This document shows, in pieces, positions 1-64,000 of a stretch of 64,000 bases of DNA. How positions within the stretch are numbered: the stretch's first letter is position 1; the number at the start of each line of letters is the position of its first letter. The notes beneath the pieces were generated by a model. The model worked only from the letters and a program-made list of their open reading frames with translations, was not told the origin of the DNA and did not search any database. The position numbers and the translations under genes were made by a program. Source of the stretch: Rhodothermales bacterium (GTDB lineage: Bacteria; Bacteroidota; Rhodothermia; Rhodothermales; JANQRZ01); assembly GCA_039944855.1 (NCBI GenBank), contig JBDUXZ010000003.1:1-64000 (forward strand), given 5' to 3'.

Positions 1-2
1 CG

Positions 3-119
3 TTCGCGTGGTTCGGCGGGTACCGCCGGCTCTCGAAGGACTACGAGCGGCTACCCGCCGTCAGCGAAGCGTTGGTCCAACTCAGTGCGATTCGGTTGAT
101 GGTTCGACGCATCGCCTAG
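3..119 (+). CDS. IS5-family transposase, C-terminal fragment (cut by window start)
   Basis: The frame is open from base 3 to the TAG at 117-119 and encodes about 38 residues. They read as the conserved C-terminal tail of IS5-group DDE transposases: an FAWFGGYRRLSKDYERL-like block, then SEA...IRLM.RR. In such proteins this tail follows the last catalytic Glu helix. The rest of the gene lies left of the window, so intactness cannot be judged. Its stop overlaps by 3-4 bases the stop of the convergent gene at 116-1153. The transposase fits a mobile or recently acquired region together with the integrase at 1195-2433. Confidence 0.8.
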   Translation, partial: FAWFGGYRRLSKDYERLPAVSEALVQLSAIRLMVRRIA

Positions 120-1153
120 CTTCCCCAAACAGTCTCTAAGACCCTCCGTGCTGTTCCATCAGACATCCCAATAACGTTGCCGCACCATTTCAAGAAACCG
201 GTATCGGTTCCACCGTCGAAGTCGGGCGGGTCGCCGGCTGCCGCGACGTTCAGGAGCTCCCTCGCCATAATGATGGCACGCTCATAAGGCACATCGCCCT
301 GAGCGCCACCCTCGTCGGTGGACGCGTCGGATCTACCACTCGGAGTCCCGAAGATTGCGGCCGAACCGAAGACCTCATAGAGCCCAAGGACTCGCCAGGC
401 GGAGGTCCAACGAGATAGCGCGATCTCGAATGTGGCAGCGGCGTCCAATGAGCGCTCAAGCATGTCCACGAAGAAGACGTCGAGTTCACCGCCAGAGCGC
501 TCAATGGCAGCATCTAGACGATCCGTCCAGCGATGGGATAAGTAACTCTTGTCCCGCAAGGCTCGTACGCGGGCAGCATTCGTTGCAATTACGACAGCAT
601 GCGGCAGCAGACTCCTTAAACGATTCGTGTCATGGCGGTCGGAGGGATCTGTCACCGCAGTGAGAGCCTGGGCGATCCGCGCCAGGAGGTCATCGGCGAT
701 AAGCACATCATCTGGATCAACAACGAGTGCCTCCCCTTTCCTTTGAACATTAGGGCTGATTGTACGAGCGAGATCCGTGAGCGAAGATTTGAGCTCGTCG
801 CGCAGTAGGGGAAGTCGCCTGATGAGCCGGGACTCCAACAGCGCAAGCTGCTCGTACCCTCCAGGACGCTGAAGTAGCTCGCCGAATTCGCGTTCAGCAT
901 CACGCGAGTCGATCACTTTCCCTCCCCATCCTCCCCACCATTTACTTGCTCGGAAGGTGTAGCTTGCAAAGCCATTGAGGTGGAGAGGAGCGTCTAACTG
1001 GTTGGGGTCATAGTCGGCGCCCAACACCTTATCCCAGACCAAAGGATGAGCCCTGAGAGGGTTCCCTTCACGTAGGAGCGCCGCCCGCATGGCGGCCGGG
1101 AGCCCCCCGTTGTCCTCGCTGGGGCCTGGTTGGGAATTAGGAACCGAGTTCAT
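116..1153 (-). CDS. Hypothetical protein carried by the integrated element
   Basis: I do not recognise this 345-residue protein. I chose the ATG at 1153 (MNSVPNSQPG) because upstream in-frame codons would overlap the divergent integrase start at 1195. It looks soluble: no signal peptide or membrane segment is visible. It is mostly helical and charged in the middle (residues about 85-260), with a Trp/Gly-rich patch (KWWGGWGG) near residue 65 and a Gly/Asp-rich stretch before the C-terminus. It lies head-to-head with the integrase (41-bp gap) and tail-to-tail with the IS5 transposase, so it is probably cargo of the element. A defence or element-maintenance role is possible, but nothing in the sequence demonstrates one. 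Confidence 0.6.
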   Translation of the reverse strand: MNSVPNSQPGPSEDNGGLPAAMRAALLREGNPLRAHPLVWDKVLGADYDPNQLDAPLHLNGFASYTFRASKWWGGWGGKVIDSRDAEREFGELLQRPGGYEQLALLESRLIRRLPLLRDELKSSLTDLARTISPNVQRKGEALVVDPDDVLIADDLLARIAQALTAVTDPSDRHDTNRLRSLLPHAVVIATNAARVRALRDKSYLSHRWTDRLDAAIERSGGELDVFFVDMLERSLDAAATFEIALSRWTSAWRVLGLYEVFGSAAIFGTPSGRSDASTDEGGAQGDVPYERAIIMARELLNVAAAGDPPDFDGGTDTGFLKWCGNVIGMSDGTARRVLETVWGS

Positions 1154-1194
1154 GGCTTCGGAGAGTAACTTGGAAAGAACTAGTTCGCCTTTGC

Positions 1195-2433
1195 ATGAGC
1201 AGCCGCAATCCCTACCGTGACGAACTGCCCGACGGCTCCCGAATCGAGCGCTCATACCGCGTCGAGGGTGAGCGGAAGGTACCGCGTGGAAACTGGCAGT
1301 GGGTCGTCTACGACCCCGACCGACGCCCAGCCCGGAAGCGGATCAACCTCCGCACTAAGGATAAGGGCGCCGCGATGGCGAAGGCGCTTGGCTATGCGCG
1401 ACGCCGCTCCGTTGGTGCGCTCGATCCGTGGGTGCATAAGCCGGCGGCCGGCGCAAAGGCTTCCTTCGACAAGGCCACGGAGCGGTATCTAGCTGAGAAG
1501 GCCCACTCAGCATCGCCGTCCACCGTTGAAAGCGACCGCGGCCACCTAGACCGGCTCGGCAGATCTCTACCGGCGGGAACGCTCGTGCGGCACGTAGAAC
1601 AAAGCCACGTAGGGGCGTACGTCAACGCACGCAAAAGGCCTCCGAAGGGAGAAGACGGCCAGCGACGGGGGCCGGGCCCCGAGGCCAGCGCCGAGACCAA
1701 GAGACGGCGCCGCGCGAGCCTCCAGCACTTCTTTGCGTGGGCCATCGCACAGGGGCTTTGCCAGACGAACCCCGCCGAGGGCATCCGGTTACCGAAGGCG
1801 AGGGGGAGGCGGCGCGACCACGTAACGGATGAGGAGGCCGAGGCCATCCTCCGTGCCGCAGCAGCGGCCGCCGCGCCCGGTGAGGACCTTGGCGACGGGC
1901 CGCGCGACTGGCTCACAGACTGGGTAACCTTTGGGCTCGGTACCGGCCTCAGGCCTGGAGAGCAGCGGGCCCTGCGGTGGAGCGCTGTACGGCTCTCCGA
2001 ACGTTGCATCGAGGTAGGGAAGGGGCACCGGGTCAAGACGGCCGGGAGTCGCAGAACGGTTCCCGTGGCGGGCGATGCCCTGGCCGTGCTCCACCGGCTG
2101 GATGCGGGCCGGACGAACAGCGCTGACGAGTTCGTGTTCCTCGGCGCAAACGGCGGTCCCGTCGCGGTGGACTACCTCACGAAACGGCTCCAGACGCTGG
2201 CCGAGCGCGCGGGCGTCCGCAAGCACGTCACGGCGTACGCCCTCCGACACGCCTACGGGACGCGGATGGCTGCGGCCGGCGTCCCGCTCCTCGACCTAGC
2301 TCGGATCATGGGCACGAGCGTGCGGATGATCGAGAAGCACTACGGGCACTACGACCCCGCCAGAGGTGCTTCTCACGTGGAGCGGGTGTTCGGGAGCGCC
2401 CGCCTTGATGAGCGGGCGGGATCGCCCGAGTGA
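1195..2433 (+). CDS. Tyrosine recombinase / phage-type integrase
   Basis: A 412-residue site-specific recombinase of the phage integrase family. An SAM-like DNA-binding region occupies about residues 85-195. The C-terminal catalytic domain shows the first Arg in GTGLRPGEQ (Arg253), an ALRHAYGTR block containing the second Arg, and the C-terminal IEKHYGHY block with the nucleophilic Tyr. Two usual histidines are substituted: Tyr stands where HxxR normally begins, and the second box reads MGTS instead of LGHS. The MGTSVxMIEKHYGH variant is common in otherwise active integrases. The gene points at a tRNA-Ala 3' fragment 150 bp downstream, the usual geometry for an element integrated into a tRNA gene. 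ATG start at 1195, beginning MSSRNPYRDE. Confidence 0.93.
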   Translation: MSSRNPYRDELPDGSRIERSYRVEGERKVPRGNWQWVVYDPDRRPARKRINLRTKDKGAAMAKALGYARRRSVGALDPWVHKPAAGAKASFDKATERYLAEKAHSASPSTVESDRGHLDRLGRSLPAGTLVRHVEQSHVGAYVNARKRPPKGEDGQRRGPGPEASAETKRRRRASLQHFFAWAIAQGLCQTNPAEGIRLPKARGRRRDHVTDEEAEAILRAAAAAAAPGEDLGDGPRDWLTDWVTFGLGTGLRPGEQRALRWSAVRLSERCIEVGKGHRVKTAGSRRTVPVAGDALAVLHRLDAGRTNSADEFVFLGANGGPVAVDYLTKRLQTLAERAGVRKHVTAYALRHAYGTRMAAAGVPLLDLARIMGTSVRMIEKHYGHYDPARGASHVERVFGSARLDERAGSPE

Positions 2434-2580
2434 TCGGTTTGCCGGAGGGTAGAAGTACGGCAAGAGTACGGCAAGGCCGTGCGGATAGCTGCGGATCTAT
2501 GCAGGATCCGCCGTGGGGAATGGCCTCTTCTGAAGTATTCTGGCCAGATCGGCTGAGCACCCTCCCCCACCCTGCCGCAA

Positions 2581-2621
2581 TCGCACTGCAGAGGTCAGGA
2601 GTTCGAATCTCCTTAGCTCCA
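2581..2621 (+). other. tRNA-Ala(CGC) 3' fragment, probable attachment site (attR-like)
   Basis: The sequence reads as the 3' half of a tRNA. It starts inside an anticodon loop (TCGCAC, implying anticodon CGC), then has the 3' anticodon stem TGCAG, variable loop AGGTC, T-arm AGGAG-TTCGAAT-CTCCT, acceptor strand TAGCTCC and discriminator A at 2621. The acceptor strand and loop match tRNA-Ala. No matching D-arm or GGGGCTA-type 5' end is present upstream, so the gene is truncated at the anticodon loop. Together with the adjacent integrase this is best read as the right attachment site left by integration. The intact tRNA-Ala should lie at the far left end of the element, outside the window. Confidence 0.75.
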
Positions 2622-2624
2622 CTC

Positions 2625-2656
2625 CGCGCCCGCCGAAGTCGTCTTCGGTGGGCGCG
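2625..2656 (+). terminator. Stem-loop just after the tRNA-Ala fragment
   Basis: A 14-bp stem (arms 2625-2638 and 2643-2656, one G-T wobble) with a 4-nt loop begins 4 nt after the tRNA discriminator base. No strong T tract follows. It is likely the original terminator of the tRNA-Ala gene, which supports 2621 as the chromosome side of the junction. Confidence 0.65.
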
Positions 2657-2673
2657 CTGCGTTTACGCCGCCC

Positions 2674-3723
2674 TCAAGCGAGGTAAATCGTCCGGCCCGT
2701 TTTAGCTGAGCGCATCGCGGCGTCGAGGATTTCCATCGCGATGAGGTTGATCGGGAGCGACGAGAGACCGGGGCCCGGCACCACATCGCCCCGCACGACG
2801 GCGGCGAAGTAGGCGAAGGGATCGTCGTGGGGCGCGGGTAGCGGATCGAGGCGGAGGCGCTGCTCGGCGGCGTCGGCCGTCCGCACGCGGAGCGTGGAGC
2901 CGTCGTCGGCGTGCAGGGAGCCGGTGCGGCCGTAGACCTCCATATCCTTCCGGTCGAACGGCCAGTTCCACGAGGCCTGGATGAGGCCCTGCGCCTCGGG
3001 GTACGTCACGACGATCGTGGCTTCATCGTCGACGAGATACGGCTCCGGCTTGAGTCGCTGCGTGACGGCCGTCACCGAGCGCGGGCGCTGTCCACCCATT
3101 AGCCACGGAACGAGAGCAGCGCCGTAGCAACCGAAATCTATCAGCGCGCCCGCGCCGTTGTAGACCGGGTCCGTCAGCCACGTCAGGAACTCGGCGTTGA
3201 CGCCGATCTCGCGCGGGCCTGCATTCCCGCTGCGCACGACGACCTTCCGCACCGGCCCGACCTCGCCGGCCCGGACCCGCTCGTACGCTGCGTGGACGCT
3301 CGCGTACCACGTCGTCTCGTAGTTGGTGAGCAGATGGATGCCCGCCCGCCGCGCCGCCTCAGCCATCGCGCGGGCATGGTCCAGGCTCACCGCGAGCGGC
3401 TTCTCGACCATCAGGTGGACCCCGTGCGCCGCGCATGCCTCGACGACGCGCCGGTGGTCGAGGATCGTGGTGAACACGGCGACGGCATCGGGGCGCGCCG
3501 CGTCCAGCATCGCCTCTAGTGTGTCGTGGACGAGGTCGATTGCGTAGCCGTGCTGCGCCGTGTAGCGCCGGGCCAGATCCCGATTGGCTTCCGCGATGCC
3601 GACGATCTCGATATCGCCCCGCGGCTCCCGGGCGAGCAGCCAGTGGACGTGCGTATGGACCAGCCCCACGATGCCCACGCGCACGGGCGATCCGGGCAGC
3701 ACCGTCGAGGCCTCGCGATTCAT
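2674..3723 (-). CDS. Gfo/Idh/MocA-family NAD(P)-dependent oxidoreductase
   Basis: A 349-residue dehydrogenase of the glucose-fructose oxidoreductase/inositol dehydrogenase family. The N-terminal Rossmann domain opens with VRVGIVGLVHTH, followed by the family EKPLAV signature near residue 100. The C-terminal alpha/beta domain carries the substrate site. The substrate cannot be read from sequence; the family acts on sugars, inositols and other polyols. I chose the ATG at 3723 because the longer frame would run into the neighbour. It starts 14 bp after the stop of the ATP-grasp gene on the same strand, so the two are probably co-transcribed, last in the leftward half of the ligase locus. The cytosolic role is inferred from the lack of a signal sequence. 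Confidence 0.85.
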   Translation of the reverse strand: MNREASTVLPGSPVRVGIVGLVHTHVHWLLAREPRGDIEIVGIAEANRDLARRYTAQHGYAIDLVHDTLEAMLDAARPDAVAVFTTILDHRRVVEACAAHGVHLMVEKPLAVSLDHARAMAEAARRAGIHLLTNYETTWYASVHAAYERVRAGEVGPVRKVVVRSGNAGPREIGVNAEFLTWLTDPVYNGAGALIDFGCYGAALVPWLMGGQRPRSVTAVTQRLKPEPYLVDDEATIVVTYPEAQGLIQASWNWPFDRKDMEVYGRTGSLHADDGSTLRVRTADAAEQRLRLDPLPAPHDDPFAYFAAVVRGDVVPGPGLSSLPINLIAMEILDAAMRSAKTGRTIYLA

Positions 3724-3737
3724 CGGCACCGGAGTGA

Positions 3738-4949
3738 TTATGCGGACGCAGCGGTGGGCGGCGGCGGCATCGAGGTGTAGAAGTCCTCGTAGAAGCGGGC
3801 CGAGTACGCGCCGAGCAGTTCTTCGACGCGCTCCGGCGAATCGGCGCGCACGATCAGGCCGGCGTGGTTTTTCTTCACGATGTGCCGCACGACCTCGGGG
3901 TCGTCGTAGCCCGAGAGGTCGGGCCACTCCTGCTTGGCGAGCGAGAGGAGGACGCCCGCGTAATCGGTGCGGTGCTCCGGCGGCGTGTACCTCTCGCCCC
4001 GCGCGTCGGCGATTTCCAGCTTCGCCCATTCCGCCCACAGGTTCACGCCCGTCGACGCTTCGACGAGGTCGGTGATGTTGGCGCCGCCGACGCGGGCGGC
4101 GGTTTCGAGGAAGTAGAACTCCCCGTCCTCCCGGCCGCGGATGAACTCGGTGTGGACGGCGCCGCGGACGAGCCCGAGCGCGTCGACGAGCTGGCGGTTC
4201 AGCTCTTTCACGCGTGCCGATTCCTCGCCGCCGCGGTCGAGCGTGCGCGTGGCGAAGAGGCCGCCGCCGTGCATGATCTCGAACGGCGTGCTCGCGTAGC
4301 GGTGGGCCTCGGCGAACTGCACGGCGCGGTCCGCGATGAGCGCGTCGACGTGGTAGACGTCGCCCGGGACGAACCGCTCGATGAGGAAGTACGATTGCCG
4401 GTCGCCGAGCTCGTCGAGCGTGCGCCAGAGCTGCTCGGGCTCGGCGATCTTTCTGATCCCAATCGCGGAGGCCTCACTGCGCGGCTTGAGGATCCACGGC
4501 GCGGGGACATTCGCCATGAACGTGCGGAGGTCGTCGTAGTTGATGACCGGGGCGAAGTCGGGGACGAGGATGCCCGCCTCGCGGGCCTTGAAGCGCATCG
4601 CGAGCTTGTCGCGGAAGTAGCGGACCGTGGTCTCGCCCATCCCCGGCACGCGGAGGTGCTCGCGGAGCGTCGAGGCCATCTCGAGGTCGAACTCGTCGAG
4701 CGGGACGATGCGGTCGATCTTCTCGGCGCGGGCGAGGTAGCTGACCCCGTGGATCACGTCCTCCCGCTCGAAGAGGTCGGGCATGTAGAACGTCTCGGCG
4801 ATGCTCTCCCACGGCCAGTCGATCTCGCGCAGCTTCTCGACGGTGAGGAAGAGCACGCGCACGCCCTCGGCGTGGCACGCCCGCATGAACGCCGCGCCCT
4901 TTTCGTAGCTCGCGAGGCAGAGGAAGGTGAGAGGTCGCTCGCTAGCCAT
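3738..4949 (-). CDS. ATP-grasp domain ligase (carbamoyl-phosphate/biotin-carboxylase-like)
   Basis: A 403-residue ATP-grasp enzyme, expected to activate a carboxylate as acyl phosphate and join it to an amine or other nucleophile. The N-terminal Rossmann-like domain (PLTFLCLASYEKG) is followed by an RDKLAMRFKA segment and the ATP-binding WILKPRSEASAIGI loop near residue 155. The metal/phosphate site is FLETAARVGGANI near residue 290. ATG at 4949 (MASERPL) was preferred to an upstream frame that translates the repeat array at 4965-5045. The gene lies between an M19 dipeptidase and a dehydrogenase in a leftward operon. Together with the ligases at 8007-11589 it suggests synthesis of a peptide or amide small molecule. 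Substrates are unknown. Confidence 0.85.
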   Translation of the reverse strand: MASERPLTFLCLASYEKGAAFMRACHAEGVRVLFLTVEKLREIDWPWESIAETFYMPDLFEREDVIHGVSYLARAEKIDRIVPLDEFDLEMASTLREHLRVPGMGETTVRYFRDKLAMRFKAREAGILVPDFAPVINYDDLRTFMANVPAPWILKPRSEASAIGIRKIAEPEQLWRTLDELGDRQSYFLIERFVPGDVYHVDALIADRAVQFAEAHRYASTPFEIMHGGGLFATRTLDRGGEESARVKELNRQLVDALGLVRGAVHTEFIRGREDGEFYFLETAARVGGANITDLVEASTGVNLWAEWAKLEIADARGERYTPPEHRTDYAGVLLSLAKQEWPDLSGYDDPEVVRHIVKKNHAGLIVRADSPERVEELLGAYSARFYEDFYTSMPPPPTAASA

Positions 4950-4964
4950 GAGGGGAGAGTTCGA

Positions 4965-5045
4965 GTGTGAAGGTGTGGACGTTTGGAGGTGTGAAGGCTG
5001 GGGGCTTGAACGTCCACACGTCCACACTCCCACGCGTCCAAACGT
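4965..5045. repeat. Octamer tandem repeats arranged as inverted arms
   Basis: The left arm is four degenerate octamers: GTGTGAAG, GTGTGGAC, GTTTGGAG, GTGTGAAG (4965-4996). The right arm carries complementary octamers: CGTCCACA twice, CTCCCACG, CGTCCAAA (5011-5042). Perfect 10-bp pairing exists between 4973-4982 and 5010-5019, and 9-bp pairing between 4979-4987 and 5037-5045. The array fills the spacer between two leftward genes, so the mRNA could fold there. See the heptamer arrays at 7927, 52476, 55039 and 58258. Confidence 0.75.
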
Positions 5046-5046
5046 A

Positions 5047-6108
5047 CTAATCCGGCAGGGCGCGGCCGAGGAAGCGGAGCCAGTTCTCGCCGAGGATACC
5101 GGCGCGCGCCTCCGCCGGAGCGATCACGCCGAGCTTGGCGAAGTCGGCGCCGCGCGTGATTTCGAGCGGCGTCTCCTGCAAGCCGAAGCCGCCGTCGAAG
5201 TCGCTGCCGATCGCGACGCGCTCCCAGCCGACGAGCCCGGCGACGTGCTCGGCCTGCGCGCGGACGTCGGCGAGGGTGACGGATTCTTTCGGGTCGGTCC
5301 GGGCGACGCCGTCCTTGACGAACTCGCTGCCGAGCACGAGCCCGACGAGCCCGTCGCGCTCGCCGATCGCGCGGAGCATGTCGTCGGTGAGGTGGCGGTC
5401 GGTCGGGGTGAGGGCGCGGGCGTTGCTGTGGCTGGCGAAGACGAGGTCCGGCCCGAGAGCGAGCGCGTCCCAGAAGCTCTCTTCGGCGAGGTGGCTCACG
5501 TCCAGCGGGATGCCGTGCGCGATGAGGGCGCGGACGAGATCGCGGCCGAGGTCGGTCAGCGGGCCGGGCGCGTGCGTGCCGCTGCAATACCGCGTCCGCT
5601 GCCACGCCGGGCCGACGAGCCGCACGCCGCGCTCGACCCACGTCGGTAGGTCGTCGGGCGTGACGATCGGGTCGGCGTTCTCCATCGACACGACGAGACC
5701 AATGGTCTGGCCGCCGCCCTGCCAGTCGAGGACGTGGGCGTCGAGGTCGGCGCGGGAGCGGAGGAGGCGAATCTCGCCGGCCTCTTCCCACCGCTCGTAG
5801 ACCGCGAGCTGGTCGAGGGCGAAGCGCTCGGCCTCTTCCGGCGTGGCGTACGTCAGCGCCCGCTGCCGGTCGGTGAGCGGGGGCGCGTCGGGCGGGCGCT
5901 CGAAGGTGCGGGGCAGCGTAAAGAGCGTCCCGACGACGACGCCGACATCGCCCCGCCGGAGTTCGGGGAGCGAGACGAGGAGTTCCTGCGTCGTGCGCTT
6001 CTCCTTCCGGCGAACGGCGAACACACCGCGCGTGAGGTCGCGCCCGTGCGCCGTCACGTTGAAGGCGAGGTCGAGGTGGCCGTCGATGTAGAGGGGGCGG
6101 CTCACCAT
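5047..6108 (-). CDS. Membrane dipeptidase-type metallopeptidase (family M19)
   Basis: A 353-residue protein of the renal dipeptidase (M19) amidohydrolase superfamily, which cleaves dipeptides using two zinc ions in a TIM barrel. The HxD metal motif is in YIDGHLDLA (His11, Asp13). Further family blocks are DVSHLAEESFWDA, FASHSNARAL and the C-terminal GSDFDGGFG. No signal peptide is present, so it is probably cytosolic. ATG at 6108 overlaps the end of the upstream esterase gene by 7 bp, implying translational coupling. In a ligase-rich locus it may trim or recycle a peptide product, or process D-amino-acid-containing dipeptides as some bacterial M19 enzymes do; the specific role is inference. 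Confidence 0.88.
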   Translation of the reverse strand: MVSRPLYIDGHLDLAFNVTAHGRDLTRGVFAVRRKEKRTTQELLVSLPELRRGDVGVVVGTLFTLPRTFERPPDAPPLTDRQRALTYATPEEAERFALDQLAVYERWEEAGEIRLLRSRADLDAHVLDWQGGGQTIGLVVSMENADPIVTPDDLPTWVERGVRLVGPAWQRTRYCSGTHAPGPLTDLGRDLVRALIAHGIPLDVSHLAEESFWDALALGPDLVFASHSNARALTPTDRHLTDDMLRAIGERDGLVGLVLGSEFVKDGVARTDPKESVTLADVRAQAEHVAGLVGWERVAIGSDFDGGFGLQETPLEITRGADFAKLGVIAPAEARAGILGENWLRFLGRALPD

Positions 6109-6968
6109 TCCGTCTCCCGCAGCAGGAAGTCCACGGCGAAGTGGAGCCGCTGGCTCCACGCGACCTCGGAGTGCCCGGCCCCCTTCGCCTCGACGTAGAC
6201 GAGGTCGCGGTGCCGCCGGTAGCCCTTGCCCAGGAGCAGCTCGCGCAGACGGCGCACGTCGGCCACGGTCTCCTTCCCCTCCAACGTTCCCACGTCGAGG
6301 TAGACCTTGCCCGGCGTGTGCGGCGCAGCCTCGACGAAGGGGAAGATCGACCGCTCGGCAAACCACAGCGACGGGCTCATGACGCCAGCGTTGCCGAAGA
6401 TGTCGGGCCGGCGGAAGAACGCGTAGAGGCTGATGAGCCCGCCCATCGACGAGCCGGCGACGAGGGTGTGCTCGCGCCCCGGCCGCGTGCGGAAGTCGTG
6501 GTCGATGCGCGGCTTGAGCGTGTCGACGAGGAAGTCGAGGTAGCGGTCGCCGTCGCCGCCGCGGCCTTCGGCGTCTTCGAACGGGCTGTACTCGTTGAGC
6601 CGCCCCTCCGTGTTGAACACGCCGACGACAATCGCTTCGAGCCCGACCTGGCTGAGCGCGTTCATCGTGTTGTCCACGTTCCACTCCTCGGCGAAGCTCG
6701 TCGCGTCGTCGAAGAGGTTCTGCCCGTCGTGCATGTAGATCACGGGGTAGCGCCGGGTGCCGGTGCCGTACGACGGCGGGAGGTACGTGATGACGTCGCG
6801 GTGGTTGTCGAGCTGCGGGCTGTAGAGCCCTCCGAGCACCTGCAGGTCGCCGACGACGGTGTGGCCGTCGCCCTCGGGATCAGGTGGGTACGTCTGCCAC
6901 GTCCCCTCGGCCGAGGGGAGGGGGGCGAGGTCGCCCTCGGCGGGGGCCGCTTCAGTGGGTTCGTTCAT
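6102..6968 (-). CDS. Alpha/beta-hydrolase, esterase D/enterochelin-esterase-like
   Basis: A 288-residue serine hydrolase of the putative esterase family (esterase D / Fes-like). The nucleophile elbow is VAGSSMGGLIS, close to the family GxSxGG. The segment YPVIYMHDGQNLFD contains the typical HDGQ block, and the catalytic His is probably in AKGAGHSEVAW near the C-terminus. ATG at 6968 gives a short acidic N-terminus without a signal peptide. It is the first gene of the leftward operon and is divergent from a second esterase at 7208. The family hydrolyses esters, thioesters and peptide-like siderophores. Pairing with ligases and peptidases suggests it acts on the product of this locus. Confidence 0.85.
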   Translation of the reverse strand: MNEPTEAAPAEGDLAPLPSAEGTWQTYPPDPEGDGHTVVGDLQVLGGLYSPQLDNHRDVITYLPPSYGTGTRRYPVIYMHDGQNLFDDATSFAEEWNVDNTMNALSQVGLEAIVVGVFNTEGRLNEYSPFEDAEGRGGDGDRYLDFLVDTLKPRIDHDFRTRPGREHTLVAGSSMGGLISLYAFFRRPDIFGNAGVMSPSLWFAERSIFPFVEAAPHTPGKVYLDVGTLEGKETVADVRRLRELLLGKGYRRHRDLVYVEAKGAGHSEVAWSQRLHFAVDFLLRETEW

Positions 6969-7207
6969 ACGGGCTCGAGCGGGCCGACGCGGGGCTCGGC
7001 GCGGCTTCATCGGGGGCGTCGACGCTCCCGAGACAAGGGGGAGTAAATACGGTACCAACATCGAAGTGGCCCGCTTATCTTCTGACCGTGCATCGGCTGA
7101 CGGCGGGGGCCGTCACGGCGTGCCGACAAGATACCGCCCTTTCCGTTCCCACTACTCGCCCGCGGCGACGCCCCTCGCTCGCCGTCGGCCCCAACGCTCC
7201 GCCGCCT

Positions 7208-7924
7208 ATGCACCGCGAGCATCACCGCTGGCACAGCCCGTCGCTCGGGCGCGACATGGACCTCCTCGTGTTCGGCCACGCCGGCGCGCGCGTCCTCGTC
7301 TTCCCCACCTCGCAGGGCCGGTTCTACGAGTGGGAGGACCGCGGGATGATCGGCGCGCTCGGCGAGCACCTCCGCAACGGCTGGGTCCAGCTCTACTGCG
7401 TGGACAGCGTCGACGCCGAGAGCTGGTACGCCCGCTGGAAGCACCCCGTCAACCGCGCCAAGCGGCAGGAGGACTACGAGCAGTACCTCCTCCACGAAGT
7501 GCTCCCGCTCAGCTGGAAACGCAACCCGAACCCGTTCCTCATCACGACGGGCGCCAGCTTCGGCGCGTTCCACGCCGTCGACTTCGCGTTCCGCTACCCG
7601 CACCTCGTCGGCCGCGTCATCGGGATGAGCGGGCTCTACGACATCCGGCAGTTCGCGAACGGGCACTACGACGACCACATCTACCGGCACAACCCCTCCC
7701 ACTACGTCGCCGACCTCGACGACCACGGCCACCTCGAGGCGATGCGGCGGATGGACATCATCCTCGCCACCGGGCGGGACGACAGCTTCCGCACCAACAA
7801 CGAGCACCTCTCGCGCATCCTGTGGCGGAAGGACGTCGGGAATGCGCTCCGGCTGTGGGACGGCTGGGCGCACGACTGGCCGTGGTGGCACCAGATGATC
7901 CTCCGCTACATCGGCGGGGAGTGA
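7208..7924 (+). CDS. Esterase-like alpha/beta-hydrolase
   Basis: A 238-residue protein of the esterase D-like alpha/beta-hydrolase group. The nucleophile elbow reads TTGASFGAFHA, and the C-terminal GWAHDWPWW supplies the probable catalytic His. There is no signal peptide. I chose the ATG at 7208 (MHREHHRW) rather than the longer open frame, because the homology-like region begins there and the pyrimidine-rich leader ends just before it. A TATCTTC box at 7076-7082 could be part of its promoter. It begins the rightward half of the ligase locus, 82 bp before an ATP-grasp gene, and probably shares an operon with the genes to 12546. Confidence 0.82.
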   Translation: MHREHHRWHSPSLGRDMDLLVFGHAGARVLVFPTSQGRFYEWEDRGMIGALGEHLRNGWVQLYCVDSVDAESWYARWKHPVNRAKRQEDYEQYLLHEVLPLSWKRNPNPFLITTGASFGAFHAVDFAFRYPHLVGRVIGMSGLYDIRQFANGHYDDHIYRHNPSHYVADLDDHGHLEAMRRMDIILATGRDDSFRTNNEHLSRILWRKDVGNALRLWDGWAHDWPWWHQMILRYIGGE

Positions 7925-7926
7925 GA

Positions 7927-8005
7927 CGTGATGCGTGATACGTGAGGATGCCCGCTCATTCGTCGCAGTGTCCTTTACCCCTCACCCTTTACCCTTTACC
8001 CTTCT
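7927..8005 (+). repeat. Heptamer tandem repeats abutting a start codon
   Basis: Right after the esterase stop come three heptamers (CGTGATG, CGTGATA, CGTGAGG; 7927-7947). Five more sit at 7971-8005: TCCTTTA, CCCCTCA, CCCTTTA, CCCTTTA, CCCTTCT. They end one base before the ATG at 8007. GTGAGG (7942-7947) can pair with CCTCAC (7980-7985). No Shine-Dalgarno sequence is present. Confidence 0.85.
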
Positions 8006-8006
8006 C

Positions 8007-8957
8007 ATGGCAAAGAAAGCACCGAAGCGCGTCGGCCTCGTCGTCGGCCGCGAGTGGTCGTTCCCGCCCCGCTTCATCGAAGAAGTCAACAACCGCGATC
8101 AGGGCGTCGTCGCCGACCTCGTCCAGATTGGCGCGCCGATGATGGACGAGCCGTGCCCCTACGACGTCATCATCGACCGGATCTCGCACGAGGTCCCGTT
8201 CTACCGGACCTACCTCAAGTACGCCGCGCTCAACGGCGTGACCGTCGTCAACAACCCGTTCATGTGGAGCGCCGACGACAAGTTCTTCGGCGCCACGCTC
8301 GCCACGAAGCTGGGCATCGCGCACCCGAAGACGGCCGTCCTCCCGAACAAGGAGTACGTGCCGGGGATCGTCCACGACGAGTCGCTGCGGAACCTGAAAT
8401 TCCCGCTCGACTGGGACGCCCTCTTGGAGTACATCGGGCTGCCGTGTATCCTCAAAGACGCGCACGGCGGCGGGTGGAAGGAGGTCTACGTCTGCCGCTC
8501 GAAGGAGGAGCTCCTCCACCACTACAACGAGTCCGGCCTGCTCACGATGATCGTGCAGGAGTTCATCGAGTGGGAGCAGTTCGTCCGCTGCATCTGCCTC
8601 GGGCAAGACGAGATCCTCCCGATCAAGTACGACCCCGGCGAGCGGAAGTACCACGTCGAGCACGACCACCTCGGCCCCGCGCTCGGCAAGCGGATCGTCG
8701 CGGACTCGCGGAAGCTCGTCGGCGCGCTGGGCTACGACATGAACTCGATGGAGTGGGCCGTCCGCGACGGCGTGCCCTACGCCATCGACTTCATGAACCC
8801 GGCCCCGGACATGGACATCAACTCGCTCACGCCGCACTACTTCGAGTGGGTCGTGGAGCACATGGCCGACCTCGCAATCAAGCTGGCGAAGAAGTCGCGC
8901 CCGCAGCTCAAGCCGCTCCGCTGGGACAAGCTCTTCGTCGGCAACCGGAAGACGTGA
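8007..8957 (+). CDS. ATP-grasp ligase (RimK/D-Ala-D-Ala-ligase-like)
   Basis: A 316-residue ATP-grasp protein. The N-terminal pre-ATP-grasp domain opens with a basic MAKKAPKRVGLVVGREW segment. The ATP-binding strand-loop is PCILKDAHGGGWKEV (about residues 147-161), then a VQEFIEWEQFVR block. The C-terminal metal-binding region is YAIDFMNPAPDMDIN, where the Asp and Asn replace the E...N pair of classic ligases. It should form an amide bond with a carboxylate via acyl phosphate. ATG at 8007 directly follows the heptamer array. It is the first of three consecutive rightward ligase-type genes, 150 bp before an unusual ATP-grasp-like protein. Substrates unknown. Confidence 0.85.
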   Translation: MAKKAPKRVGLVVGREWSFPPRFIEEVNNRDQGVVADLVQIGAPMMDEPCPYDVIIDRISHEVPFYRTYLKYAALNGVTVVNNPFMWSADDKFFGATLATKLGIAHPKTAVLPNKEYVPGIVHDESLRNLKFPLDWDALLEYIGLPCILKDAHGGGWKEVYVCRSKEELLHHYNESGLLTMIVQEFIEWEQFVRCICLGQDEILPIKYDPGERKYHVEHDHLGPALGKRIVADSRKLVGALGYDMNSMEWAVRDGVPYAIDFMNPAPDMDINSLTPHYFEWVVEHMADLAIKLAKKSRPQLKPLRWDKLFVGNRKT

Positions 8958-9107
8958 GGGAGGAGAGGAAACGAAGCGCGGAAGAGTCGAAGAATGGAAG
9001 AGGCGGTCGTAGCGACTGACTCCACCCCTCAGCTCTTCGGCTCCCGCCTCTCCGGCTCGTCTCGCCCCCCACACGTCCCCATCCCCACACTCCACTCCCA
9101 CACGCAC

Positions 9108-10463
9108 ATGGCACTCCAGGCCGCCATCGAGCACTACCACGAGCTGCTGAGCGACGACCTCGCCGGGGAAACGCAGGACCAGCTCGACGACCAACTCCGG
9201 CGGCGCGGGCTGTTCTTCGGTGACCGCCCGCTGTGCAGCGTGCTCCGCCCCCGGTTCTTTACGCCGGACCAGTACCGCTTCCTCAAAGAGCGCTCGTCGA
9301 TCATCCTCCGCGCCTTCGACAAGATCTACCACGCGGCGATTGAGGACGAGGCGTTCCGCCGGCAGTTCCGGCTGTTCGACTGGGAGGAGAAGCTGATCCG
9401 GCACGAGCCCGGCTTCCGCGACCCCAGCCCCGTCTCCCGCCTCGACGCCTTCTTCGTCGCCGAGCGCGGCGGCCTCCGCTTCACCGAGTACAACGCCGAG
9501 ACGCCCGCCGCCGCGTCGTACAACGACCTCCTCGCCGCCGTCTTCTACGGGCTCCCCGTGATGCGGGAGTTCATCCGCCGCTACGAGGTCCGCCAGCAGC
9601 CCTCGCGCCACAACGTGCTCCACGCCCTCGTCGACGCCTACCACCAGGCCACGGGCCGCCGCCGCGACCGCCCCAGGATTGCCATCATCGACTGGCGCGA
9701 GGTGCCGACCTACAGCGAGTTCGTCATCAGCGCCGACTACTTCCGCTCGCAGGGGTTCGAGTGCGTGATCGCCGACCCGCGCGAGGTGGAGTACCGCAAC
9801 GGCCGGCTCTACGCCGGGGGCATGGTCGTGGACGTGATCTACAAGCGCGTACTCATCAGCGAGCTCATCGAGCGCGGCGGGATGGACCACCCTATCGTCC
9901 GGGCCGTCGCCGACGGGGCGGTGTGCATGGTGAACTCGTTCCGCTGCAAGATCCTCCACAAGAAGGCCAGCCTCGCCGTCCTCAGCGACAAGCGCAACGC
10001 CTACCTCTTCACCGAGGAAGAGCAGCGCGCGATCGACGCGCACATCCCGTGGACGCGCGTCGTCGAGGAGCGGAAGGCGATCTTCCGGGGCGACGAGATC
10101 GACCTCGTCCCGTTCATCTACGAGCACCGCGAGCACCTCGTGCTCAAGCCGAACGACGAGTACGGCGGCACCGGCATCGTCCTCGGCTGGGAAGCCGACG
10201 ACGCGACGTGGGACGCCGCCGTCCAGCTCGCGCTCCGGGAGGCGACGATCGTGCAGGACCGGATCATCCTCCCGCGCGAGCCCTACCCCAGCATCGTCGA
10301 CGGGCGCGTGGCGTTCTTCGACCGCATCGTGGACACCGCGCCGTTCGCGTTCTACGGATCGTACATGGACGGCTGCCTCACGCGGCTCTCCACCGAATCG
10401 CTCGTCAACGTCACGTCGGGCGGCGGGTCGAGCCTCGCCACGTTCGTCGTCGAGCCCCGCTAA
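9108..10463 (+). CDS. ATP-grasp-like protein, probable circularly permuted / glutathionylspermidine-synthase-like type
   Basis: A 451-residue protein I place by motif among the permuted ATP-grasp ligases. It shows [13 protein letters not shown] near residue 125, a central Rossmann-like part ([12 protein letters not shown]), a basic [10 protein letters not shown] segment, then [14 protein letters not shown] near residue 345. The last resembles an ATP-binding Lys-Pro...Gly-Gly-Gly loop. No signal peptide. I chose the ATG at 9108 (MALQAAIE) because the upstream open frame is built of repeat-like GAAG and CCCACAC sequence. It ends 19 bp before the GCS2 ligase, a tight spacing that implies a joint function. 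The exact family assignment is tentative; a ligase role is inferred. Confidence 0.7.
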
Positions 10464-10482
10464 CTCTCAGCCTCCCCCTGCT

Positions 10483-11589
10483 ATGGAACAGCCGTCGCTC
10501 ACGATCGGGATCGAAGAGGAATACCAGATCATCGACCCGGAGACGCGGGAGCTCCGGTCGTACATCACGGAGATCCTCGAAGACGACCACCTCATCCTCG
10601 GCGAGATCAAGCCCGAGCTGCACCAGTCGATGGTCGAGGTCGGGACGCGGGTGTGCCAGACGCCGGCCGACGCCCGCGCCGAGCTCGTGCGGCTGCGCGG
10701 GCTCGTGATGGAGCTCGCCGCGCGGAAGGACCTCAAGGTCGCCGCCGCCGGGAGCCACCCGTTCTCGTCGTGGGCCGACCAGGAGATCACGCCGCTCGCG
10801 CGCTACCTCGGCGTGAAGAACGACATGCAGGACCTCGCGCAGCAGCTGCTCATCTTCGGGACCCACGTCCACATCGGGATCGAGGACAAGGAGTTCCTCA
10901 TCGATGCGATGAACGTCTCGCGCTACTTCATGCCGCACCTCCTGTGCCTCACGTCGAGCTCGCCGTTCTGGATGGGGCGGCGGACGGGGATGAAGTCGTA
11001 CCGCAGCGTCGTCTTCCGCAGCTTCCCCCGCTCGGGCGTCCCGCGCGTGATGACCTCCCACGGCGACTTCGTCGCGCTCCGCGACAAGCTCGTCCGCACC
11101 GGATGCATCCCCGACGGCTCGAAGATCTACTGGGACTCGCGCCCCCACCACAGCTTCCCGACGCTCGAATTCCGCTTCCTCGACGTGTGCACGCGCGTGG
11201 ACGAGGCCGTCTGCATCGCGGCCATCCTCCAGGCCATCATCCTCAAGCTGTGGAAGCTCCGCCGCGACAACACGACGTTCCGCGTCTACGCCTCCGACCT
11301 CATTGAGGAGAACAAGTGGCGGGCCGTCCGCTACGGCCTCGACGGCAAGCTGATCGACTTTGGCAAAGAGAAAGAGGTGCCCGCCCGCGAGCTGATCATC
11401 GAACTCATCGAGTGGTTCATCGGCGACGTCGTGGACGAGCTCGGGAGCCGGGCCGAGGTCGAATACGCCTATCACATCCTCGATGAGGGGTCGAGCGCTG
11501 ACCGTCAGCTCGCCACGTTCGAGAAGACCGGCGCGCTCCGCCCCGTCGTCGACCAACTGATCCGGGAGACCGAAGAGGGCATACTCTAG
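10483..11589 (+). CDS. Carboxylate-amine ligase, GCS2/YbdK family
   Basis: A 368-residue protein of the glutamate-cysteine ligase 2 (GCS2, YbdK) family, whose glutamine-synthetase-like fold makes gamma-glutamyl or related amides using ATP. Motifs seen: LTIGIEEEYQI at the N-terminus, IKPELHQSMVEVGT, a FGTHVHIGI block near residue 125, and RPHHSFPTLEFRF near residue 225. These carry the Glu/His metal ligands. Length is normal for YbdK. YbdK itself shows weak glutamate-cysteine ligase activity, so the name does not fix the substrate. It follows the ATP-grasp-like gene by 19 bp and precedes a gamma-glutamyl hydrolase-like C26 protein, a combination consistent with a gamma-glutamylated intermediate. 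Confidence 0.92.
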   Translation: MEQPSLTIGIEEEYQIIDPETRELRSYITEILEDDHLILGEIKPELHQSMVEVGTRVCQTPADARAELVRLRGLVMELAARKDLKVAAAGSHPFSSWADQEITPLARYLGVKNDMQDLAQQLLIFGTHVHIGIEDKEFLIDAMNVSRYFMPHLLCLTSSSPFWMGRRTGMKSYRSVVFRSFPRSGVPRVMTSHGDFVALRDKLVRTGCIPDGSKIYWDSRPHHSFPTLEFRFLDVCTRVDEAVCIAAILQAIILKLWKLRRDNTTFRVYASDLIEENKWRAVRYGLDGKLIDFGKEKEVPARELIIELIEWFIGDVVDELGSRAEVEYAYHILDEGSSADRQLATFEKTGALRPVVDQLIRETEEGIL

Positions 11590-11748
11590 CGTGCGCCGCA
11601 CGCCTCGTCGCGTGAAGGTTCGGCCGGGATGCCGAGACGGCGATGGATGGCCCTAGTTTCGCTGTTTAACCGTTGTGTGTTTCCAATGCCTGCTGTCCCC
11701 CGATTGAGGGCCTCGGGCTTCTCTCCTGCCATCCCGACGTACACTCGT

Positions 11749-12546
11749 ATGGAGTTTCGACCCGTCATCGGGGTCCCGACCCAGACCCTCCAGGCCATCG
11801 AAGGCATCCCGGAAGGGCTCCCCCACTCGTGGGTGATGAACCACCGCTACTTCCTCGCGCTCACCTCCGTCGGTGCCGTGCCGTGGATGGTGCCGCTGCT
11901 CGACGAGGACCCGGCCACGCTCCGCGCCATCTACGACCGCCTCGACGGCGTGTTCGTCGCCGGCGGGGTGGACGTGCATCCCAGCAGCTACGGCGAGGAG
12001 CAGCACGCGCTCTGCGGCGTCACGGACCTCCCGCGCGACGTGGTCGAGGTCGCCTTCACGCGGTGGGCGCTTGAGGACGGCAAGCCGTTCCTCGGCGTGT
12101 GCCGGGGGATGCAGATCCTGAACGTCGTCCGCGGCGGCACACTCTACCAGGACTGCGCCGACGAGTATCCCGGCTCCATCAAGCACGACTACTTCCCCAA
12201 CGCCGGCTACGACCGCCACTACCTCGCGCACGAGATCACCGTCGCGCCGGGCTCCCACCTCCGCAAAGCGTTCGGCGCGGAGCGCGTGCTCGTCAACAGC
12301 ATGCACCACCAGGGCGTCAAGGCGCTGGGCGACGGCCTCGTCGTGACGGCGACCGCGCCGGACGGGCTGATCGAGGCGATCGAGACGGCGGATGGGACGT
12401 TCGTCGTTGGCGCGCAGTGGCACCCGGAGATGCTGATCGACTCCGACGAGGGCACACACCGGCTGTTCCAGGCCTTCACCGACGCCGCCGTGCAGTGGCG
12501 CCAGGCCCGCACCCACGCCGACGTCGCGCTCGGGGAAGCCGCCTGA
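11749..12546 (+). CDS. Gamma-glutamyl-gamma-aminobutyrate hydrolase-like (peptidase C26, class I amidotransferase fold)
   Basis: A 265-residue protein of the PuuD/C26 family, which removes gamma-glutamyl groups by hydrolysis. The catalytic nucleophile is Cys118 in FLGVCRGMQI, and the His/Glu pair is in GAQWHPEM (His225, Glu227). Other family blocks are GVDVHPSSY and NSMHHQGVK. Cytosolic. ATG at 11749 (MEFRPVIGV) was chosen because the upstream extension has no family similarity. The 159-bp spacer from the GCS2 gene is the largest in the rightward run, so a separate promoter is possible. A strong hairpin at 12578-12613 closes the unit. A likely role is deprotection: the ligase adds a gamma-glutamyl group and this enzyme removes it, as in the PuuA-PuuD pathway (analogy, not shown). 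Confidence 0.9.
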   Translation: MEFRPVIGVPTQTLQAIEGIPEGLPHSWVMNHRYFLALTSVGAVPWMVPLLDEDPATLRAIYDRLDGVFVAGGVDVHPSSYGEEQHALCGVTDLPRDVVEVAFTRWALEDGKPFLGVCRGMQILNVVRGGTLYQDCADEYPGSIKHDYFPNAGYDRHYLAHEITVAPGSHLRKAFGAERVLVNSMHHQGVKALGDGLVVTATAPDGLIEAIETADGTFVVGAQWHPEMLIDSDEGTHRLFQAFTDAAVQWRQARTHADVALGEAA

Positions 12547-12577
12547 CCGACGGCGGTCCCTCCTATCTCTGGCTTGA

Positions 12578-12613
12578 CGAAGACCCGGCGGCCGCCGTGC
12601 CGCCGGGTCTTCG
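12578..12613 (+). terminator. Strong hairpin after the ligase operon
   Basis: A perfect 15-bp inverted repeat (arms 12578-12592 and 12599-12613, CGAAGACCCGGCGGC and its complement) with a 6-nt loop lies 32 bp after the C26 stop. It lacks a T tract. It probably terminates or stabilises the upstream mRNA. Confidence 0.65.
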
Positions 12614-12695
12614 CGTACGGAGCCGCCGGATCAGCCCCGACGGCGGGACGTTCAACACGCACGTCTCCCCCTCTCCCATCAGCCTCTCGCTCGCC

Positions 12696-13331
12696 ATGCT
12701 CCTCCGCCTGCTCGTCGTCCTCTCGTCTCTCATGTTCCTCGCCGCCTGCACAACGACAGAACCGGTGACGATGCCGCCGCCTCCGACCGAGCCGGCACCG
12801 GAGCCCGAACCCGAGCCTGCACCCGAGCCGGAGCCTGCACCTGAGCCGGAGCCCGACCCGCTGTACGAGCGGACGGAGGACGACCTCCGGCAGATGTTCA
12901 CCGACGGCCTCTTCGGGCTGTACCGGGCCGAGGTAAATCCAGCCGAGGCACAGCGCCTCGACCGAGCCGGCGTGCAGACGTGGCTAACGGATCTCGAGAT
13001 GGCTAGCCCGCGCGCCGTCGCCTTCGCCCGGCGCACGCTCGGCCCCGTGCTGGACCAGCCGTACCTCGTCGGCTTCGTGCTCGAAGACGCGGCGGCGGCC
13101 GAGTGCGCGAGCGTCCGCGACGTGCTCTACATCCCCGTCCCCGAACGCTTCCAGGGGGCGGACCGGCCCTTCACCGGCTACCTCGTCCAAGACGCCTGCG
13201 ACGTCACGTCCGGCGAGCTCGCCCGCTTCTGCACCGGCGGCTTCGGCGAGACCGACGACGGGACGGCCTGCTCGTGCACGTGCACGACGGGCGAGGCGCC
13301 CGGCCTCGGCTGCGTCTCGTGCGGGAATTGA
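12696..13331 (+). CDS. Predicted lipoprotein with Glu-Pro repeat linker and Cys-rich C-terminus
   Basis: A 211-residue lipoprotein of unknown function. The signal peptide MLLRLLVVLSSLMFLAAC has a clear lipobox (LAAC), so it is lipidated and most likely outer-membrane anchored. Residues about 25-55 form a proline-rich linker of EPEPEPAPEPEP type, a common spacer through peptidoglycan. The rest is a small domain with no family I recognise. The last 30 residues hold several cysteines (CSCTCTT, LGCVSCGN) that could form disulfides or bind metal. ATG at 12696 follows a pyrimidine-rich leader. It is separated from the ligase operon by a hairpin and converges on the PP2C gene at 13366. Confidence 0.75.
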   Translation: MLLRLLVVLSSLMFLAACTTTEPVTMPPPPTEPAPEPEPEPAPEPEPAPEPEPDPLYERTEDDLRQMFTDGLFGLYRAEVNPAEAQRLDRAGVQTWLTDLEMASPRAVAFARRTLGPVLDQPYLVGFVLEDAAAAECASVRDVLYIPVPERFQGADRPFTGYLVQDACDVTSGELARFCTGGFGETDDGTACSCTCTTGEAPGLGCVSCGN

Positions 13332-13365
13332 GGATGGAAGCGCGATTCCGCTGAGCATCGTTCCC

Positions 13366-14694
13366 TCACCCTCCAGCCCCTGCCCGCTTCACGACGAGGA
13401 GCGTGATGTCGTCGCTCTGCGGTGTGGCCCCCGCGTGCGCTTGCACCGCTTCGACGAGCGCGTCCACGACGGCCTTCGCTGAATGCGTGCGGTGCGACCG
13501 GAGAAGAGCACCCACCCGCTCCTCGCCGAACTCCTCGCGGGCATCGCTCATCGCTTCGGTGAGGCCATCGGAGTAGAGCAGCAGGAGGTCGTCGGGGTAG
13601 AGGACGTGTCCCACCTCCTCATACAACGAGTCCGAGAGGGCACCGAGCACGAGGCCCCCGTGCTCCAGCCGTTCCAGCGTGCCGTCGGCGCGGAGGAGCA
13701 GCGGCCGGTTGTGGCCGGCATTCGCCGAGTGGAATTCGTGGGTCCCGGCGTCGAGGATCCCGTAGACGAGCGTGACGAATGTGCCGGGGCGGAGCGTGCG
13801 TTTGAGGAACCGGTTCGCCCGCCCCAGGCACTCGGCCGCGCCGATGTCCTGCCCGGTCTGCCCGCGGAGCGTGGCCTGCACGTTCGCCATCAGCAGCGAC
13901 GCTGGGAGCCCCTTCCCCACGACGTCGCCGACGCAGAGCGCGAGGCGGCCGTCGCCGACGGGGATGAAGTCGAAGTAGTCGCCGCCGACGGTGTCGGCGG
14001 GGAGGCTGAGTCCGGCGAGGTCGTAGCCCGGCACGTCGGGCGGGCGCTCCGGGAGGAGGCCGCGCTGGATGCGGCGGGCGAGGTGGAGCGCCTCCTGCAT
14101 CCGCACGAGTTCCTTCTCCTCCTCCAGCAGCCGAGCATTCTCGATCACCTGCGCCGACTGCCCCGCGAGGATCGCGAGGAGCCGCTCGTCCTCGGCGCTG
14201 AAGCCGCCGCCGCCGCGCTTGTTGAACACCGTGAGCGCCCCGATCAGCCGGGACTGCGCGCTGAGCGGGACGCTGAGGACGGAGGCGACGTCGTCGGGCC
14301 ACGGCGTCGCCGCGAAGCGCGGGTCGGTGCGGGGGGCGTCGAGCCGGAGGGGGCGGTGGTGGAGCTGCATCCACCCGAGGAGGTGGTCGTCGGCGCGGAG
14401 GGCGGGCCGGGCTGACGTGCCGGCGGCGGTGCGGACGAGCGTGCGCAGCGATTCGCCCTCGGGCTGCGCGTCGAGCACGGCGAGCACGCCCTGCTCCGCT
14501 TCGACGGCGTGGAGCGCTTGGTGGACGATTCGCTTCGTGATCTGCTGAAGGTCGTGCGAGGCCCCGATCTCCCGCGCGAGGGTGTTCAAGAGGGAGAGCT
14601 CCTCGACGGCGCGGTGGAGCCCGCGGTTCTCCTCTTCGGCGGCTCGGAGTCGCGTTTCTAATGCCTGCACGGCTTGCCGAGAAGCAAAGAGCAT
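13366..14694 (-). CDS. GAF-domain PP2C (SpoIIE-type) serine phosphatase
   Basis: A 442-residue regulator. An N-terminal coiled coil (about residues 5-40) leads into a GAF sensor domain (about 40-190, ending NARLLEEEKELV). It then has a SpoIIE/RsbU-type PP2C phosphatase domain (about 215-440) with the metal-binding blocks VGGDYFDF, VGDVVGKGLPASLLM and YSDGLTEAM. Such proteins dephosphorylate anti-sigma-factor antagonists or other phosphoproteins in response to a signal sensed by GAF. No membrane segment. It is divergent from the caspase/CHAT operon (205-bp spacer) and could share regulation with it. With the Ser/Thr kinase at 24234 it brackets that operon, which makes a phosphorylation switch plausible but unproven. 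Confidence 0.92.
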   Translation of the reverse strand: MLFASRQAVQALETRLRAAEEENRGLHRAVEELSLLNTLAREIGASHDLQQITKRIVHQALHAVEAEQGVLAVLDAQPEGESLRTLVRTAAGTSARPALRADDHLLGWMQLHHRPLRLDAPRTDPRFAATPWPDDVASVLSVPLSAQSRLIGALTVFNKRGGGGFSAEDERLLAILAGQSAQVIENARLLEEEKELVRMQEALHLARRIQRGLLPERPPDVPGYDLAGLSLPADTVGGDYFDFIPVGDGRLALCVGDVVGKGLPASLLMANVQATLRGQTGQDIGAAECLGRANRFLKRTLRPGTFVTLVYGILDAGTHEFHSANAGHNRPLLLRADGTLERLEHGGLVLGALSDSLYEEVGHVLYPDDLLLLYSDGLTEAMSDAREEFGEERVGALLRSHRTHSAKAVVDALVEAVQAHAGATPQSDDITLLVVKRAGAGG

Positions 14695-14899
14695 GGGAGT
14701 CGGGATCGCTGGATGGGGTTAGGAGCGCAGCATCTATATTCCCCGTATATAACCACGAACGACCAATCGAGCGTCCGTAGTCCTTGGTCCATCACCCTGG
14801 GTCAACACTCAGCTTCGGGAGCCCGAGCGTGGCACGGAGTCGGAGAAGCTAGGGAGGAGAGGCCCCGGACGAAGAGCCGCTCACCATCCCCCGCTCCAT

Positions 14900-17800
14900 A
14901 TGGCTTCATCCGGCAGTAAGCGCGCGCTCGTCGTCGGCGTCGACACGTACGAGAACCTCTCCGTGTTCGACCACCTCGAAGGCTGCGTCAACGACGCACG
15001 CCTCATGGCGCAGCTCCTCCGTGACCGGTTTGGCTTCCCCGAGGAGCACGTCACGCTCCTCACCGACGCCGAGGCCACGCGCGACGGCATCCTCGCCGCA
15101 ATGGACGCCCTCGCCGACGCCACCGCCGAGGACGACATCGTGGTGATGTTCTTCGCCGGCCACGGCTCGCAGATGACCTGCCGCGAGGGCGACGAGCCCG
15201 ACGGCCTCGACGAGACGATCGTCCCCTACGACACCGGCCGCGCGAACCACCCCGACGCGCCCGGCAGCGCCGACGACACCAACCGCGACATCTCCGACGA
15301 CGAGATCAACGTGTGGCTTCGCCGCGTCACCGCGAAGACCTCCTACGTCACGCTCCTCTTCGACTGCTGCCACTCGGGTACGATCGCCCGCGATACGTTC
15401 GGCGCGAAGGCTCGCTACCTCGCGCCCGACACGCGCCCCGTCGAGGAGCTCCCGCCCTCGCCCATCCCGCACGTTGTCACACGGGGCACGCGCGCCGAAG
15501 TCGGCCCGAGCGGGTGGCTCCCCCTCAGCGATCGCTACGTCCTCATCGCGGGCTGCGCCGACGACGAGTGCTCCTACGAGTATCGCGACCCCGAGACCGA
15601 CACGCCCCACGGCGCGCTCACCTTCTTCCTCGCCCGCGCCTTCGCCGACGCCCGCCCGGGCACGACGTACCGCGACATCTACGAGCGCGTCTGCCCCTCC
15701 GTCAACGCCCACGCCTCGAAGCAGCATCCGCAGCTAGAGGGCGCACTCGACCGCGAGCTCTTCGGCATCCGCACCATCGAGCCGATGCGGTTCGTCGGGG
15801 TGGAGAAACGAGATGGGCCGACGGTGACGCTCGCCGCCGGCGCAGCGCAGGGCCTCACCGTCGGCTCGGAGTGGGACGTGTACCCGGCGGGGACGAAGAC
15901 GACCGACGACGCCACCCCGATCGGCCGCGTCCGCGTCACGCACGTCGGAGCGGTCGCGTCGAAGGCAGAACTCATGGAAGAGAGCGCCGACGGCGTCGAG
16001 CCCGGTGCCCGCGCCGTCGAAGCTCTCCACGCCGCCCACGCTGCGGGCCTCCGCGTCCACCTATCGGTCCCCGACGGCTTCGACGAAGCAGCGCAGGCGC
16101 TCACGGCTGAACTCGACAAGACGCCGCTCGTCACAGTCGTCGGCGACGTCGAGCCGGCCGACGCGCGGGCCTACCTCCTCGTGCCGCGCGCGGACGACGA
16201 CGGCCCGGTGCCGCAACTCGGCGCGGTCGCCGAAGCGTCGTGGGCGGTCGTCGGGAGCACGGACGGAAGGCTGCTGATGCGCGTCCACCCCGTGAGCAAG
16301 GCGGGGGTGGCACGGCTGCTTCGGGACAACTTCGTCAAGATCGCCCGCTACCGTTTCGGTCTCGCCCTCGACAACCCTGACCCGCACAGCACGCTCCGAG
16401 GCGCGCTCGACGTACGACTCCAAAAGAAACAGGGCAGCGAGTGGGCTGACGCCACGCCCGACGCCGGGGGCCGCGTCGTCTTCGCAGAGAGCGATCGGCT
16501 CGCGTTCACGATCACGAATAACCACACCGAGCCGCTCTACGTCTACGCGCTCGACTTCGACATCACGCACGGGATCTACCCACTCACCGTGCAGGGCGCG
16601 AACGAGACGCTGGCACCCGGCAACACGCTCAAAATCGGCTATCCCGACGGGATCGCGTTCGAGTTCGACGACGCCTTCCCCTTCGCCCCGCAGCCGAACG
16701 AGGCCGACCCCATCGAGGGGACCGAGACGCTGAAAGTCTTCGGCACGACGCAGCCGGCCGACTTCTCCTCGTTCAATCAGGAGCCCACGCGGTCGAGCGC
16801 GTTCGGCGAAGCCGAGGGCGGGTCGTCGCTGCAACAGCTCATCCGCCGCGCGGCGCTCGGCGCGCCGACGCGGAAGATCGCCCTCCACCAGAAGACCACC
16901 GACGACGGGGATTGGACGACGGCGTCGCGCTCGTTCATGCTTCGGAAGGAGACGGCGAGCGCGACGCTCGACGCGGGCGGGAGCACCGCCGCGCTCGGTG
17001 ACATCACGATCCGCACGCGCGGGCTCGGCGGCGAGGCGCGCGTGCTCCCTCCGTTGAATGCAGCCCCCGCCGGCACCCGCAGCGCCCCCCGCATCGGCGC
17101 CTCGACGGGCGTGCTCGACGGGCTCCACGCCGTGCTCGCGCAGGAGCGCGTCGGCGCGCAGCAGACCGTCGAGATCGACGTGGCGCGGACCCGCAGCCTC
17201 CCCACGCCCGGCGCGGAGCCGACGATCGAGGTGGAGGTGCCCGAACCCGACGCCGGGCACGGGCAGTTCGTGCTCTACACCGACGAGAGCGGCGTCACGA
17301 CGTGGCAGTTCGCCAAACCCGCAGCGGCGACGAGGAGCCTCGGCCCCAGGACGCGGCGCTACGTGATCGACCGCGCGGCGCCCGTCGCACCGGAAGGCGC
17401 CGCCACACGAGGGATCGCCGGAGCGGTGGGAAAGAAGCTTATCGAGGTGCTCGTCTTCCCCCTCATCGATCCACTCATCGGGGCCGTCACCGAAAAGTTC
17501 GCCGAGAAGTGGGAGGAGAAGGAGCGGCCCTACGGCCTCCGCCCGTTCACGCCTGCCAATTACACGTCGCCCGACGCCCCGGCGCTCGGCGACGACGATT
17601 GGCGGCGGCTCGGTGCAGGGCGCTCGCTTCTCTTCGTCCACGGCACGTTCAGCCGCTCGCACTCCGCCTTCGGCGCGCTGGGGACCGAGACGCTCGCCGC
17701 GCTTTCGCAGCGCTACGACGGCCGCGTGTTCGCCTTCGACCACTTCACGCTGTCCCACGACCCGCGCCGGAACATCGAAGAGTTCCTCGCCCGCCTCCCC

Positions 17801-18436
17801 GACGACGCCGCGCTCGACGTAGACATCGTGTGCCACTCGCGGGGCGGGCTCGTGAGCCGGATGCTCGCCGAGAAGCAGAGCGCGTTCTCGCTCGGCGCGC
17901 GGACGCTCCGCGTTGGGAACGTCGTGTTCGTCGCCTCGCCCAACGCCGGCACGAGTCTCGCCGACCCCGAGCACATGGGGACGCTCGTGGACACGTACAC
18001 GAACCTGCTGAACCTCGTCCCGGACAACCCGGTGACGGACGTGCTCGACGGTGTCGTGACCGTCGCGAAGCTCCTCGCTGTTGGCGCGCTCAGCGGGCTC
18101 AGCGGGCTGCAATCGATGCGGCCGGGCGGCGACTTCCAGCAGTGGCTCAACGCGGGGGGGACCCCGGGCGAGACGACGTACTACGCGCTTGGGGCCGACT
18201 TCACGCCCAGCCATCGGGGGATGCGGGAGTGGGCGAAGGACCGGCTGATGGACGCCGTCTTCGGAGCCGAGAACGACCTCGTCGTCCCGACGGCGAGCGT
18301 CTACGAGGCCAACGGCTCCGGCCTCTTCCCGATCGCCGAGCACCACGTCTTCGACGCCCACGCGGCGATCTCGCACGCGGGGTTCTTCCAGCACCCCAAA
18401 GTCCAGGAGAAACTGCTCGCATGGCTCACTGCCTAG
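14900..18436 (+). CDS. Caspase-family protease fused through DUF4384 to an alpha/beta-hydrolase (lipase-like)
   Basis: A 1178-residue multidomain protein. The N-terminal caspase/metacaspase domain (about residues 8-285) opens with KRALVVGVDTY and has the catalytic His in FFAGHGSQM (His88) and Cys in FDCCHSG (Cys157). A beta-rich section (about 295-495) follows, then a DUF4384-like domain (about 500-625; LAFTITNNHTEPLYVYALD), a partner typical of bacterial caspases. The C-terminus (about 905-1175) is an alpha/beta-hydrolase: oxyanion LLFVHGTFSRS, nucleophile Ser980 in VCHSRGGLVS, then ASPNAGTSL, as in PGAP1/lipase-like enzymes. No signal peptide. It heads an operon; its stop overlaps the next start by 16 bp. 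A protease joined to a lipase-like hydrolase suggests a toxic effector or a protease-activated hydrolase (inference). Confidence 0.9.
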   Translation: MASSGSKRALVVGVDTYENLSVFDHLEGCVNDARLMAQLLRDRFGFPEEHVTLLTDAEATRDGILAAMDALADATAEDDIVVMFFAGHGSQMTCREGDEPDGLDETIVPYDTGRANHPDAPGSADDTNRDISDDEINVWLRRVTAKTSYVTLLFDCCHSGTIARDTFGAKARYLAPDTRPVEELPPSPIPHVVTRGTRAEVGPSGWLPLSDRYVLIAGCADDECSYEYRDPETDTPHGALTFFLARAFADARPGTTYRDIYERVCPSVNAHASKQHPQLEGALDRELFGIRTIEPMRFVGVEKRDGPTVTLAAGAAQGLTVGSEWDVYPAGTKTTDDATPIGRVRVTHVGAVASKAELMEESADGVEPGARAVEALHAAHAAGLRVHLSVPDGFDEAAQALTAELDKTPLVTVVGDVEPADARAYLLVPRADDDGPVPQLGAVAEASWAVVGSTDGRLLMRVHPVSKAGVARLLRDNFVKIARYRFGLALDNPDPHSTLRGALDVRLQKKQGSEWADATPDAGGRVVFAESDRLAFTITNNHTEPLYVYALDFDITHGIYPLTVQGANETLAPGNTLKIGYPDGIAFEFDDAFPFAPQPNEADPIEGTETLKVFGTTQPADFSSFNQEPTRSSAFGEAEGGSSLQQLIRRAALGAPTRKIALHQKTTDDGDWTTASRSFMLRKETASATLDAGGSTAALGDITIRTRGLGGEARVLPPLNAAPAGTRSAPRIGASTGVLDGLHAVLAQERVGAQQTVEIDVARTRSLPTPGAEPTIEVEVPEPDAGHGQFVLYTDESGVTTWQFAKPAAATRSLGPRTRRYVIDRAAPVAPEGAATRGIAGAVGKKLIEVLVFPLIDPLIGAVTEKFAEKWEEKERPYGLRPFTPANYTSPDAPALGDDDWRRLGAGRSLLFVHGTFSRSHSAFGALGTETLAALSQRYDGRVFAFDHFTLSHDPRRNIEEFLARLPDDAALDVDIVCHSRGGLVSRMLAEKQSAFSLGARTLRVGNVVFVASPNAGTSLADPEHMGTLVDTYTNLLNLVPDNPVTDVLDGVVTVAKLLAVGALSGLSGLQSMRPGGDFQQWLNAGGTPGETTYYALGADFTPSHRGMREWAKDRLMDAVFGAENDLVVPTASVYEANGSGLFPIAEHHVFDAHAAISHAGFFQHPKVQEKLLAWLTA

Positions 18437-19128
18437 CTTGTTTCCCCACCCGCTTCGTGGCCGGCCTCGTGCTCCTGCTCTCCGGGTGCACCGCCCCTTC
18501 GACCGTCGCGCAACCCCTCGTGCCACCGACGGTTGAGGTGTGTGCAGCAGAGCCGGTCCTTGCGGTCGTCGGTGAGCCCGTCGACTTCATCGCTGCGGTG
18601 GGGGGCAAAGTGGACACCGCGTCGTGGGACTTCGGGGATGGGACGACGGCGGCCGTACGCGACACGACGCACACGTACGCAGAGCCGGGGGTTTATGGCG
18701 CGGCGTTCACCGCCGCGAATGCCGCCGGACGCACAGCCTGCACCGCCACGGTTGTCGTTGACGCGCCGTACTGCCTCGACATCGTCGAGCTGAACAGCGT
18801 GTATTTCGGACGCAACAGCAGCCGGATCGATGATGGAATGGCGGACCCGAACACCGAAGCCCGACTCGCCGAGAATCTCGAGCTGATCCTCTCCTGCCCG
18901 AGCATGGCGATCGAGATCGGAGGCGTGGCGCAGGCTCGGGAGCGCCGCCCCCGCACCCTCGCCGAGGAGCGGGCGCAAGCGGTCGGCGCGTATTACATCA
19001 AGGGCGGAGCCCGACCGGAGCAGATCCGCATCATCGAAGGGACCATAACCACGTCGGATCCGGACGAATCAGGGCCGATCGTCCGAACACGCCGCGCTGA
19101 CTCGTTCCCCCGCCCTGCCCAACGCTGA
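18421..19128 (+). CDS. Lipoprotein with PKD and OmpA-like domains
   Basis: A 235-residue envelope protein. A signal sequence ends in an LLLSGC lipobox (Cys about 23). A PKD-type beta-sandwich follows (about residues 35-115; SWDFGDGTT and HTYAEPGVY). The C-terminal region (about 120-235) resembles the OmpA peptidoglycan-binding domain: VELNSVYFGRNSSRI, a helix, then EIGG...RRPRTLAEERAQAVGAYY and QIRIIEG. It would anchor to the outer membrane and bind peptidoglycan. The ATG at 18421 lies inside the end of the caspase gene (16-bp overlap), so the two are translationally coupled. It probably provides the envelope-side scaffold or sensor of the caspase/CHAT system. Confidence 0.85.
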   Translation: MAHCLACFPTRFVAGLVLLLSGCTAPSTVAQPLVPPTVEVCAAEPVLAVVGEPVDFIAAVGGKVDTASWDFGDGTTAAVRDTTHTYAEPGVYGAAFTAANAAGRTACTATVVVDAPYCLDIVELNSVYFGRNSSRIDDGMADPNTEARLAENLELILSCPSMAIEIGGVAQARERRPRTLAEERAQAVGAYYIKGGARPEQIRIIEGTITTSDPDESGPIVRTRRADSFPRPAQR

Positions 19129-19135
19129 GCCTCGC

Positions 19136-20794
19136 ATGGCCGACTACAAAGACTTCCGACTGAGCATCGTGCGCCGAGGCGACGAGGTGTGGGTGACGTC
19201 GAGCTCGCCGGCGAGCGGAGAGAGCGAGGCCCGCCTCCGGCTCCCCGACGACCTCGACGCCTACCAGCTCACGGCGCTCCTCGCCGCCGAGCACGGCGGG
19301 ACGGCGCGCGGGACCGGAGACGCCGAGCCCCGCGTCGAGCGCAGAATCGCCATAAACGCGGGGTCTTCGCCCTCTGAGGAGCGCGCCGAGCGGATCGGGA
19401 GCGAGCTGTTCGAGACCCTTTTCCCCGGCCCCATCCGCGACGCGTTCAACCGCAACTGGGGCACCGGCCGTGACAGCGGCGTCCGCATCCGGCTCCAGAT
19501 CAACCTCAACGACGACGACGAGACGATCCAGCGCCTCGCCGGGCTCCCGTGGGAGCTCCTTTACCTCGACGGGACGCGGACCGCGCTCGGACGCTCGCCG
19601 CTCACCCCGGTCGTCCGCTACCTCAACGTGCCGCGCCCCTACACGACGGTCCCACTCGGAGGGACGCTCCGCGTGCTCCTCGTCGTCGCCAACCCCAGGG
19701 ACACGCACGCGCTCGACCTCACGACGGAGAAGGAAGGGATCGAGCGCGTGCTTCGGTCGCTCGCGAACGTGGAGGTGGACGTGCTCGAACACGCGACGCG
19801 CGACAGCCTGCGCGATGCGCTAGACACGAAGCCGTACCACGTCCTCCACTACATGGGCCACGGCGGGTTCGAGGGCGGTACGGGCGTGCTGTTTCTGGAG
19901 GACGACGAGCGCCGCGCCGTGCCACTCTCGGGCGAACTCCTCGGCGGCACACTCAGCGCGATGCCCTCGCTCCGGCTCGTCTTCCTCAACGCCTGCGACA
20001 CGGGCCGGACGAACCACGAGGCCGGGCGCGACCCGTTCGGCGGCGTTGCGGCGTCACTCGTGCTCGCGGGCGTCCCCGCCGTCGTCGCCATGCAGGTGCC
20101 GGTCTCGGACCGCGCCGCGCTCGCCTTCGCTGATAAGTTCTACGAGCAGGTCGCCCACCGGAAGCCGGTCGACGCCGCCGTTTCGCTCGGACGGCAGGCG
20201 ATCTACTGGGAAGACCAGACGTCACTGGAGTGGGCCACGCCCGTCTTGTTCATGCGCGCCCCCGACGGCCACCTCTTCGACGTCGAGCCCGAGCCGGCGG
20301 AGCCCGAGCCCGTGGACGCCGCCCCGGTGCCCGTTCCCGCTGCTCCGCCTGTCGCCCGACCGCGGCGAGGGCTCGTCTGGGGCGGGGCCTTCCTCGGCGT
20401 CGCGCTCCTCGCTGCCCTCGCGTTCTTCCTCACGCGCAACGGAGAGCCGGACGACGTGCTCCCGGATGACCCCCCCATCGTCGAAGTGCCTGCTCCGACG
20501 CCGGCCGATGTCGCGGATGTCGGTCTCCAGCCTCCGCAGGCGTCTCTCGCGGTGGGCGGCTCGCTCGCGTTCCGCTCCTCGCTCCTCGACGCCGAGCGGC
20601 GGCCGGTCACGCTCCTCGGCGACGACGGGCAGCCGCTCCGCAACCGCGCGCTCACCTGGTCCTCGAGCGACTCGACGGTGCTCCGCGTCTCCGAAACCGG
20701 CGTCGTCTCAGCCGTCGGGCCGGGGCGGGCGACCGTCTACGGTCAGATCGGGGAGCACCGCGACAGCGCCCGCGTGTCCGTTCGTGCTCCCTGA
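19136..20794 (+). CDS. CHAT-domain protease with membrane anchor and Big2-like C-terminal domain
   Basis: A 552-residue protein. The N-terminal 90 residues are variable. A CHAT (caspase-like) protease domain covers about 95-385, with LPWELLYLDG, the catalytic His in HYMGHGGF (His242) and Cys in LNACDTG (Cys287), and ending in TPVLFMRAPDG. A Pro-rich linker leads to one transmembrane helix (about 412-432). A bacterial Ig-like group 2 domain follows (about 455-550; LTWSSSDSTVLRVSETGVVSAV). With no signal peptide the likely topology is protease in the cytoplasm and Big2 domain in the periplasm. It starts 7 bp after the OmpA-like lipoprotein gene. It may convert an envelope signal into proteolysis; substrates are unknown. 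Confidence 0.92.
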   Translation: MADYKDFRLSIVRRGDEVWVTSSSPASGESEARLRLPDDLDAYQLTALLAAEHGGTARGTGDAEPRVERRIAINAGSSPSEERAERIGSELFETLFPGPIRDAFNRNWGTGRDSGVRIRLQINLNDDDETIQRLAGLPWELLYLDGTRTALGRSPLTPVVRYLNVPRPYTTVPLGGTLRVLLVVANPRDTHALDLTTEKEGIERVLRSLANVEVDVLEHATRDSLRDALDTKPYHVLHYMGHGGFEGGTGVLFLEDDERRAVPLSGELLGGTLSAMPSLRLVFLNACDTGRTNHEAGRDPFGGVAASLVLAGVPAVVAMQVPVSDRAALAFADKFYEQVAHRKPVDAAVSLGRQAIYWEDQTSLEWATPVLFMRAPDGHLFDVEPEPAEPEPVDAAPVPVPAAPPVARPRRGLVWGGAFLGVALLAALAFFLTRNGEPDDVLPDDPPIVEVPAPTPADVADVGLQPPQASLAVGGSLAFRSSLLDAERRPVTLLGDDGQPLRNRALTWSSSDSTVLRVSETGVVSAVGPGRATVYGQIGEHRDSARVSVRAP

Positions 20795-20829
20795 TAGATC
20801 GAACCCCGCCCTCTCACTTTACTCCCCTC

Positions 20830-21747
20830 ATGCTGACTGCTCTCTCCTTGCGTAGACGACTCCTCGCGCTTGCTTCTGTCGCTCTCATCGTAGCTGGCTC
20901 TGCTCCGAGTGCCTTCGCTCAAGCCCCGACGCTCGTCCAGTTCAGCCTGTCGGAGCGCTCGACCTATGTCGAAACGACGCATAGCGACTGGCAGAGCGAC
21001 CGCGATCTCCGCTACTTCTCGAAGTCGAAGAAGTACGAGCTGTGCACGGACTGCGAGGACGGGACCGAGCCCGGCTGCGCCGATTGCTGGTGGGCGCGGT
21101 GCGACCAGCTCCTCGCGGAGCCGCTCACGCTGAAGGCGATGAAGACGTACGCCACCGGGCTCGGCCAGCCGGAGCAGATGCGCCACGTCGCCGACCGCGC
21201 GAGCCTGAGGGCCCTCGTTTACAACGAACCGGAGGGCACGCTCCAGGGACTCCTCCCCCAGACACGCGCCGCGTGGAACGAGATCGGAGCCACGGACCGC
21301 GACCGCCTCATCGCGCTCGGGCGGGACTGCACGGTCGGCGGCCCCGACCCGCTCGTGTTCACCTTCGTCCTGAGCAACCCCGGCGAGCGCGCCGTGTTCG
21401 TGACGGAGATCGTCCACCACCGCCTCTTCGACTTCGGCGAGGCCGCCGGCGGCCCCCCCGGCACGTCGGGCCCGTTCGAGCCCGAGGTCGACTACGTGCA
21501 CGAGGTCGACTTCAAATGCGAATTCGAAGCCGGCGGCGGGCAGAGCACCGAGTCCGTAGCCCGCCCCCTCGCTCCGCCCTTCCGCATCATGGGGGACGAC
21601 GCGGTGAGCTTCGAGCTCCAGTCCATTTACGATGGGACGTCCACCGGTTTCCTCGCCCCGATCAAGATGCGGCTCGACGTCGTGACGTCCGGGGGAACCG
21701 TGAGCACGCCGGAGTTCATCGTGGAAGCCCCCTCTTGCGGAGGCTGA
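20830..21747 (+). CDS. Secreted protein of unknown function with a Cys-rich patch
   Basis: A 305-residue exported protein. The signal peptide (RRLLALASVALIVAG...SAFA) is followed by cleavage near residue 30. No lipobox and no further membrane segment. A cysteine cluster at about residues 73-94 (ELCTDCEDG...CADCWWARC) has paired CxxC motifs and could form disulfides or bind metal. A beta-rich second half (LVFTFVLSNPGERAVFVTEI and onwards) resembles an extracellular beta-sandwich. I recognise no family. It sits between the two membrane CHAT genes with gaps of 35 and 28 bp, so it is very probably an accessory or ligand of their periplasmic domains. Confidence 0.8.
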   Translation: MLTALSLRRRLLALASVALIVAGSAPSAFAQAPTLVQFSLSERSTYVETTHSDWQSDRDLRYFSKSKKYELCTDCEDGTEPGCADCWWARCDQLLAEPLTLKAMKTYATGLGQPEQMRHVADRASLRALVYNEPEGTLQGLLPQTRAAWNEIGATDRDRLIALGRDCTVGGPDPLVFTFVLSNPGERAVFVTEIVHHRLFDFGEAAGGPPGTSGPFEPEVDYVHEVDFKCEFEAGGGQSTESVARPLAPPFRIMGDDAVSFELQSIYDGTSTGFLAPIKMRLDVVTSGGTVSTPEFIVEAPSCGG

Positions 21748-21775
21748 TCGCTCTTCCCATTCCCAAGCACCCATT

Positions 21776-23785
21776 ATGGATTACCTCGACTTCGAGATCC
21801 GCATCACACCCGGTGACGACGGGCGCTACCCCGTCCACGTCATCGACGCGCCCGACGCCGAGCGGCCGACGGCGACGATGGTGCTCCCCTTCGACGAGGG
21901 CACGCTGAAGAGCCACCTCCAGAACCTCCAGATCGCGCTCCTCCAGTCGAAGTCCACACGGCGGGCGCTCGTGCAGCCGCAGGAGCAGCTCTCGGTGAAG
22001 GACTTCGGGCAGGTCCTCTTCGACACCGTGCTCCCGGACGACGTGCGGGCGTGCTACCAGCGCAGCCGCAACAAAGCCGCCGCGAGCGGGAAGGGGCTCC
22101 GCCTCCGCCTCCGCATCGAGGCCCCCGACCTCGCTGCGCTCCCGTGGGAGTTCCTCTACGACGAAGCCGCCGGCGACTTCGTCTGCCTCTCGAACGAGAC
22201 GCCGATCGTCCGCTACCTCGCGCTCGACCGGCCCGTCGCGCCGATCCGAATTACGCCCCCGCTCCAGATCCTCGGGATGGTCGCCGCCCCCGACGACAAG
22301 CCCCAGCTCAACGTCGGGCGTGAGAAGCAACGGATGAGCGAGGCACTCGCGGGGCTCGAAGCGCGGGGCCTCGTTCGGCTGACGTGGCTGGAGGGGCAGA
22401 CGTGGCAGGAGCTCCAGCGGGCGATGCGGCAGGGGCCGTGGCACATCTTCCACTTCGTCGGCCACGGCGGCTTCGACCCGTCCATCAACGAGGGCGTGCT
22501 CGCGTTCGCGAAGGAGGACCGGCAGACGGGGATCGCGGCGGGGAACGACGCGCCGCCGCCGACCCGAACCGACCCGCTCCCCGCTACGAAGATCGGCCAA
22601 CTCCTCGCCGACCACCGCGACCTCCGCCTCGTCGTCCTCAACGCCTGCCAGGGCGCGACGGCCAGCACCGACGACATCTTCTCCAGTACGGCGAGCGTGC
22701 TCATCCGTAAGGGCATCCCCGCCGTCGTCGCGATGCAGTACGAGATCACCGACCGCGCCGCGATCGAGTTCGGGCGCGGGTTCTACGCCTCCGTCGCCGA
22801 CGGGCTGCCGGTGGACGCTTCTGTGGCCGAGGCGCGGAAGGCGGTCAACTTCGCGATGGACTACACGGTCGAGTGGGGGACACCGGTGCTCCACATGCGC
22901 GCCCCCGACGGGCGGCTCTTCGACATCGATGCGCTCGCGGCAGCACCCCCGGCCCCGCCGCCTCCTAAACCCGCTGTCGAAGTGGTCATGGAGCCCGAGC
23001 CGGCACCGCGTCCGGTAGAAGCCCGGCCCCCCGCTCCCGGCCCGGTCCGGCCCGCACGCGCTGCCGCCGTATCACCCGACGCGAGCGGGAGGAGCAAGAC
23101 GTTCCTTTGGGGAGCCGGCGCTGGCATCGCCTTCCTTCTCCTCGCTTTCATAGCGTTGGGTTTCTGGCTTAATCGCGGGCCGGAGCCAGCGCCGGAGCCG
23201 GAATGGCAGTACATCGGTGAGGTCACGATCGAGGAGGTGGCGCCTATGGCTCTCGGCGAGACCGCCTACATCCAGGCACGGCTTTGGAATGAGGCCGGAG
23301 AGGAGATAGGCGAGGAGACGGTGTACCCCGATTGGGTGCTCACGTGGTCCGCCGAGCCGGAAGACATCGTGAACCTTACCTACGACGAGGAGGGGCGCGG
23401 GGTATACGTCGAGGCGTGGACGGCGGGCACCGTCACCATAGCCGCCACCGTCAACTACGATTACTCCTTCCACGAAGAATCTCCGTCCGACGCTATCGCT
23501 ATGCCGATCACAGTTCCTCCATCTCGCTCCGTGGACAGCGGCGTGCCCGTAGATGTGACTTTCGCCAACCAGTCATCCGCTCGGGTGGATATGGTGTGGG
23601 TCGATCATCAAGGAGCAGAACGTCCCTACGGAGGGATAGAACCCGGGGCGGATATCACGCAGCCCTCGTTCGCGAGGCACGTATGGCGCCTGAAGGAGTG
23701 GGAGACGGGGCTCGTGCTGGGGACGTTTGTAGTGGCGGAGTCGCCGCCCGAGCAGCGGTTCACGATTCGGGACGCTGTCCGGTAG
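21776..23785 (+). CDS. CHAT-domain protease with membrane anchor, Ig-like domain and C-terminal VHL beta domain
   Basis: A 669-residue protein. The CHAT domain (about residues 95-390) has LPWEFLYDE, the catalytic His in HFVGHGGF (His230) and Cys in LNACQGA (Cys291), and ends HMRAPDG. A Pro-rich linker, one transmembrane helix (about 443-466) and an Ig-like region (about 475-590) follow. Residues about 591-669 match the von Hippel-Lindau beta domain. Phe596, Trp608, Tyr618, Ser631, His635 and Trp637 fall at exactly the spacing of human VHL Phe76, Trp88, Tyr98, Ser111, His115 and Trp117, without a gap. These include the hydroxyproline-binding residues. Protease inside and VHL domain outside is the likely topology. 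It is the last gene of the operon. Confidence 0.9.
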   Translation: MDYLDFEIRITPGDDGRYPVHVIDAPDAERPTATMVLPFDEGTLKSHLQNLQIALLQSKSTRRALVQPQEQLSVKDFGQVLFDTVLPDDVRACYQRSRNKAAASGKGLRLRLRIEAPDLAALPWEFLYDEAAGDFVCLSNETPIVRYLALDRPVAPIRITPPLQILGMVAAPDDKPQLNVGREKQRMSEALAGLEARGLVRLTWLEGQTWQELQRAMRQGPWHIFHFVGHGGFDPSINEGVLAFAKEDRQTGIAAGNDAPPPTRTDPLPATKIGQLLADHRDLRLVVLNACQGATASTDDIFSSTASVLIRKGIPAVVAMQYEITDRAAIEFGRGFYASVADGLPVDASVAEARKAVNFAMDYTVEWGTPVLHMRAPDGRLFDIDALAAAPPAPPPPKPAVEVVMEPEPAPRPVEARPPAPGPVRPARAAAVSPDASGRSKTFLWGAGAGIAFLLLAFIALGFWLNRGPEPAPEPEWQYIGEVTIEEVAPMALGETAYIQARLWNEAGEEIGEETVYPDWVLTWSAEPEDIVNLTYDEEGRGVYVEAWTAGTVTIAATVNYDYSFHEESPSDAIAMPITVPPSRSVDSGVPVDVTFANQSSARVDMVWVDHQGAERPYGGIEPGADITQPSFARHVWRLKEWETGLVLGTFVVAESPPEQRFTIRDAVR

Positions 23786-23881
23786 CGTGCCGTTCGGGGG
23801 CCGCCCGCTCCATCGAGGCCACTCCCCTATCAGCCGCTGCGGCTTCGTCGTCCCGTGAGCGCGCCGTTCCGAACCCGGATC

Positions 23882-24196
23882 TCAGTCGAGGCCGCCGCCG
23901 ACGCTGCCGCCGCCGCCGCCGCTCGTTCGGTCTCGGTCGCCGCCCCGGCACGGTGCCGCGAGGTCCCCGATGCGCGCGACGAAATCGAGCGGCGAAGACT
24001 CCGTAGCCTGCACGTTCAGGCGCCGACTCTCACCGGCTGGAATCTCGAAGCGCTCCGCGCCGAACACCTTGTCCGGGGCCACGCAGAGCACCGTATCGGC
24101 CTCGACGCTGAACGTCACAGCGTCCCCTGTATTGAGGTTCAGCGTAGACGGTGTGCATCTGCCGTCGCTATCGATGCGCACGGTGATCTCGGTCAT
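23882..24196 (-). CDS. Small beta-rich protein, possibly cupredoxin-like
   Basis: A 104-residue protein without signal peptide. The pattern LNLNTGDAVTFSVEADTV, FEIPAGESRRLNV and SSPLDFVARI resembles a short cupredoxin-type beta-sandwich. The copper ligands of real cupredoxins (late Cys-His-Met) are not evident, so metal binding is doubtful. The last 25 residues are a low-complexity Gly/Arg/Asp tail. It starts 37 bp after the stop of the Ser/Thr kinase gene on the same strand and is probably co-transcribed with it. It converges on the end of the VHL-CHAT gene. Function unknown. Confidence 0.65.
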   Translation of the reverse strand: MTEITVRIDSDGRCTPSTLNLNTGDAVTFSVEADTVLCVAPDKVFGAERFEIPAGESRRLNVQATESSPLDFVARIGDLAAPCRGGDRDRTSGGGGGSVGGGLD

Positions 24197-24233
24197 AGCA
24201 GCTCTGAAAAGTGAGAGGAACAGGATGTCTGCG

Positions 24234-26849
24234 TTAACCCTGCGACGCGGACAGGGCTTGCAGCAACTCTCGATAACGAGGGTCGGACCTCAGCGCGTCG
24301 AGGTCGGGAGAGGCTTCGACATCCGCACGCTGAAGCCCCTGCCTAAGCCCCTGTTCAATATATTCTAACGCCCGCTCCCGATCGCCTACTATTTCGTAGA
24401 CGACCGCCATGTCGTGGAGGACGCCGGGACGCACCTGGGCGAGTCCGGCGAGGCGCTGCAGCGCCACGCGGGCACTGTCCGCCTGCCCAATTCGCGCGTG
24501 GCTGACGGCCAATCCGACGAGGGCGTTTTCGTCGTTCGGGTTCACGCGGAGGGTCTGGCTGTCCAGGGCAATCATGCGGCGCCAAGCCGCACGGGCACGG
24601 GCCTCCTCGCCGTCTCGGAAGTAGGCCTCTGCCAGGTACGCCCACGTCTCCGCATCCGTGCTGTCGATGGCAAGCGCGCGCTCGTGCATCCGCGCCGCCT
24701 GCGCGTAGTCCCGGTTCCGCGCGTGGATCTGCCCGATGTTTTTGTACGCGCTCGCCGTCGGGCCGGTCGCGGAAGGGTTGACCTCGGCGGCCCGCCGGTA
24801 CCACACCACCGCCGAGTCGAGCCGGCCGAGGTTGTGATACTGAGCACCGACATTGTTGTAGCCCCACGGGTTGTCCGGCCGGAGCTCGACCACGCGACGG
24901 TAGACCGACAGCGCCTCCTCGTGGCGGCCTTGCACGTGGTAGAAGAAGCCGAGGCTGTTGTAAAACGCCCAGTACCCCGGCTTGAGCGCGATGGCTTTGC
25001 GGTACGCCGCTTCGGCGTCTTCGGGGCGGCCGAGGTAGTAGTAGGTGGCCGCGAGGTGGCGGTGCGCCTCGGCGTTCGTGGAGTCGAGCGCGAGGGCACG
25101 GCGCAGTTCGCGCTCGGCCGCCTCGTAGCGTCCCGTGCCTTTGTACACGATGCCGAGTGTGACGCGGACCGGCGCGAGGTCGCCCCCGAGCGCAGCGGCC
25201 CGCTCACCGGCCTCCGACGCTCGCTCCACCCACTGCGGATCGCGGGTCGCCTCGTAGCGACGCCAGTAGGCCTCGCCCAGCCCAGCCCACGCGAGCGCGT
25301 AGCTGCTGTCGGCTTCGATGGCCCGTCGGAACAGCCGGACCGCACTGTCGATGTTCCGTTCGTCCTCGTAGCGCTGGAGGTAGCCGCGGGCCTGGGTGTA
25401 GTAGTCGAACGCGCCGGGGTCCGAGGTTCCGCCGGCCCGGAGCGCGCGCTCGGCCGCCGTGCTTAGTTCGAGGTCGAGGAGCGCGGCGAGGATGAGCGCG
25501 ACGCTGTCCTGCAGCGCCAGCACGTCTGCCATCGACTTGTCGAGGATGCGGCTGCCGAGTCGGCGGCCCGCGTCGGCGTCGTAGAGGTCGAGCGTGAGGC
25601 GGACCCGCTCGGCGGCGCGCTGCACGCTCCCGCTCACCACGAGATTCGCCCCGAGCGTACGCGCCGCCTCACTCGGCGTACTCACCTTGGCCGCTAGCGC
25701 CTCAGCCGTGGGAAGGACGGAGAGCCGGTCGGCGAACTGCTCCATCCCACTCAGCGTCGCCCCAATCGTATAGGCCAGCCCGTCGATAAACGCCTGGTTG
25801 GCGGGGTCGCCCCCGATGTTGGCGAACGGCAGCACGGCGACGTCCCGCGCCTCGGCACCGTCCTCGCTCGATCCCGACCCGAACCACACGAACGCCGCGA
25901 TGAGGGTGACGAGCGCGAGCACTCCCACGCCCGCCCACGCCGGGAAATGGAATCGCCGACGCGTCGCGACGGCCCCGCCCCGCTGCACCGCTTCGAGGTC
26001 GGCGAGGACGGCCTGCCCGTCGGGATAGCGCGCCGCCGGGTCCTTTTCGAGGCAGCGGGCCACGACGCGAGCGAGCGCCTCCGGCACCGCGGCGGCGAGG
26101 GGTGGCGGCTCCTCGTTGAGCAGGCTGTAGACGACGGCCTGCTCGTAGGCCCCGCGAAACGGCCGCGCCCCGCTGAGCATCTCGTAGAGCACGACGCCGA
26201 GCGCCCACACGTCGGCTCGGGCATCAACGGCGTCGCCGCGCGCCTGCTCCGGGCTCATGTAGGCGACGGTGCCGACGGTCGCGCCCCCCTTCGTGAGATG
26301 GACGTCCGCCACCTTCGCCACGCCGAAGTCGACGAGCTTCACGACGCCCTCGGGCGTGACGAGGACGTTGGCCGGCTTCACGTCGCGGTGGACGATCCCG
26401 GCGGTGTGCGCCCGCGCGAGCGCCCGCGCGAGCTGGACGGCGAGATCGAGCGCTTCGCTTGGGGCCAGCGGCCCCCGCTCGATCCGGCGGTGGAGCGTCT
26501 CGCCGGGGACGAACGCCATCGCGATGAACAGCAGCCCGTCTTCGGTCTCGCCGACGTCGTGGACCGTGCAGATGTTGGGGTGGTCGAGGGCGGACGCCGC
26601 CCGCGCTTCGGCGCGGAGCCGCTCGGCCGCATCGGCGTCACCGTGGAGGAGCGGCGGCAGGAACTTCAGCGCGACGGGCCGGCGGAGTCGGACGTCTTCG
26701 GCGCGGTAGACCACGCCCATCCCGCCGCGCCCGATCGCGTGCGAGACGGCGTAGTGCGAGACCGTCCGCCCGGCCAACCCGTACGGATCCCGCGTCGCGG
26801 CGGCCTGCTCGGCGTCGTCGGGCTGCGTCGGGTGGTCGAGTGCAGACAT
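24234..26849 (-). CDS. Ser/Thr protein kinase with membrane helix, TolB-like domain and TPR array
   Basis: An 871-residue Hanks-type kinase. The kinase domain covers about residues 32-295: glycine loop IGRGGMGVVY, Lys in VALKFL, catalytic HRDVKPANV, DFG in VDFGVAK, activation-segment YMSPEQARG. A transmembrane helix lies at about 312-333. A TolB-N/adenylate-cyclase-associated type domain follows (about 345-480; VAVLPFANIGGDP and LVVSGSVQR). The remainder is at least eight TPR-type repeats (YALAWAGLGEAYWR, NVGAQYHNLGRLDSA and others) outside the membrane or as a scaffold. ATG at 26849 was preferred to an upstream extension of low-complexity sequence. A TATCTTG box at 26998-26992 may be its promoter -7 element. 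It could phosphorylate components of the adjacent CHAT/caspase operon (inference). Confidence 0.93.
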   Translation of the reverse strand: MSALDHPTQPDDAEQAAATRDPYGLAGRTVSHYAVSHAIGRGGMGVVYRAEDVRLRRPVALKFLPPLLHGDADAAERLRAEARAASALDHPNICTVHDVGETEDGLLFIAMAFVPGETLHRRIERGPLAPSEALDLAVQLARALARAHTAGIVHRDVKPANVLVTPEGVVKLVDFGVAKVADVHLTKGGATVGTVAYMSPEQARGDAVDARADVWALGVVLYEMLSGARPFRGAYEQAVVYSLLNEEPPPLAAAVPEALARVVARCLEKDPAARYPDGQAVLADLEAVQRGGAVATRRRFHFPAWAGVGVLALVTLIAAFVWFGSGSSEDGAEARDVAVLPFANIGGDPANQAFIDGLAYTIGATLSGMEQFADRLSVLPTAEALAAKVSTPSEAARTLGANLVVSGSVQRAAERVRLTLDLYDADAGRRLGSRILDKSMADVLALQDSVALILAALLDLELSTAAERALRAGGTSDPGAFDYYTQARGYLQRYEDERNIDSAVRLFRRAIEADSSYALAWAGLGEAYWRRYEATRDPQWVERASEAGERAAALGGDLAPVRVTLGIVYKGTGRYEAAERELRRALALDSTNAEAHRHLAATYYYLGRPEDAEAAYRKAIALKPGYWAFYNSLGFFYHVQGRHEEALSVYRRVVELRPDNPWGYNNVGAQYHNLGRLDSAVVWYRRAAEVNPSATGPTASAYKNIGQIHARNRDYAQAARMHERALAIDSTDAETWAYLAEAYFRDGEEARARAAWRRMIALDSQTLRVNPNDENALVGLAVSHARIGQADSARVALQRLAGLAQVRPGVLHDMAVVYEIVGDRERALEYIEQGLRQGLQRADVEASPDLDALRSDPRYRELLQALSASQG

Positions 26850-27075
26850 GGGAGAGCCGGGGGTGGACTCGTAGCGGGGCGCGGCATGGATCGGCGAGGC
26901 GCCGGCCCCACGCCTTCCGTGCTCGCCCCGTCGCGCGTTGCCGTCGGACGACCCGGCGGGCAGGACGGAGTCAGAGAGCGGGAAGAAATCGCAAGATAGG
27001 CGCGGCGGCGGTGTGCTCGTGCGGGAACAGGCGGCGCTCACCCCGCTTCCACCTTGCCCCTACTCCCCGGCTCCC

Positions 27076-27429
27076 ATGACTCGTCACCTCCTCGGCACGC
27101 CCATCTCCGACGACCTCGCCACCGAGGCCGAAACGGTCGCCGCCCTCCTCCGCTCCGACGCGCCCCGCGATGAGAAAATCGACCGCGTGGACGACCTCAT
27201 CATCCGGTTCGTCCAGACCGGCATCGACGCGCACTTCCACGGGCCGGCGCGGCTGTTCGGGCTCAACGCCCTGCTCATTAAAGTGATCGACCTCGCCGCC
27301 GCGACGACGCTCCGTGCGCTCAAGACCGCCACGCGCCGCGTGCTCAAGAGCCTCTCCGACGAACAGCTCACCGGCGTCGCCGACGAACTCGAAGACCGCA
27401 TTTACCACATCGAGGTCGGCGAGGAGTGA
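27076..27429 (+). CDS. Small helical hypothetical protein
   Basis: A 117-residue, mostly alpha-helical, soluble protein rich in Leu, Ala, Arg and Asp. I recognise no family. The ATG at 27076 directly follows a C-rich leader (CTACTCCCCGGCTCCC). It is divergent from the Ser/Thr kinase gene and converges on arsS, whose stop is 20 bp beyond this gene's stop. The reading frame has the strong third-position GC of genuine genes here, which supports it being real. Confidence 0.65.
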   Translation: MTRHLLGTPISDDLATEAETVAALLRSDAPRDEKIDRVDDLIIRFVQTGIDAHFHGPARLFGLNALLIKVIDLAAATTLRALKTATRRVLKSLSDEQLTGVADELEDRIYHIEVGEE

Positions 27430-27448
27430 CGCCGCGCTGGTTCGCGCG

Positions 27449-28588
27449 TCAGGTCGTCGCGCCGCCGCAGGAGGAGCCGGCGCCGGCGGTGCAGCCGTAG
27501 CAGTGGCGGGCCGTGAGGATCTGCCGCGCCTGCCACGCGTCGAGGTCGAAGTCGGCGACGTGGGCGAACGGCACGGCCGCGTCCATCTCCAGCTGCTGGT
27601 TGAAGTCGCAGTCGTAGACGCGGCCGTCCCAGCTCACCGAGATCGTGTTCCGGCACATCAGCCCGTCAATCGTGGCGGGGTTGAACGCGTTGACGAGGCG
27701 CTCCATATACGCCTCCGTCATCCCCTTCTCCAGCAGCCACTCGAGGTAGCGCGACATCGGCATGTTGTTGAGCGCGAAGAGCCGGTCGAACGACACGCCG
27801 TGGTTCTTCGCGAGCGCCGCCTTCCACTCCTCCTCCAGCGAGCCCTGGCTGCCCGCGAGGAACGCGCCGACGGGGTTCGTGACGAGCGTGAGCACGCGGT
27901 CGGGGTCGCCCTGTCCGTAGCCCGCCGCGTTGAGCCGGCGGAGCGCTTCGATGGACTTGACGTAGGTCCCGTCGCCGCGCTGCGCGTCGGTGCCGAGCTT
28001 GCGGTAGTGCGGGAGCGAGCACGCGACCTCGACGCCGCGCTCCGCCATCCATTCGGGGAGGTGCTGGTAGCGGCGGACGAGCAGGATTGTGAGGTTGCAC
28101 CGGTCGATGACGTGGAGCCCGCGCGCCACACACTCGTCGACGAGGTACTCGAAGTGCGGGTTGAGCTCCGGCGCGCCGCCCGTGAGGTCGACGGTGTGCG
28201 CCCCGCTCGCGTCGATCGCCCGGAGGCAGGCGTCGACGGTGGCGCGGTCCATGTTCTCGTCGGTGCGGTCCGGTCCCGAATCAACGTGGCAGTGCCGGCA
28301 CGTCATGTTGCAGAGCTTGCCGATGTTGATCTGGAAGATCTCCAGAGCGGCGGGCGTGAGCGTGGGCCACCCGCTCGCGGCGAGGTCGGCGTCGAAGTCG
28401 CCGGTGCCGGTCGGCCCGCCGGTGAGCGCGACGGCGTCGAGCGCGTGGAACTGCTCGGCGGGCTCAGCGAGGGGCGTGCGGCGGGCGTGGAGGCTCGTCG
28501 TCCGCTTCGGGCCGGTCTCGGGCGAGTCCAGCATCAGCTCGCGGCTGAGAACGGTCAGGTCGATGAAGCCGGTGTCGGCGATGCTCAT
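27449..28588 (-). CDS. arsS: Arsenosugar biosynthesis radical SAM protein ArsS
   Basis: A 379-residue radical S-adenosylmethionine enzyme of the ArsS type, which transfers an adenosyl group to methylated arsenic on the way to arsenosugars. The 4Fe-4S/SAM motif is CNMTCRHCHVD (CxxxCxxC). Downstream the family blocks TVDLTGGAPELNPHFE, LNNMPMSRYLEWL and SWDGRVYDCDFNQQL are present. The C-terminus carries a Cys-rich auxiliary segment (HCYGCTAGAGSSCGG). ATG at 28588. It follows the AhpD-like gene (28693-29025) in the same direction, its usual partner. The arsenite methyltransferase ArsM that normally acts first is not in the window. Confidence 0.93.
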   Translation of the reverse strand: MSIADTGFIDLTVLSRELMLDSPETGPKRTTSLHARRTPLAEPAEQFHALDAVALTGGPTGTGDFDADLAASGWPTLTPAALEIFQINIGKLCNMTCRHCHVDSGPDRTDENMDRATVDACLRAIDASGAHTVDLTGGAPELNPHFEYLVDECVARGLHVIDRCNLTILLVRRYQHLPEWMAERGVEVACSLPHYRKLGTDAQRGDGTYVKSIEALRRLNAAGYGQGDPDRVLTLVTNPVGAFLAGSQGSLEEEWKAALAKNHGVSFDRLFALNNMPMSRYLEWLLEKGMTEAYMERLVNAFNPATIDGLMCRNTISVSWDGRVYDCDFNQQLEMDAAVPFAHVADFDLDAWQARQILTARHCYGCTAGAGSSCGGATT

Positions 28589-28692
28589 GGGAGAAGGTGG
28601 GGGTGGAATAAGGGGATCGGGGAAGATCGGGCCGAGCGGCGAGCGCAGACAGGCCAATCGGTGTCCGGCCGTTGCTCACAACCTACGCGCGG

Positions 28693-29025
28693 CTACATCA
28701 TCTTCGCCTTCGCGTGCTCCAGCATCTGCACGCCGTGCACGAGCGAGGCCCCGCCGCGAATCGCCGTAGCGACGTGGACGGCCTCCGTCATCTGCTCCAG
28801 GTCCGCACCTTTTTCGAGCGATTCCGACGTGTAAGCGTCGATGCAGTACGGGCACTGCACGGTGTGGGCGACGGCGAGCGCGATCAGCGCCTTCTCGCGG
28901 GCCGAGAGCGCACCGTCCTCGAACACCTTGCCGTAGTAGCTGAAGAACGCATCGGCGAGCGGCTGGCTGCCTTCAGCGATGTCGCCGAATTTGGCGAGGT
29001 GCGCGGGCTTGTAGTAGGTGTCCAT
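28693..29025 (-). CDS. AhpD/carboxymuconolactone decarboxylase-like protein (arsenosugar-associated)
   Basis: A 110-residue all-helical protein of the carboxymuconolactone decarboxylase/AhpD family. The core SAREKALIALAVAHTVQCPYCIDAY carries the CxxC redox pair (CPYC) and the downstream His position is replaced by Tyr-Thr-Ser. The small single-domain form beginning MDTYYKP is the version found next to arsS genes and annotated as an arsenosugar-synthesis-associated peroxidase-like protein. It is 104 bp upstream of arsS in the same direction. A role in protecting or reducing arsenical intermediates is inferred from that linkage. Confidence 0.88.
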   Translation of the reverse strand: MDTYYKPAHLAKFGDIAEGSQPLADAFFSYYGKVFEDGALSAREKALIALAVAHTVQCPYCIDAYTSESLEKGADLEQMTEAVHVATAIRGGASLVHGVQMLEHAKAKMM

Positions 29026-29484
29026 GAGGGGTCCGTTGAGGGCGGGTACGGCCGGCCGGAAGCCGGCGGATGCGGGAGGGCCTTTGTCGCAACAAGCGTC
29101 GTGGAGGTTCCGCGGCCTTTCTCAATAAAGCACCACATTCGCCGTTCCGCTGCCCCGCCTCCGTGTAAGACCGGGCAGCGGAACGGGTTTCGGTAGCCGG
29201 AAAACAATCCCGACGCGCGAAGGCACCGCCCGCTCCCCCTCCGCCCTGCGCGGCGCTCGATCGCCGAGTTTCCTAGGGCATTCGGAATGCTCGCGTTCCT
29301 ATTCCGGGGCTTGTCGAGACACGTAGGCAAGGTCCCTCGAATCGGCGGGCTCCTTGTCGGAGGACGCTCGTTCCGCACTCCCTGCGGCAGCCTCATGCCG
29401 TTACGTACCCGTCGCCCTTCGAAAGCCCCTGGCTCGCCGATAACTGCATTCATTCCGCCTCCTCCCTTGCTTCCCCCCTCCCCC
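29026..29484. other. Long divergent spacer with one strong hairpin
   Basis: 459 bp between the leftward AhpD-like gene and the chosen GTG start of the rightward histidine kinase. The only clear structure is a perfect 14-bp inverted repeat (29142-29155 and 29173-29186, CCGTTCCGCTGCCC) with a 17-nt loop. The open frame from 29287 through 29484 has no domain similarity and looks like leader. I see no RNA gene or repeat array in the rest. Confidence 0.5.
29142..29186. other. Perfect 14-bp inverted repeat (hairpin or operator)
   Basis: Arms 29142-29155 and 29173-29186 pair perfectly around a 17-nt loop. GTTTCGG follows on the plus strand. It lies between divergent genes, so it is not at a gene end. 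An operator, a leader structure for the kinase operon, or a relic of a terminator are all possible. Confidence 0.55.
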
Positions 29485-32400
29485 GTGACCATCAGCAGCG
29501 AAGAGGCGAGCCGTCTCCTGAGCGAGACGATCCAGGACCTCGTCTGCCTCCACGAGCCCGACGGCACCTATCTCTGGGTCAGCCCGTCGTGCCGGGACCT
29601 CCTCGGCTACGACCCCGGCGAACTCATCGGCACGCCCCACCTCGCCCTGGTCCACCCTCAGGACCAGCAGGCCGCTCAGGCGCAACGGAGTGAATCCGCG
29701 CTCGACGGCGCGGTACCGAGCGTAGCCGCATCGGGCATGGCCGAATACCGCATCCGCCGCAGAGACGGGGACTACGTCTGGTTCGAGACCCGAACGCGCA
29801 CGATCCGGGGCGACGACGGCGAGGTCCTCCGTCTCCAGACCAACTCCCGCGACGTGACCGAGCGCCGGCGGGCCGCCGACGAGCTCCGCCGCTCCGAGGA
29901 GCTCCTCGGCAGCGTGCTCGCCTCCTCCCTCGACGGCGTGATGGCGTTCGACAGCGTCCGCGACGACGAAGGCCACGTCGTCGACTTCACCTTCCGCCTC
30001 GTCAACCCCGCGGCCGAGGCCGCCGTCGGGCGCAGCAGCGCGGACCTCATCGGGAAGCGGCTGCTGGAGGAGCTGCCCGGCAACCGCGACGAAGGCCTCT
30101 TCGACATGTACTGCGAGGTCGTCGAGACGGGCGAGCCTCAGAGCGCGGAGTTCTTCTACGATCACGACGGCATCCGGGCGTGGTTTCAGAACACGGCCGT
30201 GAAGCGGGGCGACGGGTTCGCCGTGACCTTCCGCGTCGTGACCGAGCAGAAAGAGGCCGAGGAGACCCTCCGCAAGAGCGAGGAGCGCCTCCGCCTTCTC
30301 CTCCAGGTCACCTCCCACCAATCCGGCACCCTTGACGAGCAGATCCACGAGGCCCTCGGGCTCGCTACCGGCCTGCTCGACCTCGATATCGGGATCCTCA
30401 GCCAGGTCGAGGACGGGATCTACACCGTCTCCCACGTCTTCGCGCCGGAGACGGAGCTAGCCCCGGGGCAGACGTTCGCGCTCGGGCAGACGTACTGCAG
30501 CCTCACGCTCGACCGGGACGGGCTCGTCGCCGTCGACCACATGGGTAGCTCCGAGTACAGCGGGCACCCGTGCTACCACGCGTTCGGGCTGGAAGCCTAC
30601 ATCGGCATGCCGATCCAGGTCGGAGGCCGGCTCTACGGCACGCTCAACTTCTCCAGCCCGGCTGCCCGCCCTCGCCCGTTCACCGACCTCGACCGGAATT
30701 TCCTCCTCCTCCTCGGCCGCTGGCTCAGCCATGCCATCGAGCAGCAACGGAACGGCGATGCCCTCCGGCGGAGCGAGGAGAACCTCGCCTCCGCCCAGCG
30801 CATTGCCCACCTCGGGAGCTGGGAGTGGGATCTCCAGACGGGCGCCCACGCGTGGTCCGACGAGCTCTACCGGCTCTACGGTCTCGACCCGGATGATCCG
30901 CCCGCGGACCTCGCCGCCGCCGCCGTCCGGGGCGCGCACCCTGAGGACCGGCCCCTCGTCGAGTTTGAATTCGAGACCGTCCTCAACACCCCGCCCGAAG
31001 AGGCCGGGATCCCCACGCGGCCAGCCTTCGAGTACCGCATCCCGGCGGAAGACGGGTCGCTCCGCTATGTCCGGTGCCTCAGCCGGACCGTCCTCGACGA
31101 GCGCGGCGGCTTCACCGCGATCGGCACCGTGCAGGACGTGACGGAGGAGAAGAAGAACGAGCAGCTCAAGAACGAATTCATCTCGATCGTAAGCCACGAG
31201 CTGCGAACGCCGCTAACCTCTATCGCCGGCTCCCTCCGGCTGATTGCGTCGCAGACGGCCGGGGCCGTCTCCGCTCCGGTCCAGGGCATGCTCGACATCG
31301 CCCAGCGCAACTCCGACCGCCTCGTCCGCCTCATCAACGACATCCTCGACGTGCAGAAGGTCGAGGCGGGCGGGCTCCGGCTGCAACTGGAGCCGCACGC
31401 GCTGGCGGACCTCCTCGCCTCCGCCGTCGAGGCGAACGCGGGCTACGGCGAGCGCCGCGAAGTGCAACTCGTGCTCCACCCGGTCCCCGACGTCGAGGTC
31501 CGCGCCGACAGCGACCGCTTCATGCAGGTCATGGCGAACCTCCTCTCGAACGCCATGAAGTTCTCGCCGGCGCAGGGCGAGGTCGCGGTGACCGCTCGGG
31601 CCACGAATGGCGGCGTACGCATCGAAGTGACGGACCACGGGCCAGGTATCCCCGCCGCGTTCCACAGCCGTCTCTTCGACCCGTTCGCGCAGGCCGACAG
31701 CTCCTCCACCCGGAACAAGGAAGGGACCGGCCTCGGCTTGAACATCGCGAAGTCGCTCGTGGAGCTTCACGGTGGCCGCATCGGGTTCGAGACGGAGATC
31801 GGTGTCGGTACCACGTTCCACATCGACCTCCCGGCCGAGGCCCGGCAGTCGCCCGGCGAGGAGCCGACGTGGGCCCGCATCCTCGTCGTCGAGGACGACA
31901 CGGGTGCCGCCCACCTCATGAGCATGATCCTGCGGCAGGACGGATTCCTAGTCGACACGGCCGGCACCATCGAGGCCGCCCGCGGCTGCCTCGCCGAACG
32001 CCGCTACGCCGCCCTCACCCTCGACCTCCGCCTCCCCGACGGGGACGGACTCACCCTCCTGAGCGAGGTCCGGGCCCAGACCCCGACGCTCCCCGTCGTC
32101 GTCGTGTCCGTCGAGGCGGACATCCGCCGGCGCGCGCTCGAAGGCACCGCGATCCCGCTCGTCGACTGGCTCGACAAGCCGTTCCGCAGGAAGCGGCTCG
32201 TGGACTCCGTGCGCCAGGCGTTGCGTAGCGTCCCGGCTCCCCGCATCCTCCACGTCGAGGACGACGCCGATTGCGCCGCCGTGACGGCCCACATGCTGGC
32301 CGGCCTCGGCGAGGTCACGCCCGCGCCGACGCTCGCCGCCGCACGCGCCCTCCTCGCCGCCGAGCGCTTCGACCTCCTCCTCCTCGACCTCGGCCTCCCC

Positions 32401-32619
32401 GACGGGGACGGCCTAGACCTCCTCGGCACCGCCCTCCCCCTCCCCCCCACCGTGATCTATTCCGCCCGTGAGCCCGGCGAGGTGGAGGGGCTACGTCCCT
32501 ACGGTGCGATCGTCAAGGGCCGGACCGATGACGCCGAGTTCCTCCGGATCATCCGCGACGCCGTCGGCCGCTACACGGTGCCCGATGCCGGTGCGCTCCC
32601 GCGCGGAGCCACCGCCTGA
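29485..32619 (+). CDS. Hybrid sensor histidine kinase (PAS-PAS-GAF-PAS-HisKA-HATPase-REC-REC)
   Basis: A 1044-residue cytosolic hybrid kinase if translated from the GTG at 29485. I prefer that start because it follows a TTCCCCCCTCCCCC leader and immediately precedes the first PAS domain; ATGs at 29287 or 29395 would add unstructured sequence. Approximate domains: PAS 7-130, PAS 135-260, GAF 290-420, PAS 430-550, HisKA 555-625 (phospho-acceptor His in VSHELRTPL), HATPase 665-785 (NLLSNAMKFSP, GTGLGLNIAKSL), REC 800-910 (phospho-acceptor Asp in LDLRLPD) and REC 925-1035 (LDLGLPD). No transmembrane segment, so an internal or diffusible signal is sensed. It heads an operon with a response regulator and an Hpt-REC protein. 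Confidence 0.92.
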   Translation: MTISSEEASRLLSETIQDLVCLHEPDGTYLWVSPSCRDLLGYDPGELIGTPHLALVHPQDQQAAQAQRSESALDGAVPSVAASGMAEYRIRRRDGDYVWFETRTRTIRGDDGEVLRLQTNSRDVTERRRAADELRRSEELLGSVLASSLDGVMAFDSVRDDEGHVVDFTFRLVNPAAEAAVGRSSADLIGKRLLEELPGNRDEGLFDMYCEVVETGEPQSAEFFYDHDGIRAWFQNTAVKRGDGFAVTFRVVTEQKEAEETLRKSEERLRLLLQVTSHQSGTLDEQIHEALGLATGLLDLDIGILSQVEDGIYTVSHVFAPETELAPGQTFALGQTYCSLTLDRDGLVAVDHMGSSEYSGHPCYHAFGLEAYIGMPIQVGGRLYGTLNFSSPAARPRPFTDLDRNFLLLLGRWLSHAIEQQRNGDALRRSEENLASAQRIAHLGSWEWDLQTGAHAWSDELYRLYGLDPDDPPADLAAAAVRGAHPEDRPLVEFEFETVLNTPPEEAGIPTRPAFEYRIPAEDGSLRYVRCLSRTVLDERGGFTAIGTVQDVTEEKKNEQLKNEFISIVSHELRTPLTSIAGSLRLIASQTAGAVSAPVQGMLDIAQRNSDRLVRLINDILDVQKVEAGGLRLQLEPHALADLLASAVEANAGYGERREVQLVLHPVPDVEVRADSDRFMQVMANLLSNAMKFSPAQGEVAVTARATNGGVRIEVTDHGPGIPAAFHSRLFDPFAQADSSSTRNKEGTGLGLNIAKSLVELHGGRIGFETEIGVGTTFHIDLPAEARQSPGEEPTWARILVVEDDTGAAHLMSMILRQDGFLVDTAGTIEAARGCLAERRYAALTLDLRLPDGDGLTLLSEVRAQTPTLPVVVVSVEADIRRRALEGTAIPLVDWLDKPFRRKRLVDSVRQALRSVPAPRILHVEDDADCAAVTAHMLAGLGEVTPAPTLAAARALLAAERFDLLLLDLGLPDGDGLDLLGTALPLPPTVIYSAREPGEVEGLRPYGAIVKGRTDDAEFLRIIRDAVGRYTVPDAGALPRGATA

Positions 32620-32655
32620 GTTCCCCCTGCTGCCTCCCACCCCACGCCTTCTCCC

Positions 32656-33045
32656 ATGCCCGCTGCCCTCACCAAAATCCTCTGCGCCGAAGACGATCCG
32701 GACATCCAGGCCATCATTCGGATGTCGCTGGAGTTCGTCGGCGGCTACACCGTGCGCCTCGTCGACAACGGCCGCGAGGCCCTCGAGCACCTGCCCGACT
32801 TCGCCCCGGACCTCCTCCTCCTCGACGTGATGATGCCGGAGATGGATGGCCCCGCCACTCTCAACGCGCTCCGCGCGCGGCCGGAGCTGGCCGGCATCCC
32901 CGTCGTCTTCCTCACCGCGAAGACGCAGCAGTCCGAGGTCGAGCAGTACCTCGCGCTCGGCATCGCCGAGGTCATCCAGAAACCCTTCGACCCCCTCACC
33001 CTACCCGAGCAGGTGCGCGCCATTTGGGAGCGCTGTTACGCCTGA
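32656..33045 (+). CDS. Single-domain response regulator (CheY-like)
   Basis: A 129-residue receiver domain with no output domain. The acidic pair is in CAEDDPD, the phospho-acceptor Asp in LLLDVMMPEMDG, the Thr in VVFLTAKTQ and the conserved Lys in VIQKPFDP. It likely shuttles phosphate or controls a partner by binding. It starts 36 bp after the hybrid kinase stop. Confidence 0.93.
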   Translation: MPAALTKILCAEDDPDIQAIIRMSLEFVGGYTVRLVDNGREALEHLPDFAPDLLLLDVMMPEMDGPATLNALRARPELAGIPVVFLTAKTQQSEVEQYLALGIAEVIQKPFDPLTLPEQVRAIWERCYA

Positions 33046-33152
33046 CCCACGGCCGTGTTGGTCGCGTTCGCTGACCGGCACGTGATCGAATACTCGCCGC
33101 TGAGTCCCCGCCCTCCCCTCCGGTTGCCCTCTACCACCCGACCCCCACCGTC

Positions 33153-33902
33153 ATGACTGAATACCACCTGCCCTCCAACGCGGCCGTCGCCCAGACGAGC
33201 GACTACGCCCGCCGCCTGCCAAGCCGGCTCACCGAAATGGAAATGCTGTGGGACCTCGCCCGAGGCGGCGACGATGCCGCGCTCCACACGCTCCACAAAC
33301 AAACCCACCAGCTTCGTGGCTCCGCGGGTATGTACGGCTTCAGCCAGCTCGGCGAAGCCGCCCGCGCCCTCGACATCGCCCTCTCCTCCTTCCGATCGGA
33401 CTCCGCGCCCCTCACCGAGGACTGGACCGAGCGCTTGGACGCGCTCATGACCGCTATGACAGCCAAGGCTCAGGAGCCGCCTACGCTTACCGAGTCGGTG
33501 CCGCCTGCGTCACACCCGGCCCACCGGCAGGAGGCCTTGATCCTCGTCGCCGACGACGACCCGGCCATCCGCGACATGCTCTCCCTCTACCTGGAGCAGG
33601 AGGGTTTCCTCGTGGTCACGGCAGCGAACGGCACCGAAGCGATAGCTTGCGCCCGCAAGCACAAGCCCGACGTAATGCTGCTCGACCTCGAGATGCCGGA
33701 GATGAATGGCACCGAGGTGATGCGGCACCTCCGCAACGGCACCTCCACCTCCCACATCCCCGTCGTCGTGCTCACCTCCCATGACGCGATCGACATCGTC
33801 TTGGAGGCGCTCAGCCTCGACATCTGCGGCTACCTCACCAAGCCCACGGAGATCGGCACCGTCGTGAGCAAGGTGTTCGACGTCCTCATGTCCACCGCCT
33901 GA
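33153..33902 (+). CDS. Hpt-REC phosphotransfer/response regulator protein
   Basis: A 249-residue two-domain protein. The N-terminal half (about residues 20-110) is a histidine phosphotransfer helix bundle with the His in KQTHQLRGSAGMYG. The C-terminal half (about 128-249) is a receiver with ADDDPA, phospho-acceptor Asp in LLDLEMPEMNG, VVVLTSHD and YLTKPTE. With the upstream hybrid kinase and single REC it completes a multistep His-Asp-His-Asp relay. It has no DNA-binding output, so the final effector is elsewhere. Spacing to the upstream regulator is 107 bp. Confidence 0.9.
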   Translation: MTEYHLPSNAAVAQTSDYARRLPSRLTEMEMLWDLARGGDDAALHTLHKQTHQLRGSAGMYGFSQLGEAARALDIALSSFRSDSAPLTEDWTERLDALMTAMTAKAQEPPTLTESVPPASHPAHRQEALILVADDDPAIRDMLSLYLEQEGFLVVTAANGTEAIACARKHKPDVMLLDLEMPEMNGTEVMRHLRNGTSTSHIPVVVLTSHDAIDIVLEALSLDICGYLTKPTEIGTVVSKVFDVLMSTA

Positions 33903-33921
33903 GCGGCCGCGCCGAGCGGCT

Positions 33922-34296
33922 CTAAAACACGAGGATCTGCCGGACGCGCGCGCCGCTCAGCCGCAGCCGCGTATCTACCGTCTGCCGGAACGCCTTCCGC
34001 TCGCCCGGCGCCACGTCCCGCACGTCGAGCTTCATCGTCTCGACGGGCTCCACGCCCGGCTCGACGGGCTGGTCGTAGAGCGCGACTTCGACGGTCGCGC
34101 TCGAGATCGGCCGCTCCGTCGGGTTGAAGAGCGTGCCGGTGACGACCTGCTTCCCGTCCTCCTCGCGGACCAGCCGGAACCCCTCGACCTCGGCGTCGAG
34201 CGGGACGGGTGCTTCCCCGCAGCCCACCGCGACGGCGGCGATCAGGACCATCAGGGCGAGGGCTTGCGCGCGGGGCTTCCAGTTCGTCGCCATCAT
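33922..34296 (-). CDS. Small lipoprotein with FxLYD-type domain
   Basis: A 124-residue lipoprotein. The signal peptide (ALALMVLIAAVAVGC) has a lipobox ending at Cys about 26. A single beta-sandwich of the FxLYD kind follows (GTLFNPTERPISSATVEVALYDQ, then a DVAPGERKAF turn). Function unknown; the domain is usually extracytoplasmic. Start at 34296 or at the adjacent ATG 34293. It is the last gene of a leftward series after valS and the DUF6174-like lipoprotein, 89 bp downstream of the latter. Confidence 0.78.
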   Translation of the reverse strand: MMATNWKPRAQALALMVLIAAVAVGCGEAPVPLDAEVEGFRLVREEDGKQVVTGTLFNPTERPISSATVEVALYDQPVEPGVEPVETMKLDVRDVAPGERKAFRQTVDTRLRLSGARVRQILVF

Positions 34297-34385
34297 CGTT
34301 CGGGTTGGTTCGTGCAAAGAGACACAACGGGCGGGCGAGCCGCGCCGTGCCGCCACGCGCGCCTCTTCGCCGAAAGCTCTTCGGA

Positions 34386-34895
34386 TCAGCCGTCCACCGG
34401 CCGGACCGGCTCGATAGTGAAGCCGACCTCTTCGTCGGCCATCTGCTCGTCGTAGTCGATGTAGACCTCGGTCGGCTGTCCGGTGGCGGGGTCGTACGTC
34501 GCGTCCACGCGGGCGGCGTCGCGCGCGAACGCCTCGGCGATGAGCGCGAAGAGGTCGTCCACCGTCTGGTACTCCGTGAGCGGTCGGTCGATGGGCTCGC
34601 CCTCGCCTCGGTACGCCACGTCCGCGACCGCGCCGCTGCGCACGGTCACGTCGAACGGGCCGCGATACTGCGGCGGGCAGAAGCAGCTCCGGGTGTACGT
34701 GAAGCGGTAGTCGCCGGGGCGCTGCATCTCCCACTTCGCCCGACTCGTGGCGAGGGCCTGCGGGCCGTCGTCGAGTGCGCCGGGCGATGCGGGCTCAGCG
34801 TGGAGGGAGTCGGCGCGGACGGGCACGGCGTCGGGCCGGGGCGAGGAGCACGCGGCGAGCGCGAGGACGGCGATGAGGAGCGCGGAGCGGGGCAT
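34386..34895 (-). CDS. DUF6174-like lipoprotein
   Basis: A 169-residue lipoprotein with signal peptide MPRSALLIAVLALAAC (lipobox LAAC). The mature part contains WEMQRPGDYRFTYTRSCFC followed by a V-x-V strand and DLFALIAEAF. This is the pattern of DUF6174, a family of small extracytoplasmic proteins with a paired-Cys motif (CFC here). Its role is unknown. It starts 10 bp after the valS stop and is likely on the same transcript. Confidence 0.8.
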   Translation of the reverse strand: MPRSALLIAVLALAACSSPRPDAVPVRADSLHAEPASPGALDDGPQALATSRAKWEMQRPGDYRFTYTRSCFCPPQYRGPFDVTVRSGAVADVAYRGEGEPIDRPLTEYQTVDDLFALIAEAFARDAARVDATYDPATGQPTEVYIDYDEQMADEEVGFTIEPVRPVDG

Positions 34896-34905
34896 GGTGG
34901 AGACC

Positions 34906-37599
34906 TCAGCCGAGGTCGTCGAGGTTGGCGCGGAGTTTCTGGAGCTCGGAGGTCGCGTCGGCCGCCTTCTGCCGCTCGCGGGCGACGACGTCCTCGGGCG
35001 CCCGGTTGACGAACTGCTGGTTCCGCAGTTTCCGCTCGACGCTGACGAGGAAGCCCTCCTTCTCCTCGATGGCCCGGCCCAGCCGCGCGCGCTCCTCGTC
35101 GAGGTCGATCATGCCGGCGAGCGGGACGAACACCTCGTGCGTGCCCCCGGCCGCGCCGACCACGACGGCGGCGCTCGCCTTCGGCTTCGCGAGCCCGGTC
35201 CCGACCGTGAGGTCGTCCACGTTCGCGAGCTGGGCGAAGTAGCGCCCGTGCCGCTCGACGGCCTCGACGAGCCCACCCCGTTGTCCGTTGTCGCCGCCGA
35301 CGCTCACGTGCGCCGCGATCTTCTTTGACGGCGCGACGCCGTACTGGCTCTTGACGCCGCGAATCCCCGAGATCAGCTCCTGCACGAGCGCGAACGTCTG
35401 CGCCGCCTCGGCATCGGTCTCCGCTTCGTTCGCCTGCGGCCAGCGCGCGACGATGCACGCCTCGCCCTCAGCGCGCGGGCGGAGCCGGTGCCACAGCTCT
35501 TCGGTGATGAATGGCATGAACGGGTGGAGCAGCTTCACCATCTGCTCGTAGACCTCGACGGCGAGGGCGATTTTGTCCTCGTCCATCGCCTCGCCGAACG
35601 GCGGCTTGATGAGTTCGAGGTACCAGTCGCAGTAGTCGCGCCAGAAGAGGTCGTAGATGGCGAGCGCCGCCTCGTTCAACCGGTAGCGCTCGACGGCCTC
35701 GTCGACGGCCGTGATCGTCTGATTCAACCGTGTGAGGATCCACCGCTCGACGAGTTCGAGTTCGTCGAAGGAGCGCGAGCGACGGTAGTCCTTGCCCTCT
35801 TCCATGAAGCGGCCGAAGACGTTGAACGCGTTCCAGATCTTGTTGGCGAAGTTCCGCCCCATCTCGAACTTCGACGGCTCCAGCTTGATGTCCTGGCCCG
35901 GCGTGCAGAGCACGTTGAGCGAGAAGCGGACGGCGTCGGCGCCGTACTCGTCGGCCATCTCGAGGGGGTCGATCCCATTCCCGAGCGACTTCGACATCCA
36001 GCGGCCCTGCGCGTCCTTGATCATGCCCGTGATGTAGACGTCGCGGTAGGGGACCTCGCCCGTGAAGTGGATCCCGGCCATGATCATCCGGGCGATCCAG
36101 AAGAAGAGGATGTCGTAGCCCGAGACGAGGACCGTGCCCGGATAGAACGTCTTCACGTCGGCCGTGTCGTCGGGCCAGCCGAGCGTGGCGAAGGGCCACA
36201 GCCACGACGAGAACCACGTGTCGAGCACGTCCTCGTCCTGCACCATGCCGGGTTCGGGCTGCTCGACGGAGACGACGAAGTCGCGGCTCTCGTCGCGCTC
36301 GCCATCGGCGTCGGTGTAGTACCAGACCGGAATCCGGTGGCCCCACCAGAGCTGGCGCGAGATCGTCCAGTCGCGGATGTTTTCGAGCCAGCGGAAGTAC
36401 TCGTTCTGCCAGCGCTCGGGGTAGAACGTCACCTCGCCCGCGCGGACGGCGGCGAGCGCGGGGTCGGCGAGCGGCTTCATCTTGACGAACCACTGCCGCG
36501 AGATGAGCGGCTCGATCACGGCCTTCGAGCGCGAGGAGATCGGGACGGTGTTTTTGTACGGCTCGACGCGGTCGAGCAGCCCGGCAGCGTCGAGGTCGGC
36601 GACGATCCGCTTGCGCGCCTCGAAGCGGTCGAGCCCTTCGTACGGCCCGCCGTGCTCGTTGATCGTGGCGTCGGGGTTCATGACCGAGATCACGTCGAGC
36701 CCGTGGCGCTTGCCGATCTCGAAGTCGTTCTTGTCGTGGCCCGGCGTCACCTTGAGGGCGCCCGCGCCGAACTCGGGGTTCGCGTGCTCGTCGGCCACGA
36801 TCGGGATATCCCGGTTCATGAGCGGCAGCGTGACCATTTTCCCGACGAGGTCGGTGTAGCGCGCGTCGTCGGGGTGGACGGCGACGGCGGTGTCGCCGAG
36901 GAGGGTCTCGGGCCGCGTCGTGGCGATCGTGACGTGCCCGCTGCCGTCGGAGTAGGGGTAGCGGATCCACCACATTTGCCCGTCGCGCTCGACGTTGTCC
37001 ACCTCCTCGTCGGAGATGGCCGTCATGTTGTCGGGGTCCCAGTTGACGAGGTAGTCGCCGCGGTAGATCAGCCCGTCCTCGTAGAGCCGGACGAAGATGT
37101 CCTGCACGACGCGGTTGTAGTGCTCGTCGAGCGTGAACCGCTCCCGACTCCAGTCGCACGAGTCGCCGAGGCGGCGCTTCTGCTGGAGGATGATGCCGCC
37201 GAACTCCTCGACGTAGGCCCAGACGTGCTTGAGGAAGGCCTCGCGCCCGATCTCTTTCCGCTCGATCCCCTGCTCGCGCAGCCGCCGCTCGACGACGTTC
37301 TGCGTGGCGATGCCGGCGTGGTCCATACCCGGCAGCCAGAGGGCGTTGTAGCCCTGCATCCGGCGCATCCGGGTGAGCGCGTCCTGCACGGCGTCCTGGA
37401 GGGCGTGGCCCATGTGGAGCCGGCCCGTGACGTTCGGCGGCGGCATCACGATCACGTGCGGCGGCGCGTCGGAGTCGGCATCCGCGCGGAAGAAGTCGTG
37501 GGCTTCCCAGAACTGGTACCAGCCGGCCTCAACGCGGGTGGGGTCGTAGGCGGTGCTGTCGGCGGTGTCGGTGACGGGCGGAGTGAGGGCGTCGGGCAT
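34906..37599 (-). CDS. valS: Valine--tRNA ligase
   Basis: An 897-residue class Ia aminoacyl-tRNA synthetase charging tRNA-Val. The HIGH signature is HMGH in PPPNVTGRLHMGH. The editing (CP1) domain occupies about residues 190-400, the KMSKS equivalent is in GRWMSKSLGNGIDP, and an anticodon-binding helical domain follows. The C-terminal coiled coil (about 830-897; LDEERARLGRAIEEKE) is typical of ValS. ATG at 37599 (MPDALTPP) gives the normal length. A TACTTTTC box at 37631-37624 may be the promoter -7 element. No T-box or other leader RNA is visible. It is divergent from the acyl-CoA synthetase gene. Confidence 0.97.
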   Translation of the reverse strand: MPDALTPPVTDTADSTAYDPTRVEAGWYQFWEAHDFFRADADSDAPPHVIVMPPPNVTGRLHMGHALQDAVQDALTRMRRMQGYNALWLPGMDHAGIATQNVVERRLREQGIERKEIGREAFLKHVWAYVEEFGGIILQQKRRLGDSCDWSRERFTLDEHYNRVVQDIFVRLYEDGLIYRGDYLVNWDPDNMTAISDEEVDNVERDGQMWWIRYPYSDGSGHVTIATTRPETLLGDTAVAVHPDDARYTDLVGKMVTLPLMNRDIPIVADEHANPEFGAGALKVTPGHDKNDFEIGKRHGLDVISVMNPDATINEHGGPYEGLDRFEARKRIVADLDAAGLLDRVEPYKNTVPISSRSKAVIEPLISRQWFVKMKPLADPALAAVRAGEVTFYPERWQNEYFRWLENIRDWTISRQLWWGHRIPVWYYTDADGERDESRDFVVSVEQPEPGMVQDEDVLDTWFSSWLWPFATLGWPDDTADVKTFYPGTVLVSGYDILFFWIARMIMAGIHFTGEVPYRDVYITGMIKDAQGRWMSKSLGNGIDPLEMADEYGADAVRFSLNVLCTPGQDIKLEPSKFEMGRNFANKIWNAFNVFGRFMEEGKDYRRSRSFDELELVERWILTRLNQTITAVDEAVERYRLNEAALAIYDLFWRDYCDWYLELIKPPFGEAMDEDKIALAVEVYEQMVKLLHPFMPFITEELWHRLRPRAEGEACIVARWPQANEAETDAEAAQTFALVQELISGIRGVKSQYGVAPSKKIAAHVSVGGDNGQRGGLVEAVERHGRYFAQLANVDDLTVGTGLAKPKASAAVVVGAAGGTHEVFVPLAGMIDLDEERARLGRAIEEKEGFLVSVERKLRNQQFVNRAPEDVVARERQKAADATSELQKLRANLDDLG

Positions 37600-37751
37600 G
37601 GCGGTGTCGAATCGGAGGGAACCGAAAAGTACGGCGTATCCAGTGCAGACGCGATGAAGGAACATGGGCCGCTGCGAAACGGCGGCGCGGCCTGCGCGGG
37701 ACCCATTGCCCGCTGCGAGCTATTATGGAAGCTCTCCCATCCGCCACGCCC

Positions 37752-39620
37752 ATGCCCGCCCTCGTCCCGTTCGAGACGATCCCCCAACTCCTCTCCGGCC
37801 TCGTCGCCCACTTCGAGGGCTCCGACCGCCCAGCGCTCCGCTACAAAGACAAGGCGGCAGGCTGGACGCCGATCACGCACGTCGCGCTCCACGCCGACGC
37901 GCTCGCGTTCGCCGGCTGGCTCCACCACGTCGGCGTGCGGCCGGGCGACCGCGTGGCGGTGCTCTCGGAGAACCGGCCCGAGTGGGCCGCGGCCGACCTC
38001 GGCACCCAGCTCCTCGGTGCCGTCAACGTCGCGCTCTACACCACGCTCCCCGCCGACCAGGTCGAGTACATCCTCCGCGATTCCGGCGCGCGCGTGTTCG
38101 TCGTCTCGACGAACCTCCAGTTCAAAAAGGCCGCAGCCGTCTTCGACGCGTGCCCGGAGCTGGAGCACGTCGTCGCGCTCGACGAGCCGAAGGGCACGCC
38201 GACCCTCCCGTTCACGCGGTGGGCCGAGGCCCTCGCCGCTGGCCACGCCTACCGAAACACCCACCGCGCCGAACTCGACGCACTCACCGCCGCCGTCGCA
38301 CCGGACGATCTCTCGGCGCTGATCTACACGAGTGGGACGACGGGCGTGCCGAAGGGCGTCATGCTCACGCACGCCAACATCTGCTCGAACGCGCGGGCCG
38401 CCCTCGAAGTGTTCGACCTCCGCCCGACCGACGAGCACCTCTCGTTCCTCCCGCTCTCGCACGCCTTCGAGCGGACGGCGGGCTACGTCGCCGCCCTCGC
38501 CGGCGGCTGCACGATCACGTATGCCGAGAGCATCGACGCCGTCGCGAAGAACCTCCCCGAGGTCCGCCCGACGATCCTGATCTCGGTCCCGCGCGTGTTC
38601 GAGAAGCTCTACAACGCGGTCGCGAAGTCCGTCGCCGAAGCCGGCGGCGCGAAGCAGAAGGTCTTCGACTGGGCCGTGGCGACGGGGAAGAAGGTGGCCG
38701 CGCGCGAGGCGGCGGGGAAGCGCGCCGGCCCCTTGCTGAAGGCGCAGTACGCGCTCGCGCAGCGGCTCGTGTTCAGCGCGCTCCACGAGAAGCTCGGCGG
38801 GCGGATCCGCTTCGCCGTCAGCGGCGGGGCTGCGCTGCCGCGCGCCATCGGCGAGTTCTTCCAGGCCGCCGGCCTCCCGATCATCGAGGGATATGGGCTG
38901 ACCGAAACGGCGCCCGTCCTCGCCGCGAACCCGATGGACGCGCCGCGCTACGGCTCAGTCGGCCACGTCCTCCCGGGCGTGACCGTCGCCATTCGCTCGC
39001 TCGACGACGACCGGCTCATCGGTCAACTCTCGGGCGAGGACTACCCCTCGACGATGACGACGGAGCCGGGCGAGATCGTCGCGCGCGGGCCGAACGTGAT
39101 GCGCGGCTACTGGAACGACGAGGCCGCCACGCACGCCGTCATCGACGCCGACGGCTGGTACCACACCGGCGACATCGGCCGCTTCGACGGCGGCTACCTC
39201 ACGATTACCGACCGGCTCAAGCACATGATCGTCTCGAAGGGCGGGAAGAACATCTACCCCGGCCCCATCGAAGACGCCTTCAAAGCCGACCCCGCCATCG
39301 AGCAGCTCGTCGTGGTCGGCGAAGGGCGGGAGTTCCTGACCGCGCTCGTCGTCCCGAATGAGGCAGCCCTCGCCGCACTCACCGGAGGTGCCACCGACGA
39401 CGTGTTGCAGCGCGAGGAGGTGCGCGCGCCCTTCGCCGCCGCGTTCCGTGCGTACTCACGCGGCGCAGCCAGCCACGAGAAGATCCGCGACTTCCGCCTC
39501 GTCGCCGAGCCCTTCAGCGAAGAGAACGGGCTGATGACGCCGACGATGAAGCTCAAGCGCCGCGCCATCGAGCAGCGCTACGCCGCCCTCATCGAGTCGA
39601 TGTACGCCGGGACCGACTAG
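37752..39620 (+). CDS. Long-chain acyl-CoA synthetase (AMP-binding, FadD/FAA-like)
   Basis: A 622-residue adenylate-forming enzyme that activates long-chain fatty acids to acyl-CoA. The P-loop is [18 protein letters not shown], the adenine motif is [14 protein letters not shown], and the hinge/A8 block is [20 protein letters not shown]. The C-terminal catalytic Lys is expected in the [12 protein letters not shown] segment. Length and layout match the long-chain group with its insertion before the YGLTE motif. I prefer ATG 37752 (MPALVPFE), which follows a C-rich leader, over ATG 37725. It could feed the acyl-CoA dehydrogenase/ETF genes at 54287-59552. Confidence 0.92.
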
Positions 39621-39661
39621 CCCGCGCCGCTTGGACCGTATCGCCCTTACGCAAAACTCCT

Positions 39662-39693
39662 TTTGCCCTCCGCCGCGCCGACAGTTTATATTG
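39662..39693 (+). promoter_or_regulatory. Bacteroidota-type promoter for tRNA-Pro
   Basis: TTTG at 39662-39665 and TATATTG at 39687-39693 are separated by 21 nt, matching the -33 TTTG / -7 TAnnTTTG pattern of Bacteroidota housekeeping promoters. The tRNA begins 17 nt downstream. This is the cleanest promoter of that type in the window. Confidence 0.65.
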
Positions 39694-39709
39694 ACGGCCC
39701 GTCCAAAAT

Positions 39710-39783
<74 letters not shown>

Positions 39784-39787
39784 CTAG

Positions 39788-39827
39788 AACCGGCCCTCGC
39801 CTCAATGGCGAGGGTCGGTTTCTTTTT
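39788..39827 (+). terminator. Rho-independent terminator of tRNA-Pro
   Basis: A 14-bp stem (39788-39801 with 39807-39820, one G-T pair) and 5-nt loop TCAAT are followed by TCTTTTT (39821-39827). It also lies 12 bp from the stop of the convergent catalase gene and may serve both. Confidence 0.92.
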
Positions 39828-39838
39828 AGCCAGATCCG

Positions 39839-41971
<2,133 letters not shown>

Positions 41972-42054
41972 GGTGAGCGGGAGAAGAGGGAGGAGCAGGG
42001 AGGGGTGGCCCCGAATCGTTCCTGCGAGGGGCCGCCAGATGAGGAGGTGTCGTA

Positions 42055-42082
42055 CGAAATTAGACGGGAGAGGTTCGTCTAA
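42055..42082 (-). promoter_or_regulatory. Candidate catalase promoter/operator (dyad)
   Basis: TTAGACG (42060-42066) and CGTCTAA (42076-42082) form a perfect 7-bp dyad with 9-nt spacer, 89 bp before the katE ATG. On the minus strand TAATTTCG (42062-42055) overlaps one arm and resembles a TAnnTTTG -7 box. A repressor bound to the dyad would block it. Confidence 0.45.
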
Positions 42083-42096
42083 CGGAACCGATTTCG

Positions 42097-42882
42097 TCAC
42101 ACGACATCCACCGCGACGCCGCGCGCTTCGAGTGAGCGGACGGCCTCGTCGCTGACGCCGGTGTCGGTGATCACGGCGTCTACCTGGTCGACGTTGCAAA
42201 TCCGCCGGAAGCCGCGCCGCCCGAACTTCGAGGAGTCCGCGATGACGATCGTGCGCTGCGCCGCCCGCATCATCGCCTGGTTCAACGTCGCTTCCTGCGC
42301 GTTCGTCGTCGTCAGGCCGTAGTCGAGGTCGAACCCGTCCACGCCGAGGAAGAGCTTGCTGCAGGCGTGGTCCTCGAGCATCTGCTCGGCGTGCTGTCCC
42401 ACGACGGAGGTCGAACTCTTGCGCACGGTGCCGCCGAGCATGAGGATCTCCACCTGCGGTAGCCCCGTGAGGACGACGGCCACGTTCATCGCGCTCGTGA
42501 TAACGGTGAGGCCGGGCACGTCGCGGAGGTGGCGCGCCACGTACATCGCCGTCGTCCCTGAGCCTAGGATGATGGAGTCCTGCGGCTCGACGAGGGCCGA
42601 GGCCGCCCGTCCGATGCGGTCCTTGTCGGCGGCGTGCTCCCCCGTCTTCTCCTCGACGGTGCGATCGAGCACGTACGGGTTCGCGCCGATCGCGCCGCCG
42701 TGCGTCCGGTGGAGGAGGTGGCGGCGCTCCAACATGTTGAGGTCCTTTCGAATCGTAACCTCAGAGACCTCAAGCTGCTCACTCAGCGTCGCGACGGACA
42801 CCTGCCCCTGTTCGCGTAGGCGTTTGAGGATGTGCTCGTGGCGTTCCGGGGCGGACTGCATAGACCCGAGAGGGGAGTTCAT
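42097..42882 (-). CDS. glpR: DeoR-family transcriptional repressor, probable glycerol-3-phosphate regulon repressor
   Basis: A 261-residue DeoR/GlpR-type repressor. The N-terminal winged helix-turn-helix (about residues 15-70) reads RHEHILKRLREQGQVSVATLSEQLEVSEVTIRKDL in overlapping form, close to the family signature. The C-terminal DeoR sensor domain (about 85-255) carries the sugar-phosphate-binding GSGTTAMYVARHL and FLGVDGFD blocks. It is divergent from glpK across a 223-bp spacer holding a GlpR-like operator and a good promoter, which supports the glp assignment. A start at the second Met (42861) is possible. The effector is presumably glycerol 3-phosphate. Confidence 0.88.
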   Translation of the reverse strand: MNSPLGSMQSAPERHEHILKRLREQGQVSVATLSEQLEVSEVTIRKDLNMLERRHLLHRTHGGAIGANPYVLDRTVEEKTGEHAADKDRIGRAASALVEPQDSIILGSGTTAMYVARHLRDVPGLTVITSAMNVAVVLTGLPQVEILMLGGTVRKSSTSVVGQHAEQMLEDHACSKLFLGVDGFDLDYGLTTTNAQEATLNQAMMRAAQRTIVIADSSKFGRRGFRRICNVDQVDAVITDTGVSDEAVRSLEARGVAVDVV

Positions 42883-42965
42883 AGGAGATTATCGAAGGGG
42901 ATCGCCCAGCATGCTACGACCCGAGGGCGAAACCGCAAAGGGCGCACAGCGATCGCCGGTGTTGC

Positions 42966-42976
42966 TTCGAAACGAA
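42966..42976. promoter_or_regulatory. Candidate GlpR operator
   Basis: TTCG-AAA-CGAA is a short dyad resembling the TTCG...CGAA core of known DeoR-family glp operators, with a 3-nt instead of 4-nt centre. It lies between the divergent glpR and glpK genes, just upstream of the glpK promoter. Confidence 0.45.
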
Positions 42977-42999
42977 AGCTTTAAAATGGGTTGCCTTAG

Positions 43000-43028
43000 T
43001 TGTAGAAAAGCGCTTCCAGTATTATACT
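43000..43028 (+). promoter_or_regulatory. Candidate glpK promoter
   Basis: TTGTAG (43000-43005) and TATACT (43023-43028) are 17 bp apart, an ideal sigma70-like -35/-10 pair, in an unusually AT-rich patch of this GC-rich genome. The glpK ATG is 78 bp downstream. A second reading as a -33/-7 promoter is less clear. Confidence 0.5.
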
Positions 43029-43105
43029 GTCGCAACGCATCGTAAGCAAACAAAGGAGATGCGTAACACTTCGGTGCTTTCACTTCCACCTATCTGTCCG
43101 AGCCC

Positions 43106-44623
43106 ATGTCCTACGTCCTCGCTCTCGACCAAGGCACCACCAGCTCCCGCGCCATCCTCTTCAACAGCGACGGCCAGATCGAAACGGTTTCTCAGCGCGA
43201 GTTCCAGCAGATCTTCCCCCGGCCCGGCTGGGTCGAGCACAACCCCAGCGAGATCTGGTCCACGCAGGCCGGCGTCGCGACCGAGGCGCTCACCCGCATC
43301 GGGATCGCCGCCAAAGACATCGCCGCGATCGGCATCACGAACCAGCGCGAGACGACGGTCGTGTGGGATCGGAAGACCGGCGAGCCGGTCTACAACGCCA
43401 TCGTGTGGCAGGACCGTCGCACCGCCGGCTTCTGCGACCGGCTCAAGGACGAGGGGCGGAAAGAGCTGTTCCAGGAGAAAACCGGCCTCGTCATCGACGC
43501 CTACTTCTCCGGGACGAAGGTCCGTTGGATCCTCGACAACGTGGACGGCGCGCGGCAGAAGGCCGAGGCCGGCGACCTCGCCTTCGGCACGATCGACTGC
43601 TGGCTGATGTGGAAGCTCACCGGTGGCAAGCTCCACGTTACCGACGTGACGAACGCGTCGCGGACGCTGATGTACAACATCCAAACGGGCGATTGGGACG
43701 ACGAACTCCTCGACGTCCTCGGCGTGCCGCGCGCCCTCCTGCCCGAGGTCCGCTCCAGCAGCGAGCACTACGGCGACACCTCCGGCGACATCTTCGCGAC
43801 GAAGATCCCCATCGCCGGGATCGCGGGCGACCAGCAGGCGGCGCTCTTCGGGCAGGTGTGCACACAGCCGGGCATGGGGAAGAACACCTACGGCACGGGC
43901 GCCTTCATGCTGATGAATACGGGCAACGAAGCCGTCACCTCGAAGAACAACCTCCTCACGACGGTCGCCTGGAAGCTCGGCGGCGAGCCCATGCAGTACG
44001 CCCTCGAAGGGAGCGTCTTCGTCGCCGGCGCCGTTGTGCAGTGGCTCCGCGACGGGCTCGGGCTCATCCGCCACGCCCCCGACGTGGAGTACCTCGCGAG
44101 CAAGGTCGAGAGCAGCGAGGGCGTCTACCTCGTCCCCGCCTTCGTCGGGCTCGGCGCCCCGCACTGGGACCAGTACGCGCGCGGCGCGATCGTCGGGATC
44201 ACGCGCGGCACGACGGACGCGCACCTCGCCCGCGCCGCGCTCGAGAGCATCGCCTTCCAGAGCACGGACGTCGTCCGCGCCGAGGAGGCCGACTCCGGCA
44301 TCGCCCTCAAAGAGCTCCGCGTCGACGGCGGCGCCGCCGCGAACAACCTCCTCCTCCAAGTCCAGGCCGACCTCCTCGGCGTCCCCGTCATTCGGCCGAA
44401 GGTGACCGAGACGACGGCGCTCGGCGCGGCCTACCTCGCCGGCCTCGCCGTCGGTTACTGGGACAGCACCGAGCAGATCGCCGAGCAGTGGGCCGTGGAC
44501 CGGCGCTTCGAACCGGAGATGAGCCGGGACGAGGCCGAGCACCGGATGAGCGAGTGGCACCGCGCCGTCAAGCGCTCGATGGCCTGGGAGCAGCCCGACA
44601 GCGCCCGCTCGAAGAACGCGTGA
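43106..44623 (+). CDS. glpK: Glycerol kinase
   Basis: A 505-residue FGGY-family kinase that phosphorylates glycerol to sn-glycerol 3-phosphate. Motifs: [15 protein letters not shown] (phosphate 1), [13 protein letters not shown]-like segment, [38 protein letters not shown] and the C-terminal [13 protein letters not shown]. Length equals that of E. coli GlpK. First gene of the glycerol block, 114 bp before glpD. Likely repressed by the divergent GlpR. Confidence 0.97.
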
Positions 44624-44737
44624 TCGGAGGCCGCCCTCCGCGTGCCACGACGGGGCCGTACGTCCCGAGGGGAGCGTCCCGCTCTCCCTGCCCCTCCCCC
44701 TTTCTCCCTTCCATTTCTGGCCTAACACCTCACTATC

Positions 44738-46336
44738 ATGAATAGGGACTCCATGCTCAACGCCCTTCGGACTGCCGAGGGGCCGTGGGACTTCGCCATC
44801 GTCGGCGGTGGGGCAACCGGCCTCGGCTGCGCCATCGAAGCGGCTTCGCGCGGCTACCGCACGCTCCTCCTCGAGCAGCACGACTTCGCCAAAGGGACTT
44901 CCAGCCGCAGCACGAAGCTCGTCCACGGCGGCGTCCGTTACCTCCAGCAGGGCAACGTCGCCCTCGTGCTCGAGGCGCTCAAAGAGCGCGGGCGCCTCCT
45001 CAAGAACGCGCCCCACCTCGTCCACGACCTCCCGTTCGTCGTCCCCAATTACTCGTGGTGGGAGGGGCCGTTCTACGGGATCGGGATGAAGATGTACGAC
45101 CTCCTCGCCGGGCGCAGTGGCTTCGGCCGCTCGAAGCACCTCTCCAAAGAAGAGACGCTGGAGCGGCTGCCGACGATCGAGCCCGAGGGCCTCGACGGCG
45201 GCGTGGTCTACTACGACGGGCAGTTCGACGACGCCCGCCTCGCTGTCAACATGGCGCAGACGGCCGTCGAGCAGGGCGGCGTCCTGATCAACTATTGCGA
45301 GGTCATCGGCCTGCTCAAGAACGGCGACGAGGTCGCCGGCGTCCGCGCCCGCGATGTGGAGGGCGGCGGCGAGTTCGAGATCCCCGCCCGCGCCGTCATC
45401 AACGCGACGGGCGTCTGGACCGACACGATCCGCCACATGGACGAGCCTACGGCACGCGGGATGGTCTCGCCGAGCCAGGGCGTCCACATCGTCCTCGACA
45501 AGGCGTTCCTCCCCGGCGACTCCGCCATCATGGTCCCCAAGACCGACGACGGCCGTGTCCTCTTCGCGATCCCGTGGCACGACTCCGTCGTGATCGGTAC
45601 GACGGACACGCCCGTAGACCACGCCGAGTTGGAGCCGCGCCCGCTCGAAGAGGAGCTCGAATTCCTGCTCGAACACGCGGCCCGCTACCTCACCAAAGAC
45701 CCGACGCCGGCCGACGTCCGCAGCACCTTCGCCGGCCTCCGTCCGCTCGTCGGCTCGCCCGATGAGGAGGGCGGGACGGCCGCGATCTCCCGCGACCACA
45801 CGCTCCACATCGCCCCCTCCGGCCTCGTCACGATCGCCGGCGGGAAGTGGACGACGTACCGGAAGATGGCCGAGGACACGATCGACCAGGCCGCGACGCT
45901 CGCCCAGCTCGACGACCGGGCGTGCGTCACGAAGGACCTCCGCATCCACGGCTACCACCAGAACGCCGAGGCCTTCGGCGACCTCCACCCGTACGGCTCG
46001 GATGCCCCGCGCATCCAGGACCTGATCCGCGAGGAGCCGCGCTACGGCGAGCGCCTGCACGCGGACCGATCCACCGTAGCCGCGCAAGTCGTCTGGGCTG
46101 TCCGGCACGAGATGGCGCGGACCGTCGAGGACTTCCTCTCGCGGCGGACGCGGACGCTGCTGCTCGACGCCCGCGCGAGCATCGAGATGGCTCCAGCCGT
46201 GGCCGCCCTCATGGCCGAGGAGCTGGGCCGCGACGAGGCGTGGCAGCGCGAGCAGGTGGAGACCTACACCACCCTCGCCCACGGCTACCTCATCGCCGAC
46301 GGCGCCCTGCGGACGAAAGACGTCGCCGCGGGCTGA
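44738..46336 (+). CDS. glpD: Aerobic glycerol-3-phosphate dehydrogenase
   Basis: A 532-residue FAD enzyme oxidising glycerol 3-phosphate to dihydroxyacetone phosphate and passing electrons to the quinone pool at the inner membrane. The FAD-binding motif is FAIVGGGATGLGCAIEA, followed by SSRSTKLVHGGVRYL, which is diagnostic of GlpD, and later IAGGKWTTYRKMAED. A C-terminal helical cap domain is present (about residues 390-530). It lies between glpK and glpF. ATG at 44738 follows a TCACTATC leader. Confidence 0.96.
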   Translation: MNRDSMLNALRTAEGPWDFAIVGGGATGLGCAIEAASRGYRTLLLEQHDFAKGTSSRSTKLVHGGVRYLQQGNVALVLEALKERGRLLKNAPHLVHDLPFVVPNYSWWEGPFYGIGMKMYDLLAGRSGFGRSKHLSKEETLERLPTIEPEGLDGGVVYYDGQFDDARLAVNMAQTAVEQGGVLINYCEVIGLLKNGDEVAGVRARDVEGGGEFEIPARAVINATGVWTDTIRHMDEPTARGMVSPSQGVHIVLDKAFLPGDSAIMVPKTDDGRVLFAIPWHDSVVIGTTDTPVDHAELEPRPLEEELEFLLEHAARYLTKDPTPADVRSTFAGLRPLVGSPDEEGGTAAISRDHTLHIAPSGLVTIAGGKWTTYRKMAEDTIDQAATLAQLDDRACVTKDLRIHGYHQNAEAFGDLHPYGSDAPRIQDLIREEPRYGERLHADRSTVAAQVVWAVRHEMARTVEDFLSRRTRTLLLDARASIEMAPAVAALMAEELGRDEAWQREQVETYTTLAHGYLIADGALRTKDVAAG

Positions 46337-46425
46337 TCGCCGGAGTTTGAGCGCTCCGGTTCCTCCCGTCCCGCCGGGGACGCCGGCGGGGTTCCTCTCT
46401 CTACCCACCCACACGAGGGATACCC

Positions 46426-47181
46426 ATGACTCCCTATCTCGCTGAATTCGTAGGCACCACTCTCCTCCTCTTGCTTGGCGACGGCGTCGTCGCGAACGTC
46501 GTACTCAAAGGGACGAAGGGGGAGGCCTCGGGCTGGATTGTCATCACCTTCGGGTGGGGCATGGCCGTGTTCCTCGCCGTCTTCGTGGTCGGCGCGTTCA
46601 GCGGGGCGCACATCAACCCCGCCGTGACGATCGGGCTCGCCGCGGCGGGCAAGTTCTCGTGGGCGCTCGTGCCGGGCTACATCGTCGCGCAGATGCTCGG
46701 GGCCTTCTTCGGGGCCGTGCTCGTGTGGCTCCACTACCGCCCGCACTTCGGCGTGACCGAAGACCTCGACGGCAAGCTCGCCGTCTTCAGCACCGGCCCG
46801 GCCATCCGCTCCACCGGCGACAACTTCGTCTCCGAGCTGATCGGGACGTTCGTGCTCGTGTTCGCCGTGCTCTACCTCGCCGCGCCGAGCATCGCAGGGC
46901 CCGGCGGCGACCCCGGCGGCCTCGGCGCGCTCGACGCGCTCCCGGTCGGCCTCGTCGTGCTCGTGATCGGCCTCGCGCTTGGCGGGACGACGGGCTACGC
47001 CATCAACCCGGCACGTGACCTCGGCCCGCGCATCGCCCACGCCCTGCTCCCGATCGCCGGCGGCAAGCGCGACAGCGATTGGGGCTACGCGTGGATTCCG
47101 GTCGTCGCCCCCATCGTCGGTGGCGTCCTCGCGGCGCTCGCGTACCTCGCCCTCGGCGACACCGTCATGCTGACGCCCTGA
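46426..47181 (+). CDS. glpF: Glycerol facilitator (MIP/aquaglyceroporin family)
   Basis: A 251-residue inner-membrane channel with six helices and two half-helices. The two NPA motifs are SGAHINPAVTIGLA and YAINPARDLGPR. The Asp after the second NPA (NPARD) and the long loop mark the glycerol-conducting GlpF group rather than pure water channels. It is one of the few genes here with a purine-rich element (GAGGGA) before the ATG at 46426. Position between glpD and an outer-membrane protein supports glycerol uptake. Confidence 0.96.
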   Translation: MTPYLAEFVGTTLLLLLGDGVVANVVLKGTKGEASGWIVITFGWGMAVFLAVFVVGAFSGAHINPAVTIGLAAAGKFSWALVPGYIVAQMLGAFFGAVLVWLHYRPHFGVTEDLDGKLAVFSTGPAIRSTGDNFVSELIGTFVLVFAVLYLAAPSIAGPGGDPGGLGALDALPVGLVVLVIGLALGGTTGYAINPARDLGPRIAHALLPIAGGKRDSDWGYAWIPVVAPIVGGVLAALAYLALGDTVMLTP

Positions 47182-47234
47182 GGCCGCCGCACGATACCCT
47201 TCTCGTCGCCCATCGCTCTCCACCCCTTGTCGCC

Positions 47235-48461
47235 ATGTCTCCCCTCTTCCGCCACGCCGCACGCGCCGCCGCCCTCGTCGCCCTCGCGCTCGCTTTCTTC
47301 CATCCCGCCCACGCCCAGGACCGAGAGATCCGCATCGGGGACCTGCCGACGATCCGCTTCGGCGTCGGGGTGATGCAGTCCGGGCAATACCTCGAAGCCG
47401 ACGAGGGCGCGTTCAACCCGGCCGATTCCGAGGCGAGCCCCGGATTCCACCGCGTCCGCTTCAACCTCCTCCTCACGATGGACGTCACGGACCGGATCAA
47501 AGCGACGGTCGACCTCGGCCACGAGCCGAACGACTTCGGCGCCGAGTTCGCCCCGGCCGTCGACTTCGTCGCGCTCGACCTCGCGCTCTCCGACGCACTC
47601 ACGCTCCAGCTCGGGACGCCGGTCACGGGGATGTTCAACTTCCGCGGCTACTCCGACGGCGCCTACGTGCAGGACAACCCGCTCATCGGCAACTCGCCCG
47701 CCGACATGGTCACGGCCGAGACGGGCGTGAAGCTCCTCGGCGCCACCGACGCCGTCCGCTTCGACCTCACGGCGGCGACCTCGACGTTCTTCGAGGACTT
47801 CGGCCCGAATCGCGGCTTCACGCTCATCGGCAAGGCCGCGACAGACGTGGGCGAGAGCGGCTTTAGCGTCGGCGCCGCCGGGCTGCTCGGCACGAACGGC
47901 GGGCAGGTCGGCGAACGGCCGTTCGGGGATATCCAGCGCGTCGGGCTCGTCGTCGGCGACGGCGAGAACTATAACTTCCCCGGCAGCGGCGCCTCCGCCC
48001 GCGACACCCACATGGGCACGGTCCCCGGCCTCGACGTGCGCGGCGCCCACGTCGACGCGCAGTTCGCCACCGACGACCTCCCGTTCCTCGTCCGCGCGTG
48101 GTACGGCCACCTCTGGGACGACTTCAGCTTCGTCGACGGCGACGGCGACTTCACCGTCGCCAGCCAGGCCGCCGGCTTCGCCGAGGAGGCGAGCGAGGTC
48201 GACTTCTTCGGCGGCACCGTCGCCGTCGACGTGTCGGAGTCGGTGTACGTCGCGGGCCGGTTCACGCTCGTCCGCAACCTCTCCGAGTGGGCGGGCGACG
48301 AGAACCTGCTGACGCGGATCCAGGCCGGGCTCGGCTACCGGTTCTGGGACTACGCCCTCCTCAAAGCCGAGTACGTCCGCCAGACCGAAGAGGCCGACTC
48401 GCCGGGCCAGATCGGCGCGGACTGGCAAGGGGCGCTCCTCGAACTATCCGTTGTGTTCTAA
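47235..48461 (+). CDS. Outer-membrane beta-barrel (porin-like) protein
   Basis: A 408-residue exported protein. The signal peptide (ARAAALVALALAFFHPAHA) precedes a sequence of alternating polar/hydrophobic strands (VRFNLLLTMDVTDRIKATVD, VDFVALDLALS and others), and it ends with an aromatic C-terminus (LLELSVVF) as outer-membrane barrels do. It resembles phosphate-selective/general porins in length and layout, though no family signature is decisive. The start is at 47235, 53 bp after glpF. A role as the outer-membrane route for glycerol is inferred from that position. Confidence 0.8.
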   Translation: MSPLFRHAARAAALVALALAFFHPAHAQDREIRIGDLPTIRFGVGVMQSGQYLEADEGAFNPADSEASPGFHRVRFNLLLTMDVTDRIKATVDLGHEPNDFGAEFAPAVDFVALDLALSDALTLQLGTPVTGMFNFRGYSDGAYVQDNPLIGNSPADMVTAETGVKLLGATDAVRFDLTAATSTFFEDFGPNRGFTLIGKAATDVGESGFSVGAAGLLGTNGGQVGERPFGDIQRVGLVVGDGENYNFPGSGASARDTHMGTVPGLDVRGAHVDAQFATDDLPFLVRAWYGHLWDDFSFVDGDGDFTVASQAAGFAEEASEVDFFGGTVAVDVSESVYVAGRFTLVRNLSEWAGDENLLTRIQAGLGYRFWDYALLKAEYVRQTEEADSPGQIGADWQGALLELSVVF

Positions 48462-48613
48462 GAACCTGCACCCGGCGTGCGCGGTGTACTCCCTCCCCGT
48501 ACCGGGAGCCCCGAGGCCCAGGCGGGGGCCCGACCTCGCGGGGCTGACAGCGAGCGCGTCCGTCCTGCTCGCGCTTCGGCTTCCCCTTCCCTTCCGCCTG
48601 CACTCCAACTGCT

Positions 48614-49660
<1,047 letters not shown>

Positions 49661-49708
49661 CCCCGCCCCGCACCGACGCCCTCTCCTTCTCTCTCCACCC
49701 TCCTCCCC

Positions 49709-50977
49709 ATGAAAGACACGCTCGCTGTCGTGCTTGGCGGTGGCGCCGGGACGCGGCTCTTCCCGCTCACCGGCCACCGCGCGAAGCCCGCCGTCCCCCT
49801 CGCCGGGAAGTACCGCCTCGTCGACGTCCCCATCTCGAACTGCATCAACTCCGGGCTCGACCGCATCTTCGTCCTCACGCAGTTCAACTCGGCCAGCCTC
49901 AACCGGCACGTCGCCCAGGCCTACCGGTTCGACCGCTTCGGCGGTGGCTTCGTGACGATCCTCGCCGCCGAGCAGACGCCGTCGTCGAAGCACTGGTACC
50001 AGGGCACGGCCGACGCCGTCCGCCAGTCGCTCCCGCACATCGACAGCCACCCGCACAGCCACGTCATCATCCTCTCGGGCGACCAGCTCTACAGCATGGA
50101 CTACCGGCGGATGCTCGCCCACCACCAGCAGCACAACGCCGATGTGACGATCGCGACGATCCCCGTCGTGGCCGAAGAGGCGCCGGCCTTCGGGATCCTC
50201 AAGACGGACGAGCACCACGCCATCACGGAGTTCCACGAGAAGCCGCCGCTCGACCAGCTCGACGGGAAGGAGAGCCCGGTCTCCGACGAGATGCAGGCGG
50301 CGGGCCGGATCTACCTCGCCTCGATGGGCATCTACATCTTCAGCGCCGACACGCTGCAAGCCGTCCTCGACGCGGACCCCGACGCGCACGACTTCGGACA
50401 CGAGATGATTCCCCGCGCCATCGAGCAGCGCCGCGTGCTCTCGTACCCCTTCGAGGGCTATTGGAGCGACATCGGGACCGTCCGCTCGTTCTTCGACGCC
50501 AACCTCATGCTGGCCCAGCCCGAGCCGCCGTACACCCTCTACGACCCGGCCCGCCCGCTCTACACGAACGCCCGGATGCTGGCCCCGGCGAAGGTCGAGC
50601 ACTCGACGGTGCGCAACGCGATCATCAGCGAGGGCAGCGTGATCGTCGGCGCCGAGATCACGGACTCCGTCATCGGCATCCGCTCGTACGTCGGCCGCAA
50701 CGCGACGGTCAAGAACACGGTGATGATGGGCGCGGACTACTACCCGTGGAGCACCGGCGGGCTCGACCAGCCCCCGCAGGGCCCAGCGCGGCCCGGCATC
50801 GCCGAGGGCACCCACATCGAAGGCGCCATCATCGACCGCAACGCCTCGATCGGCGCGAACTGCCACATCGCCAACCGCGACGGCGTCGAGGAAGGCGAGG
50901 GGCCGGGCTTCTACATCCGCGACGGCATCATCGTCATCGCGAAGAACGCGGAGATCGAGCCCGGCACCACGATCTAA
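49709..50977 (+). CDS. glgC: Glucose-1-phosphate adenylyltransferase
   Basis: A 422-residue nucleotidyltransferase forming ADP-glucose from glucose 1-phosphate and ATP. The N-terminal Rossmann domain has LGGGAGTRLFPLTGHRAKPA, then ILSGDQLYSMDY, EFHEKP and the substrate region EGYWSDIGT. A left-handed beta-helix domain ends the protein (about residues 300-422, with many IIxxGxxI repeats). Starts 48 bp after fbp and precedes the glycogen synthase gene. Confidence 0.95.
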   Translation: MKDTLAVVLGGGAGTRLFPLTGHRAKPAVPLAGKYRLVDVPISNCINSGLDRIFVLTQFNSASLNRHVAQAYRFDRFGGGFVTILAAEQTPSSKHWYQGTADAVRQSLPHIDSHPHSHVIILSGDQLYSMDYRRMLAHHQQHNADVTIATIPVVAEEAPAFGILKTDEHHAITEFHEKPPLDQLDGKESPVSDEMQAAGRIYLASMGIYIFSADTLQAVLDADPDAHDFGHEMIPRAIEQRRVLSYPFEGYWSDIGTVRSFFDANLMLAQPEPPYTLYDPARPLYTNARMLAPAKVEHSTVRNAIISEGSVIVGAEITDSVIGIRSYVGRNATVKNTVMMGADYYPWSTGGLDQPPQGPARPGIAEGTHIEGAIIDRNASIGANCHIANRDGVEEGEGPGFYIRDGIIVIAKNAEIEPGTTI

Positions 50978-50981
50978 GTGG

Positions 50982-51040
50982 CCCGGCACACGCCGGGACC
51001 GTCTTGGGCGTGCTCCCCCAAACGTGATCGGACGTGGGGG
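50982..51040 (+). terminator. Two small hairpins after glgC
   Basis: CCCGGC/GCCGGG (50982-50987, 50992-50997, 4-nt loop) begins 5 nt after the glgC stop. A second, CCCCC-AA-ACGT / ACGT-GGGGG (51015-51025, 51032-51040), follows. No T tract. Weak terminators or mRNA-stabilising structures. Confidence 0.35.
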
Positions 51041-51181
51041 ATGGGAGGGCTAGAGAACGACGATTCGCGGCGGCCCTCGTAGAATCCGCTCCGCCCCCTC
51101 CTTTCTCTTCATCCTCTGCTTTACCCTGTAGCTCTTCAGGACCCCTCAGCCAGCGCCGTTCGGCCCCCACCCCCTTCGCTC

Positions 51182-52408
51182 ATGCACATCACGATCCTCA
51201 CGAACGAGTACCCCCCGAACGTCTACGGCGGCGCGGGCGTCCACGTCGAGTACCTCACGCGCGAGCTCGCCCGGCTCGACGGCGGCAAGCACGCCGTCGA
51301 CGTGCTCAGCTTCGGCGAGCAGGACGAGCGCGACGGCAACCTCCGCGTGCGCGGCATCCAATCGGCGGCCAACATTCCGGTGCGCGACCCGCGCCACGCC
51401 AAGCTGATGGACACGCTCGTCCGCGACCTCGCGATGGCCGGGGCCGTCGGCGACGCGGACATCGTGCACGGGCACACGTGGTACAGCCACTTCGCGGGGA
51501 TGCTGGCGAAGCAGCTCACCGGCGCGAAGCTCGTCCTCACGACGCACTCCCTCGAGCCGCACCGGCCGTGGAAGGTCGAGCAGCTCGGCACCGGCTACCA
51601 CGCCTCGTCGTGGATCGAGCGGACGGCGTACGCGAACGCTGACGGCGTGATCGCCGTCTCGCAGTCGATGAAGGAGGACGTGCAGGCGCTCTACGACGTG
51701 CCCGACGACCGCATCCGGGTGATCTACAACGGTATCGACCCCGAGCAGTACCGCCCGCGCCCCGACGCCGACGTGCTCCGCCAATACGGTGTCGATCCCG
51801 ACATCCCGTTCGTGCTCTTCGTCGGGCGGATCACGCGGCAGAAAGGCATCCTCCACCTCGTCCGCGCGATCCCGCACCTCCAGAGCGACGGGCCGTTGCA
51901 GGTCGTCCTCTGCGCCGGAGCGCCGGACACCGAAGAGATCGAGAAGGAGATGGAAGCGGCCGTCGCCGAGGCGAAAGGCACGGCCGACGCATCGATCCTC
52001 TGGATTCCGAAGATGGTTCCGAAGGACGACGTGATCACGCTTTACACGCACGCCGCCGTGTTCGTCTGCCCGTCGGTCTACGAGCCGTTCGGGATTATCA
52101 ACCTCGAAGCGATGGCGTGCGAGACGCCGGTCGTGGCCTCGGCCGTGGGCGGGATTCCCGAGATCGTCGTGCCCGGCGAGACGGGCACGCTCGTCGCGTT
52201 CGAGCCCGAGGGCGGCGACAGCGCCGAGCCCGCCGACCCCGACGCGTTCGTCCGCGACCTCGCCGCCGCCGTCAACGACCTCCTCGGCGACCCGGACCGG
52301 CTCGACCGCATGGGCCGCGCCTCCCGCCGCCGCGTCGAGGAGCAATTCACGTGGGCCCGCATCGCCGAGCAGACGCTCGACTTCTACCGCTCGCTGCTCG
52401 ACCGCTGA
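51182..52408 (+). CDS. glgA: Glycogen synthase, GT4-type (actinobacterial-like GlgA)
   Basis: A 408-residue retaining glycosyltransferase. The start MHITILTNEYPPNVYGGAGV is typical of the GT4-type glgA family of corynebacteria, not of the about 480-residue GT5 GlgA of enteric bacteria. The donor-site blocks are FVGRITRQKGI and YEPFGIINLEAMACETPVV (EX7E motif). It should transfer glucose from ADP-glucose made by GlgC. In actinobacteria the related GlgM makes maltose 1-phosphate, so the acceptor here is uncertain (glucan or glucose 1-phosphate). Gene lies between glgC and pgm. Confidence 0.9.
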   Translation: MHITILTNEYPPNVYGGAGVHVEYLTRELARLDGGKHAVDVLSFGEQDERDGNLRVRGIQSAANIPVRDPRHAKLMDTLVRDLAMAGAVGDADIVHGHTWYSHFAGMLAKQLTGAKLVLTTHSLEPHRPWKVEQLGTGYHASSWIERTAYANADGVIAVSQSMKEDVQALYDVPDDRIRVIYNGIDPEQYRPRPDADVLRQYGVDPDIPFVLFVGRITRQKGILHLVRAIPHLQSDGPLQVVLCAGAPDTEEIEKEMEAAVAEAKGTADASILWIPKMVPKDDVITLYTHAAVFVCPSVYEPFGIINLEAMACETPVVASAVGGIPEIVVPGETGTLVAFEPEGGDSAEPADPDAFVRDLAAAVNDLLGDPDRLDRMGRASRRRVEEQFTWARIAEQTLDFYRSLLDR

Positions 52409-52422
52409 CCCGTTCCTCGGCC

Positions 52423-52444
52423 GGGCAGACACGCGGGTCTGCCC
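52423..52444. repeat. Palindromic repeat after glgA
   Basis: GGGCAGAC (52423-52430) and GTCTGCCC (52437-52444) pair perfectly around a 6-nt loop, continuing CTACGGGTGCCCGTGG. The layout resembles the short palindromic intergenic elements found in many bacterial genomes. It could terminate or attenuate transcription into pgm. Confidence 0.6.
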
Positions 52445-52475
52445 CTACGGGTGCCCGTGGCGACGCGGTGCCCCC

Positions 52476-52510
52476 CGTCCACTGTCCTCTGTCCACCGTC
52501 CACTGATCCC
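52476..52510 (+). repeat. Heptamer tandem repeats ending at the pgm start
   Basis: Five heptamers, CGTCCAC, TGTCCTC, TGTCCAC, CGTCCAC and TGATCCC, run without gap to the GTG at 52511. Same architecture as the arrays at 7971-8005, 55090-55124 and 58258-58289, with a different unit sequence. Confidence 0.85.
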
Positions 52511-54166
52511 GTGCCTCTCCACGAACTCGCCGGCCAGCCGGTCCCGCCTTCGCTCCTCCCGAACATCCCACGCCTCGTCGCGGCGTATTACACGACGCGG
52601 CCCGACCTCGACGACCCGGCGCAGCGCGTTGCGTTCGGCACGTCCGGGCACCGGGGCACGTCGCTCGACGGGAGCTTCACCGAGGCGCACATCCTCGCCG
52701 TCGCGCAGGCCGTCTGCGAGTACCGGAAGGCGGAAGGCACGGACGGGCCGCTCTTCGTCGGGATCGACACGCACGCGCTCTCCGAGGCGGCGTGGGGCTC
52801 CGTGCTCGAAGTGCTCGCGGCGAACAGGGTCGAGACGATGATCCAATCGGCGCGCGGGTACACGCCGACGCCCGTCATCTCCCATGCCATCCTCACGTAT
52901 AACGACGGCCGGACGAGTGGGCTCGCCGACGGGCTCATCCTCACGCCGAGCCACAACCCGCCCGAGGACGGCGGCATCAAGTACAACCCGCCCTCCGGCG
53001 GCCCCGCCGGCACCGAGGCCACCTCCGCGATCGAGAACCGCGCGAACGACCTCCTCCGCGCCGGGCTCGACGGCGTGCAGCGGATGCCGCTCGCCCGCGC
53101 GCTGAAGGCCGACACCACGCACGAGCACGACTACGTCCGCCCCTACGTCGACGACCTCCGAAGCGTGCTCGACCTCGACGCTGTGCACGCGTCCGACCTC
53201 CGGATCGGCGCCGATCCGATGGGCGGTGCGGGCGTGGCGTACTGGGAGCCCATCGCCGAGACGTACGGCCTGGATCTCACCGTCGTGAATCCGCATGTGG
53301 ACCCCACGTTCTCATTCATGCGCGTGGACAAGGATGGCAAGATTCGGATGGACTGTTCGTCGCCCGCCGCGATGGCCGGACTCGTCGAGCTGAAGGACCG
53401 CTACGACATCGCCTTCGGCAACGACCCCGACTTCGACCGCCACGGCATCGTCACGCCGACGACCGGGCTGATGAACCCGAACCACTACCTCGCCGTCGCC
53501 GTGCAGTACCTCTTCTCGCACCGGCCGGACTGGCCCGAGCACGCCGCGATTGGCAAGACGCTCGTCTCATCGTCGATGATCGACCGCGTGGCGAAATCGC
53601 TCGGCCGGCGGCTCGCCGAGGTGCCCGTCGGGTTTAAGTGGTTCGTGGAGGGGCTCGTCTCGGGCGACTACGGCTTCGGCGGCGAAGAGAGCGCCGGAGC
53701 CTCGTTCCTCCGCCGCGACGGATCGGTGTGGACGACGGATAAGGACGGCATCCTCCTCGCCCTCCTCGCCGCCGAGATCACGGCCGTCACGGGGAAAGAC
53801 CCCGGCGAACACTACGCGGCGCTCGAAGACCGCTTCGGCAGCCCCGTCTACCAGCGCACCGACGCCCCCGCCTCGCGCGCGCAGAAGGCCGCGCTCAAAA
53901 AGCTCTCGCCCGACGCCGTCGACGCCGACACGCTCGCGGGTGAGCCCGTCCTCGCCAAGCTGACCGAGGCGCCCGGCAACGGCGCGTCGATCGGCGGACT
54001 GAAGGTGGTAACGGAGAATGGGTGGTTCGCCGCGCGGCCGTCGGGGACGGAGGACATCTACAAGATCTACGCGGAGAGCTTCCGGGGCGAGGACCACCTC
54101 GCGCAGCTTCAGAGCGAAGCCAAGGAGATCGTGAGCAGCGCGTTCGCGCGGGCGGGCGCAACGTGA
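52511..54166 (+). CDS. pgm: Phosphoglucomutase (alpha-D-glucose-phosphate specific)
   Basis: A 551-residue alpha-D-phosphohexomutase interconverting glucose 6-phosphate and glucose 1-phosphate, the substrate of GlgC. The phosphoserine loop is [12 protein letters not shown], the metal loop [10 protein letters not shown], the sugar loop FGGEESAG, and the phosphate-binding C-terminal block [13 protein letters not shown] chose the GTG at 52511 (then PLHELAGQ), because the upstream ATG frame would translate the heptamer array. It ends the glycerol/glycogen block. Confidence 0.95.
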
Positions 54167-54286
54167 GGCCGAGCGGGGCCTAGACGGGAATACACGCGGA
54201 CTTTTGCCCATAATTCGACGGTTCGGCGGGCGACCGTCGTTACCTTCCGCACGCTCCGTGTCCCCTCCCCGACCCTCGCCGTTCCC

Positions 54287-55036
54287 ATGAAGTTCTGCGT
54301 CTGCATCAAGCAGGTCCCCGACGTCTCCGCGCCCATCCAGATCCGCGGCGGCGAGCTCGTGATGGACGCCGGCCGCGCCGTCCTCAACGCCTACGACGCG
54401 AGCGCCGTCGAAGAAGCCCTCGTGCTGACGGCCGCCCACGGCGGCGAGGTCGACGTGCTCCTCATCGGCCCCGAGAAGGCGGCGGAGACCGTCCGCAAAG
54501 CCCTCGCGATGGGCGCGGCGCGCGGCACGCACCTCGTCGTGGCAGACGATGCCGAACTCGACTCGGGCGCCGTCTCCGCGCTCCTCGCCCGCCACCTCGA
54601 CGGGCACGCCTACGACGTGATAGCCACCGGCAAGCAGGCGCAGGACACCGATGCCGGGCTCGCGGGCTCCATGCTCGCCGAGCGGCTCGGGCTGCCCTAC
54701 GCCACGAACGCCGTCGGCCTCGCGGCCGAGGACGGCACGCTCGTCGTGACGCGGCAGGGCGACGCCGGGCAGGAGATCATCGCGCTCCCGACACCGTGCC
54801 TCGTGACGTGCTCGAACGACATGAACGACCCGCGCATCCCGAACCTCAAGGGGATCATGGCGGCGAAGAAAAAGACCATCGACACGCAGCCCGTCGCCGA
54901 CCTCCCCGCCGCCTCGGTCCGCGTCCTCCGCTACGAGCCCGTCCCCTCGCGCGAGCCCGGCCAGAAGCTCGACGGCGAGCCCACCGAGCAGGCCGCCGCC
55001 GTCGTCCGCAAGCTCCACGACGCGAGCGTGTTGTAA
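54287..55036 (+). CDS. etfB: Electron transfer flavoprotein beta subunit
   Basis: A 249-residue ETF beta subunit that holds AMP and partners EtfA to carry electrons from acyl-CoA dehydrogenases. The opening [13 protein letters not shown], the [20 protein letters not shown] block and the signature-type segment [11 protein letters not shown] are characteristic. ATG at 54287. A TACCTTC box at 54241-54247 could be a promoter -7 element, so a new operon probably begins here, running through the FixC/FixX genes to 59552. Confidence 0.96.
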
Positions 55037-55038
55037 GA

Positions 55039-55124
55039 GCGGAAGAGCGAATGAAAGGAAGAGCGGAAGCGACCCCGCGCCGTCCTCTTCCTTTTCCCCT
55101 TTTCCCTTCACCCTTTTCCCTTTC
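55039..55124 (+). repeat. Heptamer repeats forming a hairpin between etfB and etfA
   Basis: After the etfB stop comes a purine-rich stretch of GAGCGGAAGAGCG type. The spacer ends with CCTTTTC, CCCTTTT, CCCTTCA, CCCTTTT, CCCTTTC (55090-55124), three bases before the etfA ATG. AAAGGAAGAG (55054-55063) pairs perfectly with CTCTTCCTTT (55085-55094). The pairing could occlude or expose the etfA start region. Confidence 0.85.
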
Positions 55125-55127
55125 CTC

Positions 55128-56114
55128 ATGCCCACGATCCTCAGCTACGTCGCCGTCTCGGGCGGTAAGCCCACCCGCGCCTCGTTCGAGGTGCTCACCC
55201 GCTGCCGGCAGATCGCCGAGGCGCAGGGGTGGGACCTCGCCGCCGTCGTCCTCGCGCCCGACGCCGAAACGTTCGCCGAGGCCGCCGGGCGCTACGGCGC
55301 GGCAACGGTCTACGCCGTCAGTTCGCCCGATTTCGACCACGCGCTCAACCCGCCCGTGCTCGCCGCCCTCACCACGGTCATCGAGCTCGCGCAGCCGGCC
55401 GTCGTCGCGTTCCCGTCGTCCGAAGGTGTGAAAGACGTGCTCGGCGCGCTCGCGGTGCGGACGGGCGGCGCAGCCCTCGCCGACGTGGCGGAGTTCGACG
55501 TGAGCGACGGCGCGGTGGAAGCGCTTCGCCCCGTGATGGCGGCGAAGTTCATGGCGCGCACGCGGGCCGAGGCCGGCGACGGATCGCCCGTGCTCGTCTC
55601 CGTCCGCTCCGGCTCGTACACCGACGAAGAAGCGCCCGTGCAGCCCACCGTCGAGACCGTCGTGTTCGAGAGCGACGCGAGCACGGTCCGGCAGACGCTC
55701 CGCGAGGTCGTCGCCGCGGCAGGCGGCGCGGTCGATCTCTCCGACGCGCGCGTCGTCGTCGCTGCCGGGCGCGGGGTGAAAGACGACGAGGGCAAGCGAC
55801 TCGTCGAGGAATTGGCCGAGGTGACGGGCGCGGCGATCGGCGCGAGCCGGGCCGTCGTCGAGAGCGGGATGTTTCCGGCGACGGCGCAGATCGGGCAGAC
55901 CGGCAAAGTCGTCTCGCCGGACGTGTACTTCGCCGTCGGCGTCTCGGGCGCGATCCAGCACGTCGCCGGGATGACCAACAGCCGCATCATCGTCGCCATC
56001 AACTCGAATCCCGACGCGCCGATCTTCGACGTGGCGACCTACGGCATCGTCGGCGACCTCTACAAAGTGCTGCCGCCACTCATCGAGGAACTCAAGAAAG
56101 CCAACGCCGCCTGA
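55128..56114 (+). CDS. etfA: Electron transfer flavoprotein alpha subunit
   Basis: A 328-residue EtfA binding FAD. The C-terminal FAD domain (about residues 205-328) shows [47 protein letters not shown], and [21 protein letters not shown]. The N-terminal domain pairs with EtfB. The ATG at 55128 follows the heptamer array. EtfAB passes electrons to the FixC-like oxidoreductase encoded next. Confidence 0.97.
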
Positions 56115-56135
56115 ACTCCCCGCCTCCGTCTCCCC

Positions 56136-56268
56136 TGTCATCCCGAGCCTGCCGAGGGATCTGTTCGGCCCCTGCGTTTCTACGTACCGCCCCCTCGGCC
56201 GCAACCTCCGTCATGAACCTCCTGCTCCTGAGAGATCCTTCGACTCCGCTGCGCTCCGCTCAGGATGG
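56136..56268. repeat. Inverted intergenic repeat pair (CATCCnGAGC...GGATCT type)
   Basis: The left half (56136-56162) starts GTCATCCCGAGC and ends GAGGGATCT. The right half (56233-56268) is an inverted relative, AGATCCTTCGACTCCGC...GCTCAGGATGG. The unit is related to the element at 58072-58220 and is of the REP/MITE-like kind found in spacers of many bacteria. Confidence 0.75.
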
Positions 56269-56300
56269 CTAGCGTGAACCGGGAAGCATAACCCATCCGC

Positions 56301-57626
56301 ATGGACGAGAAATTCGACTGCATCATCGTCGGCGGCGGGATCGCCGGGCTCAGCGCGGCGATGACGCTCGCGCGCGCCGACGCCCGCTTCCTCCTCATCG
56401 AGCGCGGCGAGTGGAGCGGCGCGAAGAACGTCTCCGGCGGCGTGCTCTGGGGCCACGACCTCGCCCGCCTCGTCCCGCAGTATTGGGAGGAAGAGGACGC
56501 CGGGTGGGACCGGTTCGTGAACCACCGCCGCCTCACGTTCATGGACGACGGCGCGTCGTTCTCGCTCGACTTCAAGTCCGACCACTTCAACACGCCGCCC
56601 TATTCCGGCGTCACCGTCCTCCGCTCCCGCTTCGACGCGTGGCTCGCGGGCAAAGTGCAGGAGGCCATCGACGCCAGCGCCGTCGCCGACGAGTCGCTCC
56701 TCGCCACCGACATCCTCGTGCGCGAGGTGATCAAGGAAGACGGCAAAGTCGTCGGCATCCGCGCGGGCGACGACGCCTTTTACGCCGACTGCGTCATCCT
56801 CGCCGAAGGCGTCAACAACCTGCTGACGCGGCAGGTCGGGTTGCAGACGGACTATGTCCCTGCCGAAGGGCTCGCCGTCGGCGTGAAAGAGGTGATCCGG
56901 TTCGACCAGAACGTGCTCGAAGACCGGTTCCAGTTGCACGGCCGGAGCGGGATGACGAACGAGTTCGTCGGCTACGCGAGCGGCGGCGTCGAGGGCGGCG
57001 GCTTCCTCTACACGAATACCGACTCCGTCTCGATCGGCCTCGTGCTCGGCATGGCCGACCTACGCGGCTCGGGGCTCAAGCCGTACGACCTCCTCAACCA
57101 GTTCAAGACCCACCCCGCCGTCGCCGATACGATCCGCGGCGGCGAGGTGCTCGAATACAGCGCCAAAGTCGTCTCGACGGGCGACATGCGCGTGATGCCG
57201 CGCGAGGTCTACGCCGACGGCGTGCTCGTGGCAGGCGAGGCGGCGAACCTCGTGCTCAACGCGGGCCGCGCGATTCAGGGGATGGACTACGCGATGCGCT
57301 CGGGCATCCTCGCCGCCGAGACCGTGCTCGAAGCGAAGGGCGCGGGGAATTTCAGCGCGGCGTTCCTCCAGCACTACCGCGCCGCGCTCGAAAACTCGTA
57401 CGTGATGCAGGACCTCCGCGGCTTCCAGCAGGCCGTGCAGGTGCTCCACAACCCCGCGATGTTCACCGCCGTCCCGCGCATGGTCTGCGATTTTGGCCGG
57501 GAGTTCTTCACCGTCGACAACCAGCCGACGCGCAAGGCGTACCAGATCCTCCGCGACGTGCGCCGCGAGCACATGAGCTACTGGGACCTCGTCAAGCTCG
57601 GCTCCCGCGCCGCCCGCGCCCTGTAA
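56301..57626 (+). CDS. fixC: FixC-like electron transfer flavoprotein-quinone oxidoreductase
   Basis: A 441-residue FAD-dependent dehydrogenase of the FixC/ETF-QO family. The dinucleotide fold is FDCIIVGGGIAGLSAAMTLA, with ERGEWSGAKNVSGGVLWG and the late FAD contact LVAGEAANLVLNAGRAIQGMDYAMRSG. It takes electrons from EtfAB and, with the FixX-type ferredoxin next door, delivers them to quinone. No nitrogen-fixation genes are nearby, so a fatty/amino-acid oxidation role is more likely than the Fix role. Confidence 0.93.
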   Translation: MDEKFDCIIVGGGIAGLSAAMTLARADARFLLIERGEWSGAKNVSGGVLWGHDLARLVPQYWEEEDAGWDRFVNHRRLTFMDDGASFSLDFKSDHFNTPPYSGVTVLRSRFDAWLAGKVQEAIDASAVADESLLATDILVREVIKEDGKVVGIRAGDDAFYADCVILAEGVNNLLTRQVGLQTDYVPAEGLAVGVKEVIRFDQNVLEDRFQLHGRSGMTNEFVGYASGGVEGGGFLYTNTDSVSIGLVLGMADLRGSGLKPYDLLNQFKTHPAVADTIRGGEVLEYSAKVVSTGDMRVMPREVYADGVLVAGEAANLVLNAGRAIQGMDYAMRSGILAAETVLEAKGAGNFSAAFLQHYRAALENSYVMQDLRGFQQAVQVLHNPAMFTAVPRMVCDFGREFFTVDNQPTRKAYQILRDVRREHMSYWDLVKLGSRAARAL

Positions 57627-57629
57627 CTT

Positions 57630-57711
57630 GTCATTGCGAGCGCAGCGAAGCAATCTCCCCGCATTAGCAGTCCGAAGGAGATTGCCGCGTCGCTGCGCTC
57701 CTCGCAATGAC
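57630..57711. repeat. GTCATTGCGAG palindromic element
   Basis: An 82-bp element with perfect 11-bp terminal inverted repeats (GTCATTGCGAG / CTCGCAATGAC) and nearly complementary interior (AGCGAAGCAATCTCC versus GGAGATTGCCGCG...CGCT). The same consensus is widespread as an intergenic palindrome in unrelated bacteria. It fills the fixC-fixX spacer. Confidence 0.85.
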
Positions 57712-57739
57712 AACTTCTTCCTGAACGCTCCAGCTTCCC

Positions 57740-58054
57740 ATGCCCGAAGACGTAAAAACCCTGAGCATCGCCGAGCGGCTGGGCAAGGTCGCCTACCGCA
57801 ACCAGGGCCGCGCCGAGGCCAAGCCGCACATCCTCGTCGACACCGCCATCTGCAACTCGGTGTGCCCGCACAAGTGCACGACGTACGTCTGCCCGGCCAA
57901 CTGCTACACGCTCGACGAAATGAACCAGGTGCACTTCCAGTTCGAGGACTGCATCGAGTGCGGCACCTGCATGTACGCCTGCGACCAGAGCGCCGTCGCG
58001 TGGAGCTACCCCGACCCCGAGGTCGGCCGCGGCGTAAACTGGAATTTGGGATGA
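57740..58054 (+). CDS. fixX: FixX-like ferredoxin
   Basis: A 104-residue ferredoxin-type protein. The 4Fe-4S site is CIECGTCMYAC (CxxCxxCxxxC) near residue 75, followed by WSYPDPEVGRGV, typical of FixX. An additional upstream Cys set (CNSVCPHKC and CPANC) is also characteristic. It is the electron carrier partner of the FixC-like protein, together equivalent to the single-chain mitochondrial ETF-QO. Confidence 0.95.
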   Translation: MPEDVKTLSIAERLGKVAYRNQGRAEAKPHILVDTAICNSVCPHKCTTYVCPANCYTLDEMNQVHFQFEDCIECGTCMYACDQSAVAWSYPDPEVGRGVNWNLG

Positions 58055-58071
58055 TTGCGCTGGCTTTCGCT

Positions 58072-58220
58072 CGTGTCATCCTGAGCGAGCAAAGCGAGCC
58101 GAAGAACCCGAAGGCTCGGCGAAGCCCATCTCTTCGGGCATGGCCCCGACAGACTAGAACGACATTTCCCGGAAAGATCCCTCGACTACGGACCTACGGT
58201 CCTCCGCTCAGGATGACACG
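58072..58220. repeat. MITE-like element with perfect 16-bp terminal inverted repeats
   Basis: CGTGTCATCCTGAGCG (58072-58087) and CGCTCAGGATGACACG (58205-58220) are perfect inverted repeats bounding a 149-bp element without coding capacity. The interior has smaller palindromes (CCGAAG...CTTCGG-type). Related to 56136-56268. Confidence 0.85.
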
Positions 58221-58257
58221 AAAAGACGGATGTATCTTTCAATCCGCCGCCCGGACG

Positions 58258-58289
58258 ACAACGGACTACTGACAAAGGACCAACAACCC
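58258..58289 (+). repeat. Heptamer tandem repeats ending at the acyl-CoA dehydrogenase start
   Basis: ACAACGG, ACTACTG, ACAAAGG, ACCAACA and a partial ACCC run up to the ATG at 58290. The unit is purine-rich, unlike the pyrimidine units at 7971 and 55090, but the 7-nt period and position are the same. Confidence 0.75.
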
Positions 58290-59552
58290 ATGGCGAAGCA
58301 CCACTTCAACACCGACGACGCGTTCCTCTTCGAGCAGATGCTGAACGAGGAAGACCGGCTCATCATGCAGTCCGCCCGCGACTACGCGCAGCAGAACCTG
58401 GAGCCGCGCGCGTGTGAGGGCAACCAAGACGAGGTCTTCCACCCCGAGATCCCCGGCGAAGTCGCCGAGATGGGCCTGCTCGGCGCGACGATCCCCGAGG
58501 AGTACGGCGGCCTCGGCGCGAGCTACACCGCCTACGGCCTCATCGCCCGCGAGCTAGAGCGCGTCGACAGCGGCTACCGCTCGTTCGCGTCCGTGCAGTC
58601 GTCGCTCGTGATGTACCCGATCCACGCGTTCGGGACCGAGGAGCAGCGTCAGCGCTTCCTCCCGAAGCTCGCGAGTGCCGAGATGATCGGCTGTTTCGGG
58701 CTGACCGAGCCGAACCACGGCTCCGACCCCGGCTCGATGGAGACGACGGCGACGAAGGTCGACGGCGGCTTCGTGCTCAACGGCGCGAAGATGTGGATTA
58801 CGAACTCCCCGATTGCCGACGTCGGCGTGGTGTGGGCGAAGTCGAAGGGCGACGGCGAGGACGGCGTGATCCGCGGCTTCCTCGTCGAGAAAGGGATGGA
58901 CGGCTACACGGCGCCGAAGACGCACAACAAGATGTCGCTGCGCGCGAGCATCACCGGCGAGATGGTCTTCGACGATGTGTTTGTGCCCGACGCCAATGTT
59001 TTCCCCGAGATCCGCGGGCTCAAAGGCCCGTTCTCGTGCCTCAACAACGCGCGCTATGGCATCGCGTGGGGCGCCATCGGTGCGGCTGAGGACTGCTACC
59101 AGCGGGCGCGGCAGTACGTGGGCGAACGCAAGCAATTCGGCTACCCGCTCGCGGCGAACCAGCTCGTGCAGACGAAGCTCGCGAACATGCTCACCGAGAT
59201 CACGCAGATGCAACTCCTCGCGTGGCGGCTCGGCCAGTTGAAGGACGAGGGCAAGGCGGCCCCGGCGATGATCTCGCTCGCCAAGCGCAACAACGTCGGC
59301 AAGGCCCTCGAAATCGCCCGCGTTGCGCGCGACATGTTGGGCGGCAACGGCATCACGGGCGAGTACCGCGTGATCCACCACATGGTCAACCTCGAATCGG
59401 TGAACACCTACGAGGGGACCTACGATATCCACGGCCTCATCCTCGGCCGCGAGATCACGGGCCTCCAGTCGTTCATGCCGCGCGGCAACGACATGCCCGA
59501 GGCGCAGGCCGCCGCCCCGCAGCCCGCGAAAGAGCTCGCTACGGCGGAGTAG
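58290..59552 (+). CDS. Acyl-CoA dehydrogenase, glutaryl-CoA-dehydrogenase-like
   Basis: A 420-residue FAD enzyme of the acyl-CoA dehydrogenase family. Blocks: [17 protein letters not shown] (flavin loop), [52 protein letters not shown]. The catalytic Glu is in [19 protein letters not shown], the arrangement of glutaryl-CoA dehydrogenase, though substrate is not proven. It would deliver electrons to EtfAB, FixC and FixX encoded just upstream. The ATG at 58290 follows the heptamer array. Some residues at the N-terminus ([12 protein letters not shown]) are organism-specific. Confidence 0.92.
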
Positions 59553-59573
59553 CACCAACGAGCTTGAAATCGA

Positions 59574-59614
59574 AGCGGGGGCGTTGCGACAAGCGGCGCC
59601 CCCGCTCTCGTTTT
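59574..59614. terminator. Terminator between convergent genes
   Basis: A 10-bp perfect stem AGCGGGGGCG/CGCCCCCGCT (59574-59583, 59597-59606) with 13-nt loop is followed by CTCGTTTTC. It closes the acyl-CoA dehydrogenase operon and may also serve the convergent peptidase gene. Confidence 0.85.
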
Positions 59615-59622
59615 CTCCGGCG

Positions 59623-61155
59623 TCAGCGTACGACGGTGAAGCGCCGCGTCTGCACAGTCCCGCCAGCTTCGAGCCTGAGGAGGTACACGCCGCTCGCCCA
59701 AGTCCGCGTGTCCAACCGCTCCGCGTGCCGTCCCGCGCCGCGCACGCCATCAGCCAACACGGCGACGGTTCGCCCGCGCACGTCGAACACGGTGAGCCGG
59801 ACGGGACCGGGCGTTGTCAGCGCGTAGCCGACACGCGCGTCCCCGAACGCGGGGTTCGGGGTAACGGGGTCGAGCACGAGTCTCGGCAGCGCAGACTCCG
59901 GTTCGCCGTCCGTCGCGGGGGGCAAGTCGAAGGCTTCGATGTTGTCGGCAGTGGACGCCGACGAGCCCTGCGCGGCGGAGAAGCCGAGCCCACGCCGGGC
60001 GAATGCCGCCCAGAGGAGGTCGTGGTTCGCCCCGTCGTGTAGCGCGTCGTCGGCGGCGAGGATGGCGTCGCGGCCGTCGACGAAGCCGGGGCTGCACGGC
60101 TGCAGCTTCATCGCCTCGGTGACGAGCTGGAGGGCGACCTGATTCCCCGCGCTCCCGTCGCCGTCGAGCAAGTCGGGACTGAACCCGTGCGCATCGGCGA
60201 GGTCCCACGTCATCTCCCACAGCACCGTCGCCCAGACGAAGCCGACGCCGGACGGAACCGAAAGCGTGGCGATGTCGCCGTGCGTGAAGTCGTTGACGGC
60301 GAAGCTCGTCGAATAGGGCGCGGGGCGGGAGCCGGGGCCGTCGGGCGGCTCGCCGAGGGCGTAGGTCCCGAAGCCGCGCGCGTCCGTCCGCGCGTCGGCG
60401 TCCCGCATCGTGAGCATGAGGGCGTAGTAGTCGCTCCAACCCTCGCCCATCTGCTCGGCATTCGAGAGACAGCCCGAGTTCGAGGGGCCGCCCGTAAGTC
60501 GGGTCGAAAGGCCGTGTGCGAGCTCGTGCACGACGAGCCCATTGTCGTACGCGCCATGCCGCAGCGGATCGCCGAGGGGCGCGAGCGCGAGCCGCAGCCG
60601 CGGGCGACTTCCGTCGGGCGGCGTGAAGAAGCTGACGTTTCCCGTCCCCTCCGTCAACTCGACGCGGACCGGGTCGCCGCCGACGCCGCCCCGGCCGTAC
60701 GTGTTCTCCTGAAAGTTGCCCGCCGCCTCGTCGAAGCCGTAGGCGTAGAGCACGTCGTGGGCGTAGTTAGTCCAATAGAACAGGTTCGTGAGGGCCGCGT
60801 CGACGTACCCGCTCGGCCCGTCAGCGAGGGCGAGGGGGAAGTCGAACCCCAGCGTCGGCCCGCCGTCCGCGACGCCGTCCGGCTCGCCGAAATAGACGAC
60901 GGCGTTGTTGCCCTCCGTCGTCGTGAACTCGGGGCCGGGGGTGCCATCGGTGTCGTGCCAGCCGAAGGGCGAAGCGCTCGGATCGGCGGGGTCGGCGACG
61001 AGGGCGCGGGCATCCGCCGGCGGGGCGGGTTCGGTGTGGGTCGGGCTCTCGACCGGGGCCGGGTAGACGCGGTACGTCGCCTCCTGCGCCCTCGCGCCCG
61101 CCGCGCCGACGAGCACGCAGAGGGCGAGGGCGGCACGGCGGGAGGCGCACGACAT
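59623..61155 (-). CDS. Secreted M36 (fungalysin-like) metallopeptidase with type IX sorting domain
   Basis: A 510-residue secreted zinc protease. The signal peptide ends near ARA-Q at residue 23. The zinc site is LVVHELAHGLSTRL (HExxH), and the third ligand Glu is in EQMGEGWSDYYAL, as in M36. The last about 80 residues (VTPNPAFGDARVGYAL...VRLTVFDVRGRTV...ASGVYLLRLEAG) form a C-terminal type IX secretion sorting domain, so the protein is exported through T9SS and attached or released at the surface. The usual long M36 propeptide is short or absent. It converges on the acyl-CoA dehydrogenase gene. Confidence 0.93.
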   Translation of the reverse strand: MSCASRRAALALCVLVGAAGARAQEATYRVYPAPVESPTHTEPAPPADARALVADPADPSASPFGWHDTDGTPGPEFTTTEGNNAVVYFGEPDGVADGGPTLGFDFPLALADGPSGYVDAALTNLFYWTNYAHDVLYAYGFDEAAGNFQENTYGRGGVGGDPVRVELTEGTGNVSFFTPPDGSRPRLRLALAPLGDPLRHGAYDNGLVVHELAHGLSTRLTGGPSNSGCLSNAEQMGEGWSDYYALMLTMRDADARTDARGFGTYALGEPPDGPGSRPAPYSTSFAVNDFTHGDIATLSVPSGVGFVWATVLWEMTWDLADAHGFSPDLLDGDGSAGNQVALQLVTEAMKLQPCSPGFVDGRDAILAADDALHDGANHDLLWAAFARRGLGFSAAQGSSASTADNIEAFDLPPATDGEPESALPRLVLDPVTPNPAFGDARVGYALTTPGPVRLTVFDVRGRTVAVLADGVRGAGRHAERLDTRTWASGVYLLRLEAGGTVQTRRFTVVR

Positions 61156-61174
61156 GGGCGGCGACGGTCAGACC

Positions 61175-61627
61175 TCAGAGGGAGGCGATGGCGACGGAGA
61201 GCTGCGTCCAGTACATCAAAATAAGGAGCGTGAGCCACAGCAGGTGGCCGATGCCCGTGCCCATCGCCACGCGCTTCTGCGCCCCGGCGTCGCCGCGTTG
61301 GAGCGCCTTCCAGCCCGGCCGAATGAGGCCGTAGGTCACTCCGATGAGCACGAGGATGAGCGTCAGCGCCGTGTGATACGGCCACCCGTACGACGCGCCG
61401 CCCGCGATGCCGACCGAGAACGTAACGAACGCGAACACGAACGTCAGCACACTGAAGATGCCGAGCAGCTTGACCGTGTGCGCGCCGTCGGCGGCGAGGG
61501 CCGTGGCGGCGGACGGCTCCGCGGCGGCGACGTTCCGCGCCTGCCCCGTCAGCCGGAGCGCGAGGCCGAACCACGCGGCGGCCGTCGTGATGTGGAGGAT
61601 GACGAAGACGTACTTGAGCAGCAGCAT
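61175..61627 (-). CDS. Small four-helix membrane protein of unknown function
   Basis: A 150-residue integral membrane protein with four likely helices: about residues 3-25 (LKYVFVILHITTAAAWFGLAL), 52-72 (LLGIFSVLTFVFAFVTF), 82-102 and 125-147. A short HITTAAAWFGL segment resembles copper-resistance/haem-type membrane proteins, but I see no firm family. It ends 19 bp before the M36 peptidase start and is probably the first gene of that pair. Confidence 0.75.
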   Translation of the reverse strand: MLLLKYVFVILHITTAAAWFGLALRLTGQARNVAAAEPSAATALAADGAHTVKLLGIFSVLTFVFAFVTFSVGIAGGASYGWPYHTALTLILVLIGVTYGLIRPGWKALQRGDAGAQKRVAMGTGIGHLLWLTLLILMYWTQLSVAIASL

Positions 61628-61823
61628 AAGAGGCCGGGTGAGTGGAGGTGCGCTGCATGATACACGCCGCAGCCGATACCTCGACCGAGCAGGTTCGGAG
61701 GTCGTATCAATTTTTGCGGCATTGACCGGATAGTCCGCTGCTTCGGGCGCTTAGTTGTCGCAACAAGGAACGATCCCCTCCGCCCCACCGTACTCGCCGC
61801 CCTTCCACCTATCCCCCCTCCCT

Positions 61824-62741
61824 GTGCTCTCCCCTCTCGCCGACCTCGACCGCCGCGCCGTGCTCGTCACGGGCGCCTCCAGCGGCATCGGCCGCGCCAC
61901 CGCCGTCGAACTCGTCCAGCGCGGCGCCCGCGTTGCCGTCAACTACCCCGAGCGCGACGACTTCGACGCCGCCCGCGACACGCTCCACCGTGCCGCCGAA
62001 GCGCTCGCGTTCGCCTCCGCCGTGCCCTCCGGCGACGGCGCCCCCGCCCTCACCGCCTTCGTCGAAACCGACGGCGACGACGCCCGCCTCGTCGGCGACG
62101 ACGGCGCGCTCCTCGCCCTCACCGTCCGCGCCGACGTCTCCGACGCCGACGACGTCGAGGCAATGTTCGCCCGCACGACGGACGCGTTCGGCGGACTCGA
62201 CGTGCTCGTCAACAACGCCGGCATCCAGATCAAAGGCCCGACGCACGAGGTCGAGATCGACGACTTCGATCGGGTGCTCGCGGTGAACCTGCGCGGGGCG
62301 TTCCTCTGCGCCCGCGCTGCGCTCCGCCAGTGGGTCGACGCGCCGCGCACGGCCGAGCGGCCCGGCGTGATCGTCAACGTGTCGAGCGTGCACGAGCAGA
62401 TCCCGCGGCCCGAGTTCGCCTCGTACGCCATCAGCAAGTTCGGGATGAAGGGGCTGACGCAGTCGCTCGCGCTCGAGTACGCCTCGCGCCACATCCGCGT
62501 CAACGCCGTCGGGCCGGGCGCCACCTCCACCGCTATCAACGACGCGTGGCGCCACGACGAGGCGCTCCGGCAGGTCGTCGCCGACCACGTCCCGATGAAG
62601 CGCGTAGCCGAGCCCGAGGAGATCGCCCGGATGATCGCGTTCCTCGCCTCCGACGCCGCGACGTACATGACCGGCCAGACGCTCTTCGTCGACGGCGGGC
62701 TCACGCTCTACCCCGCCTTCCAAGAGCCGTGGTCGGGCTGA
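61824..62741 (+). CDS. Short-chain dehydrogenase/reductase (glucose 1-dehydrogenase-like)
   Basis: A 305-residue classical SDR. Motifs: cofactor loop VLVTGASSGIGRA, NNAG in VLVNNAGIQ, catalytic Ser in NVSSVHEQ and Tyr-Lys in SYAISKFGMKG. The C-terminal FVDGGLTLYP is typical of glucose 1-dehydrogenase-like SDRs. An insertion at about residues 45-95, rich in Asp and Ala, is unusual for the family. I prefer the GTG at 61824, preceded by CTATCCCCCCTCCCT, over an upstream TTG at 61755. It lies 16 bp before the GMC oxidoreductase and is probably co-expressed. Confidence 0.9.
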   Translation: MLSPLADLDRRAVLVTGASSGIGRATAVELVQRGARVAVNYPERDDFDAARDTLHRAAEALAFASAVPSGDGAPALTAFVETDGDDARLVGDDGALLALTVRADVSDADDVEAMFARTTDAFGGLDVLVNNAGIQIKGPTHEVEIDDFDRVLAVNLRGAFLCARAALRQWVDAPRTAERPGVIVNVSSVHEQIPRPEFASYAISKFGMKGLTQSLALEYASRHIRVNAVGPGATSTAINDAWRHDEALRQVVADHVPMKRVAEPEEIARMIAFLASDAATYMTGQTLFVDGGLTLYPAFQEPWSG

Positions 62742-62757
62742 TCGCACCCCCTTCGCT

Positions 62758-64000
62758 ATGACGCACGCGGACGTTCTCATCATCGGTGCCGGGGCCGGCG
62801 GCGGCGCGATTGCCCGCGCCCTCGCGCCGACGGGCAAGCGGATCCTGCTCGTCGAACGCGGCGGCTTCCTCCCGCGCGAGGCCGAGAACTGGAGCCCCGC
62901 GCTCGTCTACCAGCAGGAGCGCTACAAGACCGAGGACCGCTGGCGCGACGGGCTCTCCGGCCTCGACTTCCGCGCCTCGATGTACTACCACGTCGGCGGC
63001 AACACGAAGGCCTACGGCGCGGCCATGCTCCGCCTCCGCGAGGAGGACTTCGGCCTCGTCCAGACCGAGGACGGCCCCTCGCCCGCGTGGCCGATTTCCT
63101 ACGCCGACCTCGCCCCGTATTACGACCGCGCCGAGGCCGACTACTCCGTCCACGGCGACCGCGACTCGGACCCGACGGAGCCGCCCGCCCCCCCGTTCCC
63201 CCACGGACCGATCCCGCACTCCGCCCGTGTCGGCGACGTGGCCGAGCGGCTGCGCGGCGCCGGCCTCCGCCCGTTCGCGCTCCCGATGGGCGTCGTCCGC
63301 AATCACGAGAACGAAAACGCCGGGCCGTTCATCCTCCGCGAGCTGTTCCGCTCGCAGGGCGCCGAGACGTTCGACGGCTACCCCGACCCGACGCTCCTCA
63401 AGGCCGATGCCGAGACCTGCGGCGTCCGCCCCGCGCTCGCCTTCGACAACGTACGCCTCCGCACCGGCGTCACCGTCACGCGGCTCGTCCCCTCGGCGAG
63501 CGGCCGAGAGGTCGCCCGCGTCGAAGCCATCGTCGACGGGAAGCCGACCGAGTTCACGGCGGATGTCGTCGTGCTCGCGTGCGGCGCGGTGAACACGGCG
63601 GCGTTGCTCCTCCGCTCTGAGGTAGCGAACAGCTCGGGCCGCGTCGGGCGCCACTTCATGCGCCACGTCACGACGAAGTTCTACTCCGCCGACATGGGCA
63701 TCCCGAACGAGACCTACTTCCAAAAAACCCTCGCGCTCAACGACTACTACCGGGGCGACGGCGACGCCGCACACGGGGACCCGTGGCCGCTCGGCCACGT
63801 CCACCTCATGGGCAAGCACCTCCCCGAGATGATCGGCCCCGACCTCGGGATGGACGCCGAGGAGGCACACCGCTTCTCCGCTCACTCGCTCGACTGGTGG
63901 GTGCAGAGCGAGGACCTCCCGCTGCCGGAGAACCGCGTTCGCCTCAGCCCCGACGGCCAGATCGAGATCGACTACCGGCTCACGAACGAGGCCTCCCACG
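62758..64000 (+). CDS. GMC-family FAD oxidoreductase, 3' end beyond the window
   Basis: The frame is open from the ATG at 62758 to the window end (414 codons). The N-terminal FAD fold is DVLIIGAGAGGGAIARAL, followed by LLVERGG and the GMC signature-like YYHVGGNTKAYGAAMLRL. A later VVLACGAVNTAALLLRS matches the second GMC block. The C-terminal His/Asn active-site motif should lie beyond 64000. GMC enzymes oxidise sugars, alcohols or choline; the linked SDR suggests a sugar or polyol. The 16-bp gap to the SDR supports an operon. Confidence 0.9.
   Translation, partial: MTHADVLIIGAGAGGGAIARALAPTGKRILLVERGGFLPREAENWSPALVYQQERYKTEDRWRDGLSGLDFRASMYYHVGGNTKAYGAAMLRLREEDFGLVQTEDGPSPAWPISYADLAPYYDRAEADYSVHGDRDSDPTEPPAPPFPHGPIPHSARVGDVAERLRGAGLRPFALPMGVVRNHENENAGPFILRELFRSQGAETFDGYPDPTLLKADAETCGVRPALAFDNVRLRTGVTVTRLVPSASGREVARVEAIVDGKPTEFTADVVVLACGAVNTAALLLRSEVANSSGRVGRHFMRHVTTKFYSADMGIPNETYFQKTLALNDYYRGDGDAAHGDPWPLGHVHLMGKHLPEMIGPDLGMDAEEAHRFSAHSLDWWVQSEDLPLPENRVRLSPDGQIEIDYRLTNEASH

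Follow-up and report, generated by a model that had tools for sequence, protein, structure and literature searches.

The locus described here raises the question of whether a membrane-anchored bacterial CHAT protease carries a true von Hippel-Lindau (VHL) beta domain and, if so, what this domain would do there. Human pVHL senses oxygen by reading hydroxyproline. The gene in question, which we refer to as CHAT-VHL, lies in a stretch of 64,000 nucleotides from a Rhodothermales bacterium (the window, i.e. the whole stretch of DNA analysed; Table 1), and its open reading frame is intact, contains no internal stop and encodes 669 residues. As a VHL match, the protein is ordinary; what sets it apart is its architecture and the genes around it. 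The domain order CHAT-TM-Ig-VHL in one protein is new, as is the link of VHL to a caspase locus. The scans with the family model, which covered 114 genomes of the order and the 23 VHL places of the Verrucomicrobiota examined, yielded no second CHAT-VHL protein.

Table 1. Positions in the window of CHAT-VHL, its segments and the neighbouring genes
Feature	Position	Strand	Basis
CHAT-TM-Ig-VHL protein, 669 aa	21776..23785	+	Open frame; Pfam CHAT and VHL above cut-offs
CHAT caspase-like peptidase domain, residues 77-358	22004..22849	+	PF12770 E 8.6e-24, 84.9 bits (cut-off 24)
Single transmembrane helix (predicted), residues 443-465	23102..23170	+	Hydropathy maximum 2.28; helix 448-465 in model
Ig-like beta segment, residues about 466-580	23171..23515	+	Strands, low pLDDT; Big_2-like sequence there in relatives
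VHL beta domain, residues 584-669; pocket W608, Y618, S631, H635, W637	23525..23782	+	PF01847, AF2, VIA
C14 caspase-DUF7379 fusion (weakly similar to alpha/beta-hydrolase families)	14900..18436	+	PF00656 E 5.3e-26; PF24096 E 2.9e-57
PKD + OmpA-like lipoprotein	18433..19128	+	PKD 52.2 bits; OmpA 25.2 bits, just below cut-off 27.2; lipobox LSGC by eye
Second CHAT-TM protein, Big_2 Ig domain, without VHL	19136..20794	+	PF12770 E 1.2e-32; PF02368 E 1.5e-5
Exported 305-aa protein, N-terminal signal peptide by eye	20830..21747	+	Directly upstream of CHAT-VHL
Small cupredoxin-like protein that marks the conserved locus	23882..24196	-	PF13473 E 3.3e-4, below cut-off
Ser/Thr kinase with C-terminal TPR repeats	24234..27041	-	PF00069 E 1.8e-47; TPR families

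The C-terminal region is a VHL beta domain

The earlier note on this DNA, made from the sequence alone, had placed a VHL beta domain at the C terminus. In Pfam, PF01847 scored 33.8 bits over residues 584-642 (E 3.5e-8; cut-off 21), and 37.7 bits in the genome search; moreover, a phmmer search of the PDB with the domain alone returned VHL chains exclusively (E about 0.002). An AlphaFold2 model of residues 575-669, built with 27 sequences, had seven strands, a pLDDT of 90.4 and a pTM of 0.78. The best 50 Foldseek matches of this model were all pVHL, with E from 5.8e-8, and VIA-align 2 superposed it on human pVHL 63-156 (8zv8_C) with Z 14.8 and an rmsd of 1.0 Å over 85 residues, the beta-sandwich being present. 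In total, we conclude from the profile and the modelled fold that the C-terminal domain is a true VHL beta domain, in agreement with the note.

A gap-free alignment to human VHL over 80 residues, also claimed previously, held for the first ~54 residues (human 71-124) but not for the last 30, where the bacterial domain is shorter. The six residues singled out in that alignment all have the human spacing with a constant offset of 520, i.e. F596, W608, Y618, S631, H635 and W637 correspond to F76, W88, Y98, S111, H115 and W117. The open reading frame ends at the residue that superposes on human 156, where the human beta domain stops; therefore, the alpha domain of pVHL, which contacts Elongin C, is absent. 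CHAT-VHL shares with human pVHL 63-156 and PF01847 the profile, the seven-stranded fold and five pocket residues; by contrast, it has neither the alpha/Elongin-binding part nor an E3 ligase context, is fused to CHAT, and carries its VHL domain, by prediction, outside a bacterial inner membrane.

CHAT is predicted to be a peptidase on the cytoplasmic side of the membrane

By sequence, CHAT is a predicted peptidase with an intact His-Cys pair, and the two predicted catalytic residues, His230 (codon 22463-22465, in GHG) and Cys291 (codon 22646-22648, in NAC), were invariant in 10/10 aligned CHAT proteins. In the model of the full-length protein, CHAT (most of residues 1-390) and VHL were confidently predicted, a TM helix spanned residues 448-465, and residues 470-580 formed a poorly predicted, beta-rich stretch, in which Pfam found no match. 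Because of the low confidence of this Ig-like segment, no path for coupling across the membrane is visible, a point against the signalling model discussed below. Within the gene, third-position GC is 0.91 in the CHAT part but lower, at 0.77 and 0.75, in the Ig-VHL part (23171-23785).

The protein has no N-terminal signal sequence and one TM segment only. The 20 residues before this segment contain 4 K/R and 1 D/E, and the 20 residues after it contain 1 K/R and 4 D/E. Because this charge bias fits an inside N terminus and a signal peptide is lacking, we predict that CHAT is cytoplasmic and VHL outside the inner membrane; these two features are the whole basis of the orientation. Together, Pfam, the TM prediction, the charge bias and the model bear out the earlier description of a membrane-anchored CHAT protein with the domain order CHAT-TM-Ig-VHL, whose VHL end is predicted to face outward.

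In a Foldseek search, the closest folds to the CHAT part were SAVED-CHAT, separase, TPR-CHAT and DdvA (8rot, E 8.2e-10), and the closest solved sequence was SAVED-CHAT 8tl0. The CHAT fold and the His-Cys pair are common to CHAT-VHL, SAVED-CHAT (8tl0), TPR-CHAT/Csx29 of Craspase and HetF; in contrast to SAVED-CHAT and TPR-CHAT, however, no SAVED or TPR sensor was found in CHAT-VHL, in which VHL, on the outer side of the membrane, would act as the input module. SAVED-CHAT membership was rejected, as PDLC02016 matched the CHAT part alone (residues 201-401) and Pfam found no SAVED domain. HetF (NF045509), the best NCBIfam match of the CHAT part, was similarly rejected with 61.5 bits against an equivalog cut-off of 1200, in the CHAT part only. 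DdvA is a bacterial transmembrane anti-sigma factor that, like CHAT-VHL, contains a CHAT-like fold. In DdvA, this domain is periplasmic, its active site is incomplete, and it retains an ECF sigma factor; by contrast, the CHAT domain of CHAT-VHL has its His-Cys pair intact and is predicted to lie in the cytoplasm, with VHL outside.

CHAT-VHL is part of a caspase-rich gene cluster

CHAT-VHL is the last of five genes on the + strand that form a tight run, preceded by those for the C14-DUF7379 protein, the PKD-OmpA lipoprotein, the CHAT-Big_2 protein and the exported 305-aa protein. The spacings are -4, 7, 35 and 28 bases, the first being a 4-base overlap between the PKD-OmpA gene and the stop of the gene before it. 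The genes for the cupredoxin-like protein, 97 bases away, and the kinase-TPR protein are convergent to this run. The exported 305-aa protein, which contains a Cys-rich stretch, had no Pfam, NCBIfam or PADLOC match. A promoter scan of 18300-24300 gave no site, a result that is weakly informative if the organism uses other promoter types. General Pfam and PADLOC scans found no gasdermin family in the immediate neighbours of CHAT-VHL, and CRISPR genes were not seen in the gene run. Further along the window, we noted by eye radical-SAM-like and small AhpD-like open reading frames resembling an arsenosugar-type pair (27449-29025, - strand) and a long hybrid histidine kinase that combines PAS/GAF and receiver domains (29287-32619, + strand).

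The cupredoxin-like protein is present in 9/114 genomes of the order, and the locus recurs in about 9/114. The kinase and the cupredoxin-like protein occur together with a C14 caspase and/or CHAT on readable contigs of six genomes (G023, G012, G032, G059, G074 and G043); a contig end of G071 carries cupredoxin, CHAT and C14 side by side, and in G022, kinase and cupredoxin lie together while the CHAT genes are on other contigs. Most members of the conserved locus have C14 caspases. Moreover, C14 and CHAT are separated in G071 and G059 by a gene that begins with a caspase-like domain; in G071, its product is by Pfam a caspase-nSTAND1-WD40 protein (L049 2805-7733, - strand), and the gene in G059 (L048) is similar. 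Similar domains are found in conflict systems proposed for multicellular bacteria (PMC10907252). Because of this caspase, nSTAND1 and WD40 content, the locus is, judged by its genes, a caspase-rich cluster of conflict-system type.

VHL looks like an exchangeable outer module

We surveyed VHL by running the Pfam VHL model over genomes of the order, a draw from the phylum and Verrucomicrobiota. VHL scored above the cut-off in 3/99 near relatives, the source genome included, and in 2/395 genomes drawn from the phylum, both of them carriers already found among the near relatives; a sequence scan with two close relatives added one further, fragmentary locus only. All three VHL carriers have the cupredoxin-marked locus (9/114) with VHL inside it (hypergeometric 3.5e-4). 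In the other two carriers, G023 and G012, VHL is part of an exported protein that also has lectin-like repeats and ends in a C14 caspase, and the G012 protein has two VHL domains. The four VHL domains of the order cluster together with a support of 0.91 (FastTree, short alignment). Thus, the G012 and G023 proteins share with CHAT-VHL a VHL domain of the same grouping, a caspase-fold peptidase and the same conserved locus; they differ from it in having C14 rather than CHAT, a signal peptide rather than a TM helix, and VHL on the N-terminal side with the lectin-like repeats between.

CHAT relatives in G071 and G059 are 58% and 52% identical to CHAT-VHL over residues 1-555 and have different C-termini with no VHL tail. 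Because these close relatives end differently, VHL looks, by these comparisons, like a swappable outer module. The simplest reading is that, within a single locus, a VHL module was passed from one caspase-type gene to another, with gain and loss indistinguishable.

In Verrucomicrobiota, we found 23 VHL places in 18/289 genomes. At 18 of these (L011-L014, L016-L028 and L030), VHL lies before or within DPP-IV N-terminal/S9 peptidase proteins; the others are two sulfatases with C-terminal VHL (L031 and L033, in G684, a genome with four VHL places), two stand-alone exported proteins and one unknown. Relatives that have VHL but lack a TM segment start with a signal-peptide-like sequence, and VHL is therefore, by sequence, predicted to be exported in them too. 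Bacterial VHL domains are known to databases, and in our sample they are mostly accessory domains of peptidases that are predicted to be exported. A VHL-DPP-IV protein in the source genome was rejected: DPP-IV-type proteins exist there, and the sole VHL match is the CHAT-VHL gene.

The pVHL pocket is retained and may serve recognition

Human W88, Y98, S111, H115 and W117, which we take from established structures to line the hydroxyproline pocket of pVHL, are all present in CHAT-VHL. Across 31 bacterial VHL domains, CHAT-VHL included, the six most informative columns were N78, W88, Y98, S/T111, H115 and W117, of which all except N78 are pocket positions; N78 is presumably structural. The pocket columns were more conserved than the remaining ones (Mann-Whitney p 1.7e-6) in a set that was mostly recruited with the VHL profile, so that conserved profile positions are favoured, and whose related sequences are not independent. 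That pocket positions rank among the six most conserved columns argues for use of the pocket, and the retention of the human pocket residues proposed earlier for CHAT-VHL is upheld.

The reading that we prefer, which we regard as plausible but short of probable, is that VHL is a recognition module that captures an outside ligand and changes the state of CHAT, which then cleaves a partner. The aromatic-histidine pocket would capture a proline-containing peptide or another component of the envelope or the environment, ligand binding or clustering would be signalled via the Ig segment and the TM helix to alter the state of the CHAT protease, and activated CHAT would cleave a partner, the first candidate for which is the neighbouring C14 caspase of the same run. 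We include this last step because a cascade from CHAT to a caspase is known in type III CRISPR SAVED-CHAT systems. In favour of this mechanism are the C14 caspases in most of the loci and the fusion of VHL to the caspase itself in two relatives; moreover, the CHAT relatives in G071 and G059 combine a shared cytoplasmic part with other tails, as expected of a variable sensor. Ligand binding, the direction of the signal and the CHAT target are what we infer here, as is control of CHAT by a VHL domain that senses outside. With CHAT-VHL, bacterial caspase-type clusters gain a likely outside-facing input module. A fuller scheme, i.e. a transmembrane caspase-type receptor with a VHL ectodomain that reads (hydroxy)proline, acts through CHAT on a caspase cascade and was swapped as a reader between CHAT and C14 effectors, seems to us quite unlikely.

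The conserved pocket could serve anchoring instead of sensing, and this is the main rival to a sensor: VHL would fix the enzyme, in relatives the exported caspases, S9 peptidases and sulfatases, to a polymer or the envelope, with no switching of CHAT. Where secreted hydrolases have accessory domains, these usually serve in binding. VHL in Verrucomicrobiota indeed accompanies exported hydrolases (the 18 S9/DPP-IV-type proteins and two sulfatases among the 23 places), and a lipoprotein-like subtilase of G031 (L074 261-2492, - strand) has a VHL-like domain that is divergent, scores below the Pfam cut-off and apparently carries Phe in place of W88. However, CHAT is predicted to lie across the membrane from VHL, and with the two on opposite sides, outside anchoring makes less sense than signalling; we consider an anchor possible but somewhat unlikely. 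Protein-protein docking, in which VHL would contact a product of the locus (the PKD-OmpA lipoprotein, for instance, or the exported 305-aa protein) while folding would be the main reason for keeping the pocket residues, could account for the position of the 305-aa gene only 28 bases upstream and for the conservation of N78 outside the pocket; however, 11 relatives, including two with VHL-caspases, contain no match to the 305-aa protein, and conservation is concentrated at the pocket instead of being spread over the domain. We consider docking unlikely.

Finally, VHL could be a sensor of hydroxyproline proper, its pocket recognising, as in human pVHL, 4-hydroxyproline of foreign or environmental proteins (collagen-like, plant or algal wall); we consider this very unlikely, although the five pocket residues are complete, including Ser at position 111 where most domains of the 31-domain set carry Thr, and although VHL is joined in Verrucomicrobiota to S9/DPP-IV-type peptidases. 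Such enzymes are often proline-specific, and their fusion to VHL is a lead for the ligand. The source genome (97.9% complete) has no prolyl hydroxylase of the PF13640 type. Not all hydroxylase families fall under PF13640, and for a ligand taken from the environment no hydroxylase would be required. Co-occurrence with a hydroxylase was rejected as support for this ligand, because a PF13640 protein is present in the VHL carriers G012 and G023 and also in the VHL-less G032 and G022, so that there is no clear co-occurrence. Hydroxyproline is a reasonable first candidate ligand and not a conclusion.

Returning to recognition by VHL, its architecture and the conserved kinase-and-caspase cluster make binding by bacterial VHL domains directly testable: CHAT-VHL offers a small, well-predicted domain with a full pocket, a natural readout in the form of the protease, and relatives on caspases and S9 peptidases. 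The ligand specificity of such domains bears on whether proline reading predates the oxygen-sensing pathway of animals.

Other bacterial VHL proteins

The literature on bacterial VHL with CHAT or caspases yielded nothing except PMC9002001, in which an exported VHL beta-domain protein of Litorilituus sediminis was annotated in silico. Unlike for CHAT-VHL, no protease is reported for that protein, and the claims on its use as a tumour suppressor are irrelevant here. No VHL domain was found on viral contigs; stand-alone VHL forms were found on plasmids of Nostoc and Calothrix, and one on a Jannaschia plasmid.
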